Assembly: GCF_009729855.1 (NCBI RefSeq)
Contig: NZ_WODA01000012.1
Location: forward strand, 1-57,688
DNA length: 57,688 nt
Direction: 5' to 3'
DNA from: Agromyces luteolus
Lineage (GTDB): Bacteria > Actinomycetota > Actinomycetes > Actinomycetales > Microbacteriaceae
Shown: piece by piece, positions 1 to 57,688 of the stretch
How positions within the stretch are numbered: position 1 is the stretch's first letter
Layout of the letters: every line of letters starts with the position of its first letter
Position numbers and translations under genes: made by a program
Notes under the pieces: generated by a model
Told to the model about the DNA's origin: nothing
Database searches by the model: none
What the model saw: the letters and a program-made list of their open reading frames with translations, nothing else

Positions 1-1013
1 AGGCCCAGGCCCCGGCCCCGGCTCCGCAGCAGGAGGCCCCGGCGCAGCCGCAGGCCCCGGCCCCGCAGCAGGAGGCCTCCGCGCAGCCGCAGGGCGGCGC
101 GCACGCCGGCACCTCCGGCTACGTGACCCCGATCGTCCGCAAGCTCGCCAACGAGCAGGGCGTCGACCTCGCCTCGGTCACCGGCACCGGCGTGGGCGGG
201 CGGATCCGCAAGCAGGACGTGCTCTCGGCGGGCACCCCCGCCGCAGCCGCCGAGGCCCCCGCCGCCAAGGCCGAGCGCCAGCCGCTCGAGACCTCGCCGC
301 TGCGCGGCACCACGCAGCCCATGACGCGACTGCGCAAGGTCGTCGCCGAGCGCGCGGTCGTCTCGATGCAGTCGACGGCACAGCTCACCTCGGTCGTCGA
401 GGTCGACGTCACGCGCGTCGCGCGACTGCGGGACCGCGTCAAGGGCACGTTCCAGGAGAAGACCGGGACGAAGCTCTCGTTCCTGCCGTTCTTCGCCCTC
501 GCCGCCGTCGAGGCGCTGCGCGCCTACCCGATCATCAACTCGACGGTCGACGGTGACGCCATCGTCTACCCGGAGCGGGAGAACCTGAGCATCGCGGTCG
601 ACACCGAGCGCGGCCTGCTCACGCCGGTCGTGCGCGACGCGGGCGAACTCGACATCGCCGGCCTGGCCGGTCAGATCGCCGACCTGGCCGAGCGCACGCG
701 CAACAACCAGCTCAAGCCCGACGAGCTGGCGGGTGGCACCTTCACGCTGACGAACACCGGATCGCGCGGCGCGCTGTTCGACACCCCGGTCGTGTTCCTC
801 CCGCAGACCGCGATCCTCGGCACAGGCGTGGTCGTCAAGCGCCCGGTCGTGATCTCCGAAGACGGCTCCGACGCGATCGCGATCCGCTCGATGGTGTACC
901 TCGCCCTGTCGTACGACCACCGGATCATCGACGGTGCCGACGCCGCCCGCTTCCTCACGGCGGTCAAGGCACGCCTCGAGGAGGGCGACTTCGAGGGCGA
1001 CCTCGGCATCTAG
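1..1013 (+). CDS. sucB: Dihydrolipoamide acyltransferase (E2), 5'-truncated
   Basis: E2 core of a 2-oxoacid dehydrogenase complex (2-oxoglutarate and/or pyruvate dehydrogenase); it moves acyl groups from lipoyl-lysine to CoA. The reading frame is open from base 3, so the start and the lipoyl domain(s) lie left of the window. Visible in order: an Ala/Pro/Gln-rich linker (bases 3-110), a peripheral subunit-binding domain ([19 protein letters not shown], about 135-225), a second linker, and the catalytic domain ending in the conserved [14 protein letters not shown] motif with the active-site His. The stop codon overlaps the stop of the convergent gene in the palindrome CTAG. lipB and lipA, which lipoylate this protein, follow. 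In Actinobacteria this E2 is often shared with or used by pyruvate dehydrogenase, and a homodimeric E1 (aceE) lies at 17.6 kb, so the name sucB follows convention and does not prove substrate. Confidence 0.93.
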
Positions 1014-2662
1014 TCGAACCACTCCCGCAGACGCCAACCGGCCTCGCTCCGCATCATCAGGAGCGAGGCCGGTTCGCGTCCATCGGCGCCGGGCACGCTG
1101 ACCACGACGGCGTCGCCGAGGTCGGCGGTGACGGAGATCGCGGACAGGTCCGCCGGTCCCGGGCCGATCGACTCGCCGCCCGCGATCGCGGCGACGTCCC
1201 GGGCCTCGATCGGCGCGCCGGGTTGGGCGTACGCCGCGACGCAGGCCAGATCCCGGCCGGCGAGGCACCCCTGGCGGATCTCGAGCAGGGCGGCCGCCAC
1301 CGCGGCCGGATCCATCCCTTCGGCCTCGATCTCTCCGGATGCGTCCCGTGCGACGACGTCCGTCCCGTCTCCGACGGCCTCGGAGGCCGCCTCGGCCGTC
1401 GGGTCGGAGGTCGGATCCGTCGACGCGTTCGCGTGTGTGTCGGCTGCGGAGTCGGCTACCGTCGGCGCGGCGTCGCCCGCCGCGGCGGGCGGCACGGCCG
1501 TGAGCAGGAGCACGAGCGCCCCCGCGCCGACGAACCCGCCCGTGGCGAGGACCGCCGGACGGCGTCGAATCCATCCCCGGAGCCGCCGGCGCAGGGCGGC
1601 TGCGGCGCCCTCGTCGAGCGTTCCCTCCAGCCCGTCGGCGATGCCGGGCAACTGCGCCAACTCGGCGAGGCGACGCGCCGTGCTCCGGCGGGACGGGAGG
1701 ACCGGCGGGACCACAGGTTCCGGCAGGGCGAGCCTCGGCGGCTCCGTCGTCGATGGAAACGCGTGCAGCGCTCCCCCATCCGATTCGACCCGGTCCGTTC
1801 CGGCCACCGCCGGCGGCACCCGCGAGGGCAGCGATCCGCCCGGTGCCGACCGCTGCGGGACGATGAGCGGCACCGGTTCGGCGATCGCGAACAGCGCCCG
1901 CTCGATCGTCTCGTGGTCGGGGGCGAACGGGCGGCCGTGCAGCATCCCCCGCGCGAGTTCGATCGGCGGACCGAAGCGCGCCGGCGCGATCGACCCCGCC
2001 ACGACCGCCTCCATGAGGTCGACGAGCGCGGCGTGCGCACGCCGGGCGTGCTCGGTTCGTTCCGAGGCGGGCACTCGCGCATCGGTCCGCGCGAGCGCGC
2101 CGAGCCCGATGAGGCGCGGACGCCCGGCCTCGTCGACGAGCACGTCCGACGGTGCGAGTCGGCTGTGCACGAGTCCGCGGCGACCGAGTTCGCGCACGGC
2201 GACGAGGAGCGGAGCCAAGGCGGTGACCACCTGGCCGGGCGAGAGGTGCGCGCCGTCGAGCATCGATGCGAGCGTTCGCCCGCCGATCCGTTCGACGACG
2301 AGGCACGCACGACCGTCGGGAAGCGTCGCGACGTCGAGGAGCCGTGGCACGGTGCACGTCGGGTCGTGCTCCATCGCGTCGATCTCCCTCGCGATCGCCT
2401 CGTCGTCGGCGGAGCGATCGTAGACGCGGACGACGACGAGCACGGGCTCGGGTTCGGGTTCGTCCGGGGATGCGATCGGGGGCCTCCCCACCACCGCGAG
2501 GTGCACGTCGGCGCGCTCGCCCGACGCCAGCCTCCGGAGGATCCGGTAGCCCGCCAGCATCGCGTCCGTCGTGCTCGGGGCGTGCGGGGCGCGTGGCGCG
2601 GGAACGGCTGGGACGGTGCGGCGGCCGACGGATCGGTGCGCGCGACGCGAGCGAGGGGGCAT
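1010..2662 (-). CDS. Membrane-anchored pseudokinase-like protein
   Basis: About 550 residues. The N-terminal part resembles a Hanks-type Ser/Thr kinase ([20 protein letters not shown], then an [15 protein letters not shown] hinge-like segment), but key residues are gone: the VAIK lysine position reads VVVRVYD, the HRD loop reads [11 protein letters not shown], and DFG reads GLG. Catalysis therefore looks lost. A low-complexity stretch follows, then one membrane helix ([20 protein letters not shown]) and an acidic Ala-rich extracellular part with a small C-terminal domain. The ATG at 2662 was chosen by position; an ATG at 2560 just before the kinase-like fold and upstream codons to 2737 are alternatives. 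It is convergent with the E2 gene (shared CTAG) and divergent from lipB. The role is unknown; a scaffold or sensor is only a guess. Confidence 0.72.
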
Positions 2663-2763
2663 GTCGCCCGATCCTGCCCGGACCGACCGCCGCGCGGAGC
2701 GCTCCTCGCCTCCGCCCGGGATCCCCGCGGAAGCCACCGGACGGTGGAGGACGGGACGCCGCC

Positions 2764-2769
2764 TAGACT
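2764..2769 (+). promoter_or_regulatory. -10 element of lipB, leaderless type
   Basis: TAGACT followed by 7 bases and then the lipB ATG. With a start point 6-8 bases after the -10, transcription would begin at or next to the A of the ATG, giving a leaderless lipBA mRNA. No Shine-Dalgarno sequence is seen. Confidence 0.6.
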
Positions 2770-2776
2770 GGACCCC

Positions 2777-3418
2777 ATGCTCGACTACGTCGACACGGGG
2801 CTAAGCGCCAACTCCGTGCCGTACAGCGAGGGCCTCTCCCTCCAGCGCGCCGTCCATCAGGCGGTGGTCTCCGGTCAGCGACCCGACACCGTCATCCTCC
2901 TCGAACACGAGCCGGTCTACACCGCCGGCAAGCGGACGTCTCCCGACGAGCGGCCGACCGACGGCACCCCCGTCGTCGACGTCGACCGCGGGGGCAAGAT
3001 CACCTGGCACGGGCCCGGCCAACTCGTGGGCTACCCGATCCTCCGCCTCGCCGAACCCATCGACGTCGTCGGCTACGTCCGACGGCTCGAGGGCGTGCTC
3101 ATCGACGTCCTCGCCGGGTACGGCATCGACGGCCGCCGCGTCGACGGGCGTTCCGGCGTCTGGATCGTCCGCGACGGAGTCGAGGAGAAGATCGCCGCGA
3201 TCGGCATCCGCGTCGCCGAGGGCGTCACGATGCACGGGTTCGCGCTCAACTGCTCGAACTCGCTCGATCCGTACGCGAAGATCGTCGCGTGCGGCATCCG
3301 CGACGCCGGCGTCACGACGATGTCGCGCGTCCTCGGTCGCACCGTGACGCCTGCCGACGTCGCGAGCGCGGTGCAGGCCCGGCTCGACGCCGAGTTCGCA
3401 CCGGCGGTGGTCGCATGA
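2777..3418 (+). CDS. lipB: Lipoyl(octanoyl) transferase
   Basis: Transfers octanoate from octanoyl-ACP to the lipoyl lysine of E2 and GcvH proteins in the cytoplasm, the first step of de novo protein lipoylation. The 213 residues match the usual family length. Family signatures are visible: [17 protein letters not shown] near residue 75, the catalytic lysine in [11 protein letters not shown] near 137, and the acyl-accepting cysteine in VACGIRDAG near 171. The ATG at 2777 lies 7 bases after a TAGACT -10 box. The stop overlaps the start of lipA (ATGA), so the two are translationally coupled. The neighbouring E2 gene encodes the main client protein. Confidence 0.96.
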
Positions 3419-4404
3419 GCGCCGATCCCGGCGGGCGGCGGATGCTGCGCCTCGAGGTCCGCAATGCGGAGACCCCGATCGAGCGCAAGCCCGAGTGGAT
3501 CAAGACCCGCGCGAAGATGGGGCCGGAGTACCGGCAGCTGCAGCAGCTCGTCAAGTCCGAGGAGCTGCACACCGTCTGCCAGGAGGCGGGCTGCCCGAAC
3601 ATCTACGAGTGCTGGGAGGACCGCGAGGCGACCTTCCTCATCGGGGGCTCCCAGTGCACGCGTCGCTGCGACTTCTGCCAGATCGACACGGGCAAGCCGG
3701 CCGACTACGACGTCGACGAGCCCCGCCGCGTCGCCGAGTCGGTGGTGCGGATGCAGCTGCGCTACTCGACCGTGACGGGCGTCGCCCGCGACGACCTGCC
3801 CGACGAGGGCGCCTGGCTGTACGCCGAGACGATCCGCCAGATCCACGCCCAGTCCCCCGGCACCGGAGTCGAGATCCTGGTCCCCGACTTCTCGGGCGAC
3901 CCGGACCTGCTCGGCGAGGTGTTCTCCGCGCGGCCCGAGGTGTTCGCGCACAACGTGGAGACCGTCCCGCGCATCTTCAAGCGGATCCGTCCGGCGTTCC
4001 GCTACGAGCGCTCGCTCGACGTCATCACGCAGGGACGCGCCGCGGGCCTCATCACGAAGTCCAACCTGATCCTCGGGATGGGCGAGGAACGCGCGGAGGT
4101 GTCGCAGGCGCTCCGCGACCTGCACGACGCCGGCACCGACATCATCACGATCACCCAGTACCTCCGTCCGAGCCCGCGGCACCTGCCGGTGGCGCGATGG
4201 GTGCGTCCGGAGGAGTTCGTCGAGCTCAAGGCAGAAGCCGAGGAGATCGGCTTCCTCGGCGTGCTCGCCGGTCCGCTCGTCCGCTCCTCCTACCGCGCCG
4301 GACGCCTCTGGGCGCAGTCCATGCAGGCGAAGGGCCGCCAGCTCCCGCCGGAGCTCGCGCACCTCGCGGACGCCTCGCTCGGCTTCGCGCAGGCGGTCGG
4401 CTGA
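3415..4404 (+). CDS. lipA: Lipoyl synthase
   Basis: Radical SAM enzyme that inserts two sulfurs into protein-bound octanoyl groups to make lipoate. It has 329 residues, normal for the family. Both [4Fe-4S] cluster motifs are present: Cys55, Cys60 and Cys66 ([12 protein letters not shown]), which bind the auxiliary cluster, and Cys81, Cys85 and Cys88 (CTRRCDFC), which bind the SAM cluster. The C-terminal RSSYRAG motif carries the conserved serine ligand. The start is the ATG overlapping the lipB stop. A hairpin terminator follows at 4431. Confidence 0.97.
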
Positions 4405-4430
4405 ACGACGCCTGAACGACGGGTGCCATC

Positions 4431-4469
4431 GGGGCCGCTCGGATCCGCGCTCGCGGTCCGAGCGGCCCC
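4431..4469 (+). terminator. Hairpin after lipA
   Basis: A 13-bp inverted repeat (GGGGCCGCTCGGA / TCCGAGCGGCCCC) with a 13-base loop lies between lipA and the next gene. The U tract is poor, as is usual in high-GC actinobacteria. Confidence 0.7.
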
Positions 4470-4480
4470 TCCGCCGCCGG

Positions 4481-4486
4481 TATCCT
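4481..4486 (+). promoter_or_regulatory. -10 element of the DUF4191 gene, leaderless type
   Basis: TATCCT, 6 bases, then ATG at 4493. The sequence lies just after the lipA terminator hairpin and fits a leaderless transcript. Confidence 0.55.
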
Positions 4487-4492
4487 TGAGGC

Positions 4493-5215
4493 ATGGCACG
4501 CACGAAGGACGCCGGGTCCGCTCCCAAGCCCCCGAAGGAGCCCGGCCGCATGAAGCAGATGTGGCAGGTCTTCCAGATGACCCGCCGCTACGACTCCAGC
4601 GCCCAGTGGCTCATGCTCCTCGGCTTCCTCGCGCCCGTCGCCGTCGGCCTCGGCCTCGCGCTGTGGCTGAGCGGTGGGAACGGCTTCACGATCGCGCTCT
4701 GGATCATCGCCGGCGTCCTCGCAGGCCTGCTGATCGCCCTCGTGATCCTCGGCCGCCGCGCAGAGCGCGCGGCCTACTCGCAGATCGACGGCCAGCCCGG
4801 TGCGGTCGGCGCGGTCCTCCGCAGCGGGCTCCGCGGCAGCTGGGTCGGCAACGAGATGCCGGTGGCCGTGAACGGCAAGACGCAGGATGCCGTCTACCGC
4901 GCCGTCGGGCGCGGCGGCGTCGCGCTGATCAGCGAAGGGCCCCGTTCGCGGACCGAGCGCATGCTCGCCGACGAGAAGCGCAAGGTCGAGCGCGTGCTCC
5001 CGAACGTGCCCGTGACCACGTTCTCGGTCGGACACGAGGAGGGCTCGGTCGAGTTGCACCGACTCGCCGCGACGCTCCGGAAGACCAAGCGCAGCCTCAC
5101 CAAGCCCGAGGTACTCGCGGTCACGAACCGGCTCAACTCGCTCCAGGCGCCGCTGCCCATCCCGAAGGGCGTCGACCCGATGCGGGTGCGCCCGCAGCGC
5201 GGTCGCATGCGCTGA
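4493..5215 (+). CDS. DUF4191 family membrane protein
   Basis: 240 residues. A basic N-terminus (about 1-30) is followed by two close membrane helices (about 38-60 and 64-86; the second reads FTIALWIIAGVLAGLLIALVI), then a cytoplasmic domain of about 140 residues ending in a basic tail (RPQRGRMR). It matches the DUF4191 family found next to lipA across Actinobacteria (equivalent to the gene after lipA in mycobacteria). The function is unknown. It is convergent with the RDD gene across a hairpin at 5232. Confidence 0.9.
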   Translation: MARTKDAGSAPKPPKEPGRMKQMWQVFQMTRRYDSSAQWLMLLGFLAPVAVGLGLALWLSGGNGFTIALWIIAGVLAGLLIALVILGRRAERAAYSQIDGQPGAVGAVLRSGLRGSWVGNEMPVAVNGKTQDAVYRAVGRGGVALISEGPRSRTERMLADEKRKVERVLPNVPVTTFSVGHEEGSVELHRLAATLRKTKRSLTKPEVLAVTNRLNSLQAPLPIPKGVDPMRVRPQRGRMR

Positions 5216-5231
5216 CCCGCGACGACGTCCC

Positions 5232-5261
5232 GCGGCATCCGTTCACGAGAGCGGATGCCGC
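5232..5261. terminator. Bidirectional hairpin between convergent genes
   Basis: GCGGCATCCG / CGGATGCCGC, a 10-bp perfect stem with a 10-base loop, between the stops of the DUF4191 gene (+) and the RDD gene (-). Confidence 0.6.
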
Positions 5262-5286
5262 AGCCGTCTGCGGCCCGGAGGGCCGA

Positions 5287-5718
5287 TCAGGCGCGGATGA
5301 GGACGGTGCCCGCGACCTTGTCGTGGAATCCGCGCTGGTCCGAGTCCCAGACGAGCGCGGGAACGACGACGACGAGCAGGAGCGTGCGGACCACCGGCCG
5401 CCACGGGCCGACCCAGCCGCCGCGGATCGGGACCACGCGCATGCCGAGCAGCCGGTGGCCGACGCTGCCGCCGATCGTCGGGATGAAGATCACCTGCATC
5501 AGCGCGAAGATCCCGAGCGTCGCCCAGGACTGTGCCGTCGATGCGTAGGGCCCGACGAGCAAGGCGATGACGTTCGCGATGAGCCAGTCGACCATGATCG
5601 CCGCGATGCGGCGACCGACACGGCCGACGGACCCCGTGCCCTCCTCGGGGAGGCCGAGCCGTTCGCCGGGGTAGGTGCTGGGCGGGATGTCGCCGGTCGG
5701 GTTCGCGGGGTCTGGCAC
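5287..5718 (-). CDS. RDD family membrane protein
   Basis: 143 residues with the RDD pattern: VGRVGRRIAAIMVDWLIANVIALLV at about 29-53 (Arg and Asp at the membrane face), a second helix (about 64-84, FALMQVIFIPTIGG), then GHRLLGMRV and a third helix (LLLVVVVPALVWD). Family members are small integral membrane proteins, sometimes linked to transport, without a settled role. The GTG start lies 6 bases after a TAGACT -10 box, so the gene is probably read as a leaderless mRNA. The same gene sits between the DUF4191 gene and glnA in many Actinobacteria. Confidence 0.88.
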   Translation of the reverse strand: MPDPANPTGDIPPSTYPGERLGLPEEGTGSVGRVGRRIAAIMVDWLIANVIALLVGPYASTAQSWATLGIFALMQVIFIPTIGGSVGHRLLGMRVVPIRGGWVGPWRPVVRTLLLVVVVPALVWDSDQRGFHDKVAGTVLIRA

Positions 5719-5724
5719 CGGACG

Positions 5725-5730
5725 AGTCTA
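5725..5730 (-). promoter_or_regulatory. -10 element of the RDD gene, leaderless type
   Basis: On the minus strand TAGACT, 6 bases, then the GTG start at 5718. It is back to back with the GlnR-controlled glnA promoter. Confidence 0.55.
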
Positions 5731-5745
5731 CCGATCGGCCACCGT

Positions 5746-5783
5746 GTAACACGCTCGAAACATCGGTGTCATGGCAGGGAAAC
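5746..5783 (+). promoter_or_regulatory. GlnR-type operator upstream of glnA
   Basis: Four pentamers in the exact actinobacterial GlnR layout, each separated by 6 bases: GTAAC (5746-5750), GAAAC (5757-5761), GTCAT (5768-5772), GAAAC (5779-5783). The published consensus is gTnAc-n6-GaAAc repeated twice; only the last base of the third block differs. A TAGCGT -10 candidate lies at 5794-5799, which puts the box just upstream of or over the -35 position, typical for activation. This implies glnA is induced by GlnR under nitrogen limitation. Confidence 0.8.
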
Positions 5784-5856
5784 CCCGCCCGGATAGCGTC
5801 GCAACCGGTCGAACGACTGCGTCCTCGTCCCCAACCTTCCCTTGGAGCACCGTCAC

Positions 5857-7281
<1,425 letters not shown>

Positions 7282-7308
7282 TCTCTCTCCCCCATCCCCC
7301 CAGAGAGC

Positions 7309-7345
7309 CGAGGGCCCGTGTCGCGTTCTGCGACACGGGCCCTCG
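7309..7345. terminator. Bidirectional terminator between glnA and glnE
   Basis: A perfect 16-bp stem (CGAGGGCCCGTGTCGC and its complement) with loop GTTCT, placed between the convergent glnA and glnE stops. Confidence 0.88.
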
Positions 7346-7425
7346 TGTCGTCCCGGACGAGCACGACGTCAGGACGGCGCGCGACGATCGGCGAAGGGCC
7401 GGGGCAGGATCAGGACGGACGCGCC

Positions 7426-10400
7426 TCAGCCGACCGTCGGCTCGCGGCGCGGTTCGACGCCGTAGAAGCCGCGCTCGAAGACGGCCCGCGCGCGACGCGT
7501 GACGGCGAGGTAGTCGTGTTCGAGGGCCGTGGCCGAGCCGGGCGGGTAGCCCATGATGCGCGCGACGCCCTCGAGCTGCGTGCGCTCGACCGGAAGCACG
7601 TCGGTCGTCTTGTCGAGCCAGAGCGTCAGGGCCGAACGCGCGCGCGAGGCGACGATCCAGGCCGCGCGGAGGGTCTCGGCGTCGGACGGGTCGAGCAGGC
7701 GCGCCGCGACGGAGGCCGCGAGCGCATCGAGCGTCGAGGTCGTCCGGAGTGCCGGGACGTCTGCGGCGTGCTCGAGCTGGATGAGCTGCACGAACCACTC
7801 GACATCGCTCAGGGAACCGCGCCCGAGCTTCAGGTGCCGGGTCGGATCGGCCCCCTGCGGGAGGCGCTCGTTCTCGACGCGCGCCTTGATGCGCTTGACC
7901 TCGCGGACCTCCTGGTCGGCGATCCCGCTCGGGTAGCGCACGGTGTCCGCCAGCTCGGTGAAGTCGTCGATGAGCGGCCGGTCGCCGGCGACACCGCGCG
8001 CGCGGAGCAGCGCCTGCGCCTCCCACGTCAGCGACCAGCGCGCATAGTACGCCCGGTACGCCTCGAGTGAGCGGGCGATCACCCCGTTTCGTCCCTCGGG
8101 GCGGAGTCCGGCGTCGAGCTCGAACGGGAGTCGGGCGTCCTCGCTCGTGCGCACGAGCTCCGACACGATCTTCAGCGCCCGGGTGTGGGCGGCGTCGGGC
8201 TCGGCGGTGGTCGGCCGGTAGACGTAGAGGATGTCGGCGTCCGAGCCGATGCCCAGCTCGCTTCCGCCGAACCGCCCCATGCCGATGACGGCGAACTCGA
8301 TGCCGTCGTCGCCGCGTCGGATGGCCCGGAGCAGCGACTCCAGGTGGGCCTCGACGACGTCGCTCAGCCCGTGGCCGAGTTCCTCGACCGTGCAGACGTC
8401 GAGGATCGCGGCAAGGGCGAGCCGGAGCACCTCGCGGCGTCGCATGGCACGCAGCACCTTGGCCGCGGCCTCCAGGTCGCCGTGGCGAGCCAGGACGGCG
8501 TCGCCCTCCTCGCGGAGTGCCGAGAGCGGACGCGGCCGGAGCTCCTCGACGTCCTCCAGCCACGCGACCGCCTCCGGGATGCGCTCGAGCAGTTCGCCCG
8601 CGAAGCGGGAACCGGAGAGCACGCGCGTGAGCCGCAGCGCCGCATCGGACGAGTCGCGCAGGAGTCGCAGGTACCAGTGCGTGGTGCCGAGCGCGTCGCT
8701 GACCCGTCGGAAGGCGAGCAGGCCGTAGTCGGGGTCGGCGCCGCTCGCGAACCACGAGATGAGCACCGGCATCAGGTGGCGCTGGATCGTCGCGCGGCGG
8801 GACACGCCCGCGGTGAGCGCGGCGATGTGGGCGAGAGCGCCGCGCGGGTCCTGGAACCCGATCGCGGCGAGACGGGCTTCGGCCTGCGCGCTCGTGAGCT
8901 CGAGCCCGTCTGCGGGGAGGGCGGCGACCGCGGAGAGCAGTGGACGGTAGAACAGGCGTTCGTGCAGGCCGCGCACTCGACGGCGGGTCGCCTGCCAGGT
9001 GTCGGTGACCTCGCCGGCCGTCCGGGCGAGCCCGGACGCGCGCGCGAGGACCCGCCGCTCCGCGTCGTCGCGCGGCATGAGGTGCGTGCGGCGCAGGCGC
9101 GCGAGCTGCAGCCGGTGCTCGAGGACACGGAGGACCCGGTAGTCGCGTGAGAACTCGGCGGCCTCCTCGCGACCGACGTACCCGTGCTCGGCGAGGGCCG
9201 CGAGGGCGGGAAGGGTTCCGGCCTGGCGGATCGTCTCGTCGGTGGCACCGTGGACGAGCTGCAGGAGCTGCACCGTGAACTCGATGTCGCGGAGACCTCC
9301 CGGCCCGAGCTTCAGCTGGACGTCGACCTCGTCGGACGGGATGTGGTCGGTCACGCGCTCCCGCATGCGCTGGACCGACTCGACGAAGCCCTCGCGCGAT
9401 GAGCTCGACCACACCTTGGGCGCGACGCCCGCCGCGTACCGCGCACCGAGGTCGCGATCGCCCGCGAGCGGCCGGGCCTTGAGCAGCGCCTGGAATTCCC
9501 AGCTCTTCGCCCAGCGGTCGTAGTACTGCAGGTGCGATTCGAGCGTGCGCACCAGCGCGCCGTCCTTGCCCTCCGGCCGCAGGTTCGGGTCGACCTCCCA
9601 GAGCGGCGGCTCGATCCCGGGTTCGCCGATGGCGCGCATCATCGTCATCGCGAGCCTCGTCGCGATCTCCAGTGCGCGTGGCGTCGAGACCACGTCCTCG
9701 TCGGCGGACTCGGCGACGAAGATGACGTCGACGTCGCTGACGTAGTTGAGCTCCCGAGCGCCGGCCTTGCCCATGCCGATGACCGAGAGCCGCGTCGCGG
9801 CCACCTCGGCCGCCGGGAACCTGCCCGGCGCGGCCGGCTCGCCGTCGCCGCGTGCGGCGAGCCTCCGTGCCAGATGGATGGCGGCCTCGATCGCTCCCCC
9901 GGCCAGGTCGGCGAGCCCCGATGCGACGGTGTCGAGGGCGTCGACGGCGTCCGCGCGGGTGAGGTCCCAGATCGCGACGCCGGCGAGCAGGCGCCGGTAG
10001 CGGACGCGCAACGCCCGCGCGCCGGCATCCGCCTGCTGCGCGAGCGGTGCGTCGACGGATGCCGCGGCCGCGACGAGTTCGTCTGCGGCCTCGGCCTCCG
10101 ACGGCGGCGGTGCGGGCTGGTCGTGCAGCAGCGCCAGCTCGTCGAGGTTCCGGAGGAAGAACTCGGCGAAGCCGCGTGACGCGCCGAGGAGGCGAGCGGC
10201 GCGGTCCAGCGCGGCGGGATCGCGGAGGAGCGCAGCGATCGGCTCCGGGGCGCGCTCGTGGAGTCGGCGGAGCTCCGCGAGCGCCTGGTCGGGGTCGGCG
10301 GCCGCGCCGAGCGCGTCGACCAGTCCCTCCGGCTCGATGCCCGCCGCCTCGGCGAGATCGGTGGACTGCCCGGCCGCGAGATCGAGGTCGTCGAAGCCGG

Positions 10401-10440
10401 CGCGCGCGAGCGCACCGAGGGTCGGGGCGGTGCGCGTCAT
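7426..10440 (-). CDS. glnE: Glutamine synthetase adenylyltransferase/deadenylylase
   Basis: Bifunctional nucleotidyltransferase that adds AMP to, or removes it from, the regulatory tyrosine of GlnA. It has 1004 residues, full length. Two nucleotidyltransferase domains are recognisable: GMGKAGARELNYVSDVDVIFV near residue 222 (deadenylylase half) and GMGRFGGSELGIGSDADILYV near 720 (adenylylase half), each followed by a helical PII-uridylyltransferase-like domain. The target tyrosine is present in GlnA (402) but not in GlnA2. The gene starts 13 bases after the glnA2 stop, so the two form an operon. Confidence 0.97.
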   Translation of the reverse strand: MTRTAPTLGALARAGFDDLDLAAGQSTDLAEAAGIEPEGLVDALGAAADPDQALAELRRLHERAPEPIAALLRDPAALDRAARLLGASRGFAEFFLRNLDELALLHDQPAPPPSEAEAADELVAAAASVDAPLAQQADAGARALRVRYRRLLAGVAIWDLTRADAVDALDTVASGLADLAGGAIEAAIHLARRLAARGDGEPAAPGRFPAAEVAATRLSVIGMGKAGARELNYVSDVDVIFVAESADEDVVSTPRALEIATRLAMTMMRAIGEPGIEPPLWEVDPNLRPEGKDGALVRTLESHLQYYDRWAKSWEFQALLKARPLAGDRDLGARYAAGVAPKVWSSSSREGFVESVQRMRERVTDHIPSDEVDVQLKLGPGGLRDIEFTVQLLQLVHGATDETIRQAGTLPALAALAEHGYVGREEAAEFSRDYRVLRVLEHRLQLARLRRTHLMPRDDAERRVLARASGLARTAGEVTDTWQATRRRVRGLHERLFYRPLLSAVAALPADGLELTSAQAEARLAAIGFQDPRGALAHIAALTAGVSRRATIQRHLMPVLISWFASGADPDYGLLAFRRVSDALGTTHWYLRLLRDSSDAALRLTRVLSGSRFAGELLERIPEAVAWLEDVEELRPRPLSALREEGDAVLARHGDLEAAAKVLRAMRRREVLRLALAAILDVCTVEELGHGLSDVVEAHLESLLRAIRRGDDGIEFAVIGMGRFGGSELGIGSDADILYVYRPTTAEPDAAHTRALKIVSELVRTSEDARLPFELDAGLRPEGRNGVIARSLEAYRAYYARWSLTWEAQALLRARGVAGDRPLIDDFTELADTVRYPSGIADQEVREVKRIKARVENERLPQGADPTRHLKLGRGSLSDVEWFVQLIQLEHAADVPALRTTSTLDALAASVAARLLDPSDAETLRAAWIVASRARSALTLWLDKTTDVLPVERTQLEGVARIMGYPPGSATALEHDYLAVTRRARAVFERGFYGVEPRREPTVG

Positions 10441-10453
10441 CCGGTGCCGACCG

Positions 10454-11791
10454 TCAGAGGATCTCGAGGTTGCGGTGCAGCTCGAACGGCGTGACCTGCG
10501 TCCGGTAGTCGCGCCACTCGGCGCGCTTGTTCGCGAGCACGTAGTTGAAGACGTGCTCGCCGAGCGTGTCGGCGACGAGCTCGGAGGTCTCCATGTACTC
10601 GATCGCGTGGTCGAGGCTCGCGGGAAGGGGCCGGTAGCCGAGCGCCCGGCGCTCGCTGTCGGTCAGCGCCCAGACGTCGTCCTCGGCCTCGGAGGGCAGC
10701 TCGTAGCCCTCCTCGATGCCCTTGAGGCCGGCGGCGAGGAGCAGCGAGAAGGCGAGGTAGGGGTTCGCCGCGGAGTCGATGGCGCGGTACTCGACGCGTG
10801 CGCTCTGGCCCTTGTTCGGCTTGTAGAGCGGCACGCGGACGAGCGCCGAGCGGTTGTTGTGGCCCCAGCAGATGAAGCTCGGCGCCTCGTCGCCGCCCCA
10901 GAGACGCTTGTAGGAGTTCACGAACTGGTTCGTGACCGCCGAGATCTCGTTCGCGTGACGGAGCAGGCCCGCGATGAACTGGCGGCCGATCTTGGAGAGC
11001 TGGTACTGCGCGCCGGGCTCGTAGAAGGCGTTCGCATCGCCCTCGAAGAGCGACAGGTGCGTGTGCATGCCCGAACCGGGCTTGTCCGAGAACGGCTTCG
11101 GCATGAACGTCGCGTACACGCCCTGCTCGATCGCCACCTCCTTCACGACCGTGCGGAAGGTCATGATGTTGTCGGCGGTCGTGAGCGCGTCGGCGTAGCG
11201 GAGGTCGATCTCGTTCTGGCCGGGTCCGGCCTCGTGGTGGCTGAACTCGACCGAGATGCCGAGGTCCTCCAGCATGCGGACGGACCGGCGGCGGAAGTCG
11301 TGCGCGGTGCCGCCGGGGACGTTGTCGAAGTATCCCGCCGAGTCGACCGGCTGCGGGCCCTCGGGGCCGTACTTCGACGACTTCAGGAGGTAGAACTCGA
11401 TCTCGGGGTGCGTGTAGAACGTGAACCCGGCGTCGGCGGCGCGAGCGAGCGTGCGCTTGAGGACGTTGCGCGGATCGGCGACGGCCGGCTCGCCGTCGGG
11501 AGTGGTGATGTCGCAGAACATGCGCGCCGTGGGGTCGATGTCGCCCCGCCAGGGCAGCGTCTGGAAGGTGGTCGGGTCGGGGTAGGCGAGCAGGTCTGAC
11601 TCGAAGGTGCGGCTGAGGCCCTCGATCGCCGAGCCGTCGAAGCCGATGCCCTCCGTGAACGCGCCCTCGACCTCGGCCGGCGCGATCGCGACCGACTTGA
11701 GCGTGCCGACGACGTCGGTGAACCAGAGCCTGACGAACTTGACTCCTCGTTCCTCGATGGTCCGGAGAACGAAGTCGCGCTGCTTGTCCAT
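10454..11791 (-). CDS. glnA2: Glutamine synthetase-like enzyme, GlnA2 type
   Basis: 445 residues with the GS fold: FDGSAIEG, the catalytic segment SGMHTHLSLF and the C-terminal NPYLAFSLLLAAGLKGI. It belongs to the GSI-alpha-like group found beside glnE in Actinobacteria (mycobacterial glnA2). The adenylylation tyrosine loop is replaced by DDVWALTDSERRA, so GlnE should not modify it. Members of this group are often dispensable for glutamine synthesis, and some paralogues in Streptomyces glutamylate amines, so true glutamine synthetase activity is not assured. The ATG at 11791 has AGGAAGG upstream; a GTG two codons earlier is possible. Confidence 0.93.
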   Translation of the reverse strand: MDKQRDFVLRTIEERGVKFVRLWFTDVVGTLKSVAIAPAEVEGAFTEGIGFDGSAIEGLSRTFESDLLAYPDPTTFQTLPWRGDIDPTARMFCDITTPDGEPAVADPRNVLKRTLARAADAGFTFYTHPEIEFYLLKSSKYGPEGPQPVDSAGYFDNVPGGTAHDFRRRSVRMLEDLGISVEFSHHEAGPGQNEIDLRYADALTTADNIMTFRTVVKEVAIEQGVYATFMPKPFSDKPGSGMHTHLSLFEGDANAFYEPGAQYQLSKIGRQFIAGLLRHANEISAVTNQFVNSYKRLWGGDEAPSFICWGHNNRSALVRVPLYKPNKGQSARVEYRAIDSAANPYLAFSLLLAAGLKGIEEGYELPSEAEDDVWALTDSERRALGYRPLPASLDHAIEYMETSELVADTLGEHVFNYVLANKRAEWRDYRTQVTPFELHRNLEIL

Positions 11792-11878
11792 GCACACCCT
11801 TCCTCGATGGTCTCAGCGTAGTCGGTCGGGCCCGGCCGTCCCGCCCGGATGACGGCGGTGCTGTGCGAGACTGGCGCC

Positions 11879-12766
11879 ATGTCCGACCACGCATCCGACG
11901 GCGCAGCGACCCCCTCCGAGGCCCCTGTGGCCGAGAACCCCTACGGCGGGGCGTCGAGTGCCGCGAGCGGCCCCAAGCGCGTCCGCACGCGGCACTTCCA
12001 GACCGCCAAGCGCGACGGAATCAAGATCACGGGACTGACGAGCTACGACCAGCTCACCGCGCGCATCTTCGACCGGGCCGGCATCGACTTCCTGCTCGTC
12101 GGCGACTCGGCGGGCAACAACGTGCTCGGCTACGAGACGACCCTCCCCGTCACGGTCGACGAGCTTATCCCCCTCACGCGCGCCGTCGCCGGCGCGGTCG
12201 AGCGCGCGTTCGTCATCGCCGACATGCCGTTCGGCTCGTACGAGAACGGGCCCGACGAGGCGCTGCACACCGCCATCCGCTTCATGAAGGAGGCCGGCGC
12301 GCACGCGGTGAAGCTCGAGGGCGGCGAACGCAGCCAGAAGCAGATCCGCCGGATCGTGGGCGCCGGCATCCCGGTGATGGCGCACATCGGCTACACGCCG
12401 CAGAGCGAGCACGGCCTCGGGGGCCACATCATCCAGGGGCGCGGCGAGGGCGTGAAGCAGCTGCTCGCCGACGCGCAGGCGATCCAGGACGCGGGCGCAT
12501 TCGCCGTCGTGCTCGAGATGGTGCCGGCCGACGCCGCACGCCAGGTCACCGAGCTGCTGCACATCCCGACCATCTCGGTCGGCGGCGGCCCGCACTGCGA
12601 CGGGCAGCTGCTCGTGTGGACCGACTGGGCCGGGCTGACCACGGGGCGCATCCCGCGGTTCGTCAAGCAGTACGCGGACCTCGCGGGGATCCTCGGCGAC
12701 GCGGCGCGCGAGTGGGCGGCGGATGTCGCCTCGGGCGCCTACCCGACGGAGGAGCACTCCTACTGA
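11879..12766 (+). CDS. panB: 3-methyl-2-oxobutanoate hydroxymethyltransferase
   Basis: First committed step of pantothenate (CoA) synthesis: transfers a hydroxymethyl group from 5,10-methylenetetrahydrofolate to 2-oxoisovalerate. It has 295 residues, with an extra N-terminal stretch of about 35 residues (Ala/Ser/Pro-rich) before the (beta/alpha)8 barrel. Family motifs are seen: ITGLTSYDQLTARIFD, FLLVGDSAGNNVLGYETTLPV (metal-binding Asp), ADMPFGSY, VKLEGG, GIPVMAHIGYTPQ and VLEMVP with the catalytic Glu. The ATG at 11879 follows GAGACT by 6 bases, a weak leaderless-type context. panC and panD are not in the window. Confidence 0.95.
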   Translation: MSDHASDGAATPSEAPVAENPYGGASSAASGPKRVRTRHFQTAKRDGIKITGLTSYDQLTARIFDRAGIDFLLVGDSAGNNVLGYETTLPVTVDELIPLTRAVAGAVERAFVIADMPFGSYENGPDEALHTAIRFMKEAGAHAVKLEGGERSQKQIRRIVGAGIPVMAHIGYTPQSEHGLGGHIIQGRGEGVKQLLADAQAIQDAGAFAVVLEMVPADAARQVTELLHIPTISVGGGPHCDGQLLVWTDWAGLTTGRIPRFVKQYADLAGILGDAAREWAADVASGAYPTEEHSY

Positions 12767-12794
12767 GCGGCCACCGGGCCCGCCGGGCCGGGCG

Positions 12795-12980
12795 TCACTC
12801 CTCGGCGGCGTCCTCCTCGGCCCATTTCGCGCTGTTGGCACGGAGGATCTCCAGCGCCTGCTCGGCCTCCGCGCGCGTCTCGAACGGACCCACGCGCTCG
12901 ACGGCCGGCGAGACGAATCCCTCCTCGACCTCACCGGTGTTGAGGTTGTACCAGAACTGATGCTCCACGTCCCTCGACAT
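12795..12980 (-). CDS. Small SPOR-domain-like protein
   Basis: 61 residues, acidic, no membrane segment. The pattern YNLNTGEVEEG-F....R.GPFETRAEAEQALE resembles the short actinobacterial SPOR-like proteins (GPF.TRAEAE is the hallmark). The SPOR fold usually binds denuded peptidoglycan, but this soluble form has no signal peptide and its role is unknown. It is divergent from map, with only 11 bp between the start codons and interlocking promoters. Confidence 0.85.
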   Translation of the reverse strand: MSRDVEHQFWYNLNTGEVEEGFVSPAVERVGPFETRAEAEQALEILRANSAKWAEEDAAEE

Positions 12981-12992
12981 AGGCTGATCCTA
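12980..12992. promoter_or_regulatory. Interlocked bidirectional leaderless promoter pair
   Basis: The gap between the two ATGs is AGGCTGATCCT (12981-12991). Forward: TAGGCT (12980-12985), 6 bases, ATG of map. Reverse: TAGGAT (12992-12987), 6 bases, ATG of the SPOR gene. Each -10 hexamer starts with the complement of the first base of the opposing start codon, so the two polymerase sites overlap almost completely. Confidence 0.65.
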
Positions 12993-13855
12993 TGCCCAAG
13001 GACCCCGCCGGTCGCCTGATCCCCGGCCGACTCTCACCCCTGCGCGCCGTCCCGGCGTCGATCCCGCGACCCGAGTACGTGGGACGCGCGGCGCCGTCGC
13101 CGAACACGCGCGGCGACCGCTACTCCCCCGCCGAGGTCGAGCGGATCCGGGCCGCCGGGCGCGTCGCGGCCGGCGCGATCGCGGCCGCCGCGGCCGCCAT
13201 CCGTCCCGGCGTGACGACCGACGAACTCGACCGGATCGCGCACGAGCACGTCATCGACCGCGGTGCCTACCCGTCGACGCTCGGCTACCGCGGGTACCCG
13301 AAGTCCTCGTGCACGTCGGTGAACGAGGTGATCTGCCACGGGATCCCCGACGACACCGTCCTCGCCGACGGCGACCTCGTCAACCTCGACGTGACCGCCT
13401 ACCTCGACGGCATGCACGGCGACACGAACGCCACCTTCGTGGTCGGCGAGGCCGACGAGGAGGCGCGGCTGCTCGTCGATCGCACGCGCGAGGCGCTGGC
13501 CCGCGGCATCCGCGCCGTCGCCCCCGGTCGACAGGTGAACGTCGTCGGCCGCGCCATCGAGTCGTACGCCAGGCGCTTCGGCTACGGCGTCGTGCGCGAC
13601 TACACGGGCCACGGCGTCGGGCGCGCGTTCCACACCGGGCTCGTCATCCCCCACTTCGACGACCCGAACGCCACGACGGTGCTCGAGACCGGCATGGTGT
13701 TCACGATCGAGCCCATGCTGACGCTCGGGACGACCGAGTGGGACCTCTGGGAGGACGACTGGACCGTCGTCACCCGCGACCGGTCGCTCACCGCGCAGTT
13801 CGAGCACACGCTCGTCGTCACCGAGCGCGGCGCCGAGATCCTGACCCTGCCCTGA
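12992..13855 (+). CDS. map: Methionine aminopeptidase, type I
   Basis: Removes N-terminal Met from nascent proteins; cytoplasmic dimetal enzyme. It has 287 residues, including an actinobacterial N-terminal extension of about 40 residues with a P-x-x-x-RPEYVG stretch. Metal ligands are visible in family order: [18 protein letters not shown] (two Asp), [11 protein letters not shown] (His), FTIEPML (Glu) and QFEHTLVVT (Glu). [19 protein letters not shown] is the substrate-pocket motif. The start ATG directly follows a TAGGCT -10 box. It is probably essential, which makes the shared promoter with the SPOR gene notable. Confidence 0.97.
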
Positions 13856-13903
13856 GCGGGTCGACGGGCCCGAGCCGGGCGCGGACTCGCGACGCCCGCG
13901 CGG

Positions 13904-13909
13904 TATCGT
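13904..13909 (+). promoter_or_regulatory. -10 element of ppgK, leaderless type
   Basis: TATCGT, then 6 bases, then ATG at 13916; no ribosome-binding site is visible. Confidence 0.5.
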
Positions 13910-13915
13910 GGCGCC

Positions 13916-14671
13916 ATGGCGACTGAACGCGCGATCGGCATCGACATCGGCGGAACCGGCATCAAGGGTGCGGTGGTCGACCTCGGCACCGGCGAACTCG
14001 TCACCGACCGCATCAAGGTGAAGACGCCGCCCGGCGGCCGGCCGGCCGACATCCTCGAGGCCACCGGCGAACTCCTCGCCGAGGTCGCGGACCGCGGCCA
14101 CACGTCGCTCCCGCTCGGCGTGTGCTTCCCCGCGATCGTCAAGCACGGTCGCACGCTGTCCGCGGCGAACGTCTCGGACGAGTGGATCGGCCTCGACGCC
14201 GAGCAGATGTTCGAGAAGGAGCTCCGCAGCGAGATCCACTTCATCAACGACGCGGATGCCGCCGGCTACGCCGAGGCGAACTTCGGCGCCGCGAAGGACG
14301 AGGACGGCCTCGTCATCCTCACGACGCTCGGTACCGGGATCGGCTCGGCGCTCGTCTTCGACGGCGTCGTGGTGCCGAACAGCGAGCTCGGGCACCTCGA
14401 GATCGACGGCCACGACGCCGAGACGCGCGCCGCGTACTCCGTGATGGAGCGCGAGGGCCTGTCGTGGAAGCACTGGGCGGAGCGGCTCCAGCGCTACTAC
14501 GCGCACGTGGAGTTCCTGTTCTCCCCCGACCTGTTCATCGTGGGCGGCGGCGTGTCGAAGCACCACGAGCACTTCCTGCCGCTGCTCGACCTGAAGACGC
14601 CGATCGTGCCGGCCGTGCACCGCAACAACGCGGGCATCCTCGGCGCCGCCGCGCTCGCGGCGAAGTTCTGA
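13916..14671 (+). CDS. ppgK: Polyphosphate glucokinase (ROK family)
   Basis: Phosphorylates glucose using polyphosphate and usually ATP. It has 251 residues, the usual length for PPGK and shorter than typical ROK kinases. Motifs: the phosphate-1 loop IGIDIGGTGIKGAVVD at 6-21, FPAIVKHGRTLSAANVSDEWIG, the catalytic region FINDADAAGYAE, and LTTLGTGIGSAL. The C-terminal half carries VEFLFSPDLFIVGGGVSK. No ROK-type zinc-binding cysteine cluster is present, which supports PPGK over a NagC-type regulator. It lies downstream of map and convergent with the RNase P RNA gene. Confidence 0.92.
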   Translation: MATERAIGIDIGGTGIKGAVVDLGTGELVTDRIKVKTPPGGRPADILEATGELLAEVADRGHTSLPLGVCFPAIVKHGRTLSAANVSDEWIGLDAEQMFEKELRSEIHFINDADAAGYAEANFGAAKDEDGLVILTTLGTGIGSALVFDGVVVPNSELGHLEIDGHDAETRAAYSVMEREGLSWKHWAERLQRYYAHVEFLFSPDLFIVGGGVSKHHEHFLPLLDLKTPIVPAVHRNNAGILGAAALAAKF

Positions 14672-14698
14672 ACCGCGTGCCCGCGCGGGGCGGGCGAG

Positions 14699-15080
<382 letters not shown>

Positions 15081-15115
15081 TCCTCAAGGCTACCGCCCCG
15101 AACGCGGCGCGTCGC

Positions 15116-15853
15116 TCAGAGTCCCGACTCGGCCGTGCGGACCAGGATCCGGTCGCACTCCGGGCACTGCACGACCTCGTCGTCGGCGGCACGACGGACG
15201 GCCTCGAGGTCGGACCCGGTGAGCGTGATCGTGCAGCCGCCGCACGTGCGCTGGCGCAGGAGCGCCGCGCCGATGCCGCCGCCGCGCACCCGGCGGTCCT
15301 CGTAGAAGCGCAGCAGGTCGTCGGGGATCGTCCCGGCGAGGGTCGCCCGATCGCGCTCGGCCTGCTCGCGCTCCGTGCCGAGGCCCCCGGCCGCGTCGTC
15401 GCGGGCCGCCTCGAGCGACGCCGTCGACTCGGCGAGCTCGGCGCGCTCGCGATCGATTCCGGCCACGTGGGCCTCGGCCTCCTCGACCTTCTCCATCACG
15501 ATGAGCTCGGCGTCCTCGAGGTCGCTGAGGCGCTTCCGGAGCGATGCGAGCTCGGCCTCGAGCGCCTGGACGTCCTTCAGCGACGAGGTGTGCGTCAGCC
15601 GGTCGCCGTCGCGCGCGATGCGCTTCTCGACCACCTCGACGTCGGACTCGATGCGTCCGAGCTCGGTCCGTGCGTCCTCGAGGGTCCCGACCGCCTCGGC
15701 GCGCCGGCCGCGGACCGCGGTGTCGCGCTCCGCGAGCGAGGCGAGCTCGGCCGTCTGGGGCAGTGAGCGGAGGCGGTGGGCGAGCTGCTGCAGACGGGTG
15801 TCGACGGCCTGGAGGCGGAGCAGCTGCTCCTGGTCGGCGGGGCTGGCCTTCAC
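15116..15853 (-). CDS. Coiled-coil protein with C4 zinc ribbon
   Basis: 245 residues. Most of the chain (about 5-185) is a long helical hairpin rich in Arg, Glu, Ala and Leu; the C-terminus is a zinc ribbon with CGGCTITL and CPECDRIL (two CxxC pairs). This is the CT398/HP0958-like fold (zf-RING_7 family), widely conserved beside the Nif3-like gene in Actinobacteria. Suggested roles in other bacteria include nucleic-acid binding or RNA handling; none is proven here. It lies 58 bases downstream of the Nif3 gene in the same direction. Confidence 0.92.
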   Translation of the reverse strand: MKASPADQEQLLRLQAVDTRLQQLAHRLRSLPQTAELASLAERDTAVRGRRAEAVGTLEDARTELGRIESDVEVVEKRIARDGDRLTHTSSLKDVQALEAELASLRKRLSDLEDAELIVMEKVEEAEAHVAGIDRERAELAESTASLEAARDDAAGGLGTEREQAERDRATLAGTIPDDLLRFYEDRRVRGGGIGAALLRQRTCGGCTITLTGSDLEAVRRAADDEVVQCPECDRILVRTAESGL

Positions 15854-15911
15854 GTGGTGCTCCTCGTGGGTTCGGGGTGGATCGAGGTCTGGGCGTTCGG
15901 CGTCGGACGGG

Positions 15912-16733
15912 TCACTGGACGACCTGGAAGTCCCACGGGTCGGTGCGGAGGTCGCTCACCACGACCTCGAGCTCGGGGTGCGCCTCGCGGAGCTCCCGGG
16001 CAGCGGCATCCAGCCAGAGCCACTCGCTCGCCCAGTGCGAGACGTCGACGAGTGCGGGGCCGCCGCCGAGCATCGCCTGCTCGCGGGCCTCGGAGGCCGG
16101 GTGGTGACGCAGGTCGGCGGTGACGTACGCGTCGGCGGTGCGCACGGCCTCGTGCGACAGGAGCGAGTCGCCGGCACCGCCGCAGACGGCGACGGTCCCG
16201 ACGGGGTCGTCGAACCCGCCGGCGACGCGCACGCCCGTCGCCGTGGGCGGCAGGATGTCCGCGAGGCGGCGCGCGAGGCGGCCGAGCGTCGTCGGTTCGG
16301 CGAGGCGCCCCACGCGACCGAGTCCGCGCGCGGCATCCGTCGCGTTCGGCACGATCGGAGCGACCTCGACGAGGCCGAGGCGCTCGGCGAGCACCGCGGA
16401 GGTGCCGGTCTCGACGATGTCGGCGTTCGTGTGCGCCCCCACGAGCGCGCAGTCGGCGCGGATGAGCTTCGCGAGCAGCGCGCCCTTGTAGCGGTCCTCC
16501 GCGATCGACGTGACGCCGCGGAGCAGCAGCGGATGGTGCGCCACGACCAGGTCGGCGCCGGAGGCGACGGCCTCGTCGACGGTCGCCGCGACGGCGTCGA
16601 CCGTCAGCAGGACGCGCTCGACGTCGCGCGACGGATCGCCGGTCACGAGCCCGGGCGCATCCCACGGCTCGGCGCCGGCAGCAGGCCAGAGTCGTTCCAC
16701 GGTCGAGAGGACGTCGGCGAGGCGGACTGGCAC
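15912..16733 (-). CDS. Nif3-like dinuclear metal-centre protein
   Basis: 273 residues, hexameric family with a di-metal site (often annotated as a GTP cyclohydrolase I type 2 homologue, without firm function). The metal-binding pattern is present: VVAHHPLLLRG near residue 63, GAHTNADIV near 100, and C-terminal VTADLRHHPASEA and DVSHWASE. The GTG start at 16733 leaves a short gap to tRNA-Val upstream. It forms an operon with the zinc-ribbon coiled-coil gene, a pairing common in Actinobacteria. Confidence 0.93.
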   Translation of the reverse strand: MPVRLADVLSTVERLWPAAGAEPWDAPGLVTGDPSRDVERVLLTVDAVAATVDEAVASGADLVVAHHPLLLRGVTSIAEDRYKGALLAKLIRADCALVGAHTNADIVETGTSAVLAERLGLVEVAPIVPNATDAARGLGRVGRLAEPTTLGRLARRLADILPPTATGVRVAGGFDDPVGTVAVCGGAGDSLLSHEAVRTADAYVTADLRHHPASEAREQAMLGGGPALVDVSHWASEWLWLDAAARELREAHPELEVVVSDLRTDPWDFQVVQ

Positions 16734-16790
16734 CCACTCACCCTATCGCCGCCGCGGGCTCCGGCCCGGTCGAGGGTGATCGATCGACGG

Positions 16791-16863
16791 TGGGCCCTGC
16801 CGGGCTCGAACCGACGACATCCACGGTGTAAGCGTGGCGCTCTACCAACTGAGCTAAAGGCCC
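16791..16863 (-). tRNA. tRNA-Val (anticodon TAC)
   Basis: 73 bases including the discriminator A. The acceptor stem GGGCCTT pairs with AGGGCCC; the D arm has TAGCTCAGTTGGTAGAGC; the anticodon stem CCACG/CGTGG closes the loop CTTACAC, giving anticodon TAC (Val, GUA codons); the T arm has GGTTCGAGCC. CCA is not encoded. Confidence 0.96.
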
Positions 16864-16927
16864 CTCGCCGCGTGCGGCGGCACTTCGATCGTAGCGTCGC
16901 GCGGACGCGGCATCCGCTCGCCCTCGC

Positions 16928-17389
16928 CTAACCGAGCGATGCGAGAGCCTCGCGATACGCCTCGAGCGGGCGCGCCTCCCCGGGCGCAGCCTCGAACGAC
17001 GAGCGGATGACGCCGTCGGCACCGATCGCGAACGACGCGCGCCGCGCGAACCCGGCCGCCTCGTCGAAGGCGCCGTAGGCACGCGCGACCGCGCCGTGCG
17101 GCCAGAAGTCGGAGAGGAGGGTCAGCCCGATGTGCTCCTCCTCCGCCCATGCTCGCAGCGCGTGCTTCGAGTCGACCGAGGCGACGAACAGCTCGGCGCC
17201 CGCGGCCTCGAACATCGGCAGAGCGGCATCCAGCTCGCCCAGTTCGCGAGTGCAGATGCGGGAGAAGGCGAACGGCACGAACGCGAGGACCACGGGCCGG
17301 ATGCCGCGCCGATCGCCGAGGCGCTGCGGCGCGCCGTGCTGATCGGGCAGTGCGAATCCGGGGGCGAGCGCCCCGTGGCCGAGGATCAC
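16928..17389 (-). CDS. Peroxiredoxin, AhpE-like
   Basis: 153 residues, the length of one-Cys AhpE peroxiredoxins. The peroxidatic Cys46 sits in VPFAFSRICTREL (the family's P-x-x-x-S/T-x-x-C), and no clear resolving cysteine follows, so reduction by an external thiol is likely. It would reduce peroxides or peroxynitrite in the cytoplasm. The GTG at 17389 was chosen because GAGGGAGG lies just upstream and the protein then begins like the family; the frame is open further upstream. Divergent from aceE. Confidence 0.9.
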   Translation of the reverse strand: MILGHGALAPGFALPDQHGAPQRLGDRRGIRPVVLAFVPFAFSRICTRELGELDAALPMFEAAGAELFVASVDSKHALRAWAEEEHIGLTLLSDFWPHGAVARAYGAFDEAAGFARRASFAIGADGVIRSSFEAAPGEARPLEAYREALASLG

Positions 17390-17550
17390 GAGCGCCTCCC
17401 TCGGGTTCCGTCTGGACGCGCGCCAGCCTAGCCCGCCATGCCGCCCCGTAGAATCACTAGGATGGCGTGGTGCCCCCCGACCGTGACCCGGTCTTCGTCG
17501 TGCGCAACGCACGGTCAAGAGGCACGATCTGCTGAAGAGAGAGGTCGAGT

Positions 17551-20277
17551 GTGACTGTCAACGACCAGGACCCGTACTCGGTCGAGGCGATGGACTCCGA
17601 TCCGGAGGAGACCAACGAGTGGGCGGAGTCCCTCGACGCCCTCGTCGCCGAGAAGGGCCACCAGCGCGGGCGCGAGATCATGCTCAGCCTGCTCAAGCGC
17701 TCCAAGGAGCTCCACCTCGGCGTCCCGATGGTGCCGACCACGGACTACCTGAACACCATCGCGCCGGAGAACGAGCCGGAGTTCCCCGGCGACGAGGAGC
17801 TCGAGCGGCGCTACCGCGCGTGGATCCGCTGGAACGCCGCGATGACCGTGCACCGCGCGCAGCGACCCGGCATCGCCGTCGGCGGCCACATCTCGACGTA
17901 CGCGTCGTCGGCCGCGCTCTACGAGGTCGGCTTCAACCACTTCTTCCGCGGCCAGGACCACCCGGGCGGCGGCGACCAGATCTTCGTCCAGGGTCACGCC
18001 TCCCCCGGCACCTACGCCCGGGCGTTCCTCGAGGGACGGCTCTCGACCGACCAGCTCGACGGCTTCCGCCAGGAGAAGTCGCACGCGCCGGCGGGCCTCT
18101 CGTCGTACCCGCACCCGCGGCTCATGCCCGAGTTCTGGCAGTTCCCGACCGTGTCGATGGGACTCGGCCCGATCAACGCGATCTACCAGGCGCAGGCGAA
18201 CAAGTACCTCACCAACCGCGGCATCAAGGACGCCTCCGACCAGCACGTCTGGGCATTCCTCGGCGACGGCGAGATGGACGAGGTCGAGAGCCGCGGCCAG
18301 CTCCAGGTCGCCGCGAACGAGGGCCTCGACAACCTCACCTTCGTCATCAACTGCAACCTGCAGCGGCTCGACGGCCCCGTGCGCGGCAACGGCAAGATCA
18401 TCCAGGAGCTCGAGAGCTTCTTCCGCGGCGCCGGCTGGAACGTCATCAAGGTCGTCTGGGGCCGCGAGTGGGACGACCTGCTCGCACGCGACCACGACGG
18501 CGCGCTGCGCAACCTCATGAACGTGACGCCCGACGGCGACTACCAGACCTATAAGGCGGAGTCCGGCGCGTACGTGCGCGAGAACTTCTTCGGCCGCGAC
18601 CCCCGCGCGCTCGAGCTCGTCAAGGACCTCTCGGACGAGCAGATCTGGAACCTCAAGCGCGGCGGCCACGACTACCGCAAGGTCTACGCGGCGTTCAAGG
18701 CCGCGACCGAGCACAAGGGCCAGCCCACCGTCATCCTCGCCAAGACCATCAAGGGCTACGGCCTCGGTCCGGCCTTCGAGGGGCGCAACGCGACGCACCA
18801 GATGAAGAAGATGACGCTGGACAACCTGAAGACGTTCCGCGACACCATGCGCATCCCGATCTCCGACGCGCAGCTGGAGGAGAACCCCTACCTCCCGCCG
18901 TACTACCACCCCGGCCACGACGACGAGGCGATCCAGTACCTCCACGAGCGTCGCCGCGAGCTCGGCGGCTACCTGCCCGAGCGCCGGTCGAACCACACCG
19001 CGATCTCGCTGCCCGACGACTCGGCGTACGCGATCGCGAAGAAGGGGTCGGGCACGCAGGAGATCGCGACGACCATGGCGTTCGTCCGGCTCCTGAAGGA
19101 CCTCATGCGGTCGAAGGACTTCGGCAACCGCATCGTGCCGATCATCCCCGACGAGGCCCGCACCTTCGGCATGGACGCGTTCTTCCCGAACGCGAAGATC
19201 TACAACCCGATGGGCCAGCACTACACGTCGGTCGACCGCGAGCTGCTCCTGGCCTACAAGGAGAGCCCGCAGGGCCAGATCGTCCACGTCGGCATCAACG
19301 AGGCCGGCGCGCTCGCGGCGTTCACGGCCGTCGGCACGTCGTACTCGACGCAGGGCGAGCCGCTCATCCCGATCTACGTCTTCTACTCGATGTTCGGGTT
19401 CCAGCGCACGGGCGACGCGATGTGGGCGGCGGGCGACCAGATGGCTCGCGGCTTCATCATCGGCGCGACGGCCGGCCGGACCACGCTCACGGGCGAGGGC
19501 CTGCAGCACGCCGACGGCCACTCGCCGCTGCTCGCGGCGACGAACCCCGCGGTCGTCTCGTATGACCCCGCCTACGGCTACGAGATCGGCCACATCATGC
19601 GGTCGGGCCTCGACCGCATGTACGGCGGCAGCCACGCCGACCCCAACGTCATGTACTACCTGACGGTCTACAACGAGCCGCTCGTGCAGCCCGCCGAGCC
19701 CGAGTCGGTCGACGTGGACGGCATCGTCCGCGGCATCCACCGCATCGCGGAGGGCTCGGGCGACGGCCCGAAGGCCCAGCTGCTCGCCTCGGGCGTCGCG
19801 GTTCCGTGGATCATCGAGGCGCAGCACCTGCTCGCGCAGGACTGGGGCATCTCGGCCGACGTGTGGTCGGTGACCAGCTGGTCGGAGCTCGCGCGCGACG
19901 GCCTCCGTGCCGACGAGCACAACTTCCTCCACCCGGAGGCCGACCGCCACGTGCCGTACCTGACGCAGAAGCTCGCGGGCGCCCGCGGACCCTTCGTCGC
20001 GGTGTCCGACTACATGCACGCCGTGCAGGAGCAGATCCGGCCGTACGTGCCGGGCCAGTACGCGACGCTCGGCGCCGACGGCTTCGGCTTCTCCGACACA
20101 CGTCCGGCGGCCCGTCGGTTCTTCAAGATCGACGGTCCCTCGGTCGTGGTCCGGACGCTGCAGCTCCTCGCCGAGCGCGGCGAGGTCGATCGCTCGCTCC
20201 CGGCGCAGGCGATCGAGCGGTACCGGCTCCACGACGTGAACGCGGGCACGACCGGCAACGCCGGCGGCGAGAGCTAG
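17551..20277 (+). CDS. aceE: Pyruvate dehydrogenase E1, homodimeric type
   Basis: Thiamine-diphosphate enzyme that decarboxylates pyruvate and acetylates E2. It has 908 residues, matching the single-chain AceE family. It shows [20 protein letters not shown] near the N-terminus, the ThDP motif [14 protein letters not shown] (residues about 232-245) with [16 protein letters not shown], and a transketolase-like central domain with [20 protein letters not shown]. The GTG start at 17551 has AGAGAGG 8-10 bases upstream. A TAGGAT -10 candidate near 17458 would give an untranslated leader of about 80-90 bases. fasR and the fab genes follow, linking acetyl-CoA supply with fatty-acid synthesis. Confidence 0.97.
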
Positions 20278-20291
20278 CAGGCGTTCCGACG

Positions 20292-21506
20292 GTGGCGACG
20301 AAGCCCAGGACCAAGGCGGAGACCCTCGCATGGTTGCGCACCATCTCGGGTGAGCTCTCGACGCAGACGCTGAAGCGTCTGGAGGACACGCTGCCCTGGT
20401 ACGGCGAGATGCCGCCGAGCCGGCGCTCGGCGGTGGGCCTCGTCGCCCAGGCGGGCATCTCGTCGTTCATCGCCTGGTTCGACGATCCGCGGTCGACGCC
20501 GTGGATCGCCGCCGACGTGTTCGGCGCGGCGCCGCGAGAGCTCCTCCGCTCGGTGAGCCTGCAGCAGACGCTGCAGCTCATCCGCGTCACGGTCGAGGTC
20601 GTCGAGGAGCGCGTCAAGGACGGCGGCGAGCCGCTGCGCGAGGCGATCCTGCTCTACTCGCGCGAGATCGCCTTCGCGGCCGCCGACGTCTACGCGCGTG
20701 CCGCCGAGGCGCGCGGCCTCTGGGACGCGCGCCTCGAGGCGCTCGTCGTCGACTCGATCCTGTCGGGCGAGTACGACGACGAACTGCCGAGCCGCATCGC
20801 GGCCCTCGGCTGGCACGGCCACGGCGAGGTCGCGGTGCTCGTCGGCACGGCGCCGAAGCTCTTCGACGTCGACCAGGTGCGCCGCGCGGCCCGGCACATG
20901 CACGCCGACGTCCTCATCGGCGTGCAGGGCAACCGGCTCGTCGTCGTCATCGGGCGGGCCGAGCCGCGCGGCGGCGACTCCGACGAGTCGGTGGGCACGT
21001 CGCCCGCGCTCTCGTTCATGGAGATCGCCACGCAACTCGAGTCGAACTTCGGGCCCGGGCACCTCGTCCTCGGGCACGAGGTCCCCAACCTCGTCGACGC
21101 GTCCAAGAGCGCGAAGGCGGCGCTGGCCGGCTTCGCCGTCGCACGGTCGTGGCGTCACGCGCCCCGGCCGGTGCACGCCGACGACCTCCTCCCCGAGCGC
21201 GCGCTCGCGGGCGACCCGCTCGCCCGCGCGACGCTCGTGCACCGCATCTACCGTCCGCTCCAGGCGCACTCGACCGAGCTGCTCACGACGCTCTGGAGCT
21301 ACCTCGACAACGGCCGGTCGCTCGAGGCGACGGCGCGCGAGCTGTTCGTCCATCCGAACACGGTCCGGTACCGCCTGAAGCGCGTCTCCGACGTGATCGG
21401 GTGGGATGCCACGGGCGCGCGCGAGGCGCTGATCCTGCAGTCGGCGCTGATCATCGGGTCGATGAGCGACCACGAGTCGACGCCGCGCCGTCGTCCGTCG
21501 AACTGA
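20292..21506 (+). CDS. fasR: PucR-type regulator of fatty-acid synthesis
   Basis: 404 residues. The C-terminal PucR-type helix-turn-helix is clear (SLEATARELFVHPNTVRYRLKRV, about 338-360); the N-terminal part is a ligand-sensing-like domain without a recognised enzyme motif. Position and sequence match FasR, which in Streptomyces activates the fabD-fabH-acpP-fabF genes directly downstream. The GTG at 20292 lies 15 bases after aceE, so it may be co-transcribed with aceE. An inverted repeat between fasR and fabD (21522-21540) is a candidate binding site. The name fasR rests on gene order plus family membership. Confidence 0.87.
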   Translation: MATKPRTKAETLAWLRTISGELSTQTLKRLEDTLPWYGEMPPSRRSAVGLVAQAGISSFIAWFDDPRSTPWIAADVFGAAPRELLRSVSLQQTLQLIRVTVEVVEERVKDGGEPLREAILLYSREIAFAAADVYARAAEARGLWDARLEALVVDSILSGEYDDELPSRIAALGWHGHGEVAVLVGTAPKLFDVDQVRRAARHMHADVLIGVQGNRLVVVIGRAEPRGGDSDESVGTSPALSFMEIATQLESNFGPGHLVLGHEVPNLVDASKSAKAALAGFAVARSWRHAPRPVHADDLLPERALAGDPLARATLVHRIYRPLQAHSTELLTTLWSYLDNGRSLEATARELFVHPNTVRYRLKRVSDVIGWDATGAREALILQSALIIGSMSDHESTPRRRPSN

Positions 21507-21521
21507 CGCGCGGTATGTGAG

Positions 21522-21549
21522 GGCGGAACAAGCGTCCGCCGGATACCTT
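21522..21549 (+). promoter_or_regulatory. Candidate operator and -10 of the fab operon
   Basis: A perfect inverted repeat GGCGGA-N7-TCCGCC (21522-21540) is followed after 3 bases by TACCTT (21544-21549), a possible -10. The repeat overlaps the -35 position, as expected for a site bound by a regulator such as FasR. Binding is inferred from position only. Confidence 0.5.
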
Positions 21550-21597
21550 GTGGCGAGTGCACACACATCGCCCGCGCGGGATTGGCAGACTGAGACG

Positions 21598-22521
21598 GTG
21601 ATCGTCGTCGTCTGCCCTGGTCAGGGCTCCCAGACCCCCGGTTTCCTCGCACCCTGGCTCGCCGAGCCGGCGTTCGCCGACCGCCTCTCGGCGCTCTCCG
21701 ACGCCGCCGGAGTCGACCTCGCGCTGCACGGCACCGAGAGCGACGCCGACACGATCCGCGACACCGCGATCGCCCAGCCGCTGATCGTCGCGGCCGGCAT
21801 CCTCGCCTTCGACGCACTCACGGCCGACGGTCGCGCCGCGCGCCTCGGGGGCGTCGCGGGCCACTCGGTCGGCGAGATCACCGCAGCCGCCGCGACGGGC
21901 GTCCTCGCCGATGCCGACGCGATGCGGTTCGTCGCCGAGCGCGGTCGGGCCATGGCGGATGCCGCTGCGCTCGTCGCCACGGGCATGAGCGCCGTCATCG
22001 GCGCCGACGAGGCCGACCTGCTCGCGCGTCTCGAGGCACTCGGCCTCGAGCCCGCGAACTTCAACGGCGGCGGCCAGATCGTCGTCGCGGGCGCGCTCGA
22101 CGCGCTCGAGCAGCTGAAGGCCGAGCCGCCCGCCGGCGCGCGCGTCATCCCGCTGCAGGTCGCCGGTGCGTTCCACACGCGCTACATGCGGCCCGCACGC
22201 GAGCGCCTCGCAGAGGTCGCCGCCGGCTTCTCGCCGGCCGACCCCGAGCAGACGCTCTGGACGAACCGCGACGGTTCGGCCGTGGCATCCGGCAACGCCT
22301 TCGTCGACCTGCTGGTCGGCCAGGTCGCCTCTCCCGTCCGCTGGGACCACTGCATGGCCTCCTTCGCCGACGCCGGCGTGACCGGGATCATCGAACTCGC
22401 ACCGGCCGGCGCCCTGGTCGGCCTCGCCAAGCGAGCGCTGAAGGGCCTGCCGACCGTCGCCGTCAAGACCCCCGACGACCTCCCCGCCGCGATCGAGCTC
22501 CTCGAGCAGCAGGCCGCCTGA
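21598..22521 (+). CDS. fabD: Malonyl-CoA:ACP transacylase
   Basis: Loads malonyl groups onto ACP for FAS-II. 307 residues from the GTG at 21598, starting VIVVVCPGQGSQTPGF, the family N-terminal signature. The active-site serine is in GVAGHSVGEITAA (GHS nucleophile elbow) and the partner His in VAGAFHTRYM. An in-frame GTG at 21517 would add 27 residues but overlaps the inverted repeat, so the later start is preferred. First gene of fabD-fabH-acpP-fabF. Confidence 0.95.
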   Translation: MIVVVCPGQGSQTPGFLAPWLAEPAFADRLSALSDAAGVDLALHGTESDADTIRDTAIAQPLIVAAGILAFDALTADGRAARLGGVAGHSVGEITAAAATGVLADADAMRFVAERGRAMADAAALVATGMSAVIGADEADLLARLEALGLEPANFNGGGQIVVAGALDALEQLKAEPPAGARVIPLQVAGAFHTRYMRPARERLAEVAAGFSPADPEQTLWTNRDGSAVASGNAFVDLLVGQVASPVRWDHCMASFADAGVTGIIELAPAGALVGLAKRALKGLPTVAVKTPDDLPAAIELLEQQAA

Positions 22522-22550
22522 ACCCCGCACCCCACGACACGAGAGAACGC

Positions 22551-23555
22551 ATGACGCACCCCACGCTCAGCCAGTCGACCGGTCCCGCCTACACCCGCCT
22601 GTACTCGGTGGGCGCCGCACGCGGCGACAACGCGGTCCCGAACGACGACCTCGTCGGCCCGATCGACTCGTCCGACGAATGGATCCAGCAGCGCACGGGC
22701 ATCATCACCCGCGCTCGCGCGGGCGCCGACGTGCTCGCGGTCGACCTGGCGACGGATGCCGCGCGCGAGGCGATCGCGCGATCTGGCGTGCCCGCGGACG
22801 AGATCGACCTCGTGATCGTCGCGACCATCTCGAACGTCCAGCAGACGCCGTCGATCGCGGCGGTCGTCGCCGACCGGGTCGGCGCGAACCCGGCGGCCGC
22901 CTACGACATGAACGCCGCGTGCGCCGGCTACGCCTACGCGGTCGCGCAGGCCGACGCCCTCATCCGCGCGGGCGCCGCGACGTACGCGCTCGTGATCGGC
23001 GCCGAGAAGCTCTCCGACGTCGTCGACCCGACCGACCGCACGATCTCGTTCCTCCTCGGCGACGGTGCGGGCGCGGTCGTCGTCGGCCCGAGCGACGAGC
23101 CGGCCATCGCGCCGACCGTGTGGGGCTCGGACGGCTCGAAGGCGGGCGCCGTGGGCATGAACCACACGCTGGTGGAGTTCCGCGACGGCGCCTCCGAGTG
23201 GCCGACGCTCCGGCAGGAGGGCCAGACGGTCTTCCGCTGGGCCGTGTGGGACATGGCGAAGGTCGCCAAGGAGGCGCTGGATGCCGCGGGCGTCACGTCC
23301 GACGACCTCGCCGCCTTCATCCCCCACCAGGCGAACATGCGCATCATCGACGAGTTCGCCAAGCAGCTGAAGCTCCCCGACACCGTCGTGATCGGGCGAG
23401 ACATCGCGACGACCGGCAACACGTCTGCCGCGTCCATCCCGCTCGCGATGCACCGACTGCTCGAGGAGCACCCCGAGCTGTCCGGAGGGCTCGCCCTCCA
23501 GATCGGCTTCGGCGCCGGACTCGTGTTCGGCGCCCAAGTGGTGGTTCTGCCCTGA
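22551..23555 (+). CDS. fabH: 3-oxoacyl-ACP synthase III
   Basis: Condenses an acyl-CoA primer with malonyl-ACP to start fatty-acid synthesis; in Microbacteriaceae it should accept branched primers that give iso/anteiso acids. It has 334 residues with the Cys-His-Asn triad: Cys in DMNAACAGYAYAV, His in FIPHQANMRI, and Asn in TTGNTSAASIPLAM. ATG at 22551 with GAGAG upstream, 29 bases after fabD. Confidence 0.96.
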   Translation: MTHPTLSQSTGPAYTRLYSVGAARGDNAVPNDDLVGPIDSSDEWIQQRTGIITRARAGADVLAVDLATDAAREAIARSGVPADEIDLVIVATISNVQQTPSIAAVVADRVGANPAAAYDMNAACAGYAYAVAQADALIRAGAATYALVIGAEKLSDVVDPTDRTISFLLGDGAGAVVVGPSDEPAIAPTVWGSDGSKAGAVGMNHTLVEFRDGASEWPTLRQEGQTVFRWAVWDMAKVAKEALDAAGVTSDDLAAFIPHQANMRIIDEFAKQLKLPDTVVIGRDIATTGNTSAASIPLAMHRLLEEHPELSGGLALQIGFGAGLVFGAQVVVLP

Positions 23556-23575
23556 GCCGCCGACCCCCGTCCATC

Positions 23576-23603
23576 TAGACTGTGTCTCGGTCATACGAGA
23601 CAC
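23576..23603 (+). promoter_or_regulatory. Internal promoter and palindrome before acpP
   Basis: TAGACT (23576-23581) is a -10 candidate in the fabH-acpP gap. It is followed at once by a perfect inverted repeat GTGTCTCG-N6-CGAGACAC (23582-23603) covering the expected start point. acpP may thus be transcribed on its own, with an operator or 5' hairpin at the start of the message. No known protein is assigned to the site. Confidence 0.55.
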
Positions 23604-23622
23604 CCCTGCAAGGAGAAGAACC

Positions 23623-23871
23623 ATGGCAGCGACCCGCGAAGAAGTGCTTGGCGGCCTGGCCGAGCTGATCAACGACGAGACCGGCATCGCGACCGACACG
23701 GTCGAGCTCGACAAGTCGTTCACCGACGACCTCGACATCGACTCCATCTCGATGATGACGATCGTCGTCAACGCCGAGGAGAAGTTCGACGTCAAGATCC
23801 CCGACGAAGAGGTCAAGAACCTCAAGACCGTCGGTGACGCCGTCGACTTCATCGTCAACGCGCAGGCCTAG
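23623..23871 (+). CDS. acpP: Acyl carrier protein
   Basis: 82 residues, acidic. Carries growing acyl chains on a 4'-phosphopantetheine arm attached to the serine of DDLDIDSISMM (usual motif DSL, here DSI). AAGGAG lies 7-12 bases before the ATG, the strongest ribosome-binding site of the operon, in keeping with high demand. Flanked by its own promoter upstream and a strong hairpin downstream. Confidence 0.97.
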   Translation: MAATREEVLGGLAELINDETGIATDTVELDKSFTDDLDIDSISMMTIVVNAEEKFDVKIPDEEVKNLKTVGDAVDFIVNAQA

Positions 23872-23879
23872 TGACGTGC

Positions 23880-23907
23880 GGACGGGCCGGCGTGCGCCGG
23901 CCCGTCC
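23880..23907 (+). terminator. Intra-operon hairpin between acpP and fabF
   Basis: A perfect 12-bp stem GGACGGGCCGGC with loop GTGC, 8 bases after the acpP stop and followed by GTTCCGTTCG. It could act as a partial terminator or 3' stabiliser so that acpP mRNA exceeds fabF mRNA. Confidence 0.65.
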
Positions 23908-23957
23908 GTTCCGTTCGCACGCCTCTCGTTCCCATCGCCCCATCGGAGTGACTTCGT

Positions 23958-25193
23958 ATGACCAAGAAGATCGTGATCACGGGCATCGGTGCGACCACGC
24001 CGATCGGCGGCACCGCCCGTGACAGTTGGAAGGCCCTGCTCGCCGGCGAGTCCGGCGCGCGCACCCTCGAGCAGGAGTGGGTCGGGCAGTACGAGCTGCC
24101 CGTGACCTTCGCCGCGACGGCCCAGGTGCAGCCCGCCGACGTGCTCGAGCGCCACGAGCTCAAGCGCCTCGACCCGTCCAGCCAGTTCGCCCTCATCGCC
24201 GGGCGCGAGGCGTGGGCGGATGCCGGTGCGCCCGAGGTCGCCCCGGAGCGACTCGCCATCGACTGGGCGACCGGCATCGGCGGCGTCTGGACGCTGCTCG
24301 ACGCGTGGGACACCCTGCGCGAGCGCGGCCCCCGCCGCGTGCTGCCGATGACCGTGCCGATGCTGATGCCGAACGGCCCGGGCGCCGCGGTCGGCATGGA
24401 CCTGCACGCGCGAGCGGGCATCCGCACCGTCGTGTCGGCCTGCGCGTCGAGCACCGAGTCGCTCGTCAACGCGTGGGAGCACCTGCAGGACGGCGTCGCC
24501 GACGTCGTCATCGCGGGCGGCTCCGAGGCGGCGATCCATCCGGTGACCATCGCCTCGTTCTCGTCGATGCAGGCCCTCTCCCGCCGCAACGACGACCCGG
24601 CGATCGCCTCGCGTCCGTACGACGTCGGCCGCGACGGCTTCGTCATGGGCGAGGGCGCCGCGGCGCTCGTCCTCGAGACGGAGGAGCACGCGAAGGCGCG
24701 CGGTGCGCGCATCTACGCCGAGCTGCTCGGCGGCGCCATCACGAGCGACGCGTACCACATCACGGCGCCCGACCCCGAGGGTTCGGCGGCGGCGCGCGCG
24801 ATGAAGGCCGCGATCGAGGGTGCGGGCGCGAGCCTCGCCGACGTGCGTCACGTCAACGCGCACGCGACGAGCACCCCCGTCGGCGACATCGCCGAGTACA
24901 ACGCGCTGCGGCGCGTCTTCGGCGACGCGCTCGACGACATCGCCGTGACCGCGACGAAGGCCTCGACCGGGCACCTGCTCGGCGGCGCCGGCGCGATCGA
25001 GTCGATCTTCACGGTGCTGGCGCTCCACGAGCGCACCGCTCCCCCGACGATCAACCTCGACGACCAGGACCCGGAGATCCCGCTCGACGTGGTGACCTCG
25101 CCGCGTCCGCTCGGCGACGGCGACCTCGTCGCCATCAGCAACTCGTTCGGCTTCGGCGGGCACAACGCGGTCGCCGCGTTCCGCGCCGTCTGA
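23958..25193 (+). CDS. fabF: 3-oxoacyl-ACP synthase II
   Basis: Elongating condensing enzyme of FAS-II. It has 411 residues with the Cys-His-His triad: Cys in VVSACASSTESLVNAW (about residue 164), His in NAHATSTPVGD, and His in STGHLLGGAGAIES. The C-terminal SNSFGFGGHNAVAAF is a family hallmark. ATG at 23958 with GGAGTG upstream. Last gene of the fab operon, followed by a terminator. Confidence 0.97.
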   Translation: MTKKIVITGIGATTPIGGTARDSWKALLAGESGARTLEQEWVGQYELPVTFAATAQVQPADVLERHELKRLDPSSQFALIAGREAWADAGAPEVAPERLAIDWATGIGGVWTLLDAWDTLRERGPRRVLPMTVPMLMPNGPGAAVGMDLHARAGIRTVVSACASSTESLVNAWEHLQDGVADVVIAGGSEAAIHPVTIASFSSMQALSRRNDDPAIASRPYDVGRDGFVMGEGAAALVLETEEHAKARGARIYAELLGGAITSDAYHITAPDPEGSAAARAMKAAIEGAGASLADVRHVNAHATSTPVGDIAEYNALRRVFGDALDDIAVTATKASTGHLLGGAGAIESIFTVLALHERTAPPTINLDDQDPEIPLDVVTSPRPLGDGDLVAISNSFGFGGHNAVAAFRAV

Positions 25194-25223
25194 CGAACAG
25201 CGGATGCCGCGGCATCCGTCGCA

Positions 25224-25266
25224 TGCATCGGGCCCCGATCGCCTCACGGCGTCGGGGCCCGATGCA
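25224..25266. terminator. Terminator between fabF and the DUF3145 gene
   Basis: A perfect 15-bp stem (TGCATCGGGCCCCGA and its complement) with a 13-base loop between convergent genes; probably bidirectional. A smaller CGGATGCC/GGCATCCG hairpin lies at 25201-25218. Confidence 0.85.
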
Positions 25267-25347
25267 GTCCACCGCCTGCGGTTTCGCTCGTACGCCCCCG
25301 GGACCTTCGTCGACCGGTCGACGCGTCACGCCACCTCGCGGTGCGCG

Positions 25348-25869
25348 TCAGCCCACGCGGTGCAGCCAGATCACCGGGGCGAAGTCGCTCGCGTGCCGGA
25401 ACGGCTCGAGCTCGTCGTCCCACGCCTGGCCCAGCGCGAGCCTCAGCTCGCGATGCAGCTCGCCCGCGTCGAACGCGGCGACCTCCATCGCGTAGCGGAT
25501 GCGGTCCTCGGGGATCACGACGTTGCCCGCCGTGTCGGTCTGCGCGTAGTACACGCCGAGTTCGGGCGTGTGCATCCAGCGGGCCCCATCGGAGTCCATG
25601 CCCGGGTCCTCGCTCACCTCGAAGCGCAGCTGCTCCCAGCCTCGCAGCGCGGACGCGATCCGCGCACCCGATCCGGGCTCGCCGATCCACGAGAACTCGG
25701 TCCTCACCGTGCCCGGCAGGACGGGCTGCTCGGTCCACTCGAAGTTCACGGGAGTGCCGAGGGCGCGACCGACCGCCCACTCGACGTGCGGGCCGACCGC
25801 CCGCGGGGACGAGTGCACGAACAGCATGCCTCGCGCGGCGCGCTGGGCCCGCGTGACCTGTTCCGCCAT
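25348..25869 (-). CDS. DUF3145 family protein
   Basis: 173 residues, soluble, starting MAEQVTRAQRAARGMLFVHSSPRAVGPHVEWA. The family is restricted to Actinobacteria, and this neighbourhood next to fabF is typical for it. The chain has many aromatic and acidic residues (FEWTEQPVLPGTVRTEFSW), with no catalytic motif I recognise. A link to fatty-acid or mycolic-acid-type metabolism is suggested only by gene order. Convergent with fabF. Confidence 0.92.
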   Translation of the reverse strand: MAEQVTRAQRAARGMLFVHSSPRAVGPHVEWAVGRALGTPVNFEWTEQPVLPGTVRTEFSWIGEPGSGARIASALRGWEQLRFEVSEDPGMDSDGARWMHTPELGVYYAQTDTAGNVVIPEDRIRYAMEVAAFDAGELHRELRLALGQAWDDELEPFRHASDFAPVIWLHRVG

Positions 25870-26007
25870 CTCCTGCTCCGTTCCTCGTGAGGTGCGTCTT
25901 CCCCTACGACCTCTGGACCGGTGCCTGGCGGCGGTGGCGTGTTCGGTTGTGACGAGCGTGTCGTCAGGTCGAGTATGCCCCGGTTCGCCCGGGCTGACAA
26001 GGAGAAT

Positions 26008-26038
26008 CCGCGGCGATCCGCGGCGCAGGCGCTAAACT
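26008..26038 (+). promoter_or_regulatory. Promoter and possible operator of the PadR gene
   Basis: TAAACT (26033-26038) ends 9 bases before the GTG start, a near-leaderless layout. Just upstream two CCGCGG palindromes (26008-26013 and 26018-26023) are spaced 10 bp apart, one helical turn, over the expected -35. This could be an autoregulatory site. Confidence 0.45.
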
Positions 26039-26047
26039 CCCTACTCG

Positions 26048-26686
26048 GTGAGTGATTCCACCCGACCCCGAGGAGGCGACGTGGCCGTCCGCGATGCGCT
26101 GCTCGTGCTGCTCACGAACGGACCCGCCTACGGGTTCCAGCTGCACGGCGACCTCGCCGCGCGCACCGGCGGGCGCCGGGAGGTGAACGTGGGGCAGACC
26201 TATGCGACGCTCGACCGGCTGACGAACCAGGGCCTGGTGGAGCCTGCCGGGTCGACCGACGACGGACTCCCCCTGTACCGCATCACGGGGGCCGGACGTG
26301 CCGCAGCGAACGCGTGGCTCGGCGGGGCCGACGGCGCCGGGGCCGATCCGTGGCACGAGAGCGTGGATCGCGTGCTCATCGCCGTGTCCATGCCCGCCGT
26401 CGATGCCACCCCCGTGATCGAGGCGGAACGCGTGCGCTGGCGCGCTCGGCGCGATGAGGCGGAGGCCCCGGCCACGGCGGACGTGGACGAGGTCGGCGCG
26501 CATCCGCGCGCGGGGCTCGCCGCCGCTGCCACGTCCGCGGAGCGCGCCCGCGCCGACGCGATGCTCGCGTGGCTCGACGGCGTTGCGACGTCCGACCTCG
26601 ACGCGTCGGCCTTCGCGCCGAGCACCGAGCGCCCGAAACGCGGCCGCCGGCCGTCGCGGACGGCTCAGGCGCCGGCCGACGCGTAG
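26048..26686 (+). CDS. PadR family transcriptional regulator
   Basis: 212 residues. The winged helix at about 15-85 shows the PadR pattern ALLVLLTNGPAYGFQLHGDLAARTG, then VNVGQTYATLDRLTNQGLVE and a wing ending in YRITGAGRAAANAWLGG. A C-terminal helical part (about 95-190, with ERVRWRARRDEAE) would form the dimer. The target and ligand are unknown. The GTG start is preferred because it follows a TAAACT -10 box. Its 3' end overlaps the convergent polymerase gene by 22 bp. Confidence 0.9.
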   Translation: MSDSTRPRGGDVAVRDALLVLLTNGPAYGFQLHGDLAARTGGRREVNVGQTYATLDRLTNQGLVEPAGSTDDGLPLYRITGAGRAAANAWLGGADGAGADPWHESVDRVLIAVSMPAVDATPVIEAERVRWRARRDEAEAPATADVDEVGAHPRAGLAAAATSAERARADAMLAWLDGVATSDLDASAFAPSTERPKRGRRPSRTAQAPADA

Positions 26687-28404
26687 CTGGCCGTCACGGC
26701 CAGGTCGAGCGGGAACTCGACGGGCGCGTCGCCGAACAGCAGCCGCCCGGCCTCCGCCGCAGCGGCGCGGACCGCATCGGCGACGGCATCGGCATGTTCG
26801 GCCGGCGTGTGCACGATGAGCTCGTCGTGCAGGAAGTAGACGAGGTGGGGTGCGCGCTCGAACACCCGACCGGAGGCGGCCGCCGACGGTCCGCCCGCGG
26901 CCATCCCGGCGAGCCGGGTGCGCACGCCCGCGAGCCAGCAGAGCGCCCACTCGGCCGCCGTGCCCTGCACCACGAAGTTGCGCGTGAAGCGGCCCCAGTC
27001 ACGCGCGGACGAGCGGGCACGGCGCTCGTCGACGACGGTCGCATCGGGCTGGGAGGCCGCCGCCTGCGCCGCGTGCCACGACGGCGGCGGCAGCGGCGAC
27101 GAGCGGCCGAGGAGCGTCGTCACCTGCCGGCCCGCCTCGCCGTCGCGAGCGGCGCGATCGACGAGGGCCATGGCGCGCGGGTAGGCGCGCGCGAGCTGCG
27201 GCACGAGCCGCCCGCTGTCGCCGGTGGTCGCACCGTACATCGCGCCGAGCAGGGCGACCTTCGCCTCGTCGCGCGTCGCGACCACGCCCGCGTCGACGAT
27301 CGAACGGTACATGTCGCGACCGCGCCCGGCCGCGGCCATCGCGGGGTCGCGCGCGAGCGCGGCGAGGACGCGCGGCTCGAGCTGCGAGGCATCCGCCACG
27401 ACCAGGCTCCACCCCGGGTCGGCGACCACCGCGGCCCGCACGGCCTTCGGAAGCTGCAGTGCTCCCCCGCCCGACGTCGCCCAGCGCCCCGTCGCGGTGC
27501 CGCCCGCCACGTAGTCGGCGCGGAACCGCTCGTCGACCACCCACTCGTCGAGCCAGGCCCAGCCGTTCGCCGACAGGAGCCGCGCGAGCCGCTTGTACGC
27601 CAGGAGTGGCGCGACGGCCGGATGCTCGTGCTCGCGCAGCTCCCACTTCGCGGTCGAGTCGACGCCGATGCCCGCCGCGCGCAGTGCGCGGAGGAGGTCG
27701 GCCTGCGAGTCGAGGCGCAGCGTGGGCGCCTCGAGCTCGCGACGGACCTGCGCGGCGAGCTCGTCCATGCGCGCGGGCTTGCGGCCCACCGGCGGGCGAG
27801 GGCCGAGCGCCTCCTCGAGCACCCGTTCGTGAACGGAACGCCGCCATGGCAGGCCGGCGGCGTGGAGCTCGGCGGCGATGAGCGCGCCGGCGGATTCGGC
27901 GGCGAGCAGCAGTCGCATCGACGTGGGGCGATCGGACGACTCGGCGAGGTGGACCTGGCGATCGTGCTCGACGACGAGGTCGGCGACGGACGGCGACCCG
28001 GCCGTCCCGGGCTCGGGCACCTGGTCGAGGTCGAACAGCACCGGCCCGCGATCGACGGATGCCGCGGGTGCGGCCTCGGACTCGAACCCGCCTTCCGCGG
28101 GGCCGGCCGGCAGCCACGCGGGCCGCTCGCGCGCGACCGGACCGGCCGCGGCGACGGCGGTCGACGAGGCGAGGATCGCGCCGCACAGCCGCAGGTCGTG
28201 GCACCGCGCCACCCGCACCCCCGCCTCGAGGAGCGCAGGCGCCCACTCGCGCGTGTCGCGCCAGACCCACCGCGGCGCGGCTTCGGCTTCGAGCCGCGCG
28301 ACCTCGCGCGGGGCATCGGCCGGGTCGCATTCGCCGCGCAGGTCGCCGTCGGGGTCGAGGAACGCCACGCGCCCCGCGCTCGTCGTCGCGATCGCGATCC
28401 GCAC
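26665..28404 (-). CDS. Bifunctional 3'-5' exonuclease/DNA polymerase, Pol I-like
   Basis: 579 residues, an actinobacterial short family-A polymerase without the 5' nuclease. The N-terminal 170 residues form a 3'-5' exonuclease-like domain whose metal-binding carboxylates look degenerate. The polymerase part has motif A (LVVADASQLEPRVLAAL), motif B (RDEAKVALLGAMYGATTG) and motif C (VYFLHDELIVH, carrying the catalytic His-Asp). Seen in many Actinobacteria beside the standard polA; probably repair-related. The GTG at 28404 gives the family start VRIAIATT; the frame continues upstream to 29547 but that part overlaps the divergent gene and lacks homology. Confidence 0.9.
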   Translation of the reverse strand: MRIAIATTSAGRVAFLDPDGDLRGECDPADAPREVARLEAEAAPRWVWRDTREWAPALLEAGVRVARCHDLRLCGAILASSTAVAAAGPVARERPAWLPAGPAEGGFESEAAPAASVDRGPVLFDLDQVPEPGTAGSPSVADLVVEHDRQVHLAESSDRPTSMRLLLAAESAGALIAAELHAAGLPWRRSVHERVLEEALGPRPPVGRKPARMDELAAQVRRELEAPTLRLDSQADLLRALRAAGIGVDSTAKWELREHEHPAVAPLLAYKRLARLLSANGWAWLDEWVVDERFRADYVAGGTATGRWATSGGGALQLPKAVRAAVVADPGWSLVVADASQLEPRVLAALARDPAMAAAGRGRDMYRSIVDAGVVATRDEAKVALLGAMYGATTGDSGRLVPQLARAYPRAMALVDRAARDGEAGRQVTTLLGRSSPLPPPSWHAAQAAASQPDATVVDERRARSSARDWGRFTRNFVVQGTAAEWALCWLAGVRTRLAGMAAGGPSAAASGRVFERAPHLVYFLHDELIVHTPAEHADAVADAVRAAAAEAGRLLFGDAPVEFPLDLAVTASYASAGA

Positions 28405-28533
28405 GCCTCGATTCTGCCTCGGACCTCCGACGGCGTGATCCGCGAACCCCGGTCCGTGGCACCGGTCGCAGGTCGCCGGTCGTGGTGTCGGTGGCATCCG
28501 CGAGCATCGGGTCATGCAGGGAGGGCGTGTCGA

Positions 28534-29295
28534 ATGGTCGCGGTGAGATTCGGGTGCGGCCACGGAGCCGACGCCGACGATGCCGGCGTGGTCGCGCTGC
28601 GCCGGGCCTGCCCGGTCTGCATGCTCGTGCACGAGACGCAGCGGAGCCGCGGCGAGCTGCTGGGCCGCGTCGCTCCCGCGCAGCGACGTCGGCTCGCCGC
28701 CGAGACGCGCATCGGTGCGGAGTACGACTGGGCCTGCGTCCGGGGCCACGATCGGTACCGCGCGAGCGTGGTGGAGGTGCTGACCGGCACGGGGTGCGCG
28801 AAGTGCCGCGCGAACGCCGCCTCGCCGGGTGCCGCCCGCGAGGCGGGCATGCCGTTCATGAAGCACGGCCTCCGGGTCGGCACGTCGATGACCGAGCAGC
28901 GGCTGAGGGTCCTGCTCGGCGAGCGGATCCGACTCCACCACCGCGCGAACGCGGTGCGCACCGCCCGCATGTTCCACGGCCGGCAGGAGGTCTGGCCCGA
29001 CATCCTCGTCGCCGAGCTGCGCGTCGCGATCGAGTACGACGATCCGGGCCGCTCGGGGCGCGCGCACCGCGGGGTGAAGGAGGGGTCCGACGTCGAGAAG
29101 GACGAGGCGCTCCGCGAGGTCGGCTGGGAGGTCATCCGCATCCGCGGCGGCGGTCTGCCGCCGCTCGGGCCGTACAGCATTCCGTGCCGCGGCATCACCC
29201 CGGCGGTCGCCGACGAGGTCGTACGACTCCTGCGCGCTATTCGAGGCGACGCCGCCGTCGATGCGCTGCTCGTCCGGCCCGTGGCCGCGTCGTGA
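28534..29295 (+). CDS. Zinc-ribbon protein with Vsr/PD-(D/E)XK-like nuclease domain
   Basis: 253 residues. The N-terminal half has cysteine pairs CPVC (near residue 28) and a treble-clef module YDWACVRGHDRYRAS...GTGCAKCRA, like the zinc ribbons fused to very-short-patch-repair-type nucleases. The C-terminal half reads WPDILVAELRVAIEYDDPGRSG...HRGVKEGSDVEKDEALREVGWEVIRIRGGG: the Asp-Ile-Leu, Ile-Glu-Tyr-Asp, Lys-Asp and Trp-x-Val-x-Arg-Ile pattern of the Vsr/DUF559 fold. ATG at 28534 with GGAGGG upstream. It is divergent from the polymerase gene, which hints at DNA repair. The exact substrate is unknown. Confidence 0.75.
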   Translation: MVAVRFGCGHGADADDAGVVALRRACPVCMLVHETQRSRGELLGRVAPAQRRRLAAETRIGAEYDWACVRGHDRYRASVVEVLTGTGCAKCRANAASPGAAREAGMPFMKHGLRVGTSMTEQRLRVLLGERIRLHHRANAVRTARMFHGRQEVWPDILVAELRVAIEYDDPGRSGRAHRGVKEGSDVEKDEALREVGWEVIRIRGGGLPPLGPYSIPCRGITPAVADEVVRLLRAIRGDAAVDALLVRPVAAS

Positions 29296-29322
29296 GTCTG
29301 GCGCGTCTCGCCGCCCCGCCGA

Positions 29323-29360
29323 TAGGGTGAGGACCGTCTCCGCTTGACCCGGGCGGAGAC
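29323..29360 (+). promoter_or_regulatory. Promoter and 5' stem-loop of the NfeD-flotillin operon
   Basis: TAGGGT (29323-29328) is a -10 candidate. The predicted start falls at the base of a perfect inverted repeat GTCTCCGC-N9-GCGGAGAC (29336-29360), so the message would begin with a hairpin ahead of the GTG at 29384. Confidence 0.5.
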
Positions 29361-29383
29361 ATCGTCGTGCAGAGAGGCCCGTT

Positions 29384-29860
29384 GTGCTGCTCCCCTTCCT
29401 CATCGTCGGAGGCCTCGGCCTCGCCCTGCTGCTCATCTCGCTGGTCATCGGCGACGTGCTCGACCACTTCGAGGTCGGCGACGGCGCGATCTCGGGCACC
29501 GCGCTCGCCATCGGCATGACCGTGTTCGGCGCCGCCGGCGCGCTCACCGCGAGCAGCGGGCTGGAGCTCGTCTGGGCCTACGTGGTGGCGGGAGCGCTCG
29601 CGGTCGTGGCCTATGTCGTCGCCGTCCTCACCGTCCGTTCGCTCGCGCGGTCCTCCGACGGGGAGCCGGCCTCGGCGGTGGGCCTCACCGGGGTCGCCAC
29701 GGCATCGATCTCGCCCGCCGGCGGCGAGGTGAGCCTCGACGGTCCGGCGGAGATCGAGCGGCGCCTGGCGTACGCCGACTCCCCGATCGACGAGGGCGCC
29801 CGCATCCGCGTGATCGCGCACGCGGGCAGCCGCGTGAAGGTGGTCGCCGACCGTTCCTGA
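29384..29860 (+). CDS. NfeD-like membrane protein
   Basis: 158 residues. Three membrane helices (about 1-25 LLPFLIVGGLGLALLLISLVI, 36-58, and 62-88) are followed by a small beta-rich OB-fold-like domain (about 98-158, GLTGVATASISPAGGEVSLDG...). This is the short NfeD (YuaF-like) type without a protease domain, which pairs with flotillins in membrane microdomains. The GTG start follows AGAGG. The flotillin gene begins 78 bases downstream, and the pairing supports the assignment. Confidence 0.85.
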   Translation: MLLPFLIVGGLGLALLLISLVIGDVLDHFEVGDGAISGTALAIGMTVFGAAGALTASSGLELVWAYVVAGALAVVAYVVAVLTVRSLARSSDGEPASAVGLTGVATASISPAGGEVSLDGPAEIERRLAYADSPIDEGARIRVIAHAGSRVKVVADRS

Positions 29861-29938
29861 CCCGCCGGGCGTCGCGCCGCGACATCCGTCACACCCTGCA
29901 CCATCACCCGCGCACCATCGACCCGAATCGGAAGAACC

Positions 29939-31399
29939 ATGACCCCTGAGATCATCCAGATCGGCGCGATCCTCGCGATCGTCGTCGCCTTCCTCGGACT
30001 CCTCGGCTTCATCGCCGGGCGCATCCGACGCGTGCCGCCGAACGAGGCGCTCGTCATCGTCGGCCGCGCCGGCGGGCGCGCCTCGGCGGAGTCCGCCGGC
30101 CAGCGCGTCGTGATCGGCGGACGCACGTTCGTCTGGCCGATCCTGCAGCAGGGCTTCCCGATCTCGCTCGAGCAGCGCCAGATCGGCATCACGGTCGAGG
30201 GCGTCGACCGCAACCGCATCAAGATCGCGATCAAGGCCTCGATCAACTTCAAGGTCAGCGGCACCGAGGAGGGCGTGCGCCGCGCGGCCCAGCGCTTCCT
30301 GTCGCAGCAGGACCTGCTGACCGAGATCATCTCGGAGTCGCTCGAGGGCTCGCTCCGGTCGATCGTGGGCGACATGACGATCGAGCAGATCATCTCCGAC
30401 CGCAAGTCGCTCTCCGACCGCGTCGTCGCCGAGACGAAGGCCGACCTCGCGGAGCAGGGCCTCCAGGTCGACCTGCTGAACATCAGCGACATCTCGACGC
30501 CGGGCAGCGACTACCTCGCCAACCTCGGTCGCGCCGAGGCCGCTCGCGCCCGCCAGGTGGCCGAGGTCAGCGAGGCCGAGGCCGCGCGGGCGAGCGAGTT
30601 CGCGCGCATCGAGGCCGCCGAGCAGATCGCCGAGCGTCAGAAGGCGCTGAGCCTCAAGCAGGCCACGATCAAGGCCGAGACCGACCGCGCGAACGCCGAG
30701 GCCGAAGCGGCCGGCCAGCTCGCGAAGGCCGAGCAGGACAAGCTCGTCGCCGTCGAGGAGCGCGACGCGCTCTCCGAGCAGGCGCTCGTCACGCAGGAGC
30801 GCCTCGACATCGAGATCCGCAAGCCCGCCGAGGCCGAGGCCTACGCCGAGGTGCAGCGCGCCACCGCGAAGCGCGACGCCGCGAACGCCAGCACCGAAGC
30901 CGAGGCGTTCAAGCGCACGAAGATCGCCGAGGCGAACAAGGTCGCCGCCGTGCAGGACGCCGAGGCGGCCGCGTCCGCCGTCCGCTTCGCCGGTGAGGCC
31001 GAGCGCGACCGCCAGGTCGCGCTCGCGGCCGGTATCCGCGCCGAGGGCGAGGCGCGCGCCGATGCCATCCAGGCCGAGGGCGTCGCCGAGGCGGCGGCCA
31101 CCGATGCCAAGGCCGAGGCCCTCAAGAAGTACGGCGAGGCCGCGCTCGCGCAGGAGATCATCTCGCGCCTGCCCGAGATCGTCCGTGCGGCCGCCGAGCC
31201 GATCGCCAACATCGACACGCTGACGGTCGTCTCGACCGACGGCGCGTCGGCCATGACCAAGACCGTCGGCCAGGTGCTCGGCGAGGGCACCGAGGTCGTC
31301 AAGTCGCTCACGGGTCTGGATGTCGGCTCGATCCTCGCCGGGCTCGCCGGGGGGACCATCGTGGCCGGCCACGACGGGGCCAAGCAGGACGCGAGCTGA
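29939..31399 (+). CDS. Flotillin-like SPFH (band 7) protein
   Basis: 486 residues. A single N-terminal membrane helix (about 5-27, IIQIGAILAIVVAFLGLLGFIAG) leads into the SPFH domain (about 28-200, VPPNEALVIVGRAGG...ITVEGVDRNRIKIAIKASINFKV...). Next comes a long Glu/Ala-rich coiled coil (about 200-400, with repeated AEA and EAAR patterns) and a glycine-rich C-terminal end. Flotillins scaffold membrane microdomains and oligomerise on the inner face. GGAAG precedes the ATG. Operon with the NfeD-like gene. Confidence 0.93.
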   Translation: MTPEIIQIGAILAIVVAFLGLLGFIAGRIRRVPPNEALVIVGRAGGRASAESAGQRVVIGGRTFVWPILQQGFPISLEQRQIGITVEGVDRNRIKIAIKASINFKVSGTEEGVRRAAQRFLSQQDLLTEIISESLEGSLRSIVGDMTIEQIISDRKSLSDRVVAETKADLAEQGLQVDLLNISDISTPGSDYLANLGRAEAARARQVAEVSEAEAARASEFARIEAAEQIAERQKALSLKQATIKAETDRANAEAEAAGQLAKAEQDKLVAVEERDALSEQALVTQERLDIEIRKPAEAEAYAEVQRATAKRDAANASTEAEAFKRTKIAEANKVAAVQDAEAAASAVRFAGEAERDRQVALAAGIRAEGEARADAIQAEGVAEAAATDAKAEALKKYGEAALAQEIISRLPEIVRAAAEPIANIDTLTVVSTDGASAMTKTVGQVLGEGTEVVKSLTGLDVGSILAGLAGGTIVAGHDGAKQDAS

Positions 31400-31424
31400 G
31401 CCGGGCGCGGCGCGCGCGGCACCT

Positions 31425-31430
31425 TAGAGT
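31425..31430 (+). promoter_or_regulatory. -10 element of the M20 peptidase gene, leaderless type
   Basis: TAGAGT, 7 bases, ATG at 31438. No ribosome-binding site. Confidence 0.5.
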
Positions 31431-31437
31431 GGGACGC

Positions 31438-32778
31438 ATGTCCCACTCCCCCGTCGTGCGCGCCGGCGCCCCCGAGCGGCTTGCTCGCATGATCCGGCTC
31501 GAGACGGTCTCGGCCGAGCTCGACGAGCGCGGCCGGGGCGACTTCGACCGGTTCCGCGAGCTGCTCGTCGAGCTCTACCCGCTCGTGCACGAGCACCTCG
31601 CGTTCGAGCGCGTCACCGACCTCGGCCTCCTCTACCACTGGCGCGGCCGCGGCGACGGCGACCCCGTCGTGCTCATGGCCCACTTCGACGTGGTGCCCGC
31701 CGACGCATCGCACGGGTGGACGTTCCCGCCCTTCGAGGGTCGGATCCACGACGGCTCTGTCTGGGGCCGCGGCGCCCTCGACGACAAGGGCCCGCTGCTG
31801 GTGCTGCTCGAGGCCGCCGAGAACCTGCTCGCCGAGGGATTCGCCCCCGCCCGCGACGTCTACCTCTCGTTCGGCGGCAACGAGGAGTCGTACGGCGGCG
31901 CCGCGATCGCCGCCGCCGACCTCCTGCGCGAGCAAGGCGTCATCCCGTGGCTCGTCCTCGACGAGGGCGGGGCCGTCGTCGACGCACCGCTCCCCTTCCT
32001 GAAGGTGCCCGCGGCGATGGTCGGCGTCGGCGAGAAGGGCGTCATGACCGTGCGGCTCAGCGCGCGCGGCGACGGCGGGCACGCCTCGGCGCCGCCGCGG
32101 CTGACCGCAGCGGCACGCGTCGCGCGCGCCGTGGCGCGACTGTCGCCCAACCCGTTCCCCAAGCGGATGCCGCGGTCCATGCGCTCGATGCTCCGAGCCT
32201 TCGCTCCGCACACGAAGGGCGGCGCCCGCCTGCTCCTCCGCCTGCTGACGGCGCTTCCCTGGCTCACGGCGCGCGTGTTCGCACGGATCGGCGGCGAGCC
32301 TGCCGCGCTCGTGCAGACCACGGTCGCGCCGACGATGCTCGGCGGCGGTTCGGCGGCGAACGTGCTGCCCGCCGAGGCGTCGGCGACGATCAACCTCCGG
32401 GTGGCGATCGGCGAGGACGTGGCATCCGTCGTCCGGCGGCTGCGACAGGTCATCCGCGAACGCCAGGTGGCCATCGACGTGCTCGAGGGCGACGACCCCT
32501 CGCCCGAGTCGCCGGTCGACGCCCCGCAGTTCCGCGCGATCGCCGACGCGGTCCGGGCCTCGTACCCCGAGGCGATCACGGCGCCGTACCTGATGATGGC
32601 GGCGACCGACTCGCGTCACTTCCACCGGTTCGCCCCCGCGGTCTACCGGTTCGCGCCGCTCGCTATGACCGCGGCGCAGCGCGCGTCCATCCACGGCGTC
32701 GACGAGCGCGTGAGCATCGACAGCCTCGAGCGGGGCGAGCGGTTCCACCGCGCGCTCATCCGTTCGTTGCCGGAATGA
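31438..32778 (+). CDS. M20 family zinc metallohydrolase
   Basis: 446 residues. Co-catalytic zinc site motifs: VVLMAHFDVVPAD (His and Asp), GRGALDDKGPLLVLLEA (bridging Asp), and FGGNEESYGG (catalytic Glu pair); a dimerisation domain follows (ARGDGGHASAPPR) and the last ligand His is in ATDSRHFHRFAP. It resembles M20 carboxypeptidases of the CPS1/PM20D type acting on peptides or N-acyl amino acids; the exact substrate cannot be told. The ATG at 31438 is preferred to the GTG at 31429, which lies partly in the -10 box. Confidence 0.9.
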   Translation: MSHSPVVRAGAPERLARMIRLETVSAELDERGRGDFDRFRELLVELYPLVHEHLAFERVTDLGLLYHWRGRGDGDPVVLMAHFDVVPADASHGWTFPPFEGRIHDGSVWGRGALDDKGPLLVLLEAAENLLAEGFAPARDVYLSFGGNEESYGGAAIAAADLLREQGVIPWLVLDEGGAVVDAPLPFLKVPAAMVGVGEKGVMTVRLSARGDGGHASAPPRLTAAARVARAVARLSPNPFPKRMPRSMRSMLRAFAPHTKGGARLLLRLLTALPWLTARVFARIGGEPAALVQTTVAPTMLGGGSAANVLPAEASATINLRVAIGEDVASVVRRLRQVIRERQVAIDVLEGDDPSPESPVDAPQFRAIADAVRASYPEAITAPYLMMAATDSRHFHRFAPAVYRFAPLAMTAAQRASIHGVDERVSIDSLERGERFHRALIRSLPE

Positions 32779-32875
32779 GACATCCGACCGACTAGGGTGA
32801 ACCCACCCTCGGATCCGGACCACGGACTCCGCCCGAATGCCCCCGCCCTCGCTCCACCCACCCGAAGGACCCGCC

Positions 32876-34321
32876 ATGAAGCGCGCTGCGAAGCTCGGAC
32901 CCGTCGCCGCGATCGTCGGCTTCCTCGCCTTCGTGGAGTTCACGAGCGGCATCATCCAGGGCTACTACACGCCGCTGCTCACCGACATCGCGCGCCACCT
33001 CGGCGTGCACGACGCCGACGTGAACTGGCTCGAGGGCTCGCAGCTCATGCTCTCCGCGCTCGTGGTGCCGGCGTTCGCGAAGCTCGGCGACATGGTGGGC
33101 CACAAGCGGATGCTGGTCTGGTCGACCGCGATCACCGCGGTGGCGTCGACCGCGCTCGCGTTCACGGACGTCTTCTGGGTGTTCCTCGTCGCCTGGGCGC
33201 TTCAGGGGTTCTACGTCGTCTGGCTCCCCCTCGAGATCGCGCTGGTGTGGTCGCGGAGCCGTTCCGCCGACCGCCCGGCCGCGATGACGCGCCGCGCCGC
33301 CGGGTTCCTGGTCGCGGCCCTCGAGCTCGGTGCGATCGCCGGGGCGCTCTCAGCGGGCGCGCTCGCCGAGGCGCTGCCGATGCGGGTGCTGCTGCTGGTG
33401 CCGGCCGTCGCGGTCATCGCGTGCTTCTTCGTGATCCTGTTCGGAGTGAAGGAATCGCCGGACCTCACGGGCGGCACGCTCGACACCGGCGGCCTCATCC
33501 TCATCTCGCTGGCCCTCATCTCGCTCACCGGCGGGCTGAGCTTCATGCGGCTGAACGGCCCCGGCGACCTGCTCTCGTGGGCGCTCGTCGCCCTCGGCGT
33601 CCTGCTCGTCGTCCCGTTCGTGCGGTACGAGCTGCGGCATCCCGACCCGCTCATCGACGTGCGCATGTTCCGCTCGACGACGCTCTGGCCGGTCTTCCTC
33701 ACCGCCGGCCTGTTCGGCGTCAGCGTGCTCGGCGCGCAGGCGCCGCTCTCGACGTTCGCCAGGACGGATGCCGCGACCTACGGCTACGGCCTCGGTGCGA
33801 CGAGCTTCCAGACCTCCCTGCTGATCGGCTCGTACGTGCTCTCCCTCGTGGTCGGCGCGATGCTCTTCCCGTTCGTCACGCGCTGGCTGTCGCCGCGTGT
33901 GGCGCTCATCGGCGCGAGCGCGCTCGTGTCGATCGGCTACCTGCTCTTCCTGCCGTTCCACGACGCGTACGGGCAGGCGCTCACCAACTTGGTCATCGCG
34001 GGCATCGGCTCGGGGGCGCTCGTGGCGGCGCTCCCGGCGGCCGCCGCGGCCGCCGCGCCGCAGCAGCAGACCGGCGTCGCGACGGGCCTCACGAACTCGG
34101 TGAAGACCGTCGGCGGCGCGATCGCGTCGTGCGTGTTCGGCATCGCGCTCCTCGGCGCGGCGGGCGAAGCCGCCACGGGGACCGCCGGGAGCTTCGCCGG
34201 CTACGTGACGGTCTGGCTCGTCTGCGGCCTGACCGCCGCCGTCGCGGCGGTGGTGCTCGCGTTCGTGCCGAAGCTGGCGTTCTCCGACGCTCCCGAGGTG
34301 GAGGCGGCCGCGGTCCGCTGA
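32876..34321 (+). CDS. MFS transporter, multidrug DHA2-like
   Basis: 481 residues with about 14 hydrophobic segments, fitting the 14-TM drug:proton antiporter group of the major facilitator superfamily. MFS signatures: GIIQGYYTPLLTDIARHL in TM1, motif A-like KLGDMVGHKRMLVWS between TM2 and TM3, and ALVVAALPAAAAAAAPQQQTGVATGL in the C-terminal half. The ATG at 32876 has GAAGGA just upstream; a -10 candidate TAGGGT lies at 32793-32798, after the M20 stop. The substrate is unknown. Confidence 0.9.
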   Translation: MKRAAKLGPVAAIVGFLAFVEFTSGIIQGYYTPLLTDIARHLGVHDADVNWLEGSQLMLSALVVPAFAKLGDMVGHKRMLVWSTAITAVASTALAFTDVFWVFLVAWALQGFYVVWLPLEIALVWSRSRSADRPAAMTRRAAGFLVAALELGAIAGALSAGALAEALPMRVLLLVPAVAVIACFFVILFGVKESPDLTGGTLDTGGLILISLALISLTGGLSFMRLNGPGDLLSWALVALGVLLVVPFVRYELRHPDPLIDVRMFRSTTLWPVFLTAGLFGVSVLGAQAPLSTFARTDAATYGYGLGATSFQTSLLIGSYVLSLVVGAMLFPFVTRWLSPRVALIGASALVSIGYLLFLPFHDAYGQALTNLVIAGIGSGALVAALPAAAAAAAPQQQTGVATGLTNSVKTVGGAIASCVFGIALLGAAGEAATGTAGSFAGYVTVWLVCGLTAAVAAVVLAFVPKLAFSDAPEVEAAAVR

Positions 34322-34362
34322 GGATCTCCGCGGCATCATTCGACTACACGTGGAGTTCCTGC

Positions 34363-34397
34363 TTACTTACATATAAGAGGTTATATGTAGGTAAACT
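34363..34397 (+). promoter_or_regulatory. Palindromic operator over the fic promoter
   Basis: A 14-bp inverted repeat, TTACTTACATATAA and TTATATGTAGGTAA (34363-34376 and 34381-34394), with spacer GAGG and one mismatch, strikingly AT-rich in this genome. The -10 box TAAACT (34392-34397) overlaps the right arm, and the ATG follows after 6 bases. A protein bound here would block polymerase. The winged-helix end of the Fic protein is the obvious candidate. Confidence 0.7.
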
Positions 34398-34403
34398 TCG
34401 CTC

Positions 34404-35660
34404 ATGGCTTCAGATGAGCTGCCGGATGTCGCGAGCCTCCGGATCGCGATCCCCCCGACCACCGCCGAGCCGCGCGAGTGGCGGCCCCGGAACCCGGCGG
34501 GATTCTCCAACGCCGAGGTCCGCCGTCAGACGGGCCCGTACGTCTCCGCGCAGACGGCGAGCATCGCTGAGTGGTCGCCCCGCCTCTCGGGCATCGACAC
34601 GGCCGATATCGAGGAGGCCGCGCTCGCGCTCGCCGACTTCGACCGGTACGCCCTCATCCGCCTCGGCGCGGAGCATCCCGCACTCGGACCCATGTCGGCG
34701 ATCCTGCTCCGCACCGAGAGCGCCTCGAGCAGCCAGATCGAGCAGCTGACCGCCTCGGCCCGCCAGCTCGCCCTCGCCGAGATCGACGAGGGCGATCGCG
34801 CGAACGCCGCCACCGTCATCGGCAACGTTCGGGCGATGGAGGCGGCGATCACGCTGTCCGAGCATCTCGACGCCGACAGCATCCTGGCGATGCACCGCGA
34901 ACTCCTCCGCCGTCAGGTCGGGCTCGAAGACCAGGCCGGTGCATTCCGGACCGAGCTCGTCTGGATCGGCGGCCGCGACAACGCCGGCCCGCGCGGTGCG
35001 GACTACATCGCGCCGCAACCGGAACGGATTCCCGCCGCGATCGACGACCTGGTGGCCTTCGCCGGCCGCGTCGACCTGCCCGCGCTCCTGCAGATCGCCG
35101 TCGCGCACGCCCAGTTCGAGTCCATCCACCCGTTCGTCGACGGCAACGGCCGCACCGGTCGCGCGCTCGCCCAAGCCATGCTGCGCAACAAGGGACTCGC
35201 CACCCACACGACCGTGCCGCTCTCGGCGGGCCTGCTCGTCGACGTGAGCCGATACTTCGAGGCGCTGCGGGCGTTCCGCGACGGCGACGCCGGCCCGATC
35301 GCGCACAGCTTCGCCGACGCATCCCGATATGCAGCGAGTTCAGGCCGCGCCCTGGTCGACGCCCTCGCCGACCAACTCGAGGCATCTCGCCAGAAGCTCG
35401 CCGGCATCAGGTCGGTCTCGAAGGCCTGGGCGCTCCTTCCCCGCCTGATCGCCCAGCCGATCATCAACAGCCGGTATCTCACGCGTGAACTCGGCTTCAA
35501 CGACGTCACCGCCAAGCGCACGATCGAGACCCTCGTCGAACGGGGCGTTCTCGTCGAACGTTCCGGGCGCGCGCGGAACCGGGTCTGGCAGCACACCGGC
35601 ATCCTCGACGCGCTCGACGACTACGCCGCGGAGATCCGGCGATCCGCACGGCACCGCTGA
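34404..35660 (+). CDS. Fic family protein with C-terminal winged helix
   Basis: 418 residues. Fic enzymes transfer AMP (or other nucleotide parts) to hydroxyl side chains of target proteins. The active-site loop HPFVDGNGRTGR (about 242-253) is intact. An inhibitory-helix-like motif TESASSSQIEQL (about 105-116) resembles the class II S/T-x-x-x-E-G/N motif but with Gln after Glu. The C-terminus (about 330-418, with LTRELGFNDVTAKRTIETLVERGVL) is a winged helix-turn-helix. A leaderless promoter overlaps a palindrome, suggesting autorepression. A hairpin terminator follows the stop. No antitoxin-like partner is seen. Confidence 0.92.
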   Translation: MASDELPDVASLRIAIPPTTAEPREWRPRNPAGFSNAEVRRQTGPYVSAQTASIAEWSPRLSGIDTADIEEAALALADFDRYALIRLGAEHPALGPMSAILLRTESASSSQIEQLTASARQLALAEIDEGDRANAATVIGNVRAMEAAITLSEHLDADSILAMHRELLRRQVGLEDQAGAFRTELVWIGGRDNAGPRGADYIAPQPERIPAAIDDLVAFAGRVDLPALLQIAVAHAQFESIHPFVDGNGRTGRALAQAMLRNKGLATHTTVPLSAGLLVDVSRYFEALRAFRDGDAGPIAHSFADASRYAASSGRALVDALADQLEASRQKLAGIRSVSKAWALLPRLIAQPIINSRYLTRELGFNDVTAKRTIETLVERGVLVERSGRARNRVWQHTGILDALDDYAAEIRRSARHR

Positions 35661-35661
35661 A

Positions 35662-35687
35662 CGGGATGGCGCGGCGGCGCCATCCCG
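35662..35687 (+). terminator. Terminator after fic
   Basis: CGGGATGGCGC and its complement form a perfect 11-bp stem with loop GGCG, beginning one base after the fic stop codon. Confidence 0.75.
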
Positions 35688-35886
35688 CGGTCGAGGCCCG
35701 TCTTCGACCGGGCTCATCCTCGCGATCGTGGGTTCCGCCATCGGCATCGTCGTGGCGGTCGTCACGTTCGTGCGCGCTCTCATCCGGGGGGTCGGATGCC
35801 GCGGCTCGCGCGTCCTGAAAAAAGGACTGGCCTGCGCGGGCTTCCCGACCCGACGACGTGATCGACCCGGGGCACCGAGCGAGATT

Positions 35887-36336
35887 TCAGCCCTCTCCGA
35901 GCTCGCGCAGGGCGCGTGAACGCTCCTCGGTCAGCGAACCGATGAGGCCGTTGCGCTTGGCCTCGGTGATCCACTTGCCCGCCGTCTGCGCGTCCACCCC
36001 ATGCAGGGCGGCGATGGCCTCGCGCGGCGTCAGACCGGCGAGCACCGCCTTGCGGTAGAGCCGCGCCACCTCGGCGTCGAACTCCGCGGACCCGCCGCGC
36101 GGACGCCGCAACGGTCGCTCGGAGGTGAATTCGGCCAGCCAGCGCGCATCGATCTCGGGCGAGTTCATGCCGGCGGCGTCGACCGCGTCGGCCCATCCGA
36201 TGCCGCGGAGGACATCACCGGTCAGGCGCACGCCCTCGGGCGCGATCACCGTCATCGTGCGCCCGTCGTCGCCGAACTCGATCGTCCATCCGGGCAGCAG
36301 CGAGGGGTGCTGTGTCGTCCTGCGCATCTTCGGCAT
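35887..36336 (-). CDS. Small protein with C-terminal helix-turn-helix
   Basis: 149 residues, not assigned to a named family. The N-terminal part (about 1-60) looks like a small beta domain (GWTIEFGDDGRTMTVIAPEG). The C-terminal part, EVARLYRKAVLAGLTPREAIAALHGVDAQTAGKWITEAKRNGLI, has the form of a helix-turn-helix common in actinobacterial and phage proteins (YRKAL..G..P..AIA..L.V...TA.KWI..A...GLI). GAGAGGA precedes the ATG. It lies alone between fic and dinB. DNA binding is likely; the target is unknown. Confidence 0.7.
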   Translation of the reverse strand: MPKMRRTTQHPSLLPGWTIEFGDDGRTMTVIAPEGVRLTGDVLRGIGWADAVDAAGMNSPEIDARWLAEFTSERPLRRPRGGSAEFDAEVARLYRKAVLAGLTPREAIAALHGVDAQTAGKWITEAKRNGLIGSLTEERSRALRELGEG

Positions 36337-36531
36337 GAGGTGTTCCTCTCGTGGCGGCCAGGAGGCTTCGCCTACCAGAAGTACTCAGGCATCTGGTCGT
36401 TCGTCAACCATGACCGCCCCCCAGTTCTGGTGTGATTTCGCACATGGCGTTCCCCGTCGTCGCGATGAAGCATCCCGTGTCCCCGGTGCGTGCGACGATC
36501 CGCTTGACGGACGATCGGCGGGAGGGACGCG

Positions 36532-37728
36532 ATGCGGGGCGAGGCGACCGTGCTGCACGCCGATCTCGATGCGTTCTACGCGTCGGTCGAGCAGCGCGAC
36601 GCGCCCGGGTTGCGGGGCCGCCCGGTCATCGTCGGCGGCGGCGTCGTGCTGGCGGCGAGCTACGAGGCGAAGGCTCGCGGAGTGCGCACCGCGATGGGCG
36701 GCCGGCAGGCCCGGGACCTCTGCCCGGATGCGGTCGTCGTCCCCCCGCGGATGGACGCGTACTCGGAGGCCAGTCGAGCCGTGTTCGCGATCTTCCGCGA
36801 CGCGACCCCGTTCGTGGAGGGGCTCTCCATCGACGAGGCGTTCCTGGAGGTCGGGGGTCTCCGACGCATCGCGGGCACGCCCGAGCAGATCGCGGTGCGC
36901 TTGCGTGGGCGGGTCCGTGCGGAGGTCGGGTTGGCGATCTCGGTCGGGATCGCACGCACCAAGTTCCTCGCCAAGGTCGCCAGCGCGGTGAGCAAGCCCG
37001 ACGGGCTCCTCCTGGTCGAGCCCGAGCGGGAGGCGGCGTTCCTGCTCCCGCTGCCGGTGGAACGGCTGTGGGGCGTCGGCGACGTCACTGCCGAGAAGCT
37101 GCACCGCCTCGGCATCCGCACCGTCGGGCAGCTGGCGGAGCTCGAAGCCGCGACCGCGGAGCGGCTGCTGGGCAGGGCGACCGGCGCGCACCTGCACGCG
37201 CTGGCCCGGCTCCGCGACCCCCGTCCCGTCGACACGACGCGCCGACGCGGCTCCATCGGCTCGCAACGCGCACTCGGCAGCCGCCCCCGCACGGCCGACG
37301 AGCTCGACCTCATCCTGACCCAGATCGTCGATCGACTCGCCCGCCGTCTCCGCGACGGGGACCGCGGGTGCCGCACGGTCGTGCTGCGCCTCCGCTACGG
37401 CGACTTCGCGAAGGCCAGCAGGTCGCGCACCCTCCGGTCCGCGACCGACCGCACCGCGGTCCTGCTCGCCATCGCGCGGGAACTGCTCGCCGCCGTCCTG
37501 CCCGAGATCGCCGAGCGCGGCATCACCCTGATCGGCGTCTCGTTCTCCCACCTGGCCCGCGGCGATCGCCTCCAGCCCGAGCTGCCGATCGACTGGGACG
37601 ACGGGGCGCGCCTCGATTCGGTGCTCGACGCCGTCCGCGATCGCTTCGGCGCGGCATCCGTCGCACGCGCTGCGCAGCTCGGCCGCGATCCGGGATGGTC
37701 GGCGCCGGTGCTGCCCGAACACGAGTGA
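36532..37728 (+). CDS. dinB: DNA polymerase IV (Y-family)
   Basis: 398 residues; error-prone translesion polymerase. Motifs: VLHADLDAFYASVEQ (catalytic Asp), VVLAASYEAKARGVRTAM, FVEGLSIDEAFLEV (catalytic Asp-Glu), and helix-hairpin-helix LWGVGDVTAEKLHRLGIRTVGQLAEL, then the little-finger domain with GSQRALGSR. ATG at 36532 with GGAGGGA 8 bases upstream. No SOS box was recognised upstream. It borders the 5' side of the accessory block. Confidence 0.93.
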   Translation: MRGEATVLHADLDAFYASVEQRDAPGLRGRPVIVGGGVVLAASYEAKARGVRTAMGGRQARDLCPDAVVVPPRMDAYSEASRAVFAIFRDATPFVEGLSIDEAFLEVGGLRRIAGTPEQIAVRLRGRVRAEVGLAISVGIARTKFLAKVASAVSKPDGLLLVEPEREAAFLLPLPVERLWGVGDVTAEKLHRLGIRTVGQLAELEAATAERLLGRATGAHLHALARLRDPRPVDTTRRRGSIGSQRALGSRPRTADELDLILTQIVDRLARRLRDGDRGCRTVVLRLRYGDFAKASRSRTLRSATDRTAVLLAIARELLAAVLPEIAERGITLIGVSFSHLARGDRLQPELPIDWDDGARLDSVLDAVRDRFGAASVARAAQLGRDPGWSAPVLPEHE

Positions 37729-37780
37729 GGACGACGTGCCGGAACGACCGGCGTCACGAGCGAAGGTCGAGATCTGGAGG

Positions 37781-37996
37781 TAGGGCGGACGGGACTTGAA
37801 CCCGTGACCGATGGATCTCCTCGGTGCGAATCCGCTGTCTCGGCACGAGCCGGGATGCCTCGAATACTCTCGACGTGATCTGGAATTCCTTGCCACGATC
37901 GGCGCTGTCGGTTCCCGATGTTACCCGATGGACTCGAGGATTCTCGGGCGGTCTCGGATCAAGAGTGCTGGATAAGCGTGCGCGGATCAAGTCATC
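37781..37996 (-). repeat. Direct repeat, copy 1, ending in a tRNA 3' arm
   Basis: Bases 37806-37996 match 45295-45485 in the same orientation without a gap; by hand count 153 of 191 positions agree. On the minus strand the repeat runs into a tRNA-like T arm (ACGGG-TTCAAGT-CCCGT, 37791-37807 region) and acceptor strand CCGCCCT-A (37788-37781). No 5' half of a tRNA is present. The far end overlaps the stop codon of the lipoprotein gene. It looks like an integration boundary or the scar of a satellite element; substitutions show no codon-position bias, so it is probably not coding. Confidence 0.75.
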
Positions 37997-39915
37997 TACG
38001 CGCACCCTTCGGAGTAGTACACCTGCGGCACGTTTCCAGTGACGACCTGTGTCACGGTGCCGGTCTCGTCGGTGACGAAGACGATCCCGCTGATTCCGGG
38101 CCCGAGGGTAGTGAGAAGCTTCCCGCCTTCGACGTATGGGTTCGCTCGCTCTTCCATGGCGCCGAATTCGGCTCGTATGTCGGCTTCGGTGGACCCGACG
38201 CTGTTGCCTCCGGCTGTGCGCGGGAGGTCGTTCACTGTGAAGCCGTCGGACGGTTCGTACGGCCCGGAGATGCTGAACCGGTCCACTGGGCCGTTCGAGC
38301 CTGCGGATTCGGCGAGGTAGCCGATGTGCGCCGTCGTCCCGGTGGAAGACAGGGCACCCTGTCGGCAGTACCCGCTGAAGTCGTCGTACCTGCCCGTCTC
38401 AATGGTCTGCCCAGCCTCTGCGGACAGCGCCTCGGTGATCTGGTCGATACTCATCCCCGCCGTGAGCGGTCCGAGGGTGCCGTACCCGATCACCCACGAC
38501 GAGAGGTCGTCGAGCTCGCCACCGCCTGTGGTGAAGACGGTGACCGTGCGTGTGCTTTCAGGAGTGACCGATTCGGCGACGAAGTTCAGGGCAGCCGTCG
38601 CAGGTGCGATCACTGCCAGCACGAGGCTGGCTTTCGCGACCATCGATCCGGCTGCTGCGCCGGCGGCTTGCGGGGAGCTCCCCGTCTCGAGCAGCGCAAG
38701 CGCGAGCTTGTTTGCGATCTCTTCGTCGGCCTCCCCTAGGCAGTCGAGTACGGCGGCTGCCCCAGACAGCACGTCGGATGTGTCTTTGAGGGCGTTTGTG
38801 CAGGAGGCCACCGCAATGGTTGCCGCCAAGTATCCGTCCGTACTTGAGAGGCCCCACTTCACCAGGGCGCTGGCGATTGAAGATGTCAGGAACTGGGGCA
38901 CTGTGGGAGGGTGCAAAGTGACGAGGGGGGAACCGATCGGGACGGAGTCCACCGCCGTCGAGCTGAACCCGTAGCTGATCTCCTGTGCTGGCCCGACGAT
39001 GACGCCGTTTGCACTTAGATCGGAGATGGACTGGGCGATGACGGTGTCTATGTTCCCCACAGCTTGGAGTGCCGCGTCGAACGCTGCCTGTTCGACCGTG
39101 GAGTTGTACGACCATTGCGGCGTGGCTGCCGCTGTGACCGTGTAGGCGAATCCTCGGTTCACGCGCGCCTTCACCACGAGAAGTTCTGGTGAGTTCGCGT
39201 CTCGTCCCGTACAGAAGAGGATCGGGTTGTTGGCGTTATAGTCGATGACGACGACCGACTCTACCCACAGCGGTGTTACCGGCATGTCGCAGACTGGGTC
39301 GTCGACGCGGGTGTCGAAGATCTTCCCGATGCCGAAGTAGAGGGCGTCGGCTCCGTCCGCGAACGCCTTGCCGATGTTCGTATTCGCTTCCTCCAATGAG
39401 TTCCCGACGGCCGCCGCGGCTTCCTGCACGCTCTGTCCGGCGGATTTCGCCCCATTCACGACTGACTGCAGGGCCTGCTGTCCGCCGGCGACAATGTCGT
39501 CCCACAACGACAGGTGGTGCACGGTCGCGGTAAGCGTCCGTCGGTCGGCGGATAGCTCTGATGGGACTGCCTGCCATCCGCCCAGTTCATCGTTGAAGAA
39601 CATAAACGCGGCGGCCGTCTCCTCCGGCAGCGGTTCCGGGTACACCCGAGTCAGCTGCACGCCGGTCGTTGGCATCTCCCCGTCGAGTTCGATCTGCGTC
39701 GGTACGCCGATCACGGCGCCGGCGGCGGTTGCTTCCCGCAGGCCGTCGAGGGATGTCTCAGTCAGTGTCCCGGCGGTCACGGTGGCGGCATCCGAGTCCC
39801 CGTCGACGGCAACCGTGATCCGCGACCCGGGGTCCGGTTCAGCGGGTGCACAGCCGGACAAAGCCGCAAGAGCGAGGATCGCCGCCATGACAAAGGCGGT
39901 CGACCGAACCCCCAT
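37996..39915 (-). CDS. Large lipoprotein of unknown function
   Basis: 639 residues. A lipoprotein signal peptide is clear (MGVRSTAFVMAAILALAALSGC, lipobox LSGC, Cys near residue 22). The mature chain has a beta-rich start with a GAVIGVPTQIELDGEMPTTGVQLTRVYPEPLPEE stretch typical of surface beta-sandwich domains. After that come long Ala-rich helical parts (QALQSVVNGAKSAGQSVQEAAAAVGNS) and two or more small domains. The C-terminal one (about 540-639) may be another beta domain. No enzyme motif is recognised. The gene ends inside the direct repeat and is the first gene of the block it borders. Confidence 0.75.
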   Translation of the reverse strand: MGVRSTAFVMAAILALAALSGCAPAEPDPGSRITVAVDGDSDAATVTAGTLTETSLDGLREATAAGAVIGVPTQIELDGEMPTTGVQLTRVYPEPLPEETAAAFMFFNDELGGWQAVPSELSADRRTLTATVHHLSLWDDIVAGGQQALQSVVNGAKSAGQSVQEAAAAVGNSLEEANTNIGKAFADGADALYFGIGKIFDTRVDDPVCDMPVTPLWVESVVVIDYNANNPILFCTGRDANSPELLVVKARVNRGFAYTVTAAATPQWSYNSTVEQAAFDAALQAVGNIDTVIAQSISDLSANGVIVGPAQEISYGFSSTAVDSVPIGSPLVTLHPPTVPQFLTSSIASALVKWGLSSTDGYLAATIAVASCTNALKDTSDVLSGAAAVLDCLGEADEEIANKLALALLETGSSPQAAGAAAGSMVAKASLVLAVIAPATAALNFVAESVTPESTRTVTVFTTGGGELDDLSSWVIGYGTLGPLTAGMSIDQITEALSAEAGQTIETGRYDDFSGYCRQGALSSTGTTAHIGYLAESAGSNGPVDRFSISGPYEPSDGFTVNDLPRTAGGNSVGSTEADIRAEFGAMEERANPYVEGGKLLTTLGPGISGIVFVTDETGTVTQVVTGNVPQVYYSEGCA

Positions 39916-40489
39916 GGTCCCTACGTTTACTCGGCGATCCGGGGCGACAGCGAAAGTTCGGATCCCGCGCACGGCACTCCCCCAAGAACTCGGCTCTTCT
40001 GCCGCTGACCATAGTGGGCAAAACGGAGGAAGGGAAAGCGACCTGTTGGAGGGGCATCTCGTGAAACGGGACTACTGACGGCTCGCGCCTGCTGCACAAT
40101 CACGGCCAAGTCGAGGTGTACCCGTCCGTACGGAGGCTCGCGTGATCGATTCCGGTGGAGACACAGTGACGTAGCCGGGAACAGAGGGTTGTGTGCTCCG
40201 TAGAACAGCGCGCCGGCCAGTAGGCGGTAAACGAGGTGACCTACCATTGCATGGCTAGTCGTTCGAGAAATATCGGTCGGAGCACGACGAAAAACTCCTC
40301 GTCGATTACCCGGTCGGTCCACGGGACGCCGTCGTGGTTGAGTGCATTCTCGCTGGTCACACGCTCGGTGGTCGTTTCGAACGGGAACCGGATGGTTGCC
40401 TTTCGGAACCATGCCCAAGTTCCGTCTGCGCGACCATGATCATTTCAGCGCCGCGATACATGTGGCCGCTCTATCCGGATCGGTCGGTG
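39916..40489. other. Gene-poor interval, decayed sequence
   Basis: No convincing gene. GC content is visibly lower than in the core. On the minus strand short stretches (for example MYRGAEMIMVAQTELG near 40470-40425) could be decayed continuation of the IclR-like remnant. Confidence 0.5.
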
Positions 40490-40797
40490 TTCAGACGCGC
40501 CGGGGAGACAAAAGCTTCCACCCGTCCATAGACGAGGTGAACCGGTCGGCGAAGGACTCGGTCCGATGGTCGAGCTCGTACTGAGGCAACGGAGGCCCGA
40601 GACTTCGCAACGATCCCAGTCCGTATCCGAGCGGTGTCCGCTCCAGCTTCCCACGCCGAACGAGATCCTCTGCGATCCTTCGCACGGTTGGCTTGGGTAT
40701 CGACGTCATCGCCGTGATCTCGGCGAGCCCGATATAGCGCGAGACCCAACCGCGCCAAGATGGCGAGCACACGACCGACCACCGTATGGTCATCCAT
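40490..40797 (-). pseudogene. IclR-type regulator remnant, frameshifted
   Basis: Two frames together read like an IclR N-terminal winged helix: MDDHTVVGRVLAILARLG (frame ending 40471) continues only after a frameshift as YIGLAEITAMTSIPKPTVRRIAEDLVRRGKLERTPLGYGLGSL. The effector-binding domain is missing or scrambled. It is a broken regulator in the accessory block. Confidence 0.6.
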
Positions 40798-40939
40798 TAG
40801 AGCGTCACCTCCGAGCCAGAGGGATCGATCGGCTAACTCAGTGCTACACCCTCCCCACCGGCATCGGGAAATGGCTCTGCCAAACTCCCCCAGAATCGGA
40901 GCCCCAGCCGAGTGTCTTGTTGCTCGAGAGATTCAACGA

Positions 40940-41683
40940 TTATCCATCGTTTGGCGCTGGGTACTGTTGCTCGAACCAGTTCTTGTTGGCCGGATTCGTC
41001 ACCATTGCAAGCAAGAGGATCGAACGAAGGATCTGTCGGTCGAGTTCGAGGAGGTAAGCGAGCCTATCCTCATTGATTCGCAGGATCCGCGTCGTGGAGC
41101 CCCCTCGAATCTTCCCCTCTTCCTCGGCTTGAGCGTTGTCCAAGATCGCACGCTGGCACCTCCCGACGGCTGCCTGCCCTGCCTCGAGTCGCGGACCCGC
41201 GGACTCATCAACGAACAGCGCCGCCTGCAATGTCAAGTCGGTCACCCGTCCGTCGAGCTCCTGCCATCGCCGCTCCCACGCTTCGCCGAACTCGTTTGAG
41301 AGCGACATGAATTGCTCGGCTCGATCGTTAACCGCTGCGTCGTTCATTTCACGATGCAACCGATGACAGGTCAGATAGAACACCTTCGTCTCGGTATGCT
41401 GATCGCTCAATCGTTCGATCAAGTCGGTTCGGTTCTGGTGCAGGCGTTCCCTCGTGGCGAGATCGGCCGTGTGCAAGCGATCGCGGTGAGCTTGGTCCTG
41501 GATCGCCTGACGATCTGCAGTGCCAACTTCCGCGAGTGCCTCTCGGTCTTTGGCCGCAGTCTCGGCAGCGCTCTTGCCCGCCTGCCTGGCACCTATCCAG
41601 GCGCCTCCGATCGCTGCGGCAGCACCGATAAGCGCGCCTGCAAGTCCTTGGAGAAATGCGGAGTCATACCATTCCGGTTGCAT
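40940..41683 (-). CDS. Membrane-anchored coiled-coil protein
   Basis: 247 residues from the ATG at 41683. One membrane helix near the N-terminus (about 9-31, FLQGLAGALIGAAAAIGGAWIGA) is followed by a charged helical region (about 32-120, KSAAETAAKDREALAEVGTADRQAIQDQAHRDRL...), then a less charged helical C-terminal part. No domain is recognised. No good ribosome-binding site is visible, and the frame is open to 41770, so the start is uncertain. It is divergent from the two-gene unit at 41943. Confidence 0.6.
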   Translation of the reverse strand: MQPEWYDSAFLQGLAGALIGAAAAIGGAWIGARQAGKSAAETAAKDREALAEVGTADRQAIQDQAHRDRLHTADLATRERLHQNRTDLIERLSDQHTETKVFYLTCHRLHREMNDAAVNDRAEQFMSLSNEFGEAWERRWQELDGRVTDLTLQAALFVDESAGPRLEAGQAAVGRCQRAILDNAQAEEEGKIRGGSTTRILRINEDRLAYLLELDRQILRSILLLAMVTNPANKNWFEQQYPAPNDG

Positions 41684-41869
41684 AGGGACAGTGTGGCCCT
41701 GATCTTGAACGGCGGCACAAACCAGTGACTCGGCGAATCTGAGCCGACCCTTGGCCACCGAGGAGACCACCGCGAGCGAGGCAACGAACGACGCCCCGCT
41801 CGCTCGCCCGTGCGGCTCAGTAGACGCCGGCGCGGCTCAGGCATCCGCCCCCCGAACGGGGCCTTCTTC

Positions 41870-41899
41870 TTGACAGTTGATCTAGCGGGGCGCCAGCAT
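41870..41899 (+). promoter_or_regulatory. Candidate promoter of the 41943-44863 unit
   Basis: TTGACA (41870-41875), an 18-base spacer, CAGCAT (41894-41899). It is preceded by a small GC hairpin followed by TTCTTCTT (about 41847-41870) that may end transcription entering from the left. Confidence 0.4.
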
Positions 41900-41942
41900 T
41901 GGCGCAGGTCTGAACCAGCTTGGAACGAGCATTGGGGCGGCG

Positions 41943-44060
41943 ATGCCACCGTGGGGGCGGTTACTTGCCGGCGGATTGGCCGCCGGCTTCTTTGCGGTCG
42001 CTCTTCTCGCCGTTGCGCCCCTCCCGACGAGCGCGCCGAGTGCCGCAGCCGCCGACGAAGCCTGCACGGTACTCGGGGCACTCGGAGAACTTGACCCGGC
42101 CTCGGCGGCGTCCGTTACGGCGGAACTCTTCGAGGCAGCCAATGCGACGGACGACGGGGATACACAACCCGTTGCCCCGATCGCACGACGGGTCATCGAT
42201 TGCGTTCTTGCCGCCGAGAAGCCGCCAGCGACCGAGACTGAAATCAACGCAGCTGTCTGCGAAATCGCGGGAGCGCTTAACGAGGAGCAGGAGTTCGAAG
42301 CGGCGCTGGCGATGATCGACGCGCTGCGCACGGCGCGAGATGACAACAAGCTCTGCCTTGACGAGCACACAGCGGCGTCCGAAGGAGTACGCCCGACGGT
42401 GGATGCGAAGGGTTTGGGCGAGCTTTGGACGACGTTCCAGACCGACGTGGTTAAGCCTCTCGCTCCGATCGTCACGTTCGTCTCCCTGGCCGCGATCGCA
42501 CTGATCGCCGTCGCGCGACTTCTCGTCCTGTTCGGCCTGTTCAGCGACAGGGAAACGTGGAATTGGCAGCGCGAGCTCGCGGGGGTCCTGGGGGTTGTCC
42601 TCGCGATAGGAACGCCGACGCTCTTTGCGACGCGGGCGATGTGGTTCGGTGATCGTGGCGATAGCGGTACTCCCGTCGACCCGGACTACTCGACCTTCGT
42701 GGCCCAGCTCTTGAACTGGGCTTGGGGATGGTGGGTCCTATATTTGAGTCTCGCCGTCGCGGCAGTGGTGCTGCTTGCGTACTGGTGGGCCACCAAGCCG
42801 AGAATGACGATCTCCATCACGTCCAAGAACGACGGATCCGGCCTCGACGCGACTCGCCTGATGACGACGATCGACGCGATGGCGGGACGACCGAATAGCG
42901 GCATCGAGTTCCCGGTCGGCACTGATATCGTGGACCAGGCGAAGGCGATCTCGGAAGTCTCCCAGAACAATTTCGTCGCCGCGCTCCAATCCCTCGTGAA
43001 GCTCGTTTTCGGGACGAGCCCGTGGCAGTTGAAGGTCGAGAACGAGACGGACGGCGCCGTCTCCATGGCGATCTCGCGGAACGGTCGAGTGACGATCGCG
43101 CGACGCCTCGACGTCAACGGCAGTCGGCTCAAGGACATTCCCGAGCCATCGCAGCCCGGTCGATTGGCTGCACTAGTCGCGGGAGAGGTCATCTCGGAGA
43201 TGGCGCGAGCGTACCGGTCGATCCGCCCGGGATTGAACGGCGCAAGCGAGCCGACCTCGATCGCGTATCAGTACGTCGCGACCACCGCCCTCGAGTCAAC
43301 ACCTGAATTGCGCCAGGCCGCGGTCCCGCTCCTCCACGACGCCCTCAACGACGACCCGAACAATCGCGGCGCCGCCGCGACACTCGCGAACTTCATCTAT
43401 CGCGACCCCAGCAGTGTCGACGTCGATCATCGCGGATACCGGGCGTTCCTCGAAGGCGCGATCGACAGCGAACTTCGGCAGCTGGCCGCCGGCAGATGGC
43501 TTTCCATCGTTCGAGCGAGAGTGGCTTGGTACGTCCGAGAAGCACTGTACTCCGAGGTACCGTTCCCCGCACTTCCAACCGGCACTGTGCGGATCTCCAT
43601 CGGTCGTCTCCGACGCAACGACCTGTTGATTCGACTTCTCCAGATGCACACTGTTGCATCGCGAAATCTCGCGGCGTCCACACCAGACTCCCTCGGCGAC
43701 GCCCCTCTCTCGCCCTACGAAGCTCTCTGGCTCTACCTGAACGCGAGGTCGAAGCGCGGGAACGCGTCTCGGACGCTGTACGCGCGGCGTCGCCAGTTGT
43801 TCCTAATCGATCGCTTCCGCGAGCTGGATTGGACCCCCGGGACCGGCACCTCTCGGAGGCCAGATCTCCTCCAAGACGGGTTCCGCGGCCGCGAACGTCG
43901 AGCCTGGGCCGCCGCACTGCCGGAGCCCGACGGCGCCGACAAGCACCTCGCGGACCGATTCGCCTGCGAGGCCGCCGTTCTACGCGTGTGGGGCGACTTC
44001 GACCAAGACCCTGATGTCACGTACACCCTCGCGTGTCACCGGGCGACCACGTGGCTCTGA
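41943..44060 (+). CDS. Large membrane protein of unknown function
   Basis: 705 residues. A signal peptide or first helix (about 5-37, LLAGGLAAGFFAVALLAVAPL) is followed by a Cys-containing extracellular part of about 130 residues (four Cys at about 41, 83, 108 and 140). Three further helices follow (about 175-200, 215-235 with GVLGVVLAIGTPTLFA, and 255-285 with WWVLYLSLAVAAVVLLAYWWA). A large cytoplasmic region of about 420 residues begins KPRMTISITSKNDGSGL and includes a helical repeat-like stretch around AAVPLLHDALNDDPNNRGAAATLANFIY. No known domain is recognised. It is followed after 26 bases by a coiled-coil gene, so the two likely act together. Confidence 0.72.
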   Translation: MPPWGRLLAGGLAAGFFAVALLAVAPLPTSAPSAAAADEACTVLGALGELDPASAASVTAELFEAANATDDGDTQPVAPIARRVIDCVLAAEKPPATETEINAAVCEIAGALNEEQEFEAALAMIDALRTARDDNKLCLDEHTAASEGVRPTVDAKGLGELWTTFQTDVVKPLAPIVTFVSLAAIALIAVARLLVLFGLFSDRETWNWQRELAGVLGVVLAIGTPTLFATRAMWFGDRGDSGTPVDPDYSTFVAQLLNWAWGWWVLYLSLAVAAVVLLAYWWATKPRMTISITSKNDGSGLDATRLMTTIDAMAGRPNSGIEFPVGTDIVDQAKAISEVSQNNFVAALQSLVKLVFGTSPWQLKVENETDGAVSMAISRNGRVTIARRLDVNGSRLKDIPEPSQPGRLAALVAGEVISEMARAYRSIRPGLNGASEPTSIAYQYVATTALESTPELRQAAVPLLHDALNDDPNNRGAAATLANFIYRDPSSVDVDHRGYRAFLEGAIDSELRQLAAGRWLSIVRARVAWYVREALYSEVPFPALPTGTVRISIGRLRRNDLLIRLLQMHTVASRNLAASTPDSLGDAPLSPYEALWLYLNARSKRGNASRTLYARRRQLFLIDRFRELDWTPGTGTSRRPDLLQDGFRGRERRAWAAALPEPDGADKHLADRFACEAAVLRVWGDFDQDPDVTYTLACHRATTWL

Positions 44061-44086
44061 CCAAGGCCCCACGAAGAGAGGACAGC

Positions 44087-44863
44087 ATGCCTGATCACAG
44101 CGACGTATGGAAGGCGCTGACGGACGCGACGGAGTCTCTCGATGCAGCCCTGTCGGATCTCGTTGATGCCGCGGCCCCACCGCCGAAGAGCGAACCTCAA
44201 CTGAGGGCGCACCTCGAGCGCATTCGCACCGCGTCGGAGACTGGACGCCGTGCATGCGAGAGCGCGAAATCCTCCCTCGCGGCGCGGACCAGTCTCGACA
44301 CGCTGGTCGAGACTGCGAACAAGCGAGCGGAGCAAGCTGAAACCACGGCGCAGGCGACGGCCAGCTCCAAGGCCACGGAGGCCGCGAAGAAGGAAGGGCG
44401 CGAGGCGGCCGCAGCGGCCAGGGACTTCCGTGAGGATCTAGTTCGTGCGCGCACACACGTGAGCCTGGGCGTCCTGTACACCCTCGGAAGTGCACTCCTG
44501 AGTGTCGACGCGGCGGACCAGAGTGCCGAGCGCGCCATCCGTGAACTCGCAGACAAGGAGCGCGCGCCCCTGACGGCGGCGCGTGAGAAGACCACGGCGA
44601 CATCGACGGCCGTGCGCGGCCTGGTCGACGACAGGCTAAATCTCGAGAGATCGCTGTATAAGCTCCTGCTCGTGAGCGCGCGGGAGGAGGAGAATCGTCA
44701 GTGGTATCCGGTCGATCCCGAGATGGCGAAGGTCCGTGCCGCCGGCATCGCACCGCGTGAGCTGACTCCCGAAGCAAAGGAAGCTCCGAAGCCCGTCAAA
44801 CCGGAGGATCAGAGCTACGAGGTGCTCGTCAAGCAACTCCTCGCTCGCATCGCGAAGAAGTGA
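44087..44863 (+). CDS. Soluble coiled-coil protein
   Basis: 258 residues, no signal peptide or membrane helix. It is highly charged and Ala-rich with long helical stretches (residues about 10-110, then 140-210) and a basic C-terminus (LVKQLLARIAKK). GAGAGG lies upstream of the ATG. It is the second gene of a unit with the large membrane protein and may bind its cytoplasmic part; no family is recognised. Confidence 0.7.
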   Translation: MPDHSDVWKALTDATESLDAALSDLVDAAAPPPKSEPQLRAHLERIRTASETGRRACESAKSSLAARTSLDTLVETANKRAEQAETTAQATASSKATEAAKKEGREAAAAARDFREDLVRARTHVSLGVLYTLGSALLSVDAADQSAERAIRELADKERAPLTAAREKTTATSTAVRGLVDDRLNLERSLYKLLLVSAREEENRQWYPVDPEMAKVRAAGIAPRELTPEAKEAPKPVKPEDQSYEVLVKQLLARIAKK

Positions 44864-45269
44864 ACGCGAACGTATGGCGCCGACGATTGGTGACCGCCCG
44901 TGGCTACCTCGGGTCCCTCAGGGCGTCCGCGTGTTGAACACGGTGCGGCCTCAGGTCGAGTAGGGGACCTCGTTGCCCTGTACCCATTCACGCCGCCCGA
45001 CGTACATCGGCAACCAGCTCGTGCTGACTCGACGTGTTCATCGCCCAGTGCAATAGAGCTCGAGGTGAATTTCTTGGGTCTGGTGGAGGGGCGAGTTGTC
45101 CCAGCTGCGGTTGCTGCTGGGAGTTGATCTCATTCGAGATCGATTCGTTGCGGCTCCAGCACACGCGAGAGCTGGCGAGTCGCACCGTGCCCGATCCCCC
45201 AGCCCTTCGGAAATCGACCGCGGCGACACGGACTAAAAGGGCAGAAAGCCCAGATCAACAGGGCTTTTG
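44864..45269. other. Intergenic interval
   Basis: No gene is supported. At 45233-45269 a short inverted repeat (AAAGCCC...GGGCTTTT), followed by TTTTG, could terminate the upstream unit. Confidence 0.45.
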
Positions 45270-45485
45270 TGGGGCGGGCCAGGATCGAACTGGCGACCGA
45301 TGGATCTCCTCGGTCCGAGCTCGCCGTCTCGGCATAGGCCGGGATGCCTCGGACAATCTCGACTTGATCACGAATTCCTTGCCGTGATCGTCGCTATCGC
45401 TTTTCGACAGTACCCGATTAGCTCGACCTACCTCGAGCCGTCTCGGGTCAAAAGTGTTGGATAAACGTGCGCGGATCAAGTCATC
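45270..45485 (-). repeat. Direct repeat, copy 2, ending in a different tRNA 3' arm
   Basis: Partner of the repeat at 37781-37996. The tRNA-like end is not the same: T arm GCCAG-TTCGATC-CTGGC (45278-45294) and acceptor strand CCGCCCC-A. The arm stems differ but each pairs perfectly, so they derive from two tRNAs or have co-varied. The shared inner part includes the identical block GACCGATGGATCTCCTCGGT. Confidence 0.75.
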
Positions 45486-45943
45486 GACCCTGGCTTGACT
45501 CCGACGGTCTATCACGCGATTTGGATGCGCTAGTCTCCGAGTTCGACCTCGACGCGGCCGCGGCCGGGCCCGCGACCTCGACCTGCCGGCGTCTCAGGTA
45601 GAACGTCTCCCGCGAGTTTTCTGCTCATGGCAGAACGTCGGCACCACCTCGCGCGGCGCATCCGGTGGCCACGGCGTGATCGCGAGCCGGACACGAGGAT
45701 CGACTGGCTCGTTACGGCTCATCCCCCAAACGTCGAGGAACTGTCACCACCAAACCACGTCGAAACGTCACCGATGCAAGATGCAGACCTCTCACTGATC
45801 TCCTGAGACATGACAGTTTTCGATCGGGCCCGCGCGCTCGCACCCTGGATGTGCTCGTCTTCAAGTTCGAGCTCGGTGGCAGAGCCCTCGAAGAGTCGCG
45901 TGTCCGGACCCGCTGGGAGGACTCAGTGGGTCCTGGCCATCAC
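45486..45943. other. Intergenic interval with possible IS remnant
   Basis: No gene is supported. The segment around 45790-45830 (CTGATCTCCTGAGACATGACAG) resembles the ends of IS481-type elements, but no second end or transposase is adjacent. Confidence 0.35.
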
Positions 45944-47047
45944 TCACCGGACAAGGGCATCGAGGTAGGGAATGACCGCAGACGGTTCCGGGAGAGCGAG
46001 CGTTTCTGCTCGCAGATCTAGAACGCGAGTACGAGTATCCGCATCACTATGGAGTTCCGCGATGGCATTCAGGATGTCCACCGGCGGCGCGGTGATCGGA
46101 TCGAGGACGAGACCCACGCCGAGCTGCTGCACACGCTTGGCAGTGAATGGTTGGTCCGCGCCCATAGGAAAAACGATCTGCGGAGCGCCACCCAAAACCG
46201 ATTGAAGGAAGAGTCCGCTGCCTCCGTGATGCAGAACGACGGATGCGTGTGGGACGAGGGCACCGAGGTCAACATACTGCTCGACGCGAACGTGCGAAGA
46301 CTGGGGCCCGAAGCGGGCCGGGTCTAGATCGCGTCCCACGGCCACAACAGCCGGGAAACTCAACTCCGCGATTGCGGCCAGAATCCGGTCGAAGAGGTCG
46401 CCCGACTCGGTATTGAACTCGGTGCCGAGAGTTACCACGAGCGATCCATCGGGTTCAGGCTCACGTCCCGCATCGGGCCGCATCCACACGGCATCCTCGG
46501 GGGCAGGAAAGCGCGGATCCCGCATCATCGGCGCAAAGGGAACCACGAAGAGATCTCCCCGGTAGCGGATCGGTTGGGACAAACCCAACTCCGCGCGCAA
46601 GCGGTCAAGAGCATCTCCAATGCGATCCCGACGCACCAAAGCGCCGGAAGCGACCACCGAGACGACCACGACCGGAACACCCGCGCTTCTCCCCGCAGCC
46701 ATTGCGCCAAAGTCCAGCTCGTCGCACACCACTAGGTCCAGGTCGGCCAACTCCGGCTCGACCGCCGCAGCCGACTGGCGAGCGGCCGCACCCGCGAAGT
46801 GGTCCGCTACAACCGACAGCTCAGCCTCGATGTTGACGGGCGCCAAAGAAGAGATCTCGTCGCTGAGCTCTGTTCGACGATCGGGCCGGGCCACGGTCCG
46901 CCGAAAGAGCTCCTCGGGGGCTGAGCGCGCGCCCGACGCTCGGCCAATCAGAGTGAGCTCGTGGCCCGCGCTGACGAGCGCTCGGAGGAGCGGGAGTTGT
47001 GGGATGAAATGACCAGCACCACCCACAAATGAGCAAAGCACCCGCAT
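45944..47047 (-). CDS. Glycosyltransferase, GT1/MGT-like
   Basis: 367 residues with GT-B fold signatures of the UDP-glycosyltransferase group: N-terminal MRVLCSFVGGAGHFIPQLPLLRALVSAGHEL, and a C-terminal nucleotide-sugar motif region (VDLGALVPHASVVLHHGGSGLFLQSVLGGAPQIVFPMGADQ) with the HHGGSG and D-Q pair. Such enzymes glycosylate small molecules, macrolides or lipids; the acceptor is unknown. The ATG at 47047 gives the family start; the frame is open to 47113. Downstream of the small lipoprotein gene in the same direction. Confidence 0.88.
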   Translation of the reverse strand: MRVLCSFVGGAGHFIPQLPLLRALVSAGHELTLIGRASGARSAPEELFRRTVARPDRRTELSDEISSLAPVNIEAELSVVADHFAGAAARQSAAAVEPELADLDLVVCDELDFGAMAAGRSAGVPVVVVSVVASGALVRRDRIGDALDRLRAELGLSQPIRYRGDLFVVPFAPMMRDPRFPAPEDAVWMRPDAGREPEPDGSLVVTLGTEFNTESGDLFDRILAAIAELSFPAVVAVGRDLDPARFGPQSSHVRVEQYVDLGALVPHASVVLHHGGSGLFLQSVLGGAPQIVFPMGADQPFTAKRVQQLGVGLVLDPITAPPVDILNAIAELHSDADTRTRVLDLRAETLALPEPSAVIPYLDALVR

Positions 47048-47180
47048 GCTGCCGACGATAACAACCGCTGCCACACGCGTCGATGCCGACCGACCACCGT
47101 CTCCAACAAACACGTTGTACCAGAGCCTGTTTGGGCGAGCGCGACGCGGCGCAACTTGAGCAGAACAACGGTTTCGAGGC

Positions 47181-47771
47181 TCAGTCTCGCATGTACGTGG
47201 ATTGACCTCCGGCCCATCTCAGCGTCAATGTGTCCCCGAGTTGCACGCCATAGACCTCTTCGACGGCGGGCGGCTCGATCGAGAATGACATCTGTTCGAG
47301 AGTGCCGCTCGCAGAGTAGAGCTCCAGTGTCGAGCCGGACACGATGGCGACGCCCGAGTCCTGGAAGTCTGTGACGCTGTTCCTGCCCGTCCATACGTAT
47401 GAGCCGTCCGCGGCGAAAGTAAGCCACCAGCCATCGCCGCCCGACCAAACGCCGACAAGCTCCGAAGGCACGAAGCCAGCAATATCTCCGCCCATACCAT
47501 TGTCTCCAGCCTCGAACTCGTCGTCTTCGAACTGCTCCCCCTCGAAGTCGTCTTCAGTACCTGCTTCGTCACTTCCGTAGTCGGTCGAATCATCGAGTGA
47601 GTCGGAGCCATCATCGAACTGCTCGCCGTCATATGACTCGTCGACAGGCCGCTGATCGCCCGCCGGCTCGGGGTCTGGGACCATCGCACAACTGGAGAGT
47701 AGGGCAGTCTGTGCTAGTGCGGTCAGCACTGCAGCAACCGCGAGAGTGCGGGCGGGATGGTTGAGGTTCAT
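47181..47771 (-). CDS. Small lipoprotein with acidic linker
   Basis: 196 residues. Lipoprotein signal peptide (lipobox LSSC, Cys near residue 28), then a low-complexity Asp/Glu/Ser/Gly linker (about 38-95, with DDGSDSLDDSTDYGSDE). The C-terminal beta-rich domain (about 100-196) contains ELVGVWSGGDGWWLTFAADGSYVW...LELYSASG, which resembles small secreted stress or lipocalin-like sensor domains. It starts 14 bases after the gene upstream, so they form an operon. Role unknown. Confidence 0.78.
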   Translation of the reverse strand: MNLNHPARTLAVAAVLTALAQTALLSSCAMVPDPEPAGDQRPVDESYDGEQFDDGSDSLDDSTDYGSDEAGTEDDFEGEQFEDDEFEAGDNGMGGDIAGFVPSELVGVWSGGDGWWLTFAADGSYVWTGRNSVTDFQDSGVAIVSGSTLELYSASGTLEQMSFSIEPPAVEEVYGVQLGDTLTLRWAGGQSTYMRD

Positions 47772-47785
47772 TGCGGAACTCCCGT

Positions 47786-48349
47786 CTATGCGCCCAGCTG
47801 GGGGCAGATTGCAAAGCCGTACTCGCGGGCGAGCCGTCGGAAGTCGGTAGCGTGCTGCGTCATTTGCTCCAGCTCGCTAGCGAGCACTGCCTGGTCGATT
47901 GCGCCGCCCGAAAGCCCCCGCTGGAGGTAGTCGGTCACGCTATCCGTCGACATCCTCATGGATTCCAAGGCGTCGAGCGTCGGTCGCAGGATGCTGTAGT
48001 CAGCGTCACGAGGCGGCGCGATCGACTGCCACGTTCGCCACAGGTGATCCAGCGCCTGCGCTGAACTCCGCATGTCATCGATGATTCTCACGAGGTCCTC
48101 GGAAGATGAGACCTCACCGTCAAGCGCCAGCGTGGCGAAGAACTCGAGGTACTCCGCACACGAAGCGTCCACCTGCTCGATGTACGACAGGCGATCCTCC
48201 CGGGTACTCGGCTGCCCAACTGGATCCGGGTTGAGCCATGCGAACCACCCGATCACCAGCGCCGCCAACCCGACCAGGACGCCGGCGACAGTCCAGAACC
48301 TTCCGGTCTTGTGCGCCGTTGCCTGCGGAGTAGTCTGCGGTTCGGACAT
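47786..48349 (-). CDS. Single-pass membrane protein
   Basis: 187 residues. Short cytoplasmic tail, one membrane helix (about 20-42, FWTVAGVLVGLAALVIGWFAW), then an outer helical domain with Cys near 65 and 182. GAGGGGAC precedes the ATG at 48349. It shares an operon with the acidic-linker lipoprotein and lies downstream of a two-component system, whose output it could be. No family is recognised. Confidence 0.72.
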   Translation of the reverse strand: MSEPQTTPQATAHKTGRFWTVAGVLVGLAALVIGWFAWLNPDPVGQPSTREDRLSYIEQVDASCAEYLEFFATLALDGEVSSSEDLVRIIDDMRSSAQALDHLWRTWQSIAPPRDADYSILRPTLDALESMRMSTDSVTDYLQRGLSGGAIDQAVLASELEQMTQHATDFRRLAREYGFAICPQLGA

Positions 48350-48695
48350 CTTGTCCCCTCTCTCGCTGCTAGCCGTCACGCATTTCGCGGCGTGAGGTAC
48401 GGCGGTGAATTGGCACGTCACACTCTGACGCTCGTGCCAGCACTCCGCGTCCGCCGTTGGATGTCACTCCCCGTTCCATCTCGGGATGTACCCGAGTGCA
48501 TCCATGGCGCTACTCGCGGATGCAGTCGTTTCCTGGTAGCTCGCAGACGACGCGCGCAGCTCCCCCGTGTCGCCAAGGGCGCGCCTGTGTTGCAGCCAAG
48601 AAACGCCCGGTTTCTCCGCGACCGATATCGGTCCCTCTCGAGCCAGGTGCAGAAGCGTGGCGAGTCAGCGTCTCTTGAGGAAATGCCGCTCGGCC
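48350..48695. other. Interval between the kinase gene and the envelope genes
   Basis: 346 bases without a supported gene; no clear promoter or terminator could be picked out. Confidence 0.4.
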
Positions 48696-50669
48696 TCACC
48701 GCGCCATCGCGTCCGATGTCAGTGGGAAGCGCGCATCGACGGTGAAGACGCCGTCGTCCTCTGACCAGTGCAGTTCACCGCCGGCGACTTGCACGCGCTC
48801 ACGAAGACTCACCAACCCGTAGCCCCCAGACAGGTCGGAGGACGGCAAGCGTGCGCCCACCCCGTGATTGCTCGCGACTCGAAGCAGCACGAGTTCGTCC
48901 GCCCACGAGATCGAGATATCGACCTGCACCTCAGACCCAGCATGCTTCACGGCATTGGCCAACGCCTCGCGCAATACGCAGTAGGCCGCCCAGTCGACGC
49001 TTGATTCGAGACGGCGCGGCACGCCCGTTAGCTGCACCTCGATTCGGCCCACAGTCGGCCGGACTCTCTCCACCAAGTCCTCCAGGTCGGCTAGGCCCAA
49101 TCGGCGCCCTGATTGCGGGTTGATGAGTGAGCCCTCGCCGTCGCCGAGCAGACTGATGAACCGTTCGAGCTCCTGCGCCGCCTCAACACCAGCCGCCTCG
49201 ATCGCGGGCAACGCGTCCTCCGCGCGGGCCGGATCCCGTTCCATGATCCGCGCTGCCCCGGCCGCCTGAAGAACCATGACGGTGACGGCGTGGCCAACCA
49301 CATCATGGAGCTCATACGCCAGTCGAGTCCGCTCCAACTCGACGGCCTTGCTCGCAGTCACCTCGTCAGCTTCGAGTTGTGCGATTTGACGTGCCCGCCT
49401 TCCTGCGAGAAAAGCCGACACCCAAACAGTGATCGCTACCAACGCGTGAGCTGAAAGGTTCTCGCGAAGGAGGTCAGGGTACTCGAGGGACGGCACAGCC
49501 AAGTACAACCAGGCGACCAAGAAGATCGGCAGCGAGACCCATAGCTTCGTATCGGCCGCTACTGCCGCCAGTGCTACCAAGACTGGTACGTACGCGGTGA
49601 AGCTGTCCCAGACGAAATCGCTGTCGTGGAACAGCACGACGCCGATCGCATGCCCGACGATTACGGCCACGAAGACGAGGACCGGGAACCGATGACGCCA
49701 GACCAGCACGCTGAATGCAACCACGAAGTACATGGAGGCGAGCATCGCTGCTGTGCCCTCAAGCGCGAGCAGTGTAAAGAACACGCTCGCTGCGATCGCC
49801 CCCACCGCAATCCAGACATCCGATCGGCTCACGGCCAACAGGCTCCGCGTCGTGCCAGCTCGGTCTCTGCTGTGGTCGGCGGGCTCACGCGGAACGAGGT
49901 TGGGATCATCGTGTAGGACGTGCAGAAGCCGCCGAAGCTCGTGCATGACTTCGATACCGGTTGCCTCGATCGCTGACAGTGCGATGATCGCCCGGTCGCG
50001 ATCATGCTTGATCGCCCGGCGCGCTTCCGCTGTTTCGTCCCTCATTCGGTTCACGGCGGACCGAATGATCTCATTCAGGTCAAAGGCGATTTTCGACCGC
50101 TCCAGCTGTACCGCATCCCGGTCCCGCTCTTGCCGGTCTCGGAGTTCCCCGATGCGCTCATGATGGCGCCGTGCGAGGAGACCAAACCCCCAGGCGAAGC
50201 CGCAGGCCACCGCGCTCAAGAAGATGTCCCACTCCGCCGATTCCGGCCATACCACCAAGACGAACGCGGCCAGGGAAACGAAGCCAATTAACAAGCTCAG
50301 CAGAGAAGCCCGCAGCGGGCGACGTGCTGCCGTGGCCCCGAGCGCTACAAGCGGACCAATCCAGACGAACTGCGCCGCCTCGCTGAGCACCTCGGCACCG
50401 AGCACCGCCAGCGCGATCCACAGCAGTACAAGCACGAGCACAAGGCAGATAATGGGTGCCTGCGAGCGCCAGAGGAGCGGCACCAGAGTAATGACGCACC
50501 ACGGGATAGCGAAGGAGAGGTTGACGTGCGGAACATCACTCGTCACGAGAACGGCGGCGTAAAACGCGCCGAGAAGCGCGACTAGCGCGATGTCGAAGGG
50601 CCCGGGGACGGGTACGCGATGCCTCGCCATCGCCGGCGTTCGAACCGGCGTGTCCGGCGTGTCCGGCAT
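48696..50669 (-). CDS. Duplicated NarL-type sensor histidine kinase
   Basis: 657 residues, about twice the usual sensory part. First half (about 20-260): five or six membrane helices, then a dimerisation helix LERSKIAFDLNEIIRSAV in which the phospho-accepting His is Asn199 and the next Asp is Glu; no ATPase follows. Second half (about 280-657): another set of five or six helices, the intact HisKA_3 motif LERTRLAYELHDVVGHAV with His455, and a HATPase domain with N box REALANAVKHAG (about 567-578) and G box GGYGLVSLRERV (about 615). Both helices continue with a similar AIEA.G.E..-ELER/R segment, proving duplication. GGAGGGA precedes the ATG at 50669. Partner of the regulator gene upstream. Confidence 0.88.
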   Translation of the reverse strand: MPDTPDTPVRTPAMARHRVPVPGPFDIALVALLGAFYAAVLVTSDVPHVNLSFAIPWCVITLVPLLWRSQAPIICLVLVLVLLWIALAVLGAEVLSEAAQFVWIGPLVALGATAARRPLRASLLSLLIGFVSLAAFVLVVWPESAEWDIFLSAVACGFAWGFGLLARRHHERIGELRDRQERDRDAVQLERSKIAFDLNEIIRSAVNRMRDETAEARRAIKHDRDRAIIALSAIEATGIEVMHELRRLLHVLHDDPNLVPREPADHSRDRAGTTRSLLAVSRSDVWIAVGAIAASVFFTLLALEGTAAMLASMYFVVAFSVLVWRHRFPVLVFVAVIVGHAIGVVLFHDSDFVWDSFTAYVPVLVALAAVAADTKLWVSLPIFLVAWLYLAVPSLEYPDLLRENLSAHALVAITVWVSAFLAGRRARQIAQLEADEVTASKAVELERTRLAYELHDVVGHAVTVMVLQAAGAARIMERDPARAEDALPAIEAAGVEAAQELERFISLLGDGEGSLINPQSGRRLGLADLEDLVERVRPTVGRIEVQLTGVPRRLESSVDWAAYCVLREALANAVKHAGSEVQVDISISWADELVLLRVASNHGVGARLPSSDLSGGYGLVSLRERVQVAGGELHWSEDDGVFTVDARFPLTSDAMAR

Positions 50670-50801
50670 GACGGCTCCCTCCGACGCGCCTTCGACACAG
50701 CCTCTCGAAATCGGACCGACTTCGCATCCATCCCGGGTTCGACCTGACTGATCGACCGTCAGATGTATGCGGCCGTGCACAGCCTCCGATTCAGCGACTC
50801 A

Positions 50802-51551
50802 CTACGAATCATCGGCCGGTCGCATGGCCGAAGCCGATTTTTCGGCCCACCGCCCGGACCGCACCAAACCCGTCCTGAACGCGACGGAAACCGCCTGCGC
50901 CCGGTCTGTCAGACCCAGCTTGAGGAAGATCCGATGGATGTGCGTCTTTACAGTCGCCTCGCTCAGGAACAGCTCGCCAGCGATCTGCGTGTTGCTGCGA
51001 CCATGCGCCATCAGGACCAGCACCTCCCGCTCGCGACGAGTGAGCTGCTCTAGTTCTACCGGCGTCGGCATGTGCGGGTCCGGACGATCTGCAAAGTCCT
51101 GCAGAAGGCCTCGAGTCACAGACGGGTCTAGCCACCCGCCTCCGTCCGCTAGAGCAGCGATCGCATCTGCCAAAACCGCTGGGGCAGAGTTTTTCAAGAT
51201 GAAGCCGGACGCGCCGGCACGCAACGACGCACGCACCGCATCATTGTCATTGAAGGTCGTCAAGACCAGAATCGCCGGCACAGGGCCGCTCTCCTGCTCG
51301 AACCGGTCAGAAGTCAGTTGCCGCGTCGCCTCCGTGCCATTCATGACGGGCATTCGCAGGTCCATCACGACGACGTCCGGGAGCAGTACCGAGGAGATCT
51401 CGACAGCCTCCTGACCATTGGATGCCTCACCGACGACGTCGATATGCTCTTCGGCATCCAGCAGCATCCGAAGACCCGCCCGGATTAGACGCTCATCGTC
51501 CACCAAGACGACGCGAATCGGCGTCCCGCGAGCGTCCTCACTTGTACCCAT
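50802..51551 (-). CDS. NarL/FixJ-family response regulator
   Basis: 249 residues. Receiver domain (about 12-130) with acidic pocket VLVDDE, phospho-acceptor Asp64 in VVVMDLRMP, and the conserved Thr and Lys (VLTTFND, GFILKNS). LuxR-type helix-turn-helix (about 170-228) with LTRREREVLVLMAHGRSNTQIAGELFLSEATVKTHI. First gene of the two-component operon; the kinase starts 132 bases downstream. Targets are unknown; the envelope genes downstream are candidates. Confidence 0.94.
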   Translation of the reverse strand: MGTSEDARGTPIRVVLVDDERLIRAGLRMLLDAEEHIDVVGEASNGQEAVEISSVLLPDVVVMDLRMPVMNGTEATRQLTSDRFEQESGPVPAILVLTTFNDNDAVRASLRAGASGFILKNSAPAVLADAIAALADGGGWLDPSVTRGLLQDFADRPDPHMPTPVELEQLTRREREVLVLMAHGRSNTQIAGELFLSEATVKTHIHRIFLKLGLTDRAQAVSVAFRTGLVRSGRWAEKSASAMRPADDS

Positions 51552-51912
51552 TACAGTCCCCCCGAGGTTGTCTCAGTATCTCGCTGAAACCGCTATCCGG
51601 CCAAGCCCGGCGCAAGAGACTGACCCGTACGCCTCCGAACGCTCGCTGCATCGACGGCGTCAACGCCGGAGTCGAATCCTCGCTAGGGCGTACGCCGCAC
51701 TTGCGTTGCGCAACGTGGGGCCTCAATCGGTGCGTTCATGCACTCAGGCGCCGTTCAACACGGCCGCGCGCGCATGAGACTCCTCCTCTGGGTTGAGCGG
51801 AGAGTCACAACCCAGGGTCGACGCGAATGGGGCGCCTGCGCGCCACAGTGTGATGAGTCAGACCACGGCCAAAGACGCCGTGGGGAGACGCCACGATCCG
51901 TGGGAGGTCCCG
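51552..51912. other. Divergent control region
   Basis: 361 bases between the response regulator (-) and the orphan gene (+). No gene is supported; no repeat strong enough to call an operator was found. Confidence 0.4.
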
Positions 51913-52839
51913 ATGCAACAAGACACTGCAGTACTGGCACGAGGGGTTGGGCCGAAGGAACCTGAACTCACCGAGCAACTCGTTGCGTACGCTGCAAGCA
52001 CGGTCGCCCATCTCGCCGGTCCGCCGACATGGTGGCAATTCGACGAGTTCACGCGAGTCGCCATCAAGCGCTGGAACGACAGCAGTCGATTTGAACGGCG
52101 CAAGAACCAGCAGATCATTGAAAAGTGGGCAGCTGACTGGGTATGGGTTTCCCAGAACCCCTATGGACGACACCTGGAGGCGACGCATCGGAGGCTCTCG
52201 CGCGACCGCAATGGCAACTTGGTGGGGCCGGTAGTCTGGGCGTTGCATCAGGACATCCAGGATCGTCTCAACTTCGTCATCACTTCGGGTGCTTTCAAAC
52301 TGAACCGGCAGGCTGCTTGGGCACTTCTGGAGGCTGCGTCGGTGACCCTGCAGGTTGTCCACAATGGGGTCTTTCCCAAACGACCGCCGGCAGCTACCAA
52401 TTTGCTGGAAGCCACCGAGGCAGTGGCACAGTTCTGGCTTGAGATCGAGCGGCAGGGTGCCGCCCCAGATGCGTTGGATGCTCCCCGGTGGTGGTATCTG
52501 AACTGGTCAGGCCATCGCGTAATCGACGATGGATTCATCGCCGCCCACCCGTCTCTCGTTCTCATGTGCAACGGCGACGACAAGTTCCGCACTGCATGGC
52601 CGGCCGCCGTAGAACGCATGGAGAACGAACGGCGTCGCCAGATTGCCGAAGCGCGGCGACGGCGGGAGGCCGAGCAGGCTCAAAGCGGATATGGCCACGC
52701 CTCGCTACGTCCTGGCGCTGCCATTCGACCGACGTACGCCGGTTCGCGTGGATCGGGCGTGGTGATCGCGTCGGAGTACGACCTCTTCCCGCCGCTTCCG
52801 GGTGCCGAGCCGTGGTGGATCATCCCAAACAAGCATTGA
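51913..52839 (+). CDS. Orphan protein, unknown function
   Basis: 308 residues from the ATG at 51913, chosen for its ribosome-binding site (GGGAGGT, 4 bases before ATG); in-frame starts at 51853 and 51793 are possible. It is soluble and helical, Trp-rich (WWQFDEFTRVAIKRWND, WAADWVWVSQNPYGRH, PRWWYLNWSGH), with a charged coiled coil (MENERRRQIAEARRRREAEQAQ) and a C-terminal PPLPGAEPWWIIPNKH. No family is recognised. It sits between a two-component system and IS remnants. Confidence 0.65.
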   Translation: MQQDTAVLARGVGPKEPELTEQLVAYAASTVAHLAGPPTWWQFDEFTRVAIKRWNDSSRFERRKNQQIIEKWAADWVWVSQNPYGRHLEATHRRLSRDRNGNLVGPVVWALHQDIQDRLNFVITSGAFKLNRQAAWALLEAASVTLQVVHNGVFPKRPPAATNLLEATEAVAQFWLEIERQGAAPDALDAPRWWYLNWSGHRVIDDGFIAAHPSLVLMCNGDDKFRTAWPAAVERMENERRRQIAEARRRREAEQAQSGYGHASLRPGAAIRPTYAGSRGSGVVIASEYDLFPPLPGAEPWWIIPNKH

Positions 52840-53105
52840 TGACCGACGCGACGCCTATCGCTGGGCGAAAGTCACCGTTGCTCTCTGGAGGCCGAAGTCC
52901 TGCTGCGAGGCGTCCGGTGCGGTCCACATGCACGCATTCACGACGTGACTTCCCGACCGAGTGGGCCAGATCGACCCCACCGGTCACAGGGAGCTGACCT
53001 CGATCGTGCCGACCTCGCCGATGGTGACCTCTCAGGAGCCCTCGTCGGCTGCAGCGTCGTCGGGCGCGGGAAGCGTGTCGATGAGGGGAGATCGTCAACG
53101 GCAGT

Positions 53106-53453
53106 CTACCCGTCCGCACCGACGCGCTCAGACGCCTTGCGCGGGTCGAGCTCCCGCGCGAAGAACGAGGACGCCGCCAACATAATCTCGTTCGCCCGCT
53201 TCAGCTCACGGTTCTCAGCCTCGAGCTGCTTGATCCTCGCCGCGTCCGACGACGACGTGCCCGGCCGTTCGCCCGCATCGATCGCGGCCTGCTTGCACCA
53301 GCCCCGCAGCGTGTCCGGATTCACGCCCGTGCGCTGTCCGATCCGCACGACTGCCGCGTTCAACGACAGCTTCGGATCCTCCTTGCGCGCCTCCTGCACG
53401 AGCCGCATGGCCCGCTCCCGCAACTCCTGCGGATACTTCCTCGGTACCGGCAT
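53106..53453 (-). pseudogene. IS3-family transposase OrfA, orphaned
   Basis: About 115 residues starting MPVPRKYPQELRERAMRLV, with helix-turn-helix and leucine zipper (IKQLEAENRELKRANEIML), typical of IS3 OrfA. The OrfB catalytic part that should follow at lower coordinates is missing, so the element cannot transpose by itself. It abuts the cut end of an IS481 transposase, suggesting that this IS3 element entered or recombined there. Confidence 0.85.
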
Positions 53454-53486
53454 AACCCTCATCCTCTCGGGGAATCAGGCCCTCCA

Positions 53487-53905
53487 CGAACCCCGGGGCG
53501 CTTCAGCTCGTATCGGATTGCACGGGTCCGGCGTGCCGGGAGCCCGGTGGCCTGGTCCAGGTGCGCCAGCAACGGCATCCGGTACCGGCGCAGCACCCGC
53601 CACACCTGGGACGGGTGCAAGCCCAGCCGGTACGCGATCTGATGCGGCCCCCACCGGCGGGTGAAGCGCAACGCGATGATCCGCCGTTCGGTGCGTCGGT
53701 CCAGCCGGGCCGGTGTCCGGTGAGGCCGTGAAGAACGGTCCGTCATCGGTAGGCCGGCACCGTACCGGTCGGTCCACTTCTTCGCTGTCGCGCGAGAGAC
53801 CTGATGTCGTTCCGCGGCTCGAGCGAGGGTCCACCCATCGTCGACGACGGTCCTGGCCAGGCGAAGCCGTCCCTTGGGCGTCAGAAGCGCGTTAGCGTGC
53901 GTCAC
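53487..53905 (-). pseudogene. IS481-family transposase, truncated
   Basis: The first 140 or so residues are typical IS481: TPKGRLRLARTVVDDGWTLARAAERHQVSRATAKKW, then WGPHQIAYRLGLHPSQVWRVLRRYRMPLLAHLDQATG and RAIRYELKRPG. The chain stops where the DDE catalytic core should begin (about 53490). GTG start at 53905 with GGAGG 5 bases upstream, and this site is inside a long inverted repeat. Confidence 0.88.
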
Positions 53906-53962
53906 GAAGACCTCCGGTGGCTGATGCGAGTGTGGTAACCCACATCGTCCCGGAGGTCTTCG
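53903..53962 (-). promoter_or_regulatory. Start-codon-masking hairpin of the IS481 gene
   Basis: CGAAGACCTCCGG (53905-53917) and CCGGAGGTCTTCG (53950-53962) form a perfect 13-bp inverted repeat. In mRNA read from outside the element the transposase ribosome-binding site and the first base of the GTG would be paired. Confidence 0.55.
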
Positions 53963-54162
53963 CTACATCACACGTTCACAACGTGCCGGGGAACTACATC
54001 TAGCCGCCGAAGTACGGCGCACGATTATGTCCCGTTCGCGTGCGGTTGTGGATCCTGAAGGAGAAGCTCCTGCGCGTCAGGGCGGGTTTGAACGTGGCTT
54101 CGACCGGCATCGATCGGGTGGTCGGCAGCGTGGCGGCTCGCGAATCCCCGTCGGCTGCTGTC

Positions 54163-55212
54163 CTACTGCGCGTTCTCGACAGTGAGGTGCTCCGTCCTGA
54201 TCGGAATGTTGCTGTCAGCATGGAAGAGCTTGGCAGTGACGACATACGCGCCCCCCGCTTTGAGGTCCGGCACCCAGAGGTCCAACGTTCCGTCGTCATG
54301 ATCCGTCGTTGCCCGGATGTCGTATTCCACTTCGCTGGCCGCCCATTCACCAGGTACTGGCGGGCCGCTGATCGACCATGTGAGGACGAGCGGAACCCCG
54401 GCGAAGCCATCGAGCGTGTAGTTGACGGTGACCGTGTGTCCCAGCAGGTTGAGGACGCCGTCACCTTGGGTTGTCGCCACGGCACTGAACATCTTCGCCA
54501 GTCGTGCTTCAACCTCTTCGGGCTGCAATTCGGGACGGTCCGGGTCGTTGGCGTCGACAGCTCTCGCTGGAGAAACCGGCACAATATTCAACGACTTCAC
54601 ATCCTCGACGGTAATGCCGTACGTTGCCTCGAGCGGAGCCACAGCATCCGGACCGCCGGGATTTTCAGGGGCTGGGTCCGATCGTGCGTTCGGATCTGTC
54701 GGCGCTGCGGAATCGGGCGCCAAGGGGTCCGGCTCGGGGTCTGGCGCGATGGGGTCCGGGTCCGGCGTTACCGGGTCCGGATCCGGTGCGGCGGGATCCG
54801 GGTCCGGTGCGATGGGATCCGGTGTGTTGGGGTCCGGTGCCACAGGACCCGGGTCCGGAAGTATCGGGCCGAGAGGGTTGGTTGCGAGGTCGGTGACCGT
54901 ATCGCGGTCGCCTGGGCTCGAGGCGACATCGGAGGTGGGCCATTCGCCGACCAGGATGACCGCCATCTGGCCGGACTCAGATCGGGGTGCTCCCGTGTCA
55001 GTCCCTGAGTCCTCGGCCTCCCTCATCGAGGTGTACTGCTGGAGGGTCATCGGCGCACCGAGGGTGACCGCGAGCGACGCCTGGTCAGCCGGGTCTTTGA
55101 ACAGGTTGAACACCCCGAACACCGCGATGATTACCGAAGCCAATGCTCCGATACCGAGGATGACTGCCCATCCTCGGTTCCAGAAGGTCCTGGTTTTCTT
55201 TTCGGAAGGCAT
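54163..55212 (-). CDS. Single-pass surface protein with Pro-Asp repeat stalk
   Basis: 349 residues from the ATG at 55212. A cytoplasmic basic start (MPSEKKTRTFWNR) is followed by a membrane helix (about 15-37, AVILGIGALASVIIAVFGVFNLF) and an outer domain. Next comes a stalk of repeated P-D-P-x and A-P-D-P-D-P units (about 119-174), coded by near-identical GGGTCCG-rich DNA repeats. The C-terminal part is a beta-sandwich-like domain of about 110 residues (GHTVTVNYTLDGFAGVPLVLTWSI...GGAYVVTAKLFHADSNIPIR). Upstream extensions of the frame are unlikely. Function unknown; display of the distal domain at the surface is inferred. Confidence 0.7.
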   Translation of the reverse strand: MPSEKKTRTFWNRGWAVILGIGALASVIIAVFGVFNLFKDPADQASLAVTLGAPMTLQQYTSMREAEDSGTDTGAPRSESGQMAVILVGEWPTSDVASSPGDRDTVTDLATNPLGPILPDPGPVAPDPNTPDPIAPDPDPAAPDPDPVTPDPDPIAPDPEPDPLAPDSAAPTDPNARSDPAPENPGGPDAVAPLEATYGITVEDVKSLNIVPVSPARAVDANDPDRPELQPEEVEARLAKMFSAVATTQGDGVLNLLGHTVTVNYTLDGFAGVPLVLTWSISGPPVPGEWAASEVEYDIRATTDHDDGTLDLWVPDLKAGGAYVVTAKLFHADSNIPIRTEHLTVENAQ

Positions 55213-55531
55213 GGTGCACCACCCCGTGGGCCTCGTGGCCGCCGTTCTGGGACGACGGCGACTGCGACCCCCTTTCCGCCCAGCATCCTCGCGTCGGTGA
55301 AGCTCGTCAACAGGGCCTGCACCGACATGCGCCCGTGCAGTACTGGAACGCACGCTGCCTGCCATGGCGTTCCAGACATCGTTCCGTCGGTTGGACCCGC
55401 TGGCAATCATGTCGTGACACTGGCACTCGTGGATGGGCGTGACGGGTCGACCACGACGTCTGGCCGATGCCGGGGTGCTGCGCCGGCTGGAGCGGTGCGC
55501 GCACGGCCTGGCCGGGAGTAGCGTGTGCCTG
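55213..55531. other. Divergent control region before the sigma-54 gene
   Basis: 319 bases. The frame of the sigma-54 gene is open from 55433 but lacks family similarity there. TAGCGT (55519-55524) ends 7 bases before the GTG at 55532, consistent with a leaderless start; no other element is evident. Confidence 0.45.
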
Positions 55532-56773
55532 GTGGAACGGTCGGGGCCGGCACTCGGCTTGACCCCCCGGCTCGAGGCGCGGCCGGGGCTGCGAATCCTG
55601 TCCTTCCTAGCCCTGCTCCCTGCGAGTGCCGTCGAGCTCGATGCGGCGATAGACCGGGCGGTCGCTGACAACCCGCTGCTCGAGCGAGTTCCGTGGCGTT
55701 CCTGCCCCACGTGCGGGCTGGCGACGGTGGCTGACCGCTGCGCCGCCTGCGCGACGGCCCACTGGGACTTCGAGCCCGAGGCCACCGTGGATTGGCGGGG
55801 GGATCTCCTCCGTGACGCGGCGGCCGAGCTGCCGGCCACTCTGCGCCCGGTCCTCGAGCTCGTAGTTGCGGCGCTCGACGACCACGGGCTGATGCCGGTC
55901 CCGCCGGATGCCCCCGCGGACGCCGTCGCCCTCGTCGTTGCGGGTCTGCGCGCTATTGGCCCGCCCGGTATCGCGGCCCGCTCCCGTGTCGACTGCGTAC
56001 GCGTCCAGGCGGCAGCGCTTGTGGCCGACGGCGAAGTGCCGCCGATCGTCCAGGAGCTCGCAGACCGCTGGCTCGCGGAGGTCGCGGACGAGAGGTACGC
56101 CGACGTGGCGGCCGCGACCGGCACGACGGAGGCGGCTGTCCGTGGAGCCGTGGAGGTTCTGCGGGCGCGCACCCGGCCGTACGTCGCGCTCGCGGGTGGC
56201 GGGGCCCGCAGCTCCCCGACCGACGTCGTGTTCACGCAGCCCGAAGGGGGCGGACCGCTCGTCGCCCACGTCGCCGATGCCGCCGCCGTGGGCCTCGTCG
56301 TGGTGCCGGACCTCCTGGTGCAGACGCTCGAGGCACGCGCCTGGGTGGCGCCTCACAGGGAGGCCGCGCAGCGTCTGTTCGCAGCTGTCGCGGCGCGCGG
56401 GCACATGCTGCAGCGGGTCGCCGACGAGCTCGCGGTCCGACAGCGCGGCTTCATCCTGGACGGACCTCAGGGGCACGCACATCTGCGCCGCCAGGAGGTC
56501 GCTGCCGCGCTCGAGGTGCACCCGTCGACTGTCGGTCGCGTCGTCACTGGCAAGGTGACACGCTGCCCCGACGGCCGGCAGGTACCGATGGCCGCCTACT
56601 TCGGTGCCGTGACCTCCACTCGGGTCCGAGTCGCGATGGCGCTCGAGCAGAACCCCGGCGCCAGCGACCGCGAGCTCGCGGAGCTCCTGACCCGCGTCGG
56701 CGACCCGATCGCGCGCCGCACTGTCGCGAAGTACCGCGCCCTCGTGACGAAGCCGGCTTCGCCCATGCGCTGA
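55532..56773 (+). CDS. rpoN: RNA polymerase sigma-54 factor
   Basis: 413 residues. Region I (about 8-53): LTPRLEARPGLRILSFLALL...DRAVADNPLLER, matching the activator-interacting helix pair (LTPQL...NPLLE). In place of acidic region II is a zinc-ribbon-like insert with Cys58, Cys61, Cys70 and Cys73. Core-binding domain with VVAALDDHGLM and LRAIGPPGIAAR. The DNA-binding part has VADELAVRQRGFILDGP, a helix-turn-helix RQEVAAALEVHPSTVGRVV (about 320-338), and the diagnostic RpoN box ARRTVAKYR (394-402). It directs polymerase to -24/-12 promoters and needs an AAA+ activator. The GTG at 55532 fits the family start and a TAGCGT -10; ATG 55433 is an alternative. A sigma-54 gene is highly unexpected in Actinobacteria. 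It has a full-consensus promoter 61 bp downstream. Confidence 0.94.
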   Translation: MERSGPALGLTPRLEARPGLRILSFLALLPASAVELDAAIDRAVADNPLLERVPWRSCPTCGLATVADRCAACATAHWDFEPEATVDWRGDLLRDAAAELPATLRPVLELVVAALDDHGLMPVPPDAPADAVALVVAGLRAIGPPGIAARSRVDCVRVQAAALVADGEVPPIVQELADRWLAEVADERYADVAAATGTTEAAVRGAVEVLRARTRPYVALAGGGARSSPTDVVFTQPEGGGPLVAHVADAAAVGLVVVPDLLVQTLEARAWVAPHREAAQRLFAAVAARGHMLQRVADELAVRQRGFILDGPQGHAHLRRQEVAAALEVHPSTVGRVVTGKVTRCPDGRQVPMAAYFGAVTSTRVRVAMALEQNPGASDRELAELLTRVGDPIARRTVAKYRALVTKPASPMR

Positions 56774-56787
56774 CCCGGTGCCGCTCA

Positions 56788-56805
56788 AGCGAACGTCAAT
56801 TCGCT
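56788..56805 (+). promoter_or_regulatory. Inverted repeat upstream of the sigma-54 promoter
   Basis: AGCGAA-N6-TTCGCT, centred about 40 bp upstream of the -24 GG and about 65 bp before the expected start point. It could be a binding site for the missing AAA+ activator; no other role is visible. Confidence 0.4.
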
Positions 56806-56834
56806 CGACTCGCCGGAGCGCCGCCGGGTAGGCG

Positions 56835-56850
56835 TGGCACGGAACTTGCA
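56835..56850 (+). promoter_or_regulatory. Sigma-54 (-24/-12) promoter
   Basis: TGGCACGGAACTTGCA fits the consensus TGGCACG-N4-TTGCA at every defined base, with the invariant GG (56836-56837) and GC (56848-56849) in exact register. Transcription would start near 56861 and read into the gene at 56889. Confidence 0.88.
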
Positions 56851-56888
56851 TGGATGTGGGCAGAGCCATCGACCGACAGGAGACACCC

Positions 56889-57548
56889 ATGCACGACATC
56901 GACCGCGCCATGTTCGAGCTAAGCGGCGAGACCGGCGAGACCGGCTACGAGACCTACGAGTCCCAGGAGTACGGCGCCGCCCAGGAGTACGAGTCCTTCG
57001 AGGCCGGCCACGAGGCCGAGGCCATGGAGATGGAGCTGGCCGGTCGGCTGCTCGAGGTCAGCGGTGAGGACGAGCTCGAGGACTTCCTCGGCAGCCTCGT
57101 CCGCTCGGCGACCTCGGCGGCCCGCAGTTTCGCCGGGTCGGCCGCAGGACGGGCCCTCGGCGGCGTGCTCAAGAACGCCGCTCGGCAGGTCCTGCCCCAG
57201 GTGGGCGGCATCGTCGGCTCCGCGCTCGGCGGCAGCACCGGCGGCCAGCTCGGCACCGCCGCCGGACGCTGGCTGGGCGGCCGCTTCGAGCTCGAGGCGC
57301 TCTCGCAAGAGGACCGTGAGTTCGAGGTCGCCCGCGCCTTCGTCCGCACCGCGCAGGACGCCGCGAGGATCGCCGTGCGTACGCGCCAGCTGCCGCCCCG
57401 ACAGGCGGCGACGCAGGCCGTGGCCACCGCCGCCGGCCGCCACCTCCCCGGCCTGGTCCCGGTCGTCCTCGGCGGCGGCCTCCAGGGCCGTCGCACGTCC
57501 GGGCGCTGGGTGCGCCAGGGCCGCCGCATCGTCATCTACGGCGCCTGA
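56889..57548 (+). CDS. Acidic-leader glycine-zipper protein under sigma-54 control
   Basis: 219 residues. N-terminus (1-50) very acidic with aromatic residues (GYETYESQEYGAAQEYESFE, then HEAEAMEME). Then a helical segment LLEVSGEDELEDFLGSL, and a Gly/Ala-rich zipper (about 80-131, with SAAGRALGGVLKNAARQVLPQ and GGIVGSALGGSTGGQLGTAAG) that could pack in or on a membrane. A further helix FEVARAFVRTAQDAARIAV and a basic tail (RGRRTSGRW-like, ending RRIVIYGA) follow. AGGAG precedes the ATG at 56889; a start at 56850 would lie in the promoter. It resembles uncharacterised E-F/Y-E-leader proteins I recall from other phyla, unverified. Confidence 0.8.
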   Translation: MHDIDRAMFELSGETGETGYETYESQEYGAAQEYESFEAGHEAEAMEMELAGRLLEVSGEDELEDFLGSLVRSATSAARSFAGSAAGRALGGVLKNAARQVLPQVGGIVGSALGGSTGGQLGTAAGRWLGGRFELEALSQEDREFEVARAFVRTAQDAARIAVRTRQLPPRQAATQAVATAAGRHLPGLVPVVLGGGLQGRRTSGRWVRQGRRIVIYGA

Positions 57549-57605
57549 GCGCCGCCGGCAGAGCACCGTTCCAGCCTTTCCAGCCGCCTTAGAAGGAGTC
57601 AACTG

Positions 57606-57688
57606 ATGAGTGTCCACGAATCGTTCGAGTGGGAGCAGCCCGAGCTGCACGAGTCCTACGAGTGGGAGCAGCCCGAGCTGCACGAGTC
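57606..57688 (+). CDS. Tandem-repeat acidic aromatic protein, 3'-truncated by window
   Basis: Starts at ATG 57606 with AAGGAG about 10 bases upstream. The visible 27 residues are MSV followed by near-identical 11-residue units HESFEWEQPEL and HESYEWEQPEL and the start of a third. It lies 57 bases after the glycine-zipper gene and shares its acidic, aromatic leader style, so it belongs to the same sigma-54 transcript. The rest of the gene is outside the window. Confidence 0.75.
   Translation, partial: MSVHESFEWEQPELHESYEWEQPELHE
57615..57688 (+). repeat. 33-bp in-frame tandem repeat
   Basis: Units of 33 bp encode HES(F/Y)EWEQPEL; the two complete copies differ at only a few bases, mainly the TTC/TAC codon, and a third begins at the window edge. 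Recent expansion is likely. Confidence 0.85.

What the first reader, a model, noticed from the sequence alone, without database searches (positions are those of the whole stretch)
55532..56773. A sigma-54 (RpoN) factor in an actinobacterium
The protein has region I, core-binding, helix-turn-helix and the exact RpoN box ARRTVAKYR, so the family call is firm. Sigma-54 is a hallmark of Proteobacteria, Firmicutes and some other phyla and is generally considered absent from Actinobacteria. The flanking genes (lipAB, glnE, FAS-II order) show the host is actinobacterial. It sits next to IS remnants, so lateral transfer is plausible. It would need a promoter class and an AAA+ activator new to this lineage.
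Basis: partly seen in the sequence, partly recalled or inferred. Interest (0 to 1): 0.96.

Follow-up and report, generated by a model that had tools for sequence, protein, structure and literature searches.

The report
Complete sigma-54 switch in an actinobacterium
An actinobacterium of the genus Agromyces, from a phylum that published surveys say has no working sigma-54, carries a sigma-54 gene, one matching activator gene and matching DNA control sites, which together are predicted to work as a self-contained gene switch that was likely acquired by horizontal transfer.

Summary
Window 55532-56773 encodes a divergent RpoN (Pfam DBD 4e-20, CBD 3e-8, exact RpoN box; all 29 PDB fold matches at E<=1e-3 are sigma-54 chains). 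The host is Agromyces. Its genome has one strong AAA+ activator, bearing the genome's only exact GAFTGA codon match. That gene lies on contig C25, whose end shares 62 identical bases with the window's end; a relative (G1024) shows the predicted order unbroken. About 60 bp after rpoN lies TGGCACG-N4-TTGCA, the genome's only exact match to that consensus. Five genomes of three genera share the core cluster (sigma-54, A/B, zincin-like, u533, activator). All 8 sites scoring >=11/12 in 383 kb of strand sequence lie just upstream of cluster genes. Paired dyads GCG[AC]A-N6-T[GT]CGC precede the gene A promoter, 42 bp apart in four genomes, 20 in the fifth. The gene A family was found only in sigma-54 carriers (3 of 316 class genomes). 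Carriage is rare (1 of 60 in the genus) and the cluster lies in a variable region bounded by a tRNA-Met, so transfer is likely. Best reading: a working, self-contained sigma-54 circuit, a new variant of a known kind. Activity is untested and the operon's product unknown.

The parts
55532..56773 (+). divergent sigma-54 (RpoN) with region I, a CxxC-CxxC zinc-ribbon-like motif in place of acidic region II, core-binding domain, HTH and RpoN box (GTG start likely; ATG at 55433 also open)
   Evidence: Pfam, NCBIfam, PDB profile search, AlphaFold2/Foldseek, alignment
56747..56762 (.). upstream dyad 1 (ACGAA-N6-TTCGC, one mismatch), inside the 3' end of rpoN, -88 from the promoter; predicted activator-binding site
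   Evidence: binding inferred
56789..56804 (.). upstream dyad 2 (GCGAA-N6-TTCGC), -46 from the promoter, 42 bp from dyad 1; predicted activator-binding site
   Evidence: binding inferred
56835..56850 (+). -24/-12 promoter TGGCACG-N4-TTGCA (12 of 12 consensus positions)
   Evidence: use as promoter inferred
56889..57548 (+). gene A: acidic, Gly-rich 219-aa protein, first gene of the predicted sigma-54-dependent operon
   Evidence: no Pfam or NCBIfam match
57606..57688 (+). start of gene B (paralogue of A with EWEQPELHES repeats), cut by the contig end; continues on contig C25 (L008 17805 down to 16963)
57627..57688 (.). 62 bases identical to the end of contig C25 (reverse complement)
31381..57688 (.). 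window part of the variable region (continues on C25 down to L008 8563, next to tRNA-Met)
37783..37816 (-). partial copy (34 bp, 88%) of the 3' end of the tRNA-Met at the far edge; att-like scar (inferred)
45269..45305 (-). partial copy (37 bp, 86%) of the 3' end of the tRNA-Met; att-like scar (inferred)
53106..53905 (-). transposase remnants (HTH_Tnp_1, IS481-type leucine zipper/HTH)

Best explanation
The window encodes a divergent sigma-54 that is predicted to form a working, self-contained switch with one dedicated AAA+ activator, likely acquired on a genomic island, and that would turn on one operon through a -24/-12 promoter just after the sigma gene. Shown in sequence: the sigma-54 gene; a consensus -24/-12 site about 60 bp after its stop; paired dyads upstream of that site; genes A and B after it; and one activator gene with Walker A, GAFTGA and Walker B motifs on contig C25. 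Inferred: that C4 and C25 join; that the activator binds the paired dyads as an enhancer, reaches sigma-54-RNA polymerase by DNA looping, and uses ATP through its GAFTGA loop to open the promoter. The operon likely runs from A and B through a zincin-like protein, u533 (533 aa, no family), a BioF-like PLP enzyme, an amidohydrolase, an M20-type hydrolase and u225. The activator's N-terminal part has no Pfam match and the signal is unknown. The island reading rests on synteny and on copies of a tRNA-Met 3' end; no integrase was recognised.
For: Sigma-54 family by profile and fold search. Single strong activator in the genome, with the only exact GAFTGA codon match. 62-bp end overlap, the same order unbroken in G1024 and flanks 11.0 and 7.1 kb apart in 2 of 4 relatives place the activator beside rpoN. 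Promoter: one exact TGGCACGNNNNTTGC in the genome; 8 of 8 sites scoring >=11 of 12 in 382,986 strand-bases lie upstream of gene A (5 genomes) or of the zincin-like gene (3 genomes). Paired dyads upstream of gene A in 5 of 5 clusters, 42 bp apart in 4; no other pair 16-64 bp apart in 191,493 bp. Activator homologue with Walker A and B and G[AS]FTGA in 5 of 5 clusters. Gene A family only in sigma-54 carriers, 3 of 316. dN/dS 0.40 and 0.54 (sigma-54), 0.38 and 0.35 (activator). Transfer: 1 of 60 in the genus, tRNA-Met edge in 4 of 4 relatives and two 3'-end copies.
Against: No expression or biochemistry. The sigma-54 AID profile and the activator's HTH_8 are below their cut-offs and TIGR02395 is far below its own. 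The activator of the three genomes of one genus has GSFTGA, not GAFTGA. One dyad in the window and one in G1286 has a mismatch, and G1024 has 20-bp, not 42-bp, spacing; no dyads stand before the three zincin-gene promoters. The dyad pattern was formed on three of the five clusters, and the two test clusters are of the same genus as one of them. One of 30 scrambled promoter patterns also gave 8 hits (mean 0.97), so position carries the weight. The pattern read backwards occurs 3 times in the genome. PLP enzyme and amidohydrolase were found in G1024 but not in the other three clusters. GC does not mark rpoN as foreign (74.0% against 72.2%), and no integrase was found.
Confidence: 0.8

Rival explanations
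1. The protein is a degenerate, non-functional RpoN relic, as a 2025 survey concluded for the divergent actinomycete RpoNs that it met.
For: Weak AID score, TIGR02395 far under cut-off; dN/dS 0.40-0.54 is only moderately low; PMC12316311 section 14.
Against: Open frame and exact RpoN box; a -24/-12 site at the right place in 5 of 5 clusters and paired dyads in 5 of 5; an activator homologue in 5 of 5; cluster core kept in three genera.
Confidence: 0.09
2. The sigma-54 fold is kept as a DNA-binding regulator (for instance a repressor at the -24/-12 site) that no longer serves as a sigma factor.
For: DBD is the best-kept part; region I scores below cut-off.
Against: An activator with a G[AS]FTGA loop, whose known role is to act on sigma-54, stands in all five clusters; region I and the core-binding part still align to E. 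coli sigma-54, the former weakly (10 bits).
Confidence: 0.06
3. Contamination or an assembly chimera put a foreign sigma-54 gene at the end of an Agromyces contig.
For: The gene lies 0.9 kb from a contig end and is rare in the genus (1 of 60).
Confidence: 0.03

Closest known systems
RpoN / sigma-54 (Pfam PF00309-PF04963-PF04552; E. coli chains such as 8f1i, 7qwp)
   Same: Core-binding domain, HTH, exact RpoN box, weakly matching region I; fold search finds sigma-54 chains only at E<=1e-3; -24/-12 site nearby
   Different: About 413 aa; zinc-ribbon-like CxxC-CxxC motif in place of acidic region II; far below the TIGR02395 cut-off; one apparent operon target instead of a large regulon (only one exact promoter in the genome)
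Bacterial enhancer-binding proteins (NtrC/PspF/RtcR type, PF00158)
   Same: AAA+ domain, Walker A and B, GAFTGA, lid domain, Fis-like HTH below cut-off
   Different: Short N-terminal part without a Pfam match; no NCBIfam equivalog cut-off reached (best RtcR 270 of 650 bits); gene sits in the cluster of its predicted target
Sigma-54 of Chloroflexota (L018-L022, L025-L027)
   Same: CxxC-CxxC motif after region I (8 loci)
   Different: A separate group in the tree; surroundings not examined
Divergent actinomycete RpoNs of PMC12316311 (Alloactinosynnema L-07, Modestobacter marinus BC501, Citricoccus SGAir0253)
   Same: Divergent RpoN in the same class, read there as non-functional
   Different: Not fetched; whether they belong to this cluster was not tested

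Membership tests
Sigma-54 (RpoN) family | DNA-binding domain PF04552 with RpoN box | tested here: met
   4.2e-20, over cut-off; ARRTVAKYR
Sigma-54 (RpoN) family | Core-binding domain PF04963 | tested here: met
   2.6e-8, 34.3 bits over cut-off 22.9
Sigma-54 (RpoN) family | Region I / AID PF00309 | tested here: inconclusive
   16.9 bits under cut-off 23.8; aligns weakly with E. coli residues 7-56
Sigma-54 (RpoN) family | Sigma-54 fold | tested here: met
   29 of 29 Foldseek matches at E<=1e-3 are sigma-54 chains; whole-chain TM only about 0.4
Sigma-54 (RpoN) family | Binds core RNA polymerase and directs it to a -24/-12 promoter | not testable with these tools
   needs biochemistry; a consensus site is present
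TIGR02395 equivalog (canonical RpoN) | Score over curated cut-off | tested here: not met
   110 of 277 bits; filed as a divergent sigma-54, not as this equivalog
Sigma-54 regulatory system | -24/-12 promoter before a target gene | tested here: met
   sequence only
Sigma-54 regulatory system | Upstream activator-binding sites (enhancer) | tested here: inconclusive
   paired dyads in 5 of 5 clusters; binding not tested
Bacterial enhancer-binding protein | AAA+ domain with Walker A, Walker B and GAFTGA | tested here: met
   PF00158 8.8e-55, GETGTGKE, GAFTGA, FLDEI
Bacterial enhancer-binding protein | C-terminal Fis-type HTH | tested here: inconclusive
   HTH_8 19.6 bits, cut-off 22
tRNA-integrated genomic island | Variable region at a tRNA gene with copies of its 3' end | tested here: met
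   alignment to 4 of 4 relatives ends at the last base of tRNA-Met; two imperfect 3'-end copies
tRNA-integrated genomic island | Integrase gene | tested here: not met
   none among the ORFs given to Pfam; not every ORF of the region was scanned; so 'variable region, likely an island' is as far as I go

The most novel reading that the evidence does not exclude
A separate sigma-54 lineage, many members with a zinc ribbon in place of region II, lives in class Actinomycetes as a portable one-operon switch: sigma factor, activator, enhancer pair, promoter and target travel together. Sigma-54 would then work with actinobacterial RNA polymerase, and the published view that Actinomycetota lack a functional RpoN would be wrong.
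Probability: 0.78. Interest if true: 0.88.

Novelty: new variant of a known kind. Interest (0 to 1): 0.84.

Why it matters
Two surveys (2011, 2025) state that Actinobacteria lack the sigma-54 system or a functional RpoN, and the later one explains it by a clash between a GC-rich promoter and GC-rich genomes. Here is a high-GC actinomycete (72% in the host part of the window) in which the exact promoter pattern occurs once, at the right place, with an activator gene and paired dyads beside it. That makes the question testable with one gene cassette. It would also be a minimal natural sigma-54 circuit with one apparent target, a possible tightly activator-dependent expression tool for high-GC Gram-positive bacteria.

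Tried and rejected
Plasmid origin: no match in 72,556 plasmid records at E<=1e-20. Phage origin: only 5 distant relatives (22-34% identity) among viral contigs. Nocardioides DNA could not be fetched, so co-location there rests on equal longest-contig lengths. The structure of u533 failed (pLDDT 40.3) and was not searched. A first dN/dS run used wrong frames for the activator and for G1286 and was redone. Six weak Sigma54_DBD hits in the host family (E 8.7e-5 to 8.9e-4, two over the cut-off) were not followed; I take them for HTH matches. The other five PF00158 hits in the genome (5e-9 to 4.2e-5, all over cut-off) were set aside as general AAA+ proteins: the same search rings over the cut-off in 14 of 14 control genomes. 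The sensor kinase near the IS remnants gives no empty-site marker: 0 of 4 relatives have it.

Full report
THE GENE. The window holds a 413-446 aa ORF (55532 or 55433 to 56773). Of 36 aligned relatives 16 begin at exactly the residue of the GTG at 55532, 11 within 12 columns after it, 2 later and 7 upstream. Pfam gives Sigma54_DBD 4.2e-20, Sigma54_CBD 2.6e-8 and a sub-threshold AID. NCBIfam's TIGR02395 scores 110 bits, far under its cut-off of 277: a divergent sigma-54. A profile of 28 sequences against the PDB returns 23 sequences, all sigma-54. The model (pLDDT 81.6) has 29 Foldseek matches at E<=1e-3, all sigma-54 chains, with poor whole-chain superposition.

THE HOST. The window is contig C4 of a 3.90-Mb assembly, 99.99% complete and 0.05% contaminated. 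The glnE at 7426-10437 has relatives up to 93% identical; the five organism names legible among the 120 listed are Agromyces flavus (86%), marinus (85%), ramosus (78%), terreus (76%) and rhizosphaerae (71%).

THE ACTIVATOR. PF00158 has one strong hit in the genome, C25:159548-160033 (2.0e-55); five others (5e-9 to 4.2e-5) also pass the cut-off, but so do proteins of 14 of 14 control genomes. The genome's only exact match to a GAFTGA codon pattern lies in it. The 436-aa protein has GETGTGKE, GAFTGA and FLDEI, the AAA+ lid and a sub-threshold Fis HTH.

THE TWO CONTIGS. C4 ends 83 bp into gene B, inside a repeat; C25 ends in the same repeat, with the rest of such a gene and no start; the ends share 62 identical bases. 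In G1024 (same order) one contig carries sigma-54, A, B, zincin-like, u533, PLP enzyme, amidohydrolase and, facing them, the activator, the order the join predicts. In G968, G1278 and G1286 (one genus of another family) sigma-54, A/B, the zincin-like gene, u533 and the activator are together, with the zincin-like gene before sigma-54 and A and B in one ORF; the PLP enzyme and the amidohydrolase gave no hit there, and M20 and u225 gave no hit in any of the four. In two of four Agromyces relatives the C25 flank and the window flank (31374-31380) lie 11.0 and 7.1 kb apart; in the other two the window flank was not inside the 20 kb fetched.

THE PROMOTER. About 60 bp after the rpoN stop is TGGCACGGAACTTGCA, fitting the classical -24/-12 consensus (recalled: TGGCACG-N4-TTGCW) at 12 of 12 positions. 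TGGCACGNNNNTTGC occurs once in the genome; the pattern read backwards occurs three times. In the window, C25 and four related clusters (382,986 strand-bases) 8 sites score at least 11 of 12: 5 upstream of gene A (one per genome) and 3 upstream of the zincin-like gene; none elsewhere. Seven further sites score 10, one of them (G1286, L160 6607) just before a sigma-54 gene. The four TGG-to-ATG distances measured are 54, 86, 58 and 60 bp. Thirty scrambled patterns gave 0.97 hits on average, but one gave 8, so the positions carry the weight.

THE DYADS. Upstream of the gene A promoter lie paired dyads GCG[AC]A-N6-T[GT]CGC: window -88 (one mismatch) and -46; G968 -88 and -46; G1278 -89 and -47; G1286 -77 and -35 (one mismatch); G1024 -120 and -100. 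Spacing is 42 bp (about four helical turns) in four and 20 bp in G1024. With up to one mismatch there are 83 sites in 191,493 bp and no other pair 17-63 bp apart. The pattern was formed on the window, G1024 and G968; G1278 and G1286 are the test, though of G968's genus. The zincin-gene promoters have no such pair. Binding by the activator is inferred.

DISTRIBUTION. Sigma54_DBD in the host family: 7 of 398 at E<=1e-3, only the window's genome clear, two weak ones over cut-off. In the phylum: 16 of 396 at E<=1e-6, the other 15 in other classes. Profile A2: 3 of 394 in the class, 1 of 60 in the genus. Profile A1: 3 of 341 in the family of G968, all one genus. Nocardioides records are named among the relatives (P0011, P0023). 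The gene A family: 3 of 316 class genomes, the three sigma-54 carriers. Within the listed best 120 of each search, eleven sigma-54 proteins share a longest-contig length with a gene A protein, which suggests co-location.

PHYLOGENY AND ZINC RIBBON. In a 78-row quick tree (SH-aLRT only) the window, G1024, G968 and 24 relatives form a group with support 97; all 15 other-class RpoNs fall outside it. A CxxC-CxxC motif stands where acidic region II would be in 47 of 57 of the nearest sequences, in 8 of the 80 genome-contig loci, all eight Chloroflexota, and in 0 of 15 other-class loci. G968, G1278 and G1286 lack it. Zinc binding is inferred.

TRANSFER. In 4 of 4 relatives the alignment to the C25 flank stops at L008 8562, the last base of tRNA-Met. 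Two imperfect copies of that tRNA's 3' end lie in the window. GC is 72.2% in window 1-31380, 66.4% in the rest and 74.0% in rpoN, so composition does not mark rpoN as foreign. No integrase was seen in the ORFs scanned. The donor is not shown; the nearest named relatives are Nocardioides.

SELECTION. dN/dS of G968 against G1278 and G1286: 0.40 and 0.54 (sigma-54), 0.38 and 0.35 (activator); all five activator homologues keep Walker A and B, with GAFTGA in two and GSFTGA in three.

LITERATURE. PMC3162934 (passages only): Actinobacteria lack the sigma-54 system. PMC12316311 (passages; section 14): 4 of 173 Actinomycetota hits, one misclassified, three divergent; it concludes that Actinomycetota effectively lack a functional RpoN. 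Searches (listings only, open-licence papers only, at most 20 listed) showed no report of an actinomycete sigma-54 circuit or of a zinc-ribbon sigma-54.

THE OPERON. Its product is not settled. A and B are acidic, Gly-rich paralogues; others are a zincin-like protein (HEVGH, by eye), u533, a PLP enzyme (PF00155), an amidohydrolase (PF04909) and an M20-type hydrolase (TIGR01891). A secreted or surface product is a guess.

Noticed in passing
window 31381-57688 and L008 8563-17805: Variable region of about 35 kb between conserved Agromyces flanks, ending at a tRNA-Met and holding two partial copies of its 3' end; relatives have 7-11 kb of other DNA there.
   Followed up: partly
L018-L022, L025-L027: Eight Chloroflexota sigma-54 genes share the CxxC-CxxC motif after region I; no other of the 80 loci has it.
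   Followed up: partly
L123, L159, L160: In one genus (G968, G1278, G1286) the two target paralogues A and B lie in one ORF, the zincin-like gene has its own -24/-12 site, and the activator has GSFTGA.
   Followed up: partly
L098-L112: 15 of 395 other Actinomycetota genomes, all in other classes, carry strong RpoN matches, so blanket statements that the phylum lacks sigma-54 do not hold.
   Followed up: partly
L160 6607 (G1286): A weaker -24/-12-like site (10 of 12) lies just before the sigma-54 gene itself; possible autoregulation, or chance.
   Followed up: no
window 54163-55299 (-): ORF with a likely membrane segment and long Asp-Pro-rich repeats, no Pfam match.
   Followed up: no
window 48696-51551 (-): Sensor kinase (HisKA_3) and LuxR-type response regulator pair inside the variable region; the kinase has no match at E<=1e-60 in 4 relatives.
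   Followed up: partly
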